33,032 nucleotides of DNA, taken from NCBI GenBank assembly GCA_945861025.1, contig CAMASN010000033.1:1-33032 (forward strand), given 5' to 3'. This stretch comes from Ferrithrix thermotolerans DSM 19514 (GTDB lineage Bacteria; Actinomycetota; Acidimicrobiia; Acidimicrobiales; Ilumatobacteraceae). Under the pieces are notes generated by a model. It did no database searches. It had not been told where the DNA came from and worked only from the letters and a program-made list of their open reading frames with translations. This document shows positions 1-33,032 of the stretch, one piece after another (within the stretch, counting starts at the first letter, position 1; each line of letters opens with the position of its first letter). The position numbers were made by a program, and so were the translations under genes.

Positions 1-341
1 TGGGCGACCCACTCGCCGACCTCGGTCTGCTGATGGTCTACTGGACCGGCCCCGACGACGAAGGCTCTGCATGGACCGGTTCTTCCACCAGCGCTCCAGG
101 CTTTTTGAATCGTCAGGATCTCGCCGACCGCTACGCGCAAGTCACCGGCCGCGACCTCTCCCAACTCGATTTCTATGTGGCCTTCGCCTATTGGAAACTG
201 GCGTGCATTCTTGAGGGTGTCTACTCGCGCTACCTCGGTGGTGCGCTGGGCGATCGCGATCCCGAAGAACTGCTCCCGTTCAAGATGCAAGTCGACGGCG
301 CCGCGCTCAAAGCCCTCGAGGCGCTCGGACGTTTGAAATGA
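1..341 (+). CDS. Phosphotransferase (aminoglycoside phosphotransferase/APH family), C-terminal part
   Basis: The reading frame is open from the window edge (codons begin at base 3), so the start and the N-terminal two thirds lie upstream. The visible part begins GDPLADLGLLMVYW, which matches the metal-binding/activation-segment region of APH-type small-molecule kinases, where GDP.AD(L/I)G follows the catalytic loop. It is followed by the helical C-terminal lobe (FYVAFAYWKLACILEGVYSR) found in the actinobacterial branch that resembles the kinase domain of ACAD10/11. These proteins are thought to phosphorylate small hydroxylated molecules or acyl-CoA derivatives; the substrate here is unknown. 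The catalytic HGD motif is outside the window. The stop overlaps the next gene by four bases (ATGA), so the two are probably translationally coupled. Confidence 0.8.
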   Translation, partial: GDPLADLGLLMVYWTGPDDEGSAWTGSSTSAPGFLNRQDLADRYAQVTGRDLSQLDFYVAFAYWKLACILEGVYSRYLGGALGDRDPEELLPFKMQVDGAALKALEALGRLK

Positions 342-1228
342 CCAACGCCTATACGTTCGTCGACGGAGCTGCACCCGAGGTTCACGACGCAGCGCTAGTC
401 GTGATGTTCACCGGTTGGATCGACGCAAGTGGCGCCGCCGGTGCAGCGATGGCCACTCTCGAAACCGAGTGCAACGCGCATACGATTGCCACCTTCGATA
501 GCGACACGTTCATCGACTACCGCGCTCGGCGTCCGACAATGGAACTGCGCGACGGCGTGAATACCAAACTCACATGGCCCGAGATCGAACTGAAGCTCGG
601 ACACGATCTCGATGGTAAGGCTGTGCTGTTGCTCAGCGGCCCCGAGCCCGACATGGCCTGGCGTTACTTCGCTCGCGAGGTCGCGGCGCTTGGCGTGGCA
701 CTCGGCGTGCGCCGCATGGTTGCGCTTGGCGCATACCCATTTGCGTCGCCGCACACTCGCCCAGCTCGCCTGTCGGTCTCGGCCCCTTCGGCCGAACTCG
801 TCGCCTCGTTGCATCTTCAAAAGAACTCTGTCGATGTTCCTGCAGGTGTCGCTTCGGTGCTCGAGCACTCCTTTCACGATGCAGGCATCGAGTCGCTTGG
901 ACTCTGGGTTCAAGTGCCCCACTACATCGCCACAATGGCCTATCCGGCCGCCACAGTTTCGTTGCTCACCGGCCTTGACCAGTACGGCGGTGTCCGGGTC
1001 GATGGCGCGGACCCGCGGCAGGAGACAGCCATCCAACGTGAGCGGCTCGACGAGCTCGTGGCTGGCAACGACGACCACCGCGAGATGGTCCTCCAACTTG
1101 AGGCCGTGTACGACAGCGTCGAGAACCACCCGTCGAGCGATCGCCAATTCACCGACGCCGAGATTCCAACCGGCGACGAACTCGCAGCCGAACTCGAGCA
1201 GTACCTTCGCGACCAAACCGAAGGCTGA
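338..1228 (+). CDS. PAC2 family protein
   Basis: A 296-residue protein of the PAC2 (proteasome assembly chaperone 2) family, widespread in actinobacteria with no settled role. Features that support the call are the N-terminal strand-turn VVMFTGWIDASGAAGAAM (about residues 22-39), the segment FIDYRARRPTMELRDG (about 58-73), the central LLLSGPEPDMAWRYFA (about 97-112), and the phosphorylase-like core with RRMVALGAYPFASPHTRP. Length is typical of the family. The C-terminal 70 residues are acidic and predicted helical. The ATG overlaps the preceding kinase stop by four bases (ATGA). In actinobacteria such proteins are sometimes discussed in relation to the proteasome, but no proteasome gene is visible here. 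A long antisense frame across this gene looks like a GC-rich shadow. Confidence 0.85.
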   Translation: MTNAYTFVDGAAPEVHDAALVVMFTGWIDASGAAGAAMATLETECNAHTIATFDSDTFIDYRARRPTMELRDGVNTKLTWPEIELKLGHDLDGKAVLLLSGPEPDMAWRYFAREVAALGVALGVRRMVALGAYPFASPHTRPARLSVSAPSAELVASLHLQKNSVDVPAGVASVLEHSFHDAGIESLGLWVQVPHYIATMAYPAATVSLLTGLDQYGGVRVDGADPRQETAIQRERLDELVAGNDDHREMVLQLEAVYDSVENHPSSDRQFTDAEIPTGDELAAELEQYLRDQTEG

Positions 1229-1305
1229 CTCACCCGATCAAGTACCCACGCCTGCAACACGGGCGATAGGTTTCATGCAGCACATGACACGAGGGGGATT
1301 CGCAC

Positions 1306-2325
1306 ATGAAGGTTGATGGAGGAATCGGTACCGACCTGCACAAGGTCGCCGAACAGGCCAAGCAAGCCGAAGCCGCTGGCTACTCGGGAGCATGGACTGC
1401 TGAGACAAGCCACGATCCATTTTTTCCCTTGCTGCTCGCCGCAGAGCACACCACCACACTCGAGCTCGGCACGTCGATTGCCGTAGCGTTTGCGCGCAGC
1501 CCAATGACGCTCGCCAACACTGGCTGGGATTTGCAGAGCTTCTCAAAGGGCCGCTTCGTGATGGGCCTCGGCAGCCAGATCAAGCCACACATCACCAAGC
1601 GTTTCAGCATGGAGTGGAGCCACCCGGCGGCCCGTATGCGCGAGATGGTTCTGGCGATGCGCGCCATCTGGGATTGCTGGCTCAACGGCACCGCACTCAA
1701 CTTCCGCGGCGAGTTCTACACCCATACGTTGATGACACCGTTCTTCGCTCCTGCCGCCTCAGACATCAGCGAGTACGGCGTGCCAAAGATCTTTCTCGCA
1801 GGCGTTGGCGAATTGATGACCGAGGTTGCGGGCGAAGTGTGCGACGGCTTCATCTGCCACGGCTTCACCACCGAGAAGTACCTACGCGAGGTCACCATTC
1901 CGGCGCTCACCCGTGGTCGCGCCAAGGCCGGCAAGACCATGGAGGGCTTCGAGATTGTTGGGCCAAGCTTTGTGGTCACCGGCACCGACAAAGCCGAAAT
2001 GGCCGCAGCCATCGACGGCACCCGTCAGCAGATCGCGTTCTACGGTTCGACACCTGCCTACAAAAACGTGCTCGACATCCACGGATGGGGCGGCTTGCAA
2101 GAGCAGCTCAACACGCTGAGCAAGCAGGGCGGTTGGGTCGAGATGGGAAAGCTCATCAACGACGAAATCCTCAACACGTTTGCGGTGGTGGGCGAGCCCG
2201 AGCACATCGCTCCTGAGCTGCACCAGCGTTATGGCGATGTGATTCAGCGCATCAGCTTCTACACGCCCTATAAGACCGACCCCGTGCGTTGGCAGCAGGT
2301 GATCAACGCAGTCAAGGCGTCGTAG
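1306..2325 (+). CDS. LLM class F420-dependent oxidoreductase (TIGR03617-like)
   Basis: A 339-residue TIM-barrel protein of the luciferase-like monooxygenase superfamily. The start MKVDGGIGTDLHKVAEQAKQAEAAGYSG, then ELGTSIAVAFARSPMTLANTGWDLQSFSKGRFVMGLGSQI, is the pattern of the actinobacterial TIGR03617 group, which is assigned to coenzyme F420 rather than FMN. Later markers are HPAARMREMVLAMRAIW, the active-site-side loop FRGEFYTHTLMTPFFAP, and IFLAGVGELMTEVAGEVCDGFICHGF. The likely role is hydride transfer from F420H2 to an unknown substrate in the cytoplasm. The ATG at 1306 is preceded by a purine-rich GAGGGGG about 9 bases upstream. The gene is 77 bases after the PAC2 gene and probably forms its own unit or the tail of that operon. 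A hairpin overlaps its stop codon. Confidence 0.88.
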   Translation: MKVDGGIGTDLHKVAEQAKQAEAAGYSGAWTAETSHDPFFPLLLAAEHTTTLELGTSIAVAFARSPMTLANTGWDLQSFSKGRFVMGLGSQIKPHITKRFSMEWSHPAARMREMVLAMRAIWDCWLNGTALNFRGEFYTHTLMTPFFAPAASDISEYGVPKIFLAGVGELMTEVAGEVCDGFICHGFTTEKYLREVTIPALTRGRAKAGKTMEGFEIVGPSFVVTGTDKAEMAAAIDGTRQQIAFYGSTPAYKNVLDIHGWGGLQEQLNTLSKQGGWVEMGKLINDEILNTFAVVGEPEHIAPELHQRYGDVIQRISFYTPYKTDPVRWQQVINAVKAS

Positions 2326-2349
2326 CGCCAGCGCTGCTGGGCGCTTGTT
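2324..2349. terminator. Hairpin between convergent genes
   Basis: AGCGCCAGC pairs with GCTGGGCGCT (nine pairs, one bulged G, GCT loop). The left arm begins inside the TAG stop of the LLM oxidoreductase, and TTGTTGT follows. The next gene ends on the opposite strand at 2351, so this probably serves both directions. The U-tract is imperfect. Confidence 0.5.
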
Positions 2350-2350
2350 G

Positions 2351-3394
2351 TCAGGCGCCTAGGCCAATGAGCCAGCGACGAACGTTGTCGCCCAGCGCCG
2401 AGATGTCGTAGCCGCCCTCTTGCAGCACAACTGTGGGAAGGCCAAGCTCGGCAACTACTGCACCGCACCGCTCGAACCCATCGGTTGTTACCGAGAGGTC
2501 GCAGATCGGGTCGGTGATAAAAGTATCGAGTCCGAGCGACACGATGACCATGCTTGACCCGAACGACGCAATGGAGTCACATGCGTGTTGGAGCGCGGCG
2601 ACGTACGCATCGTCTTCGGTGCGCGCTGCGAGCGGAAGGTTGAGGTTTGATCCCGCTCCCCTGCCTGCGCCCGTTTCGTCGGCATAGCCAACGGTGTACG
2701 GATATGCGCGGGCCGGATCGCCGTGCAGCGACACGTACTGCACATCGTCGCGCGCATAGAAGATCTCTTGAGTGCCGTTGCCGTGGTGATAATCGACATC
2801 GAGCACCGTGACCTTGGAGCCCGTCGTTGTGGCCACATGGTGCGCGGCGATCGCTGCGTTGTTGAAGAAGCAGTAACCGCCGTACATCGAACTCGTTGCG
2901 TGATGCCCTGGCGGACGGCACAGCCCATAGGCAGACGCTGCGCCATCGAGCACAATCTGCGTGGCGCTCATTGCGGTGTCTACCGCGGCAAGCGCCGCCG
3001 TGTAGGTGCCGTTGGTGATGGGCGTGGTTGTCTCAAAGCACCACCAGCCAAGTCGACCATTCACCGACTCGGGCTCGCGCCCCGGCGACATACCGTTGCG
3101 CAGCGCAGGCCGATAAAACACGTCGGGAGCGACATCGGCCGTGGGCCCGCACGCGATCTGATATTCGTCCCACGCGGTCGATAAGAAACGAAGCAAACCC
3201 GGATCGTGCACGGCGTCAATCGGGTCGGCACCCCATGATGACGGTGCCACCAGATCGAAGCGCTTATCAGCCTGTAGCGCCGCGCGAATTGCCTCGCCCC
3301 GGCCGATGTGCTCCCATGGTTCCATCACCCGAGATTGTTCGATGCTGCTCTTTGGATCGTGCAGCAGGTGGGCAGGCGTGTAGACGACCTTCAT
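2351..3394 (-). CDS. Histone deacetylase-fold amidohydrolase (acetylpolyamine amidohydrolase-like)
   Basis: A 347-residue arginase/deacetylase-fold zinc hydrolase expected to remove acetyl or acyl groups from lysine side chains or polyamines. The key residues are present: the His-His dyad in RPPGHHA (H164-H165), zinc ligands D201 and H203 in DVDYHHGNGT, the third zinc ligand D290 in SLGLDTF, and the transition-state Tyr329 in EGGYD. The loop WWCFETTTPITNGTY (about 117-131) resembles the bacterial acetylpolyamine amidohydrolase and class IIb branch more than AcuC. ATG at 3394 is chosen because it begins MKVVYTP; a GTG at 3400 would add two residues, and neither has an ideal ribosome-binding site. 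It lies 55 bases after the acyl-AMP ligase on the same strand, so the two are probably co-transcribed. The substrate is not determined by the sequence. Confidence 0.87.
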   Translation of the reverse strand: MKVVYTPAHLLHDPKSSIEQSRVMEPWEHIGRGEAIRAALQADKRFDLVAPSSWGADPIDAVHDPGLLRFLSTAWDEYQIACGPTADVAPDVFYRPALRNGMSPGREPESVNGRLGWWCFETTTPITNGTYTAALAAVDTAMSATQIVLDGAASAYGLCRPPGHHATSSMYGGYCFFNNAAIAAHHVATTTGSKVTVLDVDYHHGNGTQEIFYARDDVQYVSLHGDPARAYPYTVGYADETGAGRGAGSNLNLPLAARTEDDAYVAALQHACDSIASFGSSMVIVSLGLDTFITDPICDLSVTTDGFERCGAVVAELGLPTVVLQEGGYDISALGDNVRRWLIGLGA

Positions 3395-3449
3395 CTCCAC
3401 ATCGTTGCAGAAACCAACTCACCACGCGCACCCTCTGGAGCGAGGTGTG

Positions 3450-5141
3450 TTACTCGAAGAGTTCGAGTTCTTCGTTGAGATACAACTCGCGACACTTGGC
3501 GCGCTGCAGTTTGCCCGATGAGGTCTTCGGCAACGTGCCGGCCTTGACCAGCATGATGTCGCGTGGCGGCAGGCCGCACACTTCGATAGTGCGATGGTGA
3601 ATGGCAGCCCGCACTGCGGCGGTGTCTTCGGTGCGAACTTCGGCAACAACGACAACAGTCTCTTTGCCCTTGTAGCCCTCGACGCCGAACGCAATCACGT
3701 TGCCAGCGCGCACACCCTCGAGTGGGCCCACTGCTCGCTCGATGTCTTCGGGGAACACGTTGCGCCCGCCAACGATGATGACGTCTTTGATGCGACCGCA
3801 CAGCACCAATTCGTTGTCGAGCATGTACCCGAGGTCGCCAGTGCAGAGCCATCCATCGACGAACATCGCCGCAGTTGCATCGGGGCGCTTGTAGTAACCC
3901 GGCGTGACCGAAGTGCCGCGGAGAAGCAACTCGCCAACATGGCGTTCGGGAAGTTCTTCACGGGTGTCGACATGCACGATGCGCATCTCAAGGCCGGGGA
4001 CAGGACGACCCAACAACGGAAGGCGACGCACCGCGTCGGCTTCGGTGTCGTCGGTGATGTCGATTGGCTTGGCCACGCGATCTCGCTCGAGTAGCACTCG
4101 GTCGACATTGTCGGTACGCAAGCCGCGGTACCGCGGCGGGAACGCTCCACCGATTGCTACCTCAGCCATGCCGAAGGCGGGGAAGACGCCACCGGGCTTG
4201 AATCCGAAACGGCCGGCTTCAACAACAAACGCCTCAACGGCCGATGGATCGACGGGCTCAGCACCGCTGAGAGCAAGCGTGAGTTGCGAGAGGTCGAGAT
4301 CCTTCATGCGTTTGAGCGCTCGGGTGGCGAGCACCCATGAGAAGTTTGGACCCGCTGTCGCAGTGCCGCCGTGATCGCTGATCCACTGCATCCAGTTGCC
4401 CGGGTGCGCCATGAAGTCTTGAGGTGCTGCTTGCACAAGCTGGCATCCGTTGGTCATTGGGATCGAGAGAAATCCGACCAGTCCCATGTCGTGATAGAGC
4501 GGTAGCCACGACACCATTACTTCGTCGGGACCGAGCTGCGCCGCAGCGCAGGAAGCATCGATGTTTGCAGTGAGTACCCGATCGGGAATCATCACGCCTT
4601 TGGGTTCGCTGGTGGATCCGCTGGTGTATTGCAGGATCACCAATCGCTCTGGATCGTGAGCAGGAATCTCAAGCCGCTCGCCCGACGGATTGCCCGGACG
4701 CGGCATCACTGCCGCCATTGGCTCGATCGGTGGATCGCCAGGACCCGATTGGTAAAACGGCGCCAACGCATCGTCGATGAGCACAAGCTTTGCGTCGCCA
4801 TGCTGAATGCGACCACGCGTGCTCTCGACAAATGCGTCGAGCGATGCCATCCGCATCGGGAGCGGCAGCACCATGCTGGCGATGCCGCTGAGCCAGCAGC
4901 CTTGGATGATGGTCATCAACGCGCGGCTGGTGGGCCCGAGGATTGCGACATGGTCGCCGGGCACAAGCCCGCGAGCCTGCAGTGCTGCACCAACTGCGCG
5001 AGCTTCGTCGTGGATCTGACCCCACGAAATAAAGCTCGGCTCGTCGGCGGTTGTGACCGAAGCACCGACGAAGCGGACCCCCGTTGGACGGTCGGCCGCT
5101 CGCTGTAGTCGATCGGTGATAGAACCAGTGATCAAAGTCAT
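3450..5141 (-). CDS. Fatty-acyl-AMP ligase (FadD32-like adenylate-forming enzyme)
   Basis: A 563-residue ANL-superfamily enzyme that adenylates a carboxylic acid. Seen in order: P-loop YTSGSTSEPKGVM (172-184), WLPLYHDMGLVGF (212-224), FGMAE (323-327), CTGDLGY (433-439), GRIKD (449-453), and the adenylation lysine K544 in PKTSSGKLQR. The segment YRGLRTDNVDRVLLERDRVAKP before the hinge and GGRNVFPEDIE after it match fatty-acyl-AMP ligases, which hand acyl-AMP to an acyl carrier protein or polyketide synthase, rather than acyl-CoA ligases. No ACP or PKS gene is adjacent. The ATG at 5141 is preferred: AGGGAAG stands just upstream. The frame continues to 5222, but that start would run into the divergent dsbB-like gene. 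It is the first gene of a pair with the deacetylase-fold enzyme. Confidence 0.87.
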   Translation of the reverse strand: MTLITGSITDRLQRAADRPTGVRFVGASVTTADEPSFISWGQIHDEARAVGAALQARGLVPGDHVAILGPTSRALMTIIQGCWLSGIASMVLPLPMRMASLDAFVESTRGRIQHGDAKLVLIDDALAPFYQSGPGDPPIEPMAAVMPRPGNPSGERLEIPAHDPERLVILQYTSGSTSEPKGVMIPDRVLTANIDASCAAAQLGPDEVMVSWLPLYHDMGLVGFLSIPMTNGCQLVQAAPQDFMAHPGNWMQWISDHGGTATAGPNFSWVLATRALKRMKDLDLSQLTLALSGAEPVDPSAVEAFVVEAGRFGFKPGGVFPAFGMAEVAIGGAFPPRYRGLRTDNVDRVLLERDRVAKPIDITDDTEADAVRRLPLLGRPVPGLEMRIVHVDTREELPERHVGELLLRGTSVTPGYYKRPDATAAMFVDGWLCTGDLGYMLDNELVLCGRIKDVIIVGGRNVFPEDIERAVGPLEGVRAGNVIAFGVEGYKGKETVVVVAEVRTEDTAAVRAAIHHRTIEVCGLPPRDIMLVKAGTLPKTSSGKLQRAKCRELYLNEELELFE

Positions 5142-5201
5142 AAGCTTCCCTAACCTAGTCGGCGAGGGAACTTCGAACCCGTTCTCAACGACTTGCTGAA
5201 C

Positions 5202-5741
5202 ATGACCCCCCTCAAAGCGCAACTCTTCTTCGCCACCCTGACCCTCGCGGTCCTCGCGGCCTCGGTTGTTTTGATCCTCATGCGTGTCCTCGCGATGCGG
5301 CGTCCATCGGCACGTGAATCGCTCAACGCGCTGTCGGCCGCATGTGTTCCGCTCGCAGCTCTCATCGCTGCTGTATCGATGGCGGGCAGCTTGTACTTCT
5401 CCGAGGTTGCCAGCTATCTGCCCTGCACGCTGTGCTGGTATCAGCGCATCGCGATGTATTCACTGGCGATCATCCTCACCATCGCTGCGGTGCGTCGCGA
5501 CACCCTGATCCGTCGCTACTCATTGCCCTTGGCCGGCATCGGAATTCTGATCTCGGGATACCACTACCTTCTCGAACGCTTTCCCGAACTCGACACCGGC
5601 GTGTGCAACACCACAGTCCCGTGCGAATACGTGTGGTTCGAGAAGTTCGGTTTCGTGACCCTGCCGTTCATGGCACTGGTCGGCTTCATCGCCATCTTCG
5701 CGCTCACTAGCGTCCCCTCTCCAACCACCCCCAAGGAGTAA
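5202..5741 (+). CDS. dsbB: Disulfide bond formation protein B (DsbB/BdbC-like)
   Basis: A membrane thiol oxidase that reoxidises an extracytoplasmic DsbA-like partner and passes electrons to quinone. Counting from a TTG at 5193, the first redox pair is C78-C81 in LPCTLCWYQR, the hallmark of the family, and the second is C138 and C144 in GVCNTTVPCEY. About five hydrophobic segments are visible (near 8-31, 47-68, 86-101, 110-126 and 154-172), one more than E. coli DsbB; the extra one is N-terminal. The ATG at 5202 is chosen, and TTG at 5193 would add three residues; neither has a clear ribosome-binding site. It is divergent from the acyl-AMP ligase across about 60 bases and two bases upstream of a TlpA-like gene, with which it probably forms a redox pair. 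Confidence 0.85.
   Translation: MTPLKAQLFFATLTLAVLAASVVLILMRVLAMRRPSARESLNALSAACVPLAALIAAVSMAGSLYFSEVASYLPCTLCWYQRIAMYSLAIILTIAAVRRDTLIRRYSLPLAGIGILISGYHYLLERFPELDTGVCNTTVPCEYVWFEKFGFVTLPFMALVGFIAIFALTSVPSPTTPKE
5733..5738 (+). promoter_or_regulatory. Ribosome binding site of the TlpA-like gene inside the dsbB stop region
   Basis: AAGGAG occupies the last two sense codons of the DsbB-like gene and lies five bases before the GTG at 5744. It fixes that GTG as the start and suggests coupled translation of the two redox genes. Confidence 0.75.
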
Positions 5742-5743
5742 TC

Positions 5744-6403
5744 GTGACCTTCCCCACCACCAATACCCCCCATAAGAAGAACCCCGCCAAGTCCCTGTGG
5801 ATCGGCGTCGGCGCCGCTCTCACTTTGGTCGTCGTGATCGCAGCGATCATTGCCTTTGCTGGCGGCGACAGCACCAAGACAGTTACCTCGTTACCTACCG
5901 AAGTCGAAGAGTTCAGACCGGTCATCGTTACCGGAGCGGCGCTACCCACCATGCCCGAGGGCGACGATCCAGCAGTGGGCATTCAGGCGCCTCAACTCGA
6001 CGGCTCCGCGTTCGATGGCTCCGCTATCACCATCAAACCGGGCGAGCCAACCTTGGTGGTGCTGCTCGCTCATTGGTGCCCACATTGCCAACGCGAGGTT
6101 CCCCGTTTAGTGCAGTGGAACAACGAAGGCGGAGTACCCGAAGGCGTGCAGATCGTTGGAATTTCTACCGCAACCGACTCGCAGAAACCCAACTTCCCGC
6201 CGTCGGCCTGGCTCGCCAACGAGACGTTTCCGTGGCCTGTGCTCGTTGACAGCGCCAAGCAAGAGGCCGCGAATGCTCTTGGCCTGTCAGGGTTCCCAAC
6301 CTTCGTGTTTCTCGATGCCGAGGGCAAGGTGCTGTTCCGCACGAGTGGCGAGGTTGAGATGTCCACCCTTCGCGAGATGATCGTCGACACGATGGGCACC
6401 TGA
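5744..6403 (+). CDS. TlpA-like membrane-anchored thioredoxin-fold protein
   Basis: A 219-residue thiol-disulfide oxidoreductase of the TlpA/ResA/DsbE type. A basic N-terminus is followed by one membrane anchor (about 18-40), a linker, and a thioredoxin domain from about residue 78. The active site is W111-C-P-H-C115 in AHWCPHCQREVP, and the cis-proline is P185 in GFPTFVFLD. The CPHC dipeptide resembles DsbA more than the CEPC/CPPC of typical TlpA/ResA, so an oxidising role paired with the adjacent DsbB-like protein is plausible. The anchor would place the domain outside the membrane. The start is GTG with AAGGAG five bases upstream. The gene follows dsbB by two bases. Confidence 0.86.
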   Translation: MTFPTTNTPHKKNPAKSLWIGVGAALTLVVVIAAIIAFAGGDSTKTVTSLPTEVEEFRPVIVTGAALPTMPEGDDPAVGIQAPQLDGSAFDGSAITIKPGEPTLVVLLAHWCPHCQREVPRLVQWNNEGGVPEGVQIVGISTATDSQKPNFPPSAWLANETFPWPVLVDSAKQEAANALGLSGFPTFVFLDAEGKVLFRTSGEVEMSTLREMIVDTMGT

Positions 6404-6451
6404 GTAATGGTCGTGGGTAGCTAGTCAGCAGGCCCGTAGAGTGGGAGTCCT

Positions 6452-9289
6452 ATGGCTCACGCCGACTCTGACATCCCAAATTTTCGTTACTCATCTGCGC
6501 TTGCTCAAGACATCGAACTGCGTTGGCAGCACTGGTGGGATAGCCATGGCTCCTTCGAGGCACCGAACCCGGCGGGGCCACTCGGCGACCTAGCAGCGGT
6601 TGCTGGCCGCGAGAAAATGTTCGTTCTCGACATGTTTCCCTACCCCTCAGGCGCAGGCCTGCATGTGGGGCATCCACTCGGATTTATTGGCACCGATGTG
6701 TTCAGTCGCTACAAGCGGATGGCTGGCTACAACGTGTGTTACACGATGGGCTTCGATGCGTTCGGTCTACCAGCAGAGCAATATGCCGTGCAGACCGGCC
6801 AGCATCCTGCCATCACCACTTCGGCCAACATCGCCAACATGCGCCGACAGTTGGCACGCCTCGGCCTGAGCCACGACAAGCGTCGCAGCATCGAGACCAC
6901 TGATCCGCAGTACTACCGCTGGACCCAATGGATCTTCCTACAAATCTTCAACTCGTGGTACGACACCAGCGCCAACAACGGCGTCGGCAGTGCGCGACCA
7001 ATCGCCGAACTGATCACCGCATTCGAAAGCGGATCACGGGCTACACCCGATGGCCGAGCCTGGTCGTCGCTATCAACGGGTGAGCAACGCAGCCTCGTCG
7101 ACGACCACCGCTTGGCATACGTGTCGGAGGCACCCGTCAACTGGTGTCCCGGCCTCGGCACGGTTGTGGCCAACGAAGAGGTCACCGCCGACGGACGCAG
7201 CGAGCGCGGCAACTTCCCTGTCTTCAAGCGCAACATGCGCCAGTGGATGATGCGCATCACGGCCTATGCAGATCGACTCATCGACGACCTCGACCTGCTC
7301 GACTGGACCGACGCGATCAAGACGATGCAACGCAACTGGATCGGCCGCAGCGAAGGCGCACGCGTTCGTTTCGCCAGCGCGGCAGGCGACATCGAGGTCT
7401 TCACCACTCGTCCCGACACGCTGTTCGGCGCAACCTTTATGGTGCTTGCTCCTGAGCATCCATTCGTGGCCCAACTCACCACAGCCGACCATATCGACGC
7501 GGTCGCCGAATACAAGAGTGTTGCCAAGGCCAAAAAAGACATCGACCGGCAAGACGCCACTCGCGAAAAGACCGGCGTGTTCACCGGTTCGTTCGCCACT
7601 AACCCAGTCAACGGGCAGCAGATTCCTGTGTGGATTGCCGACTACGTACTGATGGGCTACGGCACCGGGGCAATCATGGCCGTGCCGTGTGGCGACCATC
7701 GCGACTTCGAGTTTGCCCGCCAGTTCGGCCTGTCGATTCCCGCGATTCAGCAGCCATCCGCATCGTGGTTCGCCGAACGCAACATCGCCGAGTCGCTCGA
7801 CACATCCACATGGCCCGAGGCATTCGTCGGCGACGCCGTCTACGTGCAATCGGCCAACGCCGACGGTCTCGAGCTCAACGGACTCTCATCGGTGACCGAA
7901 GGTAAGCGTCTCGCCAACGAGTGGCTGAAGGCCCGCGATCGCGGCCACGGCACCGTCAACTTCAGGTTGCGCGATTGGCTCTTCAGTCGCCAGCGCTACT
8001 GGGGTGAGCCCTTCCCCATCGTGTACGACGAATTTGGCCCGATCGGCCTCCCCGATTCGTCGCTACCCGTGCTGCTGCCCGAAACCGAGTCGTTCTCGCC
8101 GCGCACCTTCGATGCCAACGATGAGTTCAGCAACCCCGAATCGCCGCTCGATCGACTCGACTGGTGGACCGACATCGACATGGATCTCGGCGACGGCACG
8201 CGCAGCTATCACCGCGATACCAACGTCATGCCCAACTGGGCTGGCTCGTGTTGGTACGAACTTCGCTATCTCGACCCAACCAACAACGACGTGCTGGTCG
8301 ACAAAGAGGTTGAACGGTACTGGATGGGCCCACAAGGCGACGGCCATCCGGGCGGCGTCGATCTGTATGTCGGTGGCGTCGAGCACGCCGTGTTGCACTT
8401 GTTGTACTCGCGCTTTTGGCACAAGGTGTTGTTCGATCTCGGCCACGTGTCATCGAAAGAACCGTTCCACCGTTTGTTCAACCAAGGCATGATCTTGGCG
8501 GCGGCCTTCAAAGACGAACGCGATGTCTATGTCGACGCGGCAAGCGTTCAAGAGGCCGGCGGACAGTTCACGTTCGAGGGCAAGCCGGTCACACGTGAGT
8601 GGGGCAAGATGGGCAAGAGCCTCAAGAACGCTGTCTCCCCCGACGACATGTACGAGGCCTACGGCGCCGACACTTTGCGTCTCTACGAGATGAGCACGGG
8701 CCCGATGGATGCCTCGCGCCCATGGGAAACCCGCGACGTCGTGGGTATGCACCGATTCCTGCAACGCCTCTGGCGCAACCTCGTCGACGAAGAGACTGGC
8801 GAACTGCGTCTGGGCGCCGCCGCCGACATCGACACGGTTCGGTTGTTGCACCGCACGATCAACGACGTTCGTGCCGACATGGACGACCTGCACTTCAACA
8901 CGGCCATCGCCAAGATGATCGAGCTCAACAACGTGCTCACCAAGCTCGGTGCGTGCCCGCACGATCTGGCCGAATCGCTGGTGCTCATGATCGCTCCACT
9001 GTGTCCGCACATCGCCGAAGAGTTGTGGAGCAAGTTGGGTCATACCGACTCGCTCACTAACACGCCGTTCCCGGTTGCGGACCCTGCGCTACTGGTGTCC
9101 GAGACCATCGAGTTGCCGGTGCAGGTAAACGGCAAGTTCCGCGGCCGCATCGTTGTGCCCACCGACGCCGCCGACGATCAGGTGCGCGCCGCTGCGCTCG
9201 CCGACGACAAGGTCATCGCAGCTCTGGCTGGTGCCACCCCGAAGAAGATCATCGTGGTGCCAGGCCGCACGGTGAACATCGTCGCGTGA
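6452..9289 (+). CDS. leuS: Leucyl-tRNA synthetase
   Basis: A 945-residue class I aminoacyl-tRNA synthetase that charges tRNA-Leu in the cytoplasm. The HIGH motif is HVGH (71-74) inside [17 protein letters not shown]. The KMSKS loop reads KMGKS (719-723). The CP1 editing domain shows [11 protein letters not shown] (from 318) and [19 protein letters not shown] (from 404). An insertion rich in [15 protein letters not shown] (about 180-195) gives the long form common in actinobacteria. The C-terminal end [17 protein letters not shown] is the usual tRNA-binding tail domain. The ATG at 6452 has GTGGGAG a few bases upstream. The gene starts 48 bases after the TlpA-like gene. I see no T-box or leader peptide upstream. 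Confidence 0.98.
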
Positions 9290-9344
9290 GTTGTCGCTGG
9301 CCTTGAGTGCGCCAGCGAAGTCAGACACCGGCAACACTGTTCAC

Positions 9345-10085
9345 ATGTTTGACCTCACAGGCAAGACAGCGTTGGTGACCGGCGCAGGACAATCAGTGGG
9401 CGCTGGCATTGCTGCAGCGCTTGCCGCGCAGGGATGCCATGTGTTCGTCAACGACGTGGTGGCCGAACGCGCCGAGCACACGGCAGCGGCAATTCGTGCC
9501 ACTGGCGCTGTCGCCACTGCAGTTCCGTTCGATGTCACCGATGCCGAGGCCGTGCAAGCGAGCGTCGATGAGCTCGGACCAATCGACATCCTCGTGAACA
9601 ACGCCGGTAACGCCGGAGCGCACTCGTTCGCACCGAAGCAATTCGTCGACATGGAGCCCAGCGAGTACGCACGGTTCGTCGATGTGAATCTGTTCGGCGT
9701 GATGCACTGCACCCGCGCTGTACTCGTCGGGATGCAAGCACGCAGGTGGGGGCGGGTCATCACCATCGCCTCGGGCGCAGGCACCGTCGGAAACCGCATG
9801 GGTATCTCGGCGTACGGAGCGGCCAAGGGCGGGGCCATCGCGTTCATGCGCCACATCGCCATCGAGTCGGCGCGACGCGGTGTTACCGCAAACTCGCTTG
9901 CGCTCGGCCTGATGGCCAACACCGACGGCGGGGCCTTCACCGAGCAGATCGCCAAGACCATTCCGGTCGGACGCCTGGGCACTCCTGCCGACATAGGCGC
10001 CGCGTGCGTCTGGTTGGCCAGCAACGAAGGTGCGTGGGTCACCGGACAGACCATCACCATCGACGGCGGATCCAACCCGAGCTAA
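9345..10085 (+). CDS. SDR family oxidoreductase
   Basis: A 246-residue classical short-chain dehydrogenase/reductase. The nucleotide-binding motif is TGAGQSVGAG (12-21), NNAGNAG (85-91) is the second cofactor motif, and the catalytic residues are S143, Y157 and K161 (YGAAK). N115 in VDVNLFG completes the tetrad. VNDVVAER (35-42) after beta-2, with Asp at the cofactor-selecting position, favours NAD(H). The C-terminus is WVTGQTITIDGGSNPS, standard for the family. ATG at 9345 gives a normal SDR N-terminus; an in-frame TTG at 9291 would add 18 residues of non-SDR sequence. It follows leuS by 55 bases. The substrate is unknown. Confidence 0.88.
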   Translation: MFDLTGKTALVTGAGQSVGAGIAAALAAQGCHVFVNDVVAERAEHTAAAIRATGAVATAVPFDVTDAEAVQASVDELGPIDILVNNAGNAGAHSFAPKQFVDMEPSEYARFVDVNLFGVMHCTRAVLVGMQARRWGRVITIASGAGTVGNRMGISAYGAAKGGAIAFMRHIAIESARRGVTANSLALGLMANTDGGAFTEQIAKTIPVGRLGTPADIGAACVWLASNEGAWVTGQTITIDGGSNPS

Positions 10086-10112
10086 CCCCCGCCCCGCCCC
10101 CGCCGCCGCCGT

Positions 10113-10142
10113 CCACCGCCGCCCACCGCCGCCCACCGCCGC
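10113..10142. repeat. 10-bp tandem repeat, 3 copies
   Basis: CCACCGCCGC is repeated three times without change, leading directly into the first 56-bp hairpin element. Confidence 0.85.
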
Positions 10143-10189
10143 CGCCTCATAAAGCGTCAGCGCACGTCTACCGTGCGTTCACGCATCAC
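10134..10189. repeat. 56-bp hairpin element, copy 1
   Basis: This block is repeated at 10238-10293 with only two differences in 56 bases. It holds a hairpin at 10154-10184: the 13-base left arm GCGTCAGCGCACG, loop TCTAC, right arm CGTGCGTTCACGC, with one C.C mismatch and one G.T pair. No U-tract follows. It resembles a REP-like or small dispersed palindromic element more than a classical terminator. Confidence 0.8.
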
Positions 10190-10234
10190 CGCCCCCTCGC
10201 CTCACCGCCCCCTCGCCTCACCGCCCCCTCGCCT
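10187..10234. repeat. 16-bp tandem repeat, 3 copies
   Basis: CACCGCCCCCTCGCCT occurs three times in perfect tandem between the two 56-bp hairpin elements. Confidence 0.88.
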
Positions 10235-10237
10235 CCT

Positions 10238-10293
10238 CACCGCCGCCGCCTCATAAAGCGTGAGCGCACGTCTACCGTGCGTTCGCGCATCAC
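10238..10293. repeat. 56-bp hairpin element, copy 2
   Basis: This is the second copy of the block at 10134-10189. Its hairpin spans 10258-10288. The two differences fall in the outer stem: a C.C mismatch in copy 1 becomes a G-C pair, and a T-A pair becomes T.G. The hairpin is therefore kept in both copies, which suggests selection on structure. It ends 53 bases before the GTG of the next SDR gene. Confidence 0.8.
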
Positions 10294-10346
10294 GACTAAG
10301 TTCCACTGCTCGATCACTCATTCGCAGCACTACTTTCGGAGGCCTC

Positions 10347-11120
10347 GTGGATACCAACCGCATCAACAAGTTGTTTGGTCTTGAAGGCCGCGTCGCCATC
10401 GTCACTGGCGCTACACGCGGCATCGGCCGCTCAATCGCCGAAGGCTTTGTCGATGCCGGCGCAACCGTGGTGGTCGTGAGTCGCAAAGCAGAGGCCGTCG
10501 ACGAAACCGTGCGCGCCTTGCAGCAGCGCGGCGGCACCGCTCTCGGCATCGCTGCGCACCTTGGCGACCTCGACGACATCCAGCGCATCGTCGACACAAC
10601 CGTGCATGCGTTTGGCCGCATCGACATCGTGGTCAACAACGCAGCAACAGCGCTGAGCCAGCCACTCGGATCACTCACTGCCGAGGCCTGGGGCAAGGTG
10701 AACGATGTCAACCTTCGCGGCCCGGTGTTCCTCATCGAAGCCGCGCTCGATCACCTACTGGTGAGCCCCCATGCCTCAGTCATCAACGTGATTTCGGCTG
10801 GAGCATTCTTGCCGTCAGTTGCATCGGCGATGTACGCCAGCACCAAGTCGGGTCTGTTGTCGTTCACGCGCACCATGGCAGCCGAGTTCGCAACACGCGG
10901 CATCCGGGTCAATGCGATTGCCCCAGGCACGGTAGAGACCGACATGGTGCTTAACAACACACCCGAGACCCAGCAACGCATGGCCCAAGCGTGTTCGATG
11001 AAGCGGATGGCTCACCCCGACGAGATGGTCGGGCCCGCGCTCTTCTTGGCTTCCGACGCATCGAGCTATGTGACTGGCCAAGTGGTGCTCGCCGACGGCG
11101 GACTCGTGGCGGCCCGTTAG
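10347..11120 (+). CDS. SDR family oxidoreductase
   Basis: A 257-residue classical short-chain dehydrogenase. Motifs: TGATRGIG (20-27), NNAA (97-100, in place of the usual NNAG), S150, and Y163-x3-K167 in AMYASTK. VVSRKAE after beta-2 (R46, K47) suggests an NADP(H) preference. The GTG start at 10347 is set by GGAGG four bases upstream; the frame is open further upstream, but that stretch is repeat-derived. The C-terminus ASSYVTGQVVLADGGL is typical. It differs clearly from the SDR at 9345, so this is not a recent tandem duplication. The substrate is unknown. Confidence 0.88.
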   Translation: MDTNRINKLFGLEGRVAIVTGATRGIGRSIAEGFVDAGATVVVVSRKAEAVDETVRALQQRGGTALGIAAHLGDLDDIQRIVDTTVHAFGRIDIVVNNAATALSQPLGSLTAEAWGKVNDVNLRGPVFLIEAALDHLLVSPHASVINVISAGAFLPSVASAMYASTKSGLLSFTRTMAAEFATRGIRVNAIAPGTVETDMVLNNTPETQQRMAQACSMKRMAHPDEMVGPALFLASDASSYVTGQVVLADGGLVAAR

Positions 11121-11177
11121 GAAAACTGGTTACTTTCGGCTCTATCGCCTGATGACATCTGCGACCACCATGTCCGC

Positions 11178-11609
11178 ATGAAAACAATTGTTGTTGGAGT
11201 CGATGGGTCCGAGGGTTCCGACGACGCACTGAAGTGGGCCGTAACCGAAGCCAAGCTGCGTGGCTGTTCGCTGCAAGTTGTGTACAGCTGGCAGTACCCG
11301 CTCTATGTCACCTCGGAGCCCATCTACATGCCACCGCCCGACAAGGATCTAATTATCAAGGGTGCCACGTCGACGGCCGAGAAGTTGGTTGCGGACGCCG
11401 GAGTAGCTGCGGCGGGCGTGACGTTCACGATTCAGACACCACAGGGCCGCCCCGGCCCGGAACTGGTGAGGCTCGCCGCCGAAGCCGAAATGCTGGTGGT
11501 TGGATCTCGCGGCGCCGGTTCGGTTCGCGAGCTGTTGCTTGGGTCCGTATCAAACTATTGCGCCCACCACAGCCGTTGCCCGGTTGTTCTGGTGCGACCC
11601 ACCGAGTAG
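11178..11609 (+). CDS. Universal stress protein (UspA family)
   Basis: A 143-residue single-domain USP. The N-terminal strand IVVGVDGSEGSDDALKWA (4-21) and the C-terminal motif G109-SR-G112-x9-G122-S123 match the ATP-binding subclass. Such proteins bind ATP in the cytoplasm and act in dormancy and stress responses; the partner here is unknown. A close paralogue lies at 12638, sharing SVxNYCAH(H/Y)SRCPVV at the C-terminus. The ribosome-binding site is weak. The gene stands 57 bases after the SDR and 42 bases before the oxygenase. Confidence 0.92.
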   Translation: MKTIVVGVDGSEGSDDALKWAVTEAKLRGCSLQVVYSWQYPLYVTSEPIYMPPPDKDLIIKGATSTAEKLVADAGVAAAGVTFTIQTPQGRPGPELVRLAAEAEMLVVGSRGAGSVRELLLGSVSNYCAHHSRCPVVLVRPTE

Positions 11610-11651
11610 TTGCGAAGCAGCGCTCCCAGACGGCTGTAGCGTAAGGCTCCT

Positions 11652-12506
11652 ATGCAGGTTGATGTCGTCGATTTTCGGGCTGCTGACGCGCCGCGAGCGT
11701 TTACCGAGTCGCTCCACAACACCGGCTTTGCCGTGCTCGTGAACCATCCGTTGCCGCCTTCTCTGGTGCAGGGCATCTACGACGAATGGCTCGACTTCTT
11801 CAACACCGACACCAAGTACGCGTATCGCTACGACGAAGAAAACCAGAACGGTTACTTCGGACCCGAGGTCTCCGAGACCGCCAAGGGCAACTCGGTTCGC
11901 GACATCAAAGAGTTCTTCCATGTGTACCCATGGGGCCGCTATCCAAGCACTGTCAGCGACGCGGCACTGCGCTACGCCGAGCAAGCAACCGAGATTGCAC
12001 GCACCTTGCTGTCATGGGTTGAGGCCCACACCCCCGCATCGGTGTCGGCACAATTTTCACGTCCGCTCAATCAGATGCTCGATGGCAGCACTCGCACACT
12101 TCTGCGTGTTCTGCGGTATCCGCCGCTCACTGGCAACGAGCCCGCTGGCGCCGTGCGCGCTGCGGCGCACGAAGACATCAACTTGCTTACGGTGTTGCCA
12201 GCATCAAACGAATCGGGTCTGCAGGTACGCGACATCAACGGCGTCTGGCACGACGTGCCGTGCGACTACGGCAGCATGGCGGTGAACTGTGGCGACATGC
12301 TCGCCTTGGCCAGCGGCGGCTACTACCCGTCGACAACACATCGCGTGCTCAACCCAACCGGCGACTCAGCGAAGCGCTCGCGTCTGTCTGTGCCGTTGTT
12401 CTTGCACCCTGCCGACGACGTGGTTTTAGCCGAGGGTCGCACGGCGTTCGAGTTCTTGCACGAACGCATCGCCGAGCTGCGCAGTCAAGACATCAAACCC
12501 AACTGA
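11652..12506 (+). CDS. 2-oxoglutarate/Fe(II) oxygenase, isopenicillin-N-synthase-like
   Basis: A 284-residue non-heme iron oxygenase. The N-terminal domain has VDVVDF and HNTGFAVLVNHPLP (about 22-35), the DIOX_N pattern. The iron ligands are H173 and D175 in AAHEDINLLTVL and H230 in STTHRVLNP, and the 2-oxoglutarate-binding pair is R244-x-S246 in RSRLSVPLF. All catalytic residues of the 2OG-Fe(II) family are therefore present. YFGPEVSETAKGNSVRDIKEFFHVYPWG is the usual central segment. The substrate cannot be read from the sequence; relatives act on amino acids, peptides and small natural products. It is flanked on both sides by universal stress protein genes, an arrangement discussed in the findings. 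AAGG precedes the ATG by a few bases. Confidence 0.88.
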   Translation: MQVDVVDFRAADAPRAFTESLHNTGFAVLVNHPLPPSLVQGIYDEWLDFFNTDTKYAYRYDEENQNGYFGPEVSETAKGNSVRDIKEFFHVYPWGRYPSTVSDAALRYAEQATEIARTLLSWVEAHTPASVSAQFSRPLNQMLDGSTRTLLRVLRYPPLTGNEPAGAVRAAAHEDINLLTVLPASNESGLQVRDINGVWHDVPCDYGSMAVNCGDMLALASGGYYPSTTHRVLNPTGDSAKRSRLSVPLFLHPADDVVLAEGRTAFEFLHERIAELRSQDIKPN

Positions 12507-12535
12507 GTCCGCCCAAAGACTGAGTCCACCCAAAG
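12503..12535. repeat. Tandem 16/17-bp duplication over the oxygenase stop codon
   Basis: CTGAGTCCGCCCAAAG at 12503-12518 is repeated at 12520-12535 with one change (G to A). The first copy includes the TGA stop. No function is apparent. Confidence 0.6.
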
Positions 12536-12637
12536 CGCCGAGGTCCCGAGTTGTTCGGCCGAAGCCACTGCATCACACCCGATCGCTTCGCTGCCAGCTT
12601 TCAGTAGAATCACACGGACCTAACAATCGAGGAACCC

Positions 12638-13048
12638 ATGGGCAGCATTGTCGTCGGTGTAGACGGATCGGAGAACTCGCGACATGCCCTTGAGTGGGCA
12701 ATGGACGAGGCCAAGGTGCGTAATGCGCGACTCCTTGTGGTGTCGTGCTGGGAGTTCCCCACACTGGTTGCCACCGAAGTTGTGTGGACCGTGGCCCCCG
12801 ATGTGGTGGCTACGGCTGAGCGACTCGCACAAGAAGTCAACCTCGATGCGTCAGGCGTGCAGTACACCATCATGGCGCCCGAAGGCAGGCCTGGCGGCGA
12901 CCTTGTGCGCATCGCCGAACTCGCCGACATGCTCGTGGTCGGTTCACGCGGTTCAGGATCGTCGAGCGAACTCTTGCTCGGGTCCGTTGCGAACTACTGC
13001 GCGCACTACAGCCGTTGCCCCGTGGTCATCATTCACCCACCTACCTGA
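12638..13048 (+). CDS. Universal stress protein (UspA family)
   Basis: A 136-residue USP and paralogue of the gene at 11178. IVVGVDGSENSRHALEWA (4-21) and G102-SR-G105-x9-G115-S116 form the ATP-binding site. The middle region (residues about 36-65) is shorter than in the paralogue, lacking the YMPPPDKD segment. The ATG is preceded by CGAGGA with five bases between. The upstream 131 bases hold a short direct repeat and probably its own promoter. A strong hairpin follows at 13081. Confidence 0.92.
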   Translation: MGSIVVGVDGSENSRHALEWAMDEAKVRNARLLVVSCWEFPTLVATEVVWTVAPDVVATAERLAQEVNLDASGVQYTIMAPEGRPGGDLVRIAELADMLVVGSRGSGSSSELLLGSVANYCAHYSRCPVVIIHPPT

Positions 13049-13080
13049 CCCGCTCAGCAATCCATCGCGGCACCCGGGGC

Positions 13081-13121
13081 AAAGCGAGAGGGAGCGCCCC
13101 GTAGGACGCTCCCTCTGCTTT
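13081..13121. terminator. Long bidirectional hairpin terminator
   Basis: AAAGC(G)AGAGGGAGCG pairs with CGCTCCCTCTGCTTT: fifteen pairs with one bulged G and a 10-base loop. It sits between the convergent stress-protein gene and the minus-strand membrane-protein gene. The stem itself ends in CTTT on the plus strand and, read the other way, also in CTTT, so it suits both directions. Confidence 0.82.
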
Positions 13122-13148
13122 CAACGTCTCGAAGGGACTCGAGAACTG

Positions 13149-13784
13149 TTACGCCTTGTGCTCACCTGCGAGGACAACTTTGTCCTTCGGGGTGGTGAAC
13201 GCATGGATGAAGCCGGCGAGCGATGCAAGCAGGAGCACTAGTGCCACCAAGAAACACACGGTTTCGGCCTGGCCGCCCTTTTCGCCAAAGACGCTGAAGC
13301 CGTACGAGGTCAGCAGCAATCCGCGAAGTGTCTCGCCCTTGAATGCGGTCTCTCGCAAGCCAGACACCACATCTGCAGCCTTCTGGAGATCTTCTGTGGG
13401 CTTTCCTGCGGCCTTGGCATCGGCTACGGCAGCCTTGGCCTTGCCCACTTCGCCACCCAGAGTTGCATAGGTGGCACCCTCAAACTTCGCAGCCTTCGCG
13501 CCCTCTGCAAGGTGCAGAGCAATGAAGTCGTTGGCGTAGCACTCGGCCTTCTTGCCGGTATCCAAAGCGGTGCCGGCGAACTCGATCAAACATGTTGATT
13601 GCTTCTCAATGTCGGTCAACGTGTCGGCCGGCTTGAACGAGATCTGTTGTTCCGAGAGCTGGTCGTGCACATAGGTCTTTGCAAAGTCGGCGTTGTCTTT
13701 CATGACAAGACCAAGAACCGCAAGCAGTCCGGCGAGCAATACTCCGCCCACACCAAAGACCAGATCCAGAGTTCTACGTTTCAT
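13149..13784 (-). CDS. Membrane protein with two transmembrane segments, function unknown
   Basis: A 211-residue protein I cannot assign to a function. Residues 8-28 form one membrane helix and 172-195 a second. Between them is a domain of about 140 residues, probably extracytoplasmic. That domain has an alanine- and lysine-rich helical stretch (about 95-140) and two cysteines (C65 and C82) that could form a disulfide. Similar two-helix proteins with a LTSYGFSVFGEKGGQ-like segment before the second helix occur as hypothetical proteins in actinobacteria. The ATG has GAGGAG about ten bases upstream. A perfect 6-bp hairpin stands at 13815-13830 in the upstream region. Confidence 0.75.
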   Translation of the reverse strand: MKRRTLDLVFGVGGVLLAGLLAVLGLVMKDNADFAKTYVHDQLSEQQISFKPADTLTDIEKQSTCLIEFAGTALDTGKKAECYANDFIALHLAEGAKAAKFEGATYATLGGEVGKAKAAVADAKAAGKPTEDLQKAADVVSGLRETAFKGETLRGLLLTSYGFSVFGEKGGQAETVCFLVALVLLLASLAGFIHAFTTPKDKVVLAGEHKA

Positions 13785-13814
13785 TGCTTCAGGGCTCCTC
13801 TAGGGTTCAAGTGG

Positions 13815-13830
13815 CGCACTGGTTAGTGCG
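13815..13830. promoter_or_regulatory. Dyad CGCACT-GGTT-AGTGCG upstream of membrane-protein gene
   Basis: A perfect 6-bp inverted repeat with a 4-base centre lies 31-46 bases upstream of the ATG at 13784. It could be an operator or a leader hairpin. The evidence is symmetry and position only. Confidence 0.35.
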
Positions 13831-13900
13831 ATTCACTGGACTCACAGTAAGGAAGCGAAAACTCGCTAGCTAGGGACCTAGGACCCTTCGCCGTGGGACA

Positions 13901-14287
13901 TCAGACATCCAACTTGCACTGGGCGCTTCCGCCCGGCATTCGATGCCGATTGCGAGCAACCCAGCGATACACAACCGCTGCGACGTGCGAAATTCCGGGC
14001 ACGAGTAACAATCGTCCAAGGATGCCCCAGCCGCGGCCAGAGTCGATGAGTAAACGAGCGATCGCTACATGCCCCGACGAGATGACACCGTTGCTGTCAA
14101 CCCATTGCACTGCTGTTTCACACTGCTGTGCAGTGAGGCCAAGCGCTTCAATATCGATGCGTTGCCATGCTTTGACTTCGCAACCGTGTGCAAATCGGCG
14201 CTCGGCGAATTGCGCGGAGCGAGTGCAGAACGCGCAGTCACCATCGAACACGAGCACTGCGCTTTTTTGACCTACGGCAGTTGTCAT
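13901..14287 (-). CDS. DCC-family (DUF393) thiol-disulfide oxidoreductase-like protein
   Basis: A 128-residue protein with the family-defining motif DGDCAFC (15-21) near the N-terminus, giving a CxxC pair (C18, C21), and W39 in VKAWQRID. The C-terminal half (GWGILGRLLLVPGISHVAAVVYRWVARNRHRMPGG) is the usual ending of the DUF393 family. The family is predicted to have a thioredoxin-like fold; its partners are unknown. The ATG at 14287 is chosen because it places DGDCAFC close to the N-terminus. A TTG at 14356 would overlap the upstream ATPase gene. It is 37 bases downstream of the ABC importer ATPase and probably in the same transcript. Confidence 0.83.
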   Translation of the reverse strand: MTTAVGQKSAVLVFDGDCAFCTRSAQFAERRFAHGCEVKAWQRIDIEALGLTAQQCETAVQWVDSNGVISSGHVAIARLLIDSGRGWGILGRLLLVPGISHVAAVVYRWVARNRHRMPGGSAQCKLDV

Positions 14288-14324
14288 TCCAACAGCATGC
14301 ACCCACCAACGCTCAAAGGCACGA

Positions 14325-15971
14325 TCAATCTGTTGATCTTCGCCGCGCCAACTCAATAAGCCGCGCCGTATACGGATCGCGAGGCCGACTCAGCACCTCG
14401 TTGGTGACGTCGACTTCGACAAGGCGGCCATTGCGTAACACTGCGATTCGATCGGCGATCGATGCGACCACTGCGATGTCATGCGACACAAACACCATCG
14501 TGGTCGCCAACCGCCGATGGATATCGAGCAGGGTCGCCAACACACCGGCCTGCACAGTGACGTCGAGCGCAGAGGTGACCTCATCGAGCAACAGCAACTC
14601 TGGCTTCATCGCTAAGGCCCGAGCGATAGCGACGCGCTGTTTCTCGCCACCCGACAACTTCGCACCGCGGCGCTCGAGCATCTCAGCAGCGAGCCCCACC
14701 GTGTTGAGCAGTTCTCGCAGCGTCTCGTCGTGAGCAGCATTCGAGGCGTAGCCAAATCGAGACCATGATCGCCGAGCAGTTGGGTCGATCAGACGACGAA
14801 CCGTGTGCGCCGGGTTCAGTGAGTCATCGGGGTTTTGGAACACCATCTGAATTCGTCGAAGCATGTCGATGGGCCGACGTTCTACGGCCGTGGCGAGATC
14901 GAACCCATCAGCCCATTGCACGGTTCCGCTCGTTGGAGGCAGCAAACCACAGATGGTTTTGAGCAAGGTCGACTTGCCCGAACCCGATTCTCCGATCACA
15001 CCGAGAATCTCACCCGAGAACACCTCAAGCGTGAGAGCATCAACCGCCGTGGTGGCAGACGCGGCGCTTGCTCGCCCGAGTCGATAACGGGCCGACGACC
15101 GCACCACCGACAGCGCCTCGGCGCGGACAATCGGTGTCGGCGCTTCGTGGTCGAGTGCAGTGCCACGGTCGGCCCCAATGTGGCGAATGCCAAGCGTTGG
15201 GGCCGCTGCGAGTAGCTCAGCGGTGTACGCGTGCGAGGGGCGCCGGTTCATCTGCTCGCGGCTTGCGTCTTCAACGATCTCGCCGTGACGCATCACCACT
15301 ACCCGATCGGCGACGCGATCGATGACGCTGAGGTCATGACTCACGCACACCAAGGTGAAACCGCGGCGATGCTGCGCTTCGGCGATCATGCTCAAGATGT
15401 CGTGTACAACGCCTACGTCGAGCGCCGATGTCGGCTCGTCGAGCAACACGATGTGCGGGTCTCGAGCAAGACCTAAAGCGATCAAGACGCGCTGCTGCTG
15501 CCCGCCTGAAAGTTCGTGCGCGAACCTTCGGCGAAGTTGGTCGCCATTCAGTCCAACCTCATCGAGCAACTGAGATGTTCGATCGGCGTCTTGGCCGAGC
15601 ACCTCAGCGAAGTGCTGGGCGACACTGAGGTGGGGCGTGAGCGACATCGCAACGCTTTGTGGCACCATCGCCACCGTTGAACCGAGCAGTCGGCGACGGT
15701 CTTCATCGGCAAGCGAAAAGAAATCGTGTCCTGCCGTATGCGCTGTTCCGTGAGCAACGAACAGCCCATGGCCAGCCGCCCCGATCCACGCGCGCAGCAG
15801 GGTGGACTTGCCTGAGCCCGACTCGCCGACAATGCCCAGCCTGGTTCCGGCCGGCACCACAAGCGAGAGCTCGCGAAGAATCAACTGTGGCTTTACGGCA
15901 TTGAGATGCTCTGCATCGAATGGGCCCACGCCTATCGAAAAACGGTCGAGTTGTAAGGCAACGTCGATCAT
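14325..15971 (-). CDS. Peptide/opine/nickel-type ABC importer, fused double ATPase (DppD-DppF-like)
   Basis: A 548-residue protein carrying both nucleotide-binding domains of the importer. Domain 1: Walker A GESGSGKST (49-57), signature LSGGQ (154-158), Walker B LLDEP (176-180), switch H212. Domain 2: Walker A GESGSGKST (327-335), signature LSGGE (439-443), Walker B LLDEV (461-465), switch H497. Each half is followed by the short oligopeptide-importer tail (SHAYTAELLAAAP and RDPYTARLIELA). VFQNPDDSLNPAHTV in half 2 is typical of DppF/OppF. Domain 2 has LLDEV where DEP is usual, while the catalytic Glu is kept. The start overlaps the permease stop by four bases (ATGA). It energises the two permeases at the inner face of the membrane. 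Confidence 0.93.
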   Translation of the reverse strand: MIDVALQLDRFSIGVGPFDAEHLNAVKPQLILRELSLVVPAGTRLGIVGESGSGKSTLLRAWIGAAGHGLFVAHGTAHTAGHDFFSLADEDRRRLLGSTVAMVPQSVAMSLTPHLSVAQHFAEVLGQDADRTSQLLDEVGLNGDQLRRRFAHELSGGQQQRVLIALGLARDPHIVLLDEPTSALDVGVVHDILSMIAEAQHRRGFTLVCVSHDLSVIDRVADRVVVMRHGEIVEDASREQMNRRPSHAYTAELLAAAPTLGIRHIGADRGTALDHEAPTPIVRAEALSVVRSSARYRLGRASAASATTAVDALTLEVFSGEILGVIGESGSGKSTLLKTICGLLPPTSGTVQWADGFDLATAVERRPIDMLRRIQMVFQNPDDSLNPAHTVRRLIDPTARRSWSRFGYASNAAHDETLRELLNTVGLAAEMLERRGAKLSGGEKQRVAIARALAMKPELLLLDEVTSALDVTVQAGVLATLLDIHRRLATTMVFVSHDIAVVASIADRIAVLRNGRLVEVDVTNEVLSRPRDPYTARLIELARRRSTD

Positions 15972-16795
15972 GACAATTCGGCCTGCGCTCGTCGGTCGAC
16001 CAACGCATTGACGCCAAGCACCAGCGAAGCCAACATCACTACGGGAGCGAGCAGAGGCAGCGGACTGACCGTGATGAATCCGCGGGCGTCGCTAATCATC
16101 AGACCCCACTCGGCCGTCGGCGGACTGGTGCCAAGGCCGAGAAACGACAGCGAGCTGAATGCCAACAAGATCCACGTGAACTGCATCGCCACTTCGGTGA
16201 TGAAAACCTCGGCGATGTTCGGCAGCACCTCGCCCACAACGATGGCGCGTCGAGACGCTCCGCGGAGTCGGGCCGCCAAGATGAAGTCACGCGTGAGCAC
16301 ATTGCCCGATGCGCCACGCACAACACGCGCTATCGGCGGCGCGTACATCAGCGCCAAAGTGGCGACCAGCACCACCGGCTCTCGGCCGATAAAGCTAGCA
16401 ACGAGCATCAGCACCAGCAGCGAGGGCATCGCCAAGAGCACGTCGACGACCCGCATGATTGCGTCGTCGAGCCATCCGCCTGCTAACGCTGCAAATGTTC
16501 CGAGACCGAAGCCAAGCGTTGCAGCAAGCAGCACAGCGACGAGCGCTACACCGATCGAGGGCTGACCGCCATGAAGCGTTCGGCTCAGTACATCGCGCCC
16601 AAGAGAATCGGTGCCTAACCAATGAGCACCCGACGCTCCTTGCAAAATCGCGTTCGAGTCCTGCGCCACCACCGACTGCAACGGAAGCACTGACGCGGCG
16701 AGAGCAAGTAGCAGGTGGCCTCCAACAATCACGGCACCCGCCGACATGGTGATGCGCCGACGGGTTCGAGTTGCTGTCGAGGTAACGCCGATCAC
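15968..16795 (-). CDS. ABC importer permease, DppC/OppC type
   Basis: A 275-residue inner-membrane permease of the peptide/opine/nickel class. HWLGTDSLGRDVLSRTLHG (about 58-76) is the hallmark of the DppC branch, directly before the main membrane domain. The EAA loop that contacts the ATPase is FILAARLRGASRRAIVVGEVLPNI. The C-terminal part (FLGLGTSPPTAEWGLMISDAR) is also diagnostic. About six membrane helices are visible. The start is GTG at 16795, overlapping the upstream permease stop (GTGA), and its own stop overlaps the ATPase start (ATGA), so the three genes are tightly coupled. Confidence 0.93.
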   Translation of the reverse strand: MIGVTSTATRTRRRITMSAGAVIVGGHLLLALAASVLPLQSVVAQDSNAILQGASGAHWLGTDSLGRDVLSRTLHGGQPSIGVALVAVLLAATLGFGLGTFAALAGGWLDDAIMRVVDVLLAMPSLLVLMLVASFIGREPVVLVATLALMYAPPIARVVRGASGNVLTRDFILAARLRGASRRAIVVGEVLPNIAEVFITEVAMQFTWILLAFSSLSFLGLGTSPPTAEWGLMISDARGFITVSPLPLLAPVVMLASLVLGVNALVDRRAQAELS

Positions 16796-17745
16796 GATGC
16801 GACCTGGGCCCGCATTCGCGGATCAAGCGCCCGCGTGACGGCGTCGGAGACGAACGACGAAGCGATGAACACAACCAGGCCGAACAGCGTCAAGGCCAAA
16901 ATCAGAGCGGTGTCGCGATCTGAGATCGCGTCGACAGCGATGCGGCCCAAACCTGGAAAGTTGAACACGACCTCGACCACGAATGTGCCTGTGAGCAACC
17001 ACGCCGCTGTTACCGCCATCACGTTGATCGGTGTCGGCAGCGCCGCGGGCAAGATGTGTCGACGAACAACGATGCGTTCGGCGATGCCACGGGCACGCGC
17101 AGCCTCGACAAATGGGCGCTCTTCGGTCACCAAGAAACTGGCGCGCATCGACCTCATCACATGCGCGAAAACAACCAAAGCGAGCGTGATCGCGGGGAGC
17201 CAAATGTTCGGCAAGATGTCGAGCAGCGAGGCGGTGCTCGAAACCATCGTGACTCCTGGCAACAGCGGAAGCCACACGGCGAACAGCAACCAGAGCACCG
17301 ACGCCGTGACGAATTCGGGCATGGTCATCAACACAAGACTCAGGGTGTCTACGGCTCGGGCGACTCGTGTTCCCTTTCGTCGGGCGCTCCAAACGCCAAC
17401 CACAATCGCCAACGGAAAAGCCATCAGGCTTGCGACCGTTGCCAACGCCAGCGAGTTGCGAAGGCGCGGCATCACGATGTCGACCACCGATTTGCCACGC
17501 CTGATCGAGAACCCAAGGTCGCCATGCAGCAACCCACTCGCCCAGTCGATGAGCCGGTGCAACACCGACGCATTCAGACCATTGGCAGCGCGACATTGGG
17601 CGAGCTTTGTCGCCGTCGCCGAGCGACCAAGCAGCGCTGTGCACGCATCACCAGGAAGCGCCTCGACACCCAAAAACACGAGCACCGACATCACGGTGAA
17701 CACCCCAAGAGAGATCGCCAAGCGGCGAAGCAAATAGGCGGTCAT
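16792..17745 (-). CDS. ABC importer permease, DppB/OppB type
   Basis: A 317-residue permease. The N-terminus MTAYLLRRLAISLGVFTVMSVLVF is the DppB-type first helix, followed by GLLHGDLGFSIRRGKSV (71-87), the conserved segment before the permease domain. The EAA loop is PFVEAARARGIAERIVVRRHILPAAL (211-236), and FNFPGLGRIAVDAISDRD (261-278) is the standard C-terminal signature. It pairs with the DppC-type protein to form the channel. It starts 12 bases after the binding-protein gene. The small soluble loop after helix 1 has two cysteines (C35, C51). Confidence 0.93.
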   Translation of the reverse strand: MTAYLLRRLAISLGVFTVMSVLVFLGVEALPGDACTALLGRSATATKLAQCRAANGLNASVLHRLIDWASGLLHGDLGFSIRRGKSVVDIVMPRLRNSLALATVASLMAFPLAIVVGVWSARRKGTRVARAVDTLSLVLMTMPEFVTASVLWLLFAVWLPLLPGVTMVSSTASLLDILPNIWLPAITLALVVFAHVMRSMRASFLVTEERPFVEAARARGIAERIVVRRHILPAALPTPINVMAVTAAWLLTGTFVVEVVFNFPGLGRIAVDAISDRDTALILALTLFGLVVFIASSFVSDAVTRALDPRMRAQVAS

Positions 17746-17757
17746 CGAGGCTGCGAG

Positions 17758-19311
17758 TCAGTCAACCTGAATCTGCTCCCACCGAACGGCATCGATCACG
17801 ATCGGCGCAACGCCTTTGACCTTGGCACTCATCGCTCGCACCAATGTCTTGTGATACGGAATGAACGTGGCCGAGTTGTCAAACAGGCGTTGCTGAATCG
17901 CCTGATACTTTTTTGCTCGCCCATCGTTGTCGAGCGTTGAGCGAGCGCTATCGAGCAAGCCATCGAGTTCGGTATCGATGAGTCCGGTCTCGTTCCACGC
18001 GGCGGTCGAGCGGAACACTTCGTTGAGTACCTGTGGCGCCGGACGCTGGCCCCAACTTGTAACGAACACCGGCTCCTTCATCCACACGTTGTCCCAATAT
18101 CCGCTCGCGTCGGCCATGGTGATCTTCACCCTGATGCCAGCAGCCTTGACCTGCTCTTGATACGCCTGCACGAGATCAACAAAGTTGTCCTCGACATCGC
18201 TCGTGAAAATCTCGATATCGATGCCGTCGGGGAAGCCAGCGTCGGCGAGCAACTTCTTAGCGCCCTCGATGTCTTGCGCACAATCGCCGTCCCAGCGGTA
18301 GGGGTCGCCGCTCCACACCGGGGTATCGCATGCCACGACGCCGCCATCCTTACCGAGCACCACATCGGTGAGCTGTTGACGATCGACCGCAATGCGTAAG
18401 GCTTTGCGTACCCGCTGGTCATCGAATGGCTTGTGATTTACCTGAAAATCGATGCCGTTCCAGTCGCCCGACACAATGCGCTGGGTGGTGAACTTGCTCG
18501 TGTCACTGAACAACGACTCGTTCTTCGCACCGACAGCGAGCAGCATGTCGACCTGGCCGCCGAGCAGTGCTTGGGTTGCAGCCTGTGCATCAGCGATCGC
18601 AGGAATCTCAATGCGAGCCAGCTTTGGCTTTCCGAGGAAGTAGTTGGGGTTCGCTGCAAGCACCGTGGTGCCCTCAGGGTCGAAGGTCTGCATCGAGAAC
18701 GGACCGGTACCGACGGGCGCCTTGCCGATGGTGTCCAGAGAATCAACCGGAGTCATCAAGGCTCTGTAGTCGGCGAGCAGCACAGGCAGATCGGCCTCGG
18801 CGGTAGACAGCACAATCGTTACCGTTGACGCATCAACGGCATCGACGTAATCAATGATGCCCAGAACGGCGCGCACCGGAGAGTCAAACGTGGGGTCGAT
18901 CATTCGATCGATCGAGTAGACCACGTCGGCCGAATCGAAGTCGGAGCCATCATGAAACTTCACGCCCGATCGCAGTTTCAGCGTCCACTCGGTCATGGCA
19001 TCGTTCGCGACCCAAGACTCGGCCAACTCAGGAATTGGGCTGAAGTCTTTGTCGACGCCGATCAAACGATCGAAGACCATGTTGATGGCCGGCCAAAAGC
19101 GGTTGCCGTCGTAGGGGTCCATCGTCTCGGATCCACCGAAGCCGGCATCGTTCGCCACCCGCAAGACACCCGCAGAAGTAGAGGTTGAGGCCGACCCACC
19201 GCAACTCACCAAACCAAACGCGGTGAGCGCAACAATGGCAACTCCAAGGTTTCGGCGGCGGAGCCGAGCAGGCTGACGCTTGGTCAATCGAAGCACGGTC
19301 TTGTTCAACAC
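17758..19311 (-). CDS. ABC importer substrate-binding lipoprotein (SBP family 5)
   Basis: A 517-residue extracytoplasmic binding protein of the DppA/OppA class. A basic N-terminus and a hydrophobic stretch lead to the lipobox GLVSC, with C37 as the lipidated residue. The family-5 core is clear: INMVFDRLIGVDKDFSPIPELAESW, LRSGVKFHDGSDFDSADVVYSIDR, then NHKPFDDQRVRKALRIAVDR. The ligand (peptide, opine, nickel chelate or sugar) cannot be told from sequence. The start is a GTG with AGGGGA four to five bases upstream. It is the first gene of the importer operon and is divergent from the EEP/Gfo-Idh/SDR/PhyH gene set across 133 bases, which suggests shared regulation. Confidence 0.93.
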   Translation of the reverse strand: MLNKTVLRLTKRQPARLRRRNLGVAIVALTAFGLVSCGGSASTSTSAGVLRVANDAGFGGSETMDPYDGNRFWPAINMVFDRLIGVDKDFSPIPELAESWVANDAMTEWTLKLRSGVKFHDGSDFDSADVVYSIDRMIDPTFDSPVRAVLGIIDYVDAVDASTVTIVLSTAEADLPVLLADYRALMTPVDSLDTIGKAPVGTGPFSMQTFDPEGTTVLAANPNYFLGKPKLARIEIPAIADAQAATQALLGGQVDMLLAVGAKNESLFSDTSKFTTQRIVSGDWNGIDFQVNHKPFDDQRVRKALRIAVDRQQLTDVVLGKDGGVVACDTPVWSGDPYRWDGDCAQDIEGAKKLLADAGFPDGIDIEIFTSDVEDNFVDLVQAYQEQVKAAGIRVKITMADASGYWDNVWMKEPVFVTSWGQRPAPQVLNEVFRSTAAWNETGLIDTELDGLLDSARSTLDNDGRAKKYQAIQQRLFDNSATFIPYHKTLVRAMSAKVKGVAPIVIDAVRWEQIQVD

Positions 19312-19444
19312 GGTTCCCCTAGCGCAGTTGCGAAATTTCTGGCAGAACTGTAACCCAGCGACGTGACCCGCAGTGAAACATCAGCCAAACAGCGCGAGCC
19401 GCCAGATCATCGAGAGCCCTCTCCCCGGCTACGTTGTGGTCACC

Positions 19445-20311
19445 ATGTCGACAGTGCTCAAGATCGCGACCTTCAACATCCAATACTCGCTCGGAGCAGA
19501 CGGCATCTACGACCTTGCCCGATGCATCGACGCAGTCCGCAACGCCGACGTGATTTGCCTGCAAGAAATCGACCGAAACTGGCAACGAACAAACATGGCC
19601 GATCAGGCTGCCGAAGTCGAAGCACTGCTCCCCGATCGGTACTGCGTGTTCTCGCCAATTCTCGATGTCGACGCCAGCTCGGTCGACGCATCGGGCCGAG
19701 TGACCAACCGGCGGCGCCAAGCGGGCCAGATGATCATCAGCCGATTCCCGATCCTTTCATCGCGTTTTGTCGAACTACCCAAGATCGACACCGGCGACAT
19801 GCCGAACTCATGGTGCGGCATGCACGAGGCAGTCATCGTGCTGCCAGATTCGGCGGTTCGCGTGGTCAATGTGCATCTCACCGATGTCACTCGGTCGGGT
19901 CGAATGGTGCAGGTCCGCGAGTTCGTGCGCCGACTGCACGACGCCCCGATCGAGGGCGGCGCATGGAACGGCACCGACCCCGACGCCGAATCCCGCGCCC
20001 ATTGGCAGCTCGACGACAACCCACCGCCCATGCCGTACGCGGCTGTGGTGGTTGGCGACTTCAACGACGTGCCCACGTCGCCGGTGTACGACACCATGTG
20101 CCGAAGCGGCTTTCGCGATTCCTGGTCGACCGACACGGCACTCACGCCATACAACGTGACCTTCAAGACCAACCCACCGCAAGGCACGTTCGAAGATATG
20201 CGTATCGACTTCATCTTCGTGAACGACGCCATCGAAGTACTCGATGCGGTCATCGATGCAGAGTGCCCTGCGTCAGACCATCAGCCTGTGTGGGCAACCA
20301 TCAAGGCGTAG
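19445..20311 (+). CDS. Endonuclease/exonuclease/phosphatase-fold enzyme
   Basis: A 288-residue metal-dependent phosphodiesterase/phosphatase-fold protein. All active-site positions are visible: N11 in ATFNIQ, metal-binding E41 in CLQEID, H144 in VNVHL, D205 and N207 in VGDFND, D255 in RIDFIF, and D278-H279 in SDHQPV. Relatives cleave DNA, phosphoinositides, sphingomyelin or small phosphodiesters. There is no signal peptide from this start, so it is probably cytoplasmic. The insert around 170-195 (EGGAWNGTDPDAESRAHW) is not part of the core motifs. ATG at 19445 is chosen because the fold begins immediately (MSTVLKIATFNIQ); the frame stays open to 19373. It heads a four-gene plus-strand run. 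Its linkage to a dehydrogenase and an oxygenase argues for a small-molecule substrate over nucleic acid. Confidence 0.87.
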   Translation: MSTVLKIATFNIQYSLGADGIYDLARCIDAVRNADVICLQEIDRNWQRTNMADQAAEVEALLPDRYCVFSPILDVDASSVDASGRVTNRRRQAGQMIISRFPILSSRFVELPKIDTGDMPNSWCGMHEAVIVLPDSAVRVVNVHLTDVTRSGRMVQVREFVRRLHDAPIEGGAWNGTDPDAESRAHWQLDDNPPPMPYAAVVVGDFNDVPTSPVYDTMCRSGFRDSWSTDTALTPYNVTFKTNPPQGTFEDMRIDFIFVNDAIEVLDAVIDAECPASDHQPVWATIKA

Positions 20312-20385
20312 TCATTGCCCGGACCTCGGCGGGCGCCGACGCTCCCCTACCGACTCTCCCAACGGCTCGCACTAATCTCCACGCC

Positions 20386-21384
20386 GTGGAGAACCTTCGA
20401 CTCGGACTCGTGGGCTGCGGAGCAATCGCCGAATGGCATGCTGCAGCGCTCAAACATTCGCAGCGCACAGTGGTCACGGCATGTGTCGATGTGTCCCCCG
20501 AGCGCGCCAACAAATTGGCCGCGCTTACCGGCGGCCAAGCGTGCGGGTCCATCGCCGAAGCAGTAGAGATCGGCGTCGATGCGCTCGCAATTTTGGTGCC
20601 GCACCACTTGCACGAATCCTTGGTCACCGAGGCGCTCGAAGCGGGTGTTCACGTGGCGCTCGAAAAGCCGATGGCTCCAACAGTCGACGCCTGCGAACGC
20701 ATCTTGGCTACAGCTGCGAAGCACAACGACCGCGTGTTCATGCTCACCGAAAACGCTCAGTACTGGCCCGAGATCTTGATCGCTCGCGACCTCGTGAACA
20801 ACGGCGCAATTGGCGATCTTGTCACCGCGCGTTCGTGGCACAACTTTGGCATCACCAAAGAGTTCTACCCCACCGATCAGGCGTGGAGATTCCAGCAATC
20901 GGCAGCGGGCGGCGGCGTTGCGCTCGATACCGGTTCGCACTGGATGCGTCCCTTGCGGATGGTGCTCGGCGAGATCGACGAAATCGTTGCCGTCACCGGC
21001 CGACTGTGGCCACAGATGGAAGGCGAATCGATGGTTCGCTCGCTGTGCAAGTTTGCCTCTGGGGTGGTAGCCAGTTTCGATGTCATCTTGGCCACCGGCG
21101 CTGTTGGGCTGCAGCCACATTTTCAGTTCACCGGCTCTACGGGTGAAATCGTGATCTCAGCCTTGGGCGAGGTTCGGTTGTTCGACGGCAAGGATTGGCA
21201 AGGCACAGTGGTTGGGCACGGCAACTACATGGACAGCTACAAGGGCGTCTGGACAGATTTTGAGGCGGCGGTGCTCGATGGCAAGCCACTCGAAGCAGAC
21301 GCGCGTTACTCACTCGGCGAAGTTCGCGCAGCGAACGCCATCGTCCGAAGCGCAGCTACGAACACATGGCAGAAAGTCTGGTGA
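20386..21384 (+). CDS. Gfo/Idh/MocA family oxidoreductase
   Basis: A 332-residue NAD(P)-dependent dehydrogenase. The N-terminal Rossmann motif is LGLVGCGAIAEWHAAAL (6-22, GxGxxA at 10-15), with D35 in CVDVSPERA favouring NAD. The catalytic lysine is K94 in ALEKPMAPT, and the C-terminal domain has GGGVALDTGSHWMRPLR with D181 and H185, the usual catalytic pair. Relatives oxidise sugars, inositols and sugar acids. A GTG at 20386 is the only start that places the Rossmann motif correctly. The frame is open for about a kilobase upstream, but that stretch runs across the EEP gene in another frame and is not protein-like. The stop overlaps the GTG of the next gene (GTGA). Confidence 0.88.
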   Translation: MENLRLGLVGCGAIAEWHAAALKHSQRTVVTACVDVSPERANKLAALTGGQACGSIAEAVEIGVDALAILVPHHLHESLVTEALEAGVHVALEKPMAPTVDACERILATAAKHNDRVFMLTENAQYWPEILIARDLVNNGAIGDLVTARSWHNFGITKEFYPTDQAWRFQQSAAGGGVALDTGSHWMRPLRMVLGEIDEIVAVTGRLWPQMEGESMVRSLCKFASGVVASFDVILATGAVGLQPHFQFTGSTGEIVISALGEVRLFDGKDWQGTVVGHGNYMDSYKGVWTDFEAAVLDGKPLEADARYSLGEVRAANAIVRSAATNTWQKVW

Positions 21385-22142
21385 GCACCGCCATGAACTC
21401 CGTGAACTTCAACTTCGAAGGCGCCTCAGTGCTGGTTACTGGAGGCTCAAACGGCATCGGTAACGCGATCGCCAACTCATTCGCCGATGCCGGAGCGACG
21501 GTGGTCATCACCGGCACGAAACCGTCGGCCGCTCACTATGACAACGATCTTTCTCGTTTCGAATATGTGCAGTGCATGATGAGCGATCGCGAGCAAATTG
21601 CGACGTTAGCTCAGCGGTTCAGCAGTCTCGATGTACTCGTGAACAATGCAGGCCAAGTGATGCCCAACGGCGGCAACGAGTATGACCCCGATGTGTTCGA
21701 AGAGGCACTGCAGATCAACATCGCGGCCACGTTTCGGTTGACCCAGTTACTGAAGCCAGCGCTCCGAAAGTCGTCATTGGCCGGCGGTGCGTCGGTCATC
21801 AACATGGCGTCACTCGCATCGTTCTTCGCGGTCGAATTCGTGCCCGGCTATGGCGCTGCCAAAGCTGCCGTGGTGCAGATGACCAAGACCTTGGCTGTGC
21901 ACTACGCCGGTAACAACATTCGGGTCAATGCGGTTGCCCCGGGCCTCATCGAATCGAACATGACAGCGCCCATGCTTGGACACGACGCGCTCACGCGGCC
22001 GCACCTCGATCGCACACCGCTCAACCGGGTCGGCACTCCGCAAGAAGTTGCGCCGGCGGTCTTGTTCCTCGCCTCGCATGCCAGCCAATACATCACCGGC
22101 CACGTCATCGTGGTCGACGGCGGCTTCTCCGCAAAGGGGTAA
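21381..22142 (+). CDS. SDR family oxidoreductase
   Basis: A 253-residue short-chain dehydrogenase. Counting from the GTG, the cofactor motif is TGGSNGIG (20-27), NNAG is at 88-91, and the catalytic residues are S144, Y157 and K161 (GYGAAKAAV). The C-terminus QYITGHVIVVDGGF is standard. Three in-frame starts are possible: ATG 21366 (inside the previous gene), GTG 21381 (GTGA overlap with the previous stop) and ATG 21393. GTG is preferred for the 4-base overlap seen at other junctions here. It stands between the Gfo/Idh dehydrogenase and the PhyH-type oxygenase, so it probably acts in the same pathway, for example on a hydroxylated intermediate. Confidence 0.87.
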   Translation: MSTAMNSVNFNFEGASVLVTGGSNGIGNAIANSFADAGATVVITGTKPSAAHYDNDLSRFEYVQCMMSDREQIATLAQRFSSLDVLVNNAGQVMPNGGNEYDPDVFEEALQINIAATFRLTQLLKPALRKSSLAGGASVINMASLASFFAVEFVPGYGAAKAAVVQMTKTLAVHYAGNNIRVNAVAPGLIESNMTAPMLGHDALTRPHLDRTPLNRVGTPQEVAPAVLFLASHASQYITGHVIVVDGGFSAKG

Positions 22143-22146
22143 CACC

Positions 22147-23016
22147 ATGACATCAGCAGCACTGCGCTTGGTTACCGACCAAGAGATCGAAACGTTTTGG
22201 CGCGATGGCGTTGTGTGCCTGCGCGGCATCGTTGATCCGTCGCTGCTTCATGCCATGGTCGCCCCTATCGAGGCGCTACTCGACACCAAGGAGCTCGCCG
22301 ACATGTCGGCAATGGGCGACGCGATGGCCGCGAGCGGACTCGATGTGCAGCGCGGCGACGTGCCCAGCAAGGGTCGTGGTCGCTTCTTTGCGGGCGTTGA
22401 CCATTGGCTCGAGCACGCCGAGTTTCGCGAGTTTGCCTGTAACTCTCCGCTGCCCGAAACCGCCGGGCGCATCATGCGTTCGCAGTGGGTGCGCTTGTGG
22501 GAAGACAGCGTGTTGACCAAAGAACCCGGCACCATCGAACGCACGGCTTGGCATCAGGACATGAGCTATTTCCATGTCGAAGGCACCAAGGTCTGCACGA
22601 TGTGGTGTCCGCTCGATTCGGTCACATCTGATTCGGGCGCAGTGAAGTTTGTGGTGGGCTCGCACCTGTGGCCAGAGTTATATCAACCCAACCTGTTCGT
22701 GTCGTCGATGGCCATTCCTGGCACCACTGGTTCGCAGGCGCCCGACATCGACACCATGGCGCAACGCGGCGACTGCGAAGTGGTTGCGTTCGATACCGAA
22801 CCCGGCGACGTCACCATCCACCATGCCCGCACCGTTCATGGCGCCGGGCCCAACACCACAACACGTAATCGGCGGGCCATCAGCTTGCGCTACTGCGGCG
22901 ACGACGCCACGTATCTCACCCGGCCCGGATCAGCGCTGAAGGCGAACCACCATCACGTGGTCGATGGCCAACCGCTACACAACGACGATTGCCCTTTGGT
23001 CTGGAAACGCGACTGA
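22147..23016 (+). CDS. Phytanoyl-CoA dioxygenase (PhyH) family oxygenase
   Basis: A 289-residue 2-oxoglutarate/Fe(II) oxygenase of the PhyH type. Iron ligands are H136 and D138 in TAWHQDMSYFHVEG and H231 in HHARTVHGAGPN. The arginines of TTRNRRAISLRY (from 237) include the 2-oxoglutarate anchor. KFVVGSHLWPELY (167-179) is the family's SGSH-like element (here VGSH). Bacterial PhyH proteins hydroxylate amino acids, phosphonates, lipids and ectoine; none is specified here. The ATG at 22147 follows the SDR stop by four bases, and AAAGGGG stands six to seven bases upstream. An apparent 57-residue upstream extension belongs to the shadow frame over the SDR. A hairpin overlaps the stop. Confidence 0.9.
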   Translation: MTSAALRLVTDQEIETFWRDGVVCLRGIVDPSLLHAMVAPIEALLDTKELADMSAMGDAMAASGLDVQRGDVPSKGRGRFFAGVDHWLEHAEFREFACNSPLPETAGRIMRSQWVRLWEDSVLTKEPGTIERTAWHQDMSYFHVEGTKVCTMWCPLDSVTSDSGAVKFVVGSHLWPELYQPNLFVSSMAIPGTTGSQAPDIDTMAQRGDCEVVAFDTEPGDVTIHHARTVHGAGPNTTTRNRRAISLRYCGDDATYLTRPGSALKANHHHVVDGQPLHNDDCPLVWKRD

Positions 23017-23053
23017 GGGCACGCCGACCAACTGGTCAACGTGCCCTCAATTT
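23014..23053. terminator. Hairpin terminator overlapping the PhyH stop codon
   Basis: TGAGGGCACG (starting with the stop codon) pairs perfectly with CGTGCCCTCA, and an inner GACCA-AC-TGGTC extends the structure. ATTT follows on the plus strand. The convergent surface-protein gene ends at 23080. Confidence 0.8.
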
Positions 23054-23079
23054 CAGAACACTCTCCGCAATCGGTCAGA

Positions 23080-23790
23080 TCACACGTTGACCCGACGACG
23101 CACGCTGAGCAGCACCATGCCGGCGCCGAGCAGCGTTGCAGCGATGGGCAACAACGAGGTGCTTCCACCAGTTTCAGGCAGGAGCGCCTCTGACGCCGCA
23201 GCTGCAGCCGTAGTGGTTGGCGCAGCAGCCGTGGTGGTTGGCGCTGCAGCCGTAGTGGTCGGCGCAGCAGCCGTGGTGGTCGGCGCTGGCTGCGTGGTGG
23301 TCGTTGGGGCCTCACAAGCAACCAAGGTGTACTCGCCAACGACTGTCATCGGTGTTGAGAATTCGGAGCCAATCTCTGTCGCCCAAAAGGTGACCGTCTC
23401 GGTCCGGGTGGATCCAACGGCACGGTCCTCGTCGACCAACGCCGTTGCCGCCCCGCCCGGAGCAAGCACGAGCTTGTTGTCAAAGTTCTGCAGAATCAAC
23501 TGATCCACATCTATCAAACGAAGGCCATCCACCTCGTAGCCCGAACCCGAGAAGGTCCACGTGACAATCGCGTCGTTGGTGCCCGGCTCACACAGTTGCT
23601 CTCCGGTCAACGTGCCTAGCGCCAACTCCTGAGGCGGCGCAGCGGCACCCGCTGAGTCCAGACCGACCATTGAGGTACCGGCGAGTGCTGCCACCGTGAC
23701 GGCGAGCGCTCCGGCGAATCGCCGAATGGTCACGCCCGCCGTGCGAGCTGAGCTGGATGGGGCGATTGCGCTGTCGTGAGGAAGGATCAT
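23080..23790 (-). CDS. LPXTG-type cell-surface protein with threonine/proline stalk
   Basis: A 236-residue secreted protein. The signal sequence runs over about 22-50 (RRFAGALAVTVAALAGTSMVGLDSAGAA). It is followed by an unrecognised beta-rich domain (about 52-160) with two cysteines (C67, C159), a stalk of four PTTTAAA repeats (170-197), then the sorting signal LPETG (204-208), a hydrophobic helix and the tail RRRVNV. It is therefore expected to be linked to the cell wall by a sortase, which is not encoded in the window. ATG at 23790 is chosen because it gives a normal signal peptide. A GTG at 23865 would add 25 residues that translate the two upstream dyads (VVAPL twice), which look regulatory. 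The ligand or role of the exposed domain is unknown. Confidence 0.83.
   Translation of the reverse strand: MILPHDSAIAPSSSARTAGVTIRRFAGALAVTVAALAGTSMVGLDSAGAAAPPQELALGTLTGEQLCEPGTNDAIVTWTFSGSGYEVDGLRLIDVDQLILQNFDNKLVLAPGGAATALVDEDRAVGSTRTETVTFWATEIGSEFSTPMTVVGEYTLVACEAPTTTTQPAPTTTAAAPTTTAAAPTTTAAAPTTTAAAAASEALLPETGGSTSLLPIAATLLGAGMVLLSVRRRVNV
23204..23287. repeat. 21-bp tandem repeat encoding the PTTTAAA stalk
   Basis: Four near-identical 21-base units of the type GCAGCCGTAGTGGTTGGCGC on the plus strand encode seven-residue steps on the minus strand. Differences among units are at third-codon positions, and a degenerate fifth unit follows. The unit number could vary between strains by slippage. 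Confidence 0.88.
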
Positions 23791-23826
23791 GCGGTTCAGC
23801 TTCGTGATTTCCCTCACCCGCGTCAA

Positions 23827-23864
23827 TGGTGCAACCACCAGACCTCGAAGTGGTGCTACCACCA
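23827..23864. promoter_or_regulatory. Two tandem dyads TGGTG-N4-CACCA
   Basis: TGGTGCAACCACCA (23827-23840) and TGGTGCTACCACCA (23851-23864) are each a perfect 5-bp inverted repeat with a 4-base centre, 24 bases apart, and differ at a single base. They lie 37-74 bases upstream of the surface-protein ATG and are a candidate operator pair. TTGACG on the minus strand (23821-23826) directly adjoins the first dyad and could be a -35 element. Confidence 0.5.
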
Positions 23865-23895
23865 CCGCTCGACACAGCGATGCTGGCTTGCCGGC

Positions 23896-24369
23896 TCAGA
23901 ACCAGCGACTCCTGGTCGTAATTCGCAACCCGGCCGTCAGCGGCACAGCCGCAAACCCGGAGAAGTAGATCGAGCCATCGGCTGGTCGAAGCTGGATATC
24001 GCCGTCGAGCATGGCCTGACCGGCGATGAACCGTCCTTGGGTAGCCACGAACGTCTTCGAGAATCGCTGCTCAGTGCCGTCACACACCAACCCGGGGCCA
24101 CTATCGGAACGCTCCTGAGAGAGGCCAACAAGGTAGCGACCGTCTACAAGCTGCATCGCCGACACGTTCACGAACGCCAACCCGAAATCGGGATCTGCGC
24201 AGGTGAAGGTTCCAGCAACGGTGAGGGTATTGCTCTGCTTGTTGAGCACAGCGCGTTGATCGATCGTGACCACAGGGCTCAATGCATCGGCGCTCGAGTA
24301 GCGATGACGCGACCGGCCCACGGCCTTCATCCGCATCGCGGCATTCAACGGATTCGATACGGAAGTCAT
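23896..24369 (-). CDS. Small protein of unknown function, possible DUF6299-like domain
   Basis: A 157-residue protein from the ATG at 24369, or 167 from a GTG at 24399. After a short basic N-terminus (about 35 residues), the rest is a single beta-rich domain: VVTIDQRAVLNKQSNTLTVAGTFTC, then VSAMQLVDGRYLVGLSQE, LVCDGTEQRF, then GDIQLRPADGSIYFSGFAAV. The pattern of two cysteines (in FTCADPD and LVCDGTE) resembles small secreted actinobacterial domains such as DUF6299, but I am not certain of the family. Such domains normally carry a signal peptide; none is visible here in any frame. The ATG has GAGGG immediately upstream. It lies 105 bases before the LPXTG gene on the same strand. It is probably a real gene given its protein-like composition. 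Confidence 0.6.
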   Translation of the reverse strand: MTSVSNPLNAAMRMKAVGRSRHRYSSADALSPVVTIDQRAVLNKQSNTLTVAGTFTCADPDFGLAFVNVSAMQLVDGRYLVGLSQERSDSGPGLVCDGTEQRFSKTFVATQGRFIAGQAMLDGDIQLRPADGSIYFSGFAAVPLTAGLRITTRSRWF

Positions 24370-24519
24370 TGCCCTCAACTCAGTGATCTGATTCAACACG
24401 CACTGGGGAGAGCCCCTGCAATCTATCGCTCAACCACCGGTCATCAACCATTGGTCTCGGTTTCCGTTCCTTGAGCGGCCTTGACTCAGCGCAGCCCAGT
24501 CGGCCACTACGCTCCGGCG

Positions 24520-25377
24520 ATGGACTTGCCTGGGTACAGCTTTGAGACAATGACGCCAGCCGAGGTGCTCACCATCACGCAATGGGCGGCCGATGAACAG
24601 TGGAACCCTGGCCTGCATGACGTCGAGATCGCTCACGCACTTGATCCCGACGCGTTCATTTCGTTGCGCCATGGCGACGAGATGGTTGGTGGTGGATCCA
24701 GCTTTTCGTATCACGGCGAGTTCGGGTTTGTAGGGCTGTTCATCATGCGACCCGACTTGCGCGGGCAAGGCATTGGTTCGGTGTTATGGAATCACCTCAT
24801 CACCGTGATGCGCTCGCGACTCAGCCCAGGAGCAGCAATCGGAATCGACGGAGTCTTCAACGTGGTGCCGTTCTACGAAAAGACCGGCTTCTCGTTTGCC
24901 TACCGCAATCTCCGTTTTGACGGCGTGGCCTCGCCCGCCCCCGATCAGGGCCTCGTACCCTTCGTCCCGACCGCCTTCGACGAACTTGTCGCATATGACC
25001 AACCGTTCCATGCAGTCGACCGCTCAGAGTTCCTTCGCGCCTGGGTGGGGCATCCGGCGTTCCACACGGCGACCGTTGTTGAACACGGCCACCTCGTGGG
25101 CTACGGATGCTTACGCCCATGCCGCAGTGGCTTCAGGTTCGGCCCAGTTGTGGCCGATCGACCCGACATCGCCGAACGACTGCTTGTGGGGTTGATGGCC
25201 ACGGTTGCCGGACAACCCGTGCAACTCGACGTACCCGAGCCCAACGCTGCCGCCCTTGCCCTTGCCGGCAAGTTTTCGATGACTGAATCGTTCGGCACGG
25301 CGCGCATGTACAACGGGTCGACGCCGCAGATCGCAGTCGACCGAACCTACGGCGTCACATCGTTTGAGTTCGGCTGA
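24520..25377 (+). CDS. GNAT family N-acetyltransferase with YitH/HolE-type C-terminal domain
   Basis: A 285-residue protein. The N-terminal GNAT domain (about 8-130) has the acetyl-CoA-binding segment VGLFIMRPDLRGQGIGSVLW (71-90; RGQGIG at 81-86) and NVVPFYEKTGFSFAYR at its end. The second half (about 140-285) has VVEHGHLVGYGCLRPCRSGFRFGPVVADRPDIAERLL, which resembles the Acetyltransf_18 domain found after GNAT domains in YitH-like proteins. The acceptor substrate is unknown. ATG at 24520 is preferred over an in-frame TTG at 24481. The plus-strand gene is divergent from the unrecognised gene at 24369, with 150 bases between them. Confidence 0.85.
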   Translation: MDLPGYSFETMTPAEVLTITQWAADEQWNPGLHDVEIAHALDPDAFISLRHGDEMVGGGSSFSYHGEFGFVGLFIMRPDLRGQGIGSVLWNHLITVMRSRLSPGAAIGIDGVFNVVPFYEKTGFSFAYRNLRFDGVASPAPDQGLVPFVPTAFDELVAYDQPFHAVDRSEFLRAWVGHPAFHTATVVEHGHLVGYGCLRPCRSGFRFGPVVADRPDIAERLLVGLMATVAGQPVQLDVPEPNAAALALAGKFSMTESFGTARMYNGSTPQIAVDRTYGVTSFEFG

Positions 25378-25541
25378 ACCGCACGTTCGAAACTCGCGCC
25401 TGAAAGCAGCCCCGAACGCTGCCGCTCGCTGAACGGAAACTTCGTCCAAATTTCAGCCGCACGACCAAATCGACCTCGCGACGTCGCACCTAGCATCTGG
25501 TGAGTCAGCCATCGCCACAGAGCGAGCGAACAAGGTCAGAG

Positions 25542-26588
25542 GTGCTGCCCGTGCCGGCAACATTTGAAGCAGAGATCACGCCCGGAATGAGCACGCGACA
25601 AGTCGTCGAACTCGCGCAGATTGCTGAGCAAGCCGGATTCGACCGACTTGGAATCTCCGACGTGGTGTTCTGGCCCGATTGCTTCGTGCTGTTAGCGCTC
25701 GTGAGCCAACAGACCTCGACCATCCAGATTGGCCCGATGGTCACTAACCCGTACTCGCGGCACCCTGCCGTGCTGGCCGGCATTATGTCGGCGCTGCAGG
25801 ACGCGTCAGAAGGCAGGGCGTTCCTCGGTCTGGGCGTCGGCGCCGGACTCGAACAACTCGGCATGACGTACCCGCGCCCCGTGCAAGCGTTGCGCGAGGC
25901 AATCGGCGCAATTAGGGGGCTATTGAACGGCGAAGAGGTCACCTTTCAAGGCGAAACCATCACCGTGCAGAGCGCTCGAATGGTGGGGCCAACGGCATCC
26001 GTGCCGATCTCTATTGGCAGTCGCAGTCCGCAAGTCATGCGACTGGCTGGCGAATTGGCCGATATCGCTCTCGTCGGAGGTCGTCTCATTGATGAACACA
26101 CGACCCAGCAGTACTTCTCGTGGCTTGCCGAAGGCGCGCAGCGAACTGGCCGCGACGTAGCAACCATCGACGTCGCTCCACGACTCACCCTGTGCGTGTC
26201 TCGCGACGGACACCTTGCTCGCTCGAGCCTGAAACGCTATGTGGCCCACTACGCCCAACTCATCCGACCGGCCGATCTCGTCGAACGCGACGGCGGAACG
26301 TGGATGGCTGCGATTGAGGCATCCCTCAGTCGTTCAACGGGCTGGTACTTCGATCACGATCGCTACGACGATCCCGAACTCGACCTCTTGATCGACGACG
26401 ATCTCGTGCGCCGGTTCGCAATTGCGGGCACACCCGACGAATGCGCCGAGCTCGCCCGCGAGGTGTTAGCACTCGGGTTCACGAGCGCCAGCATGAACTT
26501 GGCTGCGCCCCGCCGAGACTCGATGTATCTCGGGCTGAAAGAAACCCTCGAGAATTCCGCCGAGGTCTTGTCAATTCTGCGTCGCTAG
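25542..26588 (+). CDS. LLM class flavin/F420-dependent oxidoreductase
   Basis: A 348-residue luciferase-like TIM-barrel protein. Supporting segments are QVVELAQIAEQAGFDRLGISDVVFWPDCF, then IQIGPMVTNPYSRHPAVLAGIMSALQDASEGRAFLGLGVGAG, then ALREAIGAIRGLLNGEEVTFQGETI, and FAIAGTPDECAELAREVLALGF near the end. This resembles the methylenetetrahydromethanopterin-reductase-like, F420-using branch more than FMN luciferases. It is clearly different from the LLM enzyme at 1306. The start is a choice: GTG at 25542 has AAGG six bases upstream. GTG at 25500 lies three bases after a TAGCAT -10-like hexamer, which fits better as its promoter. A very strong hairpin follows the gene. Confidence 0.85.
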   Translation: MLPVPATFEAEITPGMSTRQVVELAQIAEQAGFDRLGISDVVFWPDCFVLLALVSQQTSTIQIGPMVTNPYSRHPAVLAGIMSALQDASEGRAFLGLGVGAGLEQLGMTYPRPVQALREAIGAIRGLLNGEEVTFQGETITVQSARMVGPTASVPISIGSRSPQVMRLAGELADIALVGGRLIDEHTTQQYFSWLAEGAQRTGRDVATIDVAPRLTLCVSRDGHLARSSLKRYVAHYAQLIRPADLVERDGGTWMAAIEASLSRSTGWYFDHDRYDDPELDLLIDDDLVRRFAIAGTPDECAELAREVLALGFTSASMNLAAPRRDSMYLGLKETLENSAEVLSILRR

Positions 26589-26634
26589 CTCAATCGGGCC
26601 ATGGCGACCCCGGGCCGATTCATTCCGTGACGCG

Positions 26635-26668
26635 CAACAGGGAGGGTCCGAAAGGACCCTCCCTGTTG
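26635..26668. terminator. Perfect 15-bp hairpin with GAAA tetraloop
   Basis: CAACAGGGAGGGTCC, loop GAAA, then GGACCCTCCCTGTTG: fifteen perfect pairs closed by a GNRA tetraloop. It lies between the convergent oxidoreductase and FAS1 genes and is followed by TATTG rather than a run of T. It is probably a bidirectional terminator. Confidence 0.85.
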
Positions 26669-26696
26669 TATTGCGGTGTCAGAGACGTATTTGCGC

Positions 26697-27293
26697 TCAG
26701 AGAGCAGTTACGTCGAGACCTGGTGGCAGGATCACTGCATCGATGACGTGGATTACGCCGTTCGAAGCAGCCACGTCGGTGGCGATGACGTTCGACGAAC
26801 CGTTGAGCATGACCGCTCCGGCGTCGACTGTGACGGTGATGTTTGAACCCTCAACCGAAGGAACGTCTCCAGCGGCCACGTCAGCGGCCATTACCTTGCC
26901 AGAAACTACGTGGTAGGTAAGGATCTTGACGAGTGTTTCCTTGTTCTCAGGAAGGAGCAGCTTGTCGACCAAGCCGGCGGGCAACGCTTCGAAGGCGGCG
27001 TTGTTGGGGGCAAACACAGTGAACGGGCCGGCGCCTTGCAGCGTCTCAACCAGACCAGCGGCGGTCACGGCGGCAACGAGGGTTGAGAAGTCGGGGTTAC
27101 CAGCGGCAACGGCGACGATGTCGCCAGCTTCGGCTGCCATCGTGGTTTCGGTGCCTTCGACCGTGGTCTCAACCGCGGCGTCTTCAGCGACTGTGGTGGC
27201 TGCTGCAGTGTCGGTAACAGTGGTCTCGTCACTACCGCACGCCACAAGGGCGAGCGACGCAACGACGGCGATCGCAACTACGCGTAATTTCAT
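26697..27293 (-). CDS. Fasciclin (FAS1) domain lipoprotein
   Basis: A 198-residue extracytoplasmic lipoprotein. The signal peptide ends in the lipobox ALVAC, with C19 as the lipidated residue. A low-complexity Thr/Ala/Glu linker (about 22-55) is followed by one FAS1 domain (about 58-195). Its H1 region is [16 protein letters not shown], the conserved central motif is [11 protein letters not shown], and its H2 region is [17 protein letters not shown]1 domains mediate adhesion or bind small ligands at the cell surface; this one resembles mycobacterial MPT70-like single-domain proteins. The ribosome-binding site GAGGAGG is four bases before the ATG. It is divergent from the metal importer, sharing a 217-base region with CRP-like sites. 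Confidence 0.92.
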
Positions 27294-27395
27294 GGGGCCT
27301 CCTCAGGCTGTGCCGGCACCTGATTGGCGACGCGGCAGTTAAACCACCCTAACAGTTTATTTGCTTCTTTTTAGCACTGAATTTGGAATTTGGCG

Positions 27396-27411
27396 CGTGA
27401 CGTACGTCATC
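27396..27411. promoter_or_regulatory. CRP/GlxR-like site 1 (contains a 12-bp perfect palindrome)
   Basis: CGTGACGTACGTCATC contains the palindrome TGACGTACGTCA (27398-27409). It fits the CRP/FNR-family core GTGA-N6-TCA, with the central TA of the actinobacterial GlxR consensus TGTGANNTANNTCACA. It lies about 100 bases upstream of both divergent starts. Confidence 0.45.
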
Positions 27412-27453
27412 TTTGGCTCGAACTGGGGCCGCTCGACGTGAAGTTTTGCTCGA

Positions 27454-27469
27454 TGTGACCTACGTCGGC
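27454..27469. promoter_or_regulatory. CRP/GlxR-like site 2
   Basis: TGTGACCTACGTCGGC matches the left half and centre of the same consensus (TGTGANNTANNTC) and shares TGAC-x-TACGTC with site 1. It is 58 bases from site 1 and 41-57 bases upstream of the metal-binding lipoprotein start. Confidence 0.35.
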
Positions 27470-27510
27470 GGCTCGCCCTATTACCGCCAACCTGCGATAA
27501 CTTCGCTTGA

Positions 27511-28581
27511 ATGATCTTTCAACGCTCCAGAATGACTTGGCTCGGTATTGTGTTGGTGCTCACAGCATGCAGCTCCACCAAAGGATCCAGCACGGGCGCA
27601 GTAGCACCGGCAAACAACGCTCAGTCCACAGCTCGCGGCGCCTGCGAAATCGGCACAGCGATCACAGCCGGCGAGCGACTCCGGATCGGTTCAACCGTTG
27701 CTCCCATCACATCTATCGTGGCCAACATCGCCGGCGAACACGCCGACATCGCCGGCCTGGTCCCAGAGGGCACCAACTCTCACACCTTCGAGCCGGCGCC
27801 AAGCGTCGCCGCAATCTTGGCAACGACCGACGTGTTGTTTACCAACGGGTTACTACTCGAGGAACCCACAAGGGACCTCGCTGCGAAGAACCTCGCGAAC
27901 GGAGCCATCCTGTGCGAATTGGGTACGGCCGCCCTTCCTGTCGCCGATTACATCTACGACTTCTCGTTCCCGATTGAGGGCGGCAAGCCGAATCCGCACC
28001 TTTGGACCAATCCACCCTTGGCAAAGGTGTACGCCGAGATTGTCAGGGACGTGCTCGTGCGGATGGACCCCGCTCACGCAGGTGCGTATCGCAGCAACGC
28101 AACTGTGTTCATCGCCCGAATCAACCAGCTCGACGCTGCGCTGGTCACCGCAACCGCCACGGTGCCTGCGAATCAACGCAAGCTGCTCACCTATCACGAC
28201 GCCTATGCGTATTTTGCTCGGACGTACGGCTGGACCGTGATTGGCGCCATTCAGCCGTCAAGTTTCGACGAACCGACGGCGAAAGAGATAGCCCGCCTGA
28301 TCAAACAGGTGCGCGAGACCGGTGTGTCAGCGATCTTTGGATCCGAGGTTTTCCCGAGCCCAGTGTTGCGTCAGATCGGTTCCGAGACCAATGTTGCGTA
28401 CGTGGATGTACTGCGTGACGACGACCTACCTGGTAAACCCGGTGACCCGGGCCACTCGTTTCTCGGTTTAATGCAGTTCGACTTCATCACGATGGTCGAC
28501 TCGCTCGGCGGAGATGCTTCAGCGCTAAGGGCCATCGACATCAGCGATGTCACCGTTGACACTGCGGTGTACCCGCAGTGA
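27511..28581 (+). CDS. Metal ABC importer substrate-binding lipoprotein (ZnuA/MntC-like, cluster 9)
   Basis: A 356-residue binding protein for Zn2+ or Mn2+ (possibly Fe2+). The lipobox VLTAC gives lipidated C20. The domain begins at RIGSTVAPITSIVANIAGEHADIAGLVPEG. Likely metal ligands are H91 in NSHTFEP, H163 in NPHLWTNPP, H229 in LTYHDAYAYF, and an acidic residue in LRDDDLPG (D303-D305) or E279. The His-rich loop of many Zn-specific ZnuA proteins is absent, so the metal is left open. ATG at 27511 is used; M8 at 27532 would also give a good lipoprotein signal. The next gene overlaps by four bases (GTGA). CRP-like sites, but no obvious AT-rich Zur palindrome, lie upstream. Confidence 0.92.
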   Translation: MIFQRSRMTWLGIVLVLTACSSTKGSSTGAVAPANNAQSTARGACEIGTAITAGERLRIGSTVAPITSIVANIAGEHADIAGLVPEGTNSHTFEPAPSVAAILATTDVLFTNGLLLEEPTRDLAAKNLANGAILCELGTAALPVADYIYDFSFPIEGGKPNPHLWTNPPLAKVYAEIVRDVLVRMDPAHAGAYRSNATVFIARINQLDAALVTATATVPANQRKLLTYHDAYAYFARTYGWTVIGAIQPSSFDEPTAKEIARLIKQVRETGVSAIFGSEVFPSPVLRQIGSETNVAYVDVLRDDDLPGKPGDPGHSFLGLMQFDFITMVDSLGGDASALRAIDISDVTVDTAVYPQ

Positions 28582-29375
28582 CGAGCCTCGATGACCGCAC
28601 AGACGCTGCCGCGATCACGAGTCCGGCCCGCGCCCTCGTCGAAGTCGACGGCGTTTCGCACAGCTACAGCGGTCCGTTGGTGCTCGATCACATCCATCTC
28701 TCGATCGATGCGGGTTCGTTCCTCGGCGTCATCGGCCCGTCGGGCTCAGGCAAGACCACCCTGCTGCGGCTCATCCTCGGCAGCCTCTCCCCCACAAATG
28801 GCACAGTGAAACGCGAGCCCAATCTGCGTGTGGCGTACGTGCCGCAGGTCGAGACCGTGAACTGGAACTTCCCGATCACGGTGAGCGAGGTGGTGCTGAT
28901 GTCGCGGTCGCCATCCATGCGTCGCCCCTGGGCCACAGCGTCCGAACGTCGCGATGTGTCGGAAGTGCTCGAACAGTTGGGACTCGACGGCCTCGGCAAT
29001 CGCCACATTCGCGAACTGTCCGGGGGTCAGCAACAGCGGGTGTTCCTCGCCCGCGCGCTACACCGCAAGCCCGATCTCTTGGTGCTCGACGAGCCGACCT
29101 CAGGTGTCGACGTGCGCACCCGCCACGAGGTTGTGCACCTGTTGACCGATCTGCACCGCGACGGTATGGCTGTGGTGTTGACGACGCACGACATCAACGG
29201 CCTAGCCACACATCTGCCGAGGATCGCGTGCGTCAACCGCGAGCTCATTGCGCTCGGGAGCCCCCGCGACGTGCTCACTCCGCAGGTGCTCGAGCGCACG
29301 TACGGCGCACCTATGGAAGTGCTCGAGCATGGCGGACTCCTGCTGGTCACCGACTCGCCGTTGGCGACGTCGTGA
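28578..29375 (+). CDS. Metal ABC importer ATPase (ZnuC/MntB-like)
   Basis: A 265-residue ATPase for the metal importer. Walker A is GPSGSGKTT (53-61), the Q-loop glutamine is Q90 in YVPQVETVNW, the signature is LSGGQ (147-151), Walker B is LLVLDEPTSG with D171 and E172, and the switch histidine is H204. VNWNFPITVSEVVLMSR is a strong marker of the manganese/zinc importer ATPases. The start is GTG, overlapping the binding-protein stop by four bases, and its stop overlaps the permease GTG in the same way. The N-terminal 20 residues before the fold are a short unconserved extension. Confidence 0.95.
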   Translation: MTSLDDRTDAAAITSPARALVEVDGVSHSYSGPLVLDHIHLSIDAGSFLGVIGPSGSGKTTLLRLILGSLSPTNGTVKREPNLRVAYVPQVETVNWNFPITVSEVVLMSRSPSMRRPWATASERRDVSEVLEQLGLDGLGNRHIRELSGGQQQRVFLARALHRKPDLLVLDEPTSGVDVRTRHEVVHLLTDLHRDGMAVVLTTHDINGLATHLPRIACVNRELIALGSPRDVLTPQVLERTYGAPMEVLEHGGLLLVTDSPLATS

Positions 29376-30211
29376 ACCTGTTTGAGCCATTCCAGTTTGC
29401 CTTCTTCCGCAACGGAATCATCGTGGCAGTGCTCGCCGGAGCCATCTGTGGGCTGATCGGTGTGTATGTCGTGCTTCGTCAGATGAGCTACATCGGCCAC
29501 GGTCTGTCGCACTCGATTTTCGGAGGTGCCGCAGCCAGTGCCGTGCTGTCGGTGAACTTTTATCTCGGCGCCGGCTTATGGGGTTTGCTGTCGGCCCTGA
29601 TGATCGGACGGGTGGCCCGTCGGGGCAAGATCGGCTCCGATGCGGCCATCGGGGTGATCACCACGGCCTCGTTCGCAATGGGCCTTGCGTTGTCGAACCT
29701 GTTCGGCCAGGCAAAGCGCTCGATCGATGCCGTGTTGTTCGGCTCAATCCTCGGCGTCGGCGGCACCGATGTGCTCGCTGTCCTCGGCGCCGGCGTGTTG
29801 TCGGTGGTGGTCATCTATGCCTGCTACCGGCACTTGCTGTTCGCCACGTTCGATCCCGAGGTCGCCAATGTTTCGGGCGTCAACGTCGCTCGAATGGAAG
29901 CACTGCTGATGCTGATGTTGGCGATCACGATCCTGTTCACCATGAAGGTGATGGGGGTGCTGCTGATCAGCGCAATGCTGGTCACTCCAGCGGCAACGGC
30001 ACGAATGATGACGAACTCGTTCGCAAGGATGCTCACGATCGCTCCGATCATCGGAGCCCTGTGCGGCTTTACGGGCATGCTGGTCAGCTACCACATCGAT
30101 GTGTCGCCTGGAGCCACCATCATCCTGATGGCATCGACCGTGTTCTTAGGGGTATTCACGGTGACCGGCAGTCGTGGCCGGCGCAACGTTGCCGGACTTG
30201 GTCACCACTAA
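29372..30211 (+). CDS. Metal ABC importer permease (ZnuB/MntC-like, ABC-3 family)
   Basis: A 279-residue membrane protein with about eight helices. Diagnostic segments are YVVLRQMSYIGHGLSHSIFGGAAAS near the N-terminus, FGSILGVGGTDVL in the middle, and MGVLLISAMLVTPAATARMM, followed by GMLVSYHIDVSPGATIIL, near the end. The start is GTG at 29372 (GTGA overlap with the ATPase); the frame is open upstream inside the ATPase gene but that part is a shadow. It completes a three-gene importer. A weak 6-bp hairpin follows at 30217-30232. Confidence 0.94.
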   Translation: MNLFEPFQFAFFRNGIIVAVLAGAICGLIGVYVVLRQMSYIGHGLSHSIFGGAAASAVLSVNFYLGAGLWGLLSALMIGRVARRGKIGSDAAIGVITTASFAMGLALSNLFGQAKRSIDAVLFGSILGVGGTDVLAVLGAGVLSVVVIYACYRHLLFATFDPEVANVSGVNVARMEALLMLMLAITILFTMKVMGVLLISAMLVTPAATARMMTNSFARMLTIAPIIGALCGFTGMLVSYHIDVSPGATIILMASTVFLGVFTVTGSRGRRNVAGLGHH

Positions 30212-30216
30212 ACCAG

Positions 30217-30232
30217 TCGTTCCGCTGAACGA
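30217..30232. terminator. Weak hairpin after the metal permease
   Basis: TCGTTC-CGCT-GAACGA gives six pairs just after the permease stop, in a 60-base gap between convergent genes. There is no U-tract and the stem is short, so termination is uncertain. Confidence 0.3.
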
Positions 30233-30271
30233 GTCGTTCCAGCGATTTGCTCGGCCTGATCTCGCCGTGAA

Positions 30272-31564
30272 TCAGCTAGTGGGTACGAGCTCCCACACTT
30301 GACCATCGGGAGTGTCGCGCACTTCAACACCCGCCGCAGCGAGACCATCACGGATCACGTCGGACAGGTCGTATCGCTTTGCGGCTCGCACTTCGAGGCG
30401 TGCATTCAGCGCCACATCGATCACCGGTCCAAGGATCGAGCGCGGATCAGTGAGTCCCCCAACCGCAGCCTCGCCAAGCCGCACGATCATCGAGCGCAAC
30501 AACGCGCGAGCTCGCGTGGCCGCATCACTTTGCAGAGTGTCTGTCGACCATCCAACGATCGCCTCGTCGAGATCAAGCACCGCCGACACGGCCTGAGCAG
30601 CATCGCGACTCGCCAACGCTTCGTCAAAAATTGCTCCGAGTCGCTCAGCGTCGCCGGCCAACGATGGGGCAGCTGATGCTTTAACAAGTGGGCCTGCTGG
30701 CTGCGTCGCAGCAGCGACCGTTGCGGGGGCACTTGTCGAAACAGGCGATGAGGCCGACCTCGCTTCGGGGCCGGCGCGCAGCATATCGATCGGCACTGTC
30801 TGGCCCGTGCTGATCTCGGTTGATATCCCGCCTCGACGCAACGTGAGCACGCCGAGACCAACGACCGATGCGGTGTCGGCTTCGAGATCAAGGATCACCC
30901 CGGTGTGCTCGTCGAGTCCCAAGACAAACGCACCGTCGGGCAACAGTCGCTCCATCATCGCCAGCCGGCGCTCTCCGAGATAGCAGAACCGTGTGTCGTG
31001 ATGTCCACCTTCGGCGTTGTTGTAGTGAGGGATCACGGCCACCGGCAGACCGATCGGCGACAACAGGTCGAGTCCGTCGAGCCAATACGGATCGGCCCCG
31101 GACTTGTACACCTCGTATACCGGCACCGTGGCCAACCCGAGAGTGAGTGCGGCGGCGCTCGAAAACGTAACGGCACCTTCAGTTCGCAGCTTCTCGGCGA
31201 GGAGGTCCGGAACCGGGGTACCCGCCCACTGCCGCAGCGCGTAGGTGGGGCTGCCCGGGCCAGCGAAGACGAATCGCGCTAGGCGGATACGCGCGAACGC
31301 CGCCTCGCGCTGCAGTGTGCTGGTCGTCTCGATGCGTTGGAGGCCGGCGACACCGATCGTGCGGGTGAGACTTGTCTCGAAGTAGGCAACGGTCTTGGCG
31401 GAGAGCTCATCGGCGTTCTCCTGGAACCCGAACGGCGTGTCGAGGAACACCGCGGGAACCGCACCTGGCGCGCCAGCTTCGAGCCGCTCGAACACGGTGC
31501 GATGCGGCTTCACCATCGTCGGCGCAGTCTCGCCACTTCCCATAATTGTCAACAGGCGGGTCAT
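30272..31564 (-). CDS. Peptidase S51-like domain fused to CysRS-type C-terminal domain
   Basis: A 430-residue two-domain protein. Residues 1-260 resemble the class-I-glutamine-amidotransferase-like fold of peptidase S51/cyanophycinase: MGSGETAPTMV at the start, FAGPGSPTYALRQW (100-113), FSSAAALTLG (134-143) at the nucleophile elbow, IPHYNNAEGGHHDTRF (178-193) and LGLDEHTGVILD (215-226). The elbow serine (S136) is kept, but the usual GxSAG glycines are F and A. An Ala/Ser/Pro linker (about 262-302) leads to a helical domain (about 303-428). Its end, YDLSDVIRDGLAAAGVEVRD, then TPDGQVWEL, is nearly the C-terminus of cysteinyl-tRNA synthetase. The start overlaps the hydrolase stop (ATGA). The substrate is unknown. 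Confidence 0.82.
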   Translation of the reverse strand: MTRLLTIMGSGETAPTMVKPHRTVFERLEAGAPGAVPAVFLDTPFGFQENADELSAKTVAYFETSLTRTIGVAGLQRIETTSTLQREAAFARIRLARFVFAGPGSPTYALRQWAGTPVPDLLAEKLRTEGAVTFSSAAALTLGLATVPVYEVYKSGADPYWLDGLDLLSPIGLPVAVIPHYNNAEGGHHDTRFCYLGERRLAMMERLLPDGAFVLGLDEHTGVILDLEADTASVVGLGVLTLRRGGISTEISTGQTVPIDMLRAGPEARSASSPVSTSAPATVAAATQPAGPLVKASAAPSLAGDAERLGAIFDEALASRDAAQAVSAVLDLDEAIVGWSTDTLQSDAATRARALLRSMIVRLGEAAVGGLTDPRSILGPVIDVALNARLEVRAAKRYDLSDVIRDGLAAAGVEVRDTPDGQVWELVPTS

Positions 31565-32421
31565 CGAGCACGTCCTTTGTGGGAGAGGTCAATCAATACT
31601 TCGGCCAATTCGACCGGAAACTGAGCGTGGATGTCGTGGTGTGCCGGCGAGAACCAGCGCACGTCTCCATCGCTCAGCAGGGCAAGCGCTGCATCGACGG
31701 CGGCGCGCTTGTCGTACGTCCACGCCACGTCGCCGGTGTCGGCGGGAATGAGCAGTGTGGGGACGGCAATTTGGGAATACCGCTGCGACGGGCGGTGCGC
31801 GTAGAGCGCCTCGAGGATCATCATGTGTCGCTCGAAGGTCAGCCACGGGGCAATCGTGCCATCATCTCGCACCTCAAAATTTGCCATCGAGCCGACGATC
31901 CCCGTTTCGGGCCAACTCGACTGACCCTCGCGAATCCATCGCTCCATCGTGGCGACCGGTGTACCGACGAGCCGAGGTGGCGCAAGAATTGCACGACATT
32001 CGTCCCATGTGGCGAAACGATCGCCCAACTCAATGAACCCGCCGTCAACAGCAGCGATCGCACCGGCGAGATGTGGATGGGTCGCACCAAACTCGATGAC
32101 GACGTTGCCTCCCCAGGACTGGCCCACCACGATGGGCCGAACCCATCCGAGCGATGCGATCAGCGCCACGAGATCAGCGACAATCGTGTCAAAGTCGTAG
32201 CCCTCATCGGGCTTGCTCGACCGCCCGTGACCACGTTGATCCACTGCCACAACGGGATGGCCGGCGGCGGCCAGCACTGCAGCCACCCCGTCCCACATTC
32301 GGGCGTTCGAGGCGAGGCCGTGCACGAGCAGAAACGGGACCTGAGTGCCATCCATGTTGTGGGCAATGATTCGAAGTTGTACGCCGGGCGCGACCTCGAC
32401 CATGTGCTCCGACGGCGTCAC
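31561..32421 (-). CDS. Alpha/beta hydrolase
   Basis: A 286-residue alpha/beta-hydrolase-fold enzyme. The oxyanion segment is LLVHGLASNARMW (31-43), followed by DQRGHGRSSKP (61-71). The nucleophile is S102 in GQSWGG, the acid is probably D228 in LLIPADTGD, and the catalytic histidine lies in SPAHHDIHAQFP (258-269). Relatives include esterases, C-C hydrolases and epoxide hydrolases. The GTG at 32421 overlaps the upstream dehydrogenase stop (GTGA) and has AGGAG seven bases upstream. This is preferred over the longer frame to 32508, whose extra residues overlap that gene. The 4-base overlaps at both ends place it in a coupled three-gene unit. Confidence 0.88.
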   Translation of the reverse strand: MTPSEHMVEVAPGVQLRIIAHNMDGTQVPFLLVHGLASNARMWDGVAAVLAAAGHPVVAVDQRGHGRSSKPDEGYDFDTIVADLVALIASLGWVRPIVVGQSWGGNVVIEFGATHPHLAGAIAAVDGGFIELGDRFATWDECRAILAPPRLVGTPVATMERWIREGQSSWPETGIVGSMANFEVRDDGTIAPWLTFERHMMILEALYAHRPSQRYSQIAVPTLLIPADTGDVAWTYDKRAAVDAALALLSDGDVRWFSPAHHDIHAQFPVELAEVLIDLSHKGRAR

Positions 32422-33032
32422 GGCGTTGCTCCTGTTGCTGAGGCGGCTCCGCGGATTCGGTCGCACAATTCGGCCATGACGACCGATTCGCTCAGGGGTC
32501 GCGGCCACCTCGCCTGCCCGGATACCGCAGCGGCAAATGCTTCGATCATCGTGAGATAGCTGTTCGCACCCGCGGTCGTTCGGCGTTCAACCCTGCCATC
32601 TGAATTGGTGATCGAAAACGAGGTGTCTTGTTCGCCGGGGGTGAACGGTCGTTCGGCCGACAGGCTGGCCGTGGTGCCGCACACGAGCAACGACTGACGC
32701 TCGGCCATTTCGATCGAGGTGACGACCGAAGCGGTCGCGCCGGTAGACCACTCAAGCCAGACGGCTGTAGTGGCATCGACGTTGCCCGCAGTGGTGGCCC
32801 GAGCCGCAACGATCGACGGCGGCGCTCCCATCGCCGTCAGCAGCGGCGAGAGGCAGTAGATCCCGACATCGAGCAGTGCCCCGCCACCACGCTCGCCCAA
32901 CCAGCGGTAGTTGTCGCCCGGCGCAAGGCAAAAGGTGAAGCCAGCATCCATGTGCCGAATCTCGCCGAGTTCGCCAGAGCGCAGGCACGCATCGATCGCA
33001 GCGCTCCGAGGATGAAACGGTGTCATGAATGC
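32418..33032 (-). CDS. Gfo/Idh/MocA family oxidoreductase, N-terminus beyond the window
   Basis: The C-terminal 200 or so residues of an NAD(P)-dependent dehydrogenase. The frame is open through the window edge; the first visible residues are AFMTPFHPRSAAIDACLRSG, which is the start of the alpha/beta substrate-binding domain in this family. GEIRHMDAGFTF and GGGALLDVGIYCLSPLLTAMG (the D-x3-Y pair of the catalytic site) follow, as in the trans-dihydrodiol/xylose-dehydrogenase-like branch. The Rossmann domain with GxGxxG and the EKP lysine lies outside the window. It is not closely similar to the Gfo/Idh gene at 20386. Its stop overlaps the hydrolase GTG. Confidence 0.88.
   Translation of the reverse strand, partial: AFMTPFHPRSAAIDACLRSGELGEIRHMDAGFTFCLAPGDNYRWLGERGGGALLDVGIYCLSPLLTAMGAPPSIVAARATTAGNVDATTAVWLEWSTGATASVVTSIEMAERQSLLVCGTTASLSAERPFTPGEQDTSFSITNSDGRVERRTTAGANSYLTMIEAFAAAVSGQARWPRPLSESVVMAELCDRIRGAASATGATP

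Follow-up and report, generated by a model that had tools for sequence, protein, structure and literature searches.

A probable two-unit organization, importer with phosphoesterase and sulfation-associated oxidoreductases, of a divergent gene cluster in an Acidimicrobiia genome

Gene content of the divergent cluster

We examined a divergent gene cluster in a 33,032-nucleotide stretch of the Ferrithrix thermotolerans DSM 19514 assembly (hereafter, the window). Four importer genes on the minus strand (14325–19311) face four enzyme genes on the plus strand (19445–23016). The importer consists of an SBP_bac_5 binding lipoprotein (SBP; 17758–19311; PF00496, 255 bits; lipobox LVSC), an OppB/DppB-type permease (16792–17745; PF00528 and PF19300), an OppC/DppC-type permease (15968–16795; PF00528) and a fused double ABC ATPase (14325–15971; PF00005 twice), so that the locus encodes a PF00496 lipoprotein with a lipobox, two BPD_transp_1 permeases and two NBDs (fused). 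The ATPase motifs are intact, with the Walker A sequence GESGSGKST present twice and the signatures LSGGQQQR and LSGGEKQR. Family matches and motifs therefore bear out the complete Opp/Dpp-type importer of the original prediction, although the two permeases and the ATPase fall outside the interval assigned to it there (17758–23016). Among the NCBIfam families listed, none reached its cut-off for the SBP or the permeases, and microcin, nickel, glutathione and opine importer labels were rejected on the same grounds. A gene for a DCC1-like thiol-disulfide oxidoreductase (13901–14323, minus strand; PF04134, 60 bits) lies 3' of the ATPase gene and also adjoins it in the congener G008.

On the plus strand, an EEP-family phosphoesterase (19445–20311; PF03372, 80.5 bits) is followed by a Gfo/Idh/MocA dehydrogenase (GFO; about 20386–21384, GTG start proposed; PF01408/PF22725), an SDR oxidoreductase (21366–22142; PF13561) and a PhyH-family Fe(II)/2-oxoglutarate oxygenase (22147–23016; PF05721, 97 bits). 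EEP carries the catalytic motifs GDFND and SDHQP, which conform to the GDxN/SDH pattern and are common to its rhizobial relatives, and is taken as cytosolic because a signal sequence is not visible by eye. The EKP motif of GFO and the YxxxK motif of the SDR are intact, and PhyH contains WHQD together with the distal His and Arg (HxD...H), confirming the predicted gene order and intact active sites. GFO, SDR and PhyH are tightly packed, with a 19-base overlap between GFO and SDR and a 4-base gap between SDR and PhyH, spacings that depend on the start codons chosen. With 74 bases between them and a common orientation, EEP and GFO could share a transcript. The 133-base region separating SBP and EEP (19312–19444) has exactly the predicted length, but its proposed role as a divergent promoter found no echo in the sequence: a promoter/terminator scan of 19000–23200 gave nothing above shuffles and no consensus promoter in 19312–19444.

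The closest solved relative of PhyH is MysH (9c9n, E 1.7e-31), a mycosporine-like amino acid (MAA) dioxygenase of the same family with HxD...H and aligned Fe ligands; structure prediction for PhyH from a 4-row alignment gave a mean pLDDT of 27.9. PhyH differs in its genomic setting, which is GFO-SDR in the window and sulfotransferase-MBL in addition in other genomes, and a role in MAA catabolism was set aside, the similarity to MysH being its sole support.

Elsewhere in the window (27511–32508), a metal importer neighborhood (d5–d9) is shared with G037, where it lies close to the SBP_bac_5 importer, and with G112, where it lies close to the cassette described below; the 18 kb of G211 that were read did not contain it.

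The importer and EEP are retained together in a second genus

EEP was detected in 4 of 100 relatives (E at most 1e-20), namely, the window's own genome and G011, G037 and G052, which represent another genus. In these three genomes, EEP (57–59% identity) is likewise divergent from an SBP-permB-permC-ATPase array, and identity to the G037 importer is 70% for SBP, 55% for the OppB-type permease, 58% for the OppC-type permease and 47% for the ATPase. Of the enzyme genes, EEP alone was seen to stay beside the importer in both genera. The GFO-SDR-PhyH unit was absent from the stretches examined around importer-EEP in all three genomes, an absence that for GFO and SDR refers to the local stretch rather than the whole genome, with the G052 contig ending about 0.5 kb past EEP. 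In G037, a Gfo/Idh gene located ~3 kb beyond the ATPase has only 26% identity. PhyH orthologs were found in 0 of these 3 genomes, as was the MBL protein discussed below, and the co-occurrence of EEP with PhyH gave p = 0.29. When 296 genomes from across the phylum were scanned for EEP (E at most 1e-22), a single match was added, in G495 (36% identity), where no importer was recognized by eye in the ORF list of the surroundings (L133).

Relatives of EEP and SBP in phosphoester and phosphonate settings

Several distant relatives of EEP and SBP adjoin phosphoesterases, Ugp-type importers or phosphonate genes, and we therefore consider that the importer and EEP probably handle a phosphodiester or phosphonate ester. 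An EEP relative lies directly 3' of UgpC in Nitratireductor, the gene order importer-EEP-HAD occurs in Phyllobacterium, and in S. chiapasense the EEP gene is surrounded by parts of an Opp-type importer, with phnF and C-P lyase genes nearby. Altogether, 6 of the 9 EEP relatives examined are importer-linked, where the 9 were drawn from 30 listed, with regions read for seven (H1, H2, H4, H6–H9) and feature names for two (H3, H5), and relatives of the 28%-identity group fall outside them. For the SBP, Sinorhizobium terangae pCB3126_2 encodes an importer with identities of 42–43% (SBP), 35 and 44% (permeases, the latter for the OppC type) and 35% (fused ATPase), and the neighbors of the closest plasmid SBP (43%) include a GntR/UTRA regulator, a PF01663 phosphodiesterase, aepX and CDP-alcohol genes. 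As in the window, a phosphodiesterase adjoins the S. terangae importer, but that enzyme belongs to PF01663 rather than to EEP, a PhnF-type regulator is present, and phosphonate-biosynthesis genes, not seen beside the window's importer, are adjacent. Among the 11 SBP relatives read (3 high-ranking matches with flanks of 9–10 kb, plus 8 taken from a spread of 30 with flanks of 6.5 kb), 2, including the closest one, have an annotated PhnF regulator nearby.

We consider it rather unlikely that the importer instead takes up a peptide-like or other non-phosphorus compound and that EEP is an unrelated housekeeping enzyme. Such a reading could draw on the many substrates carried by SBP_bac_5 relatives, on the best PDB matches of the SBP, which include AgaA and a glutathione-type protein that we take to be YliB, on the 3 of 9 EEP relatives that lie apart from importers, and on the 8 control importers, none of which has an annotated PhnF regulator or phosphodiesterase within flanks of 6.5 kb; it conflicts with the retention of EEP beside the importer in both genera, with the PhnF regulators near SBP relatives and with the importer linkage of most EEP relatives examined. 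Of the controls, H93 does have a GntR regulator, of unspecified type, and HAD-type hydrolases occur near 3 of the 8 controls too.

The UgpBAEC importer, together with the phosphodiesterase UgpQ, mediates glycerophosphodiester uptake. The locus described here resembles this system in pairing an ABC importer with a phosphoesterase, the divergent pair being kept in two genera, but differs in having a binding protein of the SBP_bac_5 rather than the UgpB type (PF00496 match only, E up to 0.001), an EEP hydrolase (PF03372 match only, E up to 0.001) rather than one of the GDPD family, and an EEP gene that is divergent rather than part of the importer operon. The agrocinopine Acc and AgaA importers, which have opine roles, share the SBP superfamily (AgaA, E 2e-33; AccA, E 6e-17 to 3e-16), but the similarity is low, and the hydrolase in the window is EEP, not the GDPD-type AccF that we take to serve the Acc system. 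A xanthosan-type uptake/phosphodiesterase system is unlike the locus as well, combining a TonB-dependent transporter with a 2H phosphoesterase (PMC12807533).

The GFO-SDR-PhyH cassette tracks sulfation genes

GFO was present in 9 of 397 genomes (E at most 1e-70), the window's own included, with cassette orthologs of 49–79% identity in the 8 others, whereas an SBP ortholog was found in the window's genome only among the same 397 (E at most 1e-110, three best candidates per genome scored). In all 8 other genomes, GFO and SDR adjoin a sulfotransferase gene and one for a metallo-beta-lactamase-fold (MBL) protein resembling sec-alkylsulfatases, joined by PhyH in 5, and the cassette recurs there without importer or EEP, which argues against the single four-enzyme pathway originally predicted. 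A same-strand run PhyH-MDR-SDR-sulfotransferase-MBL was found in G298, and the named GTDB scan returned 5 loci for PhyH, with L044 (29%, partial) left out. MBL occurs in 9 of 9 GFO genomes vs 48 of 397 overall (Fisher, 3e-9). PhyH (E at most 1e-50) was detected in 6 of 8 MBL-positive vs 2 of 92 MBL-negative genomes (p = 6e-7; by family, p = 0.004), in a genome sampling that is phylogenetically clumped. This cut-off was chosen after the matches had been seen, but the association persists at 1e-40 (7/8 vs 8/92, p = 3e-6; 15 of 100 in total) and at ≥50% identity (4/8 vs 1/92, p = 9e-5). The exceptions are G071 and G085, with PhyH but without MBL, and G081 and the congener G006, with MBL but without PhyH at 1e-50 in the 100 genomes. 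A wider search, with 12 of the 48 MBL-positive genomes left out, gave 29 PhyH matches, with MBL unaccompanied by PhyH in 8 of 37 MBL-positive genomes; 14 of the 29 reach 50% identity and a paralog in the window's own genome shows 44%, so some of the matches may be paralogs.

In the genome carrying the window, the sulfotransferase, which is taken to use PAPS, is encoded on contig C84 and MBL-CysD-CysNC on contig C99, away from the window; in G006, sulfotransferase-MBL-CysD-CysNC are contiguous, and CysD-CysNC sometimes accompany the cassette. Given that the cassette elsewhere occurs with the sulfotransferase and MBL and that these partners lie on other contigs here, GFO-SDR-PhyH probably act on a sulfated and de-sulfated alcohol. 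The best PDB match of the partner MBL is 4av7 (E 2e-8), which, with 2yhe, we take to be Pisa1, an inverting sec-alkylsulfatase. Like Pisa1, the MBL contains the Alkyl_sulf_dimr dimerization domain (PF14863, 43 bits, one protein scanned) and retains T-x-R-G. Unlike type III alkylsulfatases of the Pisa1/SdsA kind, the MBL proteins lack the HxHxDH metal motif, having TQ[AG]HxDH, with Gln in place of the first metal-binding His, in 10 of 10, and no SCP2-like C-terminal domain was matched in the one protein scanned; structure prediction from a 3-row alignment gave a mean pLDDT of 37.9. Type II (Fe/2OG) alkylsulfatases, such as Rv3406, carry a TauD-type domain, whereas the PhyH of the window matches PF05721 only (E up to 0.001).

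The junction between EEP and GFO

The EEP-GFO junction was seen in the window's genome only, so the adjacency of importer and enzymes implied by the original prediction did not extend to other genomes, with one consistent case. In G008, a second species of the genus, both flanks are present in matching gene order on contigs that end at the junction, and selection within the genus may thus maintain the juxtaposition. If G008 is included, the co-occurrences of the importer with PhyH and with MBL each reach p = 0.05. An assembly chimera in this MAG appears very improbable: the junction appears in no other genome and no more than about 2.6 kb separates the two G008 contig ends there, but the G008 contigs keep the window gene order on both sides, fitting a simple gap, and G+C is even over the region.

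We also weighed a single uptake-catabolism locus, in which the importer would take up a phosphodiester, from which EEP would free an alcohol or polyol for oxidation by GFO, SDR and PhyH. The location on one contig, the short same-strand EEP-GFO interval, the compatible G008 contigs and the weak similarity of GFO to inositol dehydrogenases (80 bits, short of the 355-bit cut-off for inositol 2-dehydrogenase, a label we rejected) all fit this scheme. Nevertheless, no genome outside the genus was found to combine the two units, and GFO-SDR-PhyH track the sulfotransferase/MBL set instead, which makes it distinctly unlikely.

Discussion

Gene content, conservation, co-occurrence and separability at this locus can be read directly from the sequences. 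They favor, with reasonable though not high confidence, two adjoining units, unit A (importer and EEP) for uptake and cleavage of an organophosphorus ester, and unit B (GFO-SDR-PhyH) as the oxidative arm of a sulfation-linked cassette. The original idea of a phosphodiester-like substrate fits the importer and EEP, in view of the phosphoester and phosphonate settings of their relatives, but one pathway running through all four enzymes finds no support.

Substrates, reaction directions and co-expression are what we infer from these patterns. The substrate of the unit A importer would be a small organophosphorus ester, with a phosphodiester or a phosphonate ester as the likeliest kind, and EEP would hydrolyze it in the cytosol, much as Ugp importers operate with UgpQ. 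Unit B would form the dehydrogenase/oxygenase arm of a cassette with the sulfotransferase and the sec-alkylsulfatase-like MBL, sometimes with CysD-CysNC, and would probably act on an alcohol undergoing sulfation and de-sulfation rather than on the compound imported by unit A.

A more speculative extension, which we regard as rather unlikely, is an undescribed sulfation pathway of Acidimicrobiia, in which CysDNC and the sulfotransferase would sulfate a secondary alcohol, MBL and/or PhyH would remove the sulfate, and SDR with GFO or MDR would finish the conversion, the oxidative arm having moved beside the organophosphorus-ester importer in this genus. Under such a pathway, sulfate removal by the divergent sec-alkylsulfatase-like protein and/or by PhyH, as an oxidative sulfatase of a new type, would go with inversion, elimination or oxidation.

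More generally, a tidy-looking divergent cluster can mislead, given that conservation splits this locus at the EEP-GFO boundary. Among the literature matches listed, none described the cassette in which a sulfotransferase, a sec-alkylsulfatase-like protein, an SDR, a Gfo/Idh or MDR dehydrogenase and, in some genomes, PhyH recur together. The host is a lake-type actinobacterium, and its GFO-SDR-PhyH genes most likely belong to a little-studied enzyme set. Phosphorus is often scarce in freshwater, and EEP may replace UgpQ in the organophosphorus uptake of freshwater-type actinobacteria.

Gene layout of the importer-enzyme region

The analyzed stretch is contig C33 of a 2.9-Mb genome of 104 contigs. 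The fused double ATPase, two permeases and SBP_bac_5 lipoprotein (SBP) of the importer (14325-19311, minus strand) and the genes for EEP phosphoesterase, Gfo/Idh dehydrogenase (GFO), SDR and the Fe/2-oxoglutarate oxygenase PhyH (19445-23016, plus strand) are all intact, and the divergent SBP-EEP gap is exactly 133 bases, confirming the gene set and spacing of the original prediction. With the start codons used here, 74 bases separate the end of EEP from the start of GFO, GFO and SDR overlap by 19 bases, and the SDR-PhyH gap is 4 bases; G+C content is level throughout the importer-enzyme region. The EEP-GFO junction itself was seen only in the window. In the congener G008, one contig keeps the window's gene order, apart from two insertions, between 8063 (or earlier) and about 17843, where it ends inside the SBP gene. 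A second, starting in GFO, stays collinear as far as FAS1. Together the two fit the window's order interrupted by roughly 2.6 kb of assembly gap.

Elsewhere in the window, a second, unrelated 2-oxoglutarate oxygenase (11652-12506; PF03171/PF14226) is flanked by two short ORFs (11178-11609 and 12638-13048) that look like universal stress proteins by eye, and 23080-23865 encodes a secreted-looking protein that has APTTTAA-type repeats and matches an LPXTG-type anchor weakly (PF00746, E 0.0004). A metal-importer neighborhood (27511-32508; AztC/Znu-like and subsequent genes) also lies close to the importer in the relative G037 (L036 1-939) and to the sulfotransferase cassette in G112 (L104 13030-17793), and no counterpart turned up in the stretch of G211 read.

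Conservation and phosphorus context of the importer-EEP unit

EEP is present in 4 of 100 relatives, namely the window's genome and three members of one other genus (G011, G037, G052), where it is likewise divergent from SBP, two permeases and ATPase, with identities to the window of about 69–70% for SBP, 57–59% for EEP and 54–59% for the permeases. The GFO-SDR-PhyH unit was not found in the EEP-importer stretches of these three genomes, that of G052 being bounded by contig ends that cut the ATPase and fall about 0.5 kb past EEP; genome searches detected neither a PhyH orthologue nor the sec-alkylsulfatase-like metallo-beta-lactamase-fold (MBL) marker in any of them. G037 carries a Gfo/Idh gene ~3 kb beyond the ATPase, with only 26% identity. 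Of 397 genomes of the order, one, the window's own, yielded an SBP orthologue (E at most 1e-110); among 13 chosen genomes it was found in three, again G011, G037 and G052.

Plasmid relatives of EEP comprise 145 records, and 6 of the 9 examined are importer-linked. Among these are three from Nitratireductor (H1, in the order SBP-permease-permease-UgpC-EEP, and H3 and H5, judged from feature names), one from Phyllobacterium (importer-EEP-HAD hydrolase), one from Rhizobium sp. 007, and one from Sinorhizobium chiapasense, where EEP lies amid Opp-type importer pieces and adjoins phnF and C-P lyase genes. The other three lack the link: H4 and H6 adjoin obgE, and no importer match was found around H2. 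Catalytic motifs are common to all 11 aligned EEP proteins.

The best plasmid match of SBP, from S. terangae (43%; the next is about 35%), belongs to an importer ordered as in the window (SBP, two permeases, fused ATPase) and followed by a PF01663 phosphodiesterase; the locus also has a GntR/UTRA (PhnF-named) regulator and, 6–9 kb further, aepX, a cytidylyltransferase and a CDP-alcohol phosphatidyltransferase. In Rhizobium jaguaris (SBP 33%) the PhnF and CDP-alcohol surroundings are similar, with no phosphodiesterase named, and the Ensifer adhaerens relative has neither. In a control of 8 of 30 spread-sampled SBP relatives, with 6.5-kb flanks compared with 9–10 kb for the top matches, no PhnF regulator or phosphodiesterase was annotated; HAD-type hydrolases occurred in three and an unspecified GntR regulator in one. 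Judged by these neighbors, the importer and EEP most likely import and cleave a small phosphodiester or phosphonate ester.

The three rhizobial plasmid loci (L130, L132 and L117, from S. terangae, R. jaguaris and S. chiapasense) combine Opp-type importers and PhnF-named regulators with phosphonate, C-P lyase or CDP-alcohol phosphatidyltransferase genes, a setting that would suit the production or use of a phosphonate or phosphodiester compound.

GFO, SDR and PhyH recur with a sulfotransferase and an MBL-fold protein

A search of the order's 397 genomes detected GFO in nine, the window's among them (E at most 1e-70). In all eight others it adjoins SDR, within a cluster that also holds a sulfotransferase (more distant, at 26%, in the three f23 genomes) and an MBL-fold protein. 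Five of these eight clusters include PhyH, and the importer was not seen in any of them. The one pair scanned, from G032, matched PF13469 (sulfotransferase) and PF14863 (MBL). GFO often gives way to an MDR alcohol dehydrogenase in other families. Across 15 MBL loci read, a sulfotransferase lies beside MBL in 13, SDR in 12 and MDR in 10; in the two loci without a sulfotransferase (L098, L099), MBL is at a contig end. The same-strand run PhyH-MDR-SDR-sulfotransferase-MBL of G298 (L170, C12:8000-22000; 4775-10064), with gaps of -4 to 126 bases, is a cassette that recurs within the taxonomic order. In G372, MBL and a GFO-like gene (45%) occur with PhyH divergent, and neither a sulfotransferase nor an SDR was matched in the stretch read. 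Two PhyH orthologues (G381:C9:31556-32419, L146; G396:C19:23239-24102, L147) contain one in-frame TGA each, which might mark a pseudogene, a sequencing error or recoding.

In tests uncorrected for kinship, and at a cut-off (E at most 1e-50) chosen after the matches were seen, PhyH occurred in 6 of 8 MBL-positive versus 2 of 92 MBL-negative genomes among the same 100 relatives (Fisher 6e-7; p 0.005 without the window's genus and g25, 0.004 by family). The corresponding counts were 7/8 versus 8/92 at 1e-40 (p 3e-6) and 4/8 versus 1/92 at ≥50% identity (p 9e-5). PhyH was matched at 1e-50 in 29 of 37 MBL-positive genomes (G008 and 36 of the order's 48), 14 of the matches having at least 50% identity; those below may include paralogues, because a paralogue in the window's own genome (G000:C30:35663-36442, L018) already reaches 44%. 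In further tests, also without kinship correction, MBL accompanied GFO in 9/9 genomes versus 48/397 overall (p 3e-9). EEP-PhyH co-occurrence was 1/4 (p 0.29); with G008 added, importer-PhyH was 2/5 (p 0.05), and importer-MBL the same.

In the window's genome, the sulfotransferase follows a gene that looks TetR-like by eye on contig C84 (4946-6184; L124, L125), and MBL-CysD-CysNC is on C99 (123-4094; L098), CysD-CysNC being responsible for PAPS synthesis. The congener G006 has sulfotransferase-MBL-CysD-CysNC in a single run (L175), and G008 has sulfotransferase-MBL-CysD; thus, in this genus the cassette appears to be split between two places, the window being one. The best PhyH match in G006 is only at paralogue level (45%, E 1.7e-49).

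Possible chemistry and implications

The closest solved relative of PhyH is MysH (E 1.7e-31), and that of MBL is the sec-alkylsulfatase Pisa1 (4av7/2yhe); MBL retains the T-x-R-G motif but has Gln in place of the first metal His in 10/10 proteins. Rv3406, an Fe/2OG enzyme from another family than PhyH, is described as cleaving alkyl sulfates oxidatively (PMC3675115), and PMC3725421 is a review of inverting hydrolases in general. Together, the two likenesses and the Rv3406 precedent suggest that GFO, SDR, PhyH and their partners may act on a sulfated alcohol. It is speculative that sulfate esters could be substrates of a PhyH enzyme, or that inversion or elimination is driven by sulfation.

Among the matches listed for open-licence PMC papers, titles and abstract openings yielded no description of a sulfotransferase/alkylsulfatase/SDR or PhyH cluster, nor of an EEP glycerophosphodiesterase with an importer. 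The idea of one uptake-and-catabolism pathway uniting the importer with all four enzymes is unsupported, as GFO-SDR-PhyH is found in sulfotransferase/MBL clusters where the importer was not seen; the proposed phosphodiester substrate survives, from neighboring genes, for the importer and EEP. For GFO, SDR and PhyH, membership in a separate set linked to sulfation is most likely; the families are known, and their combinations look like novel variants.
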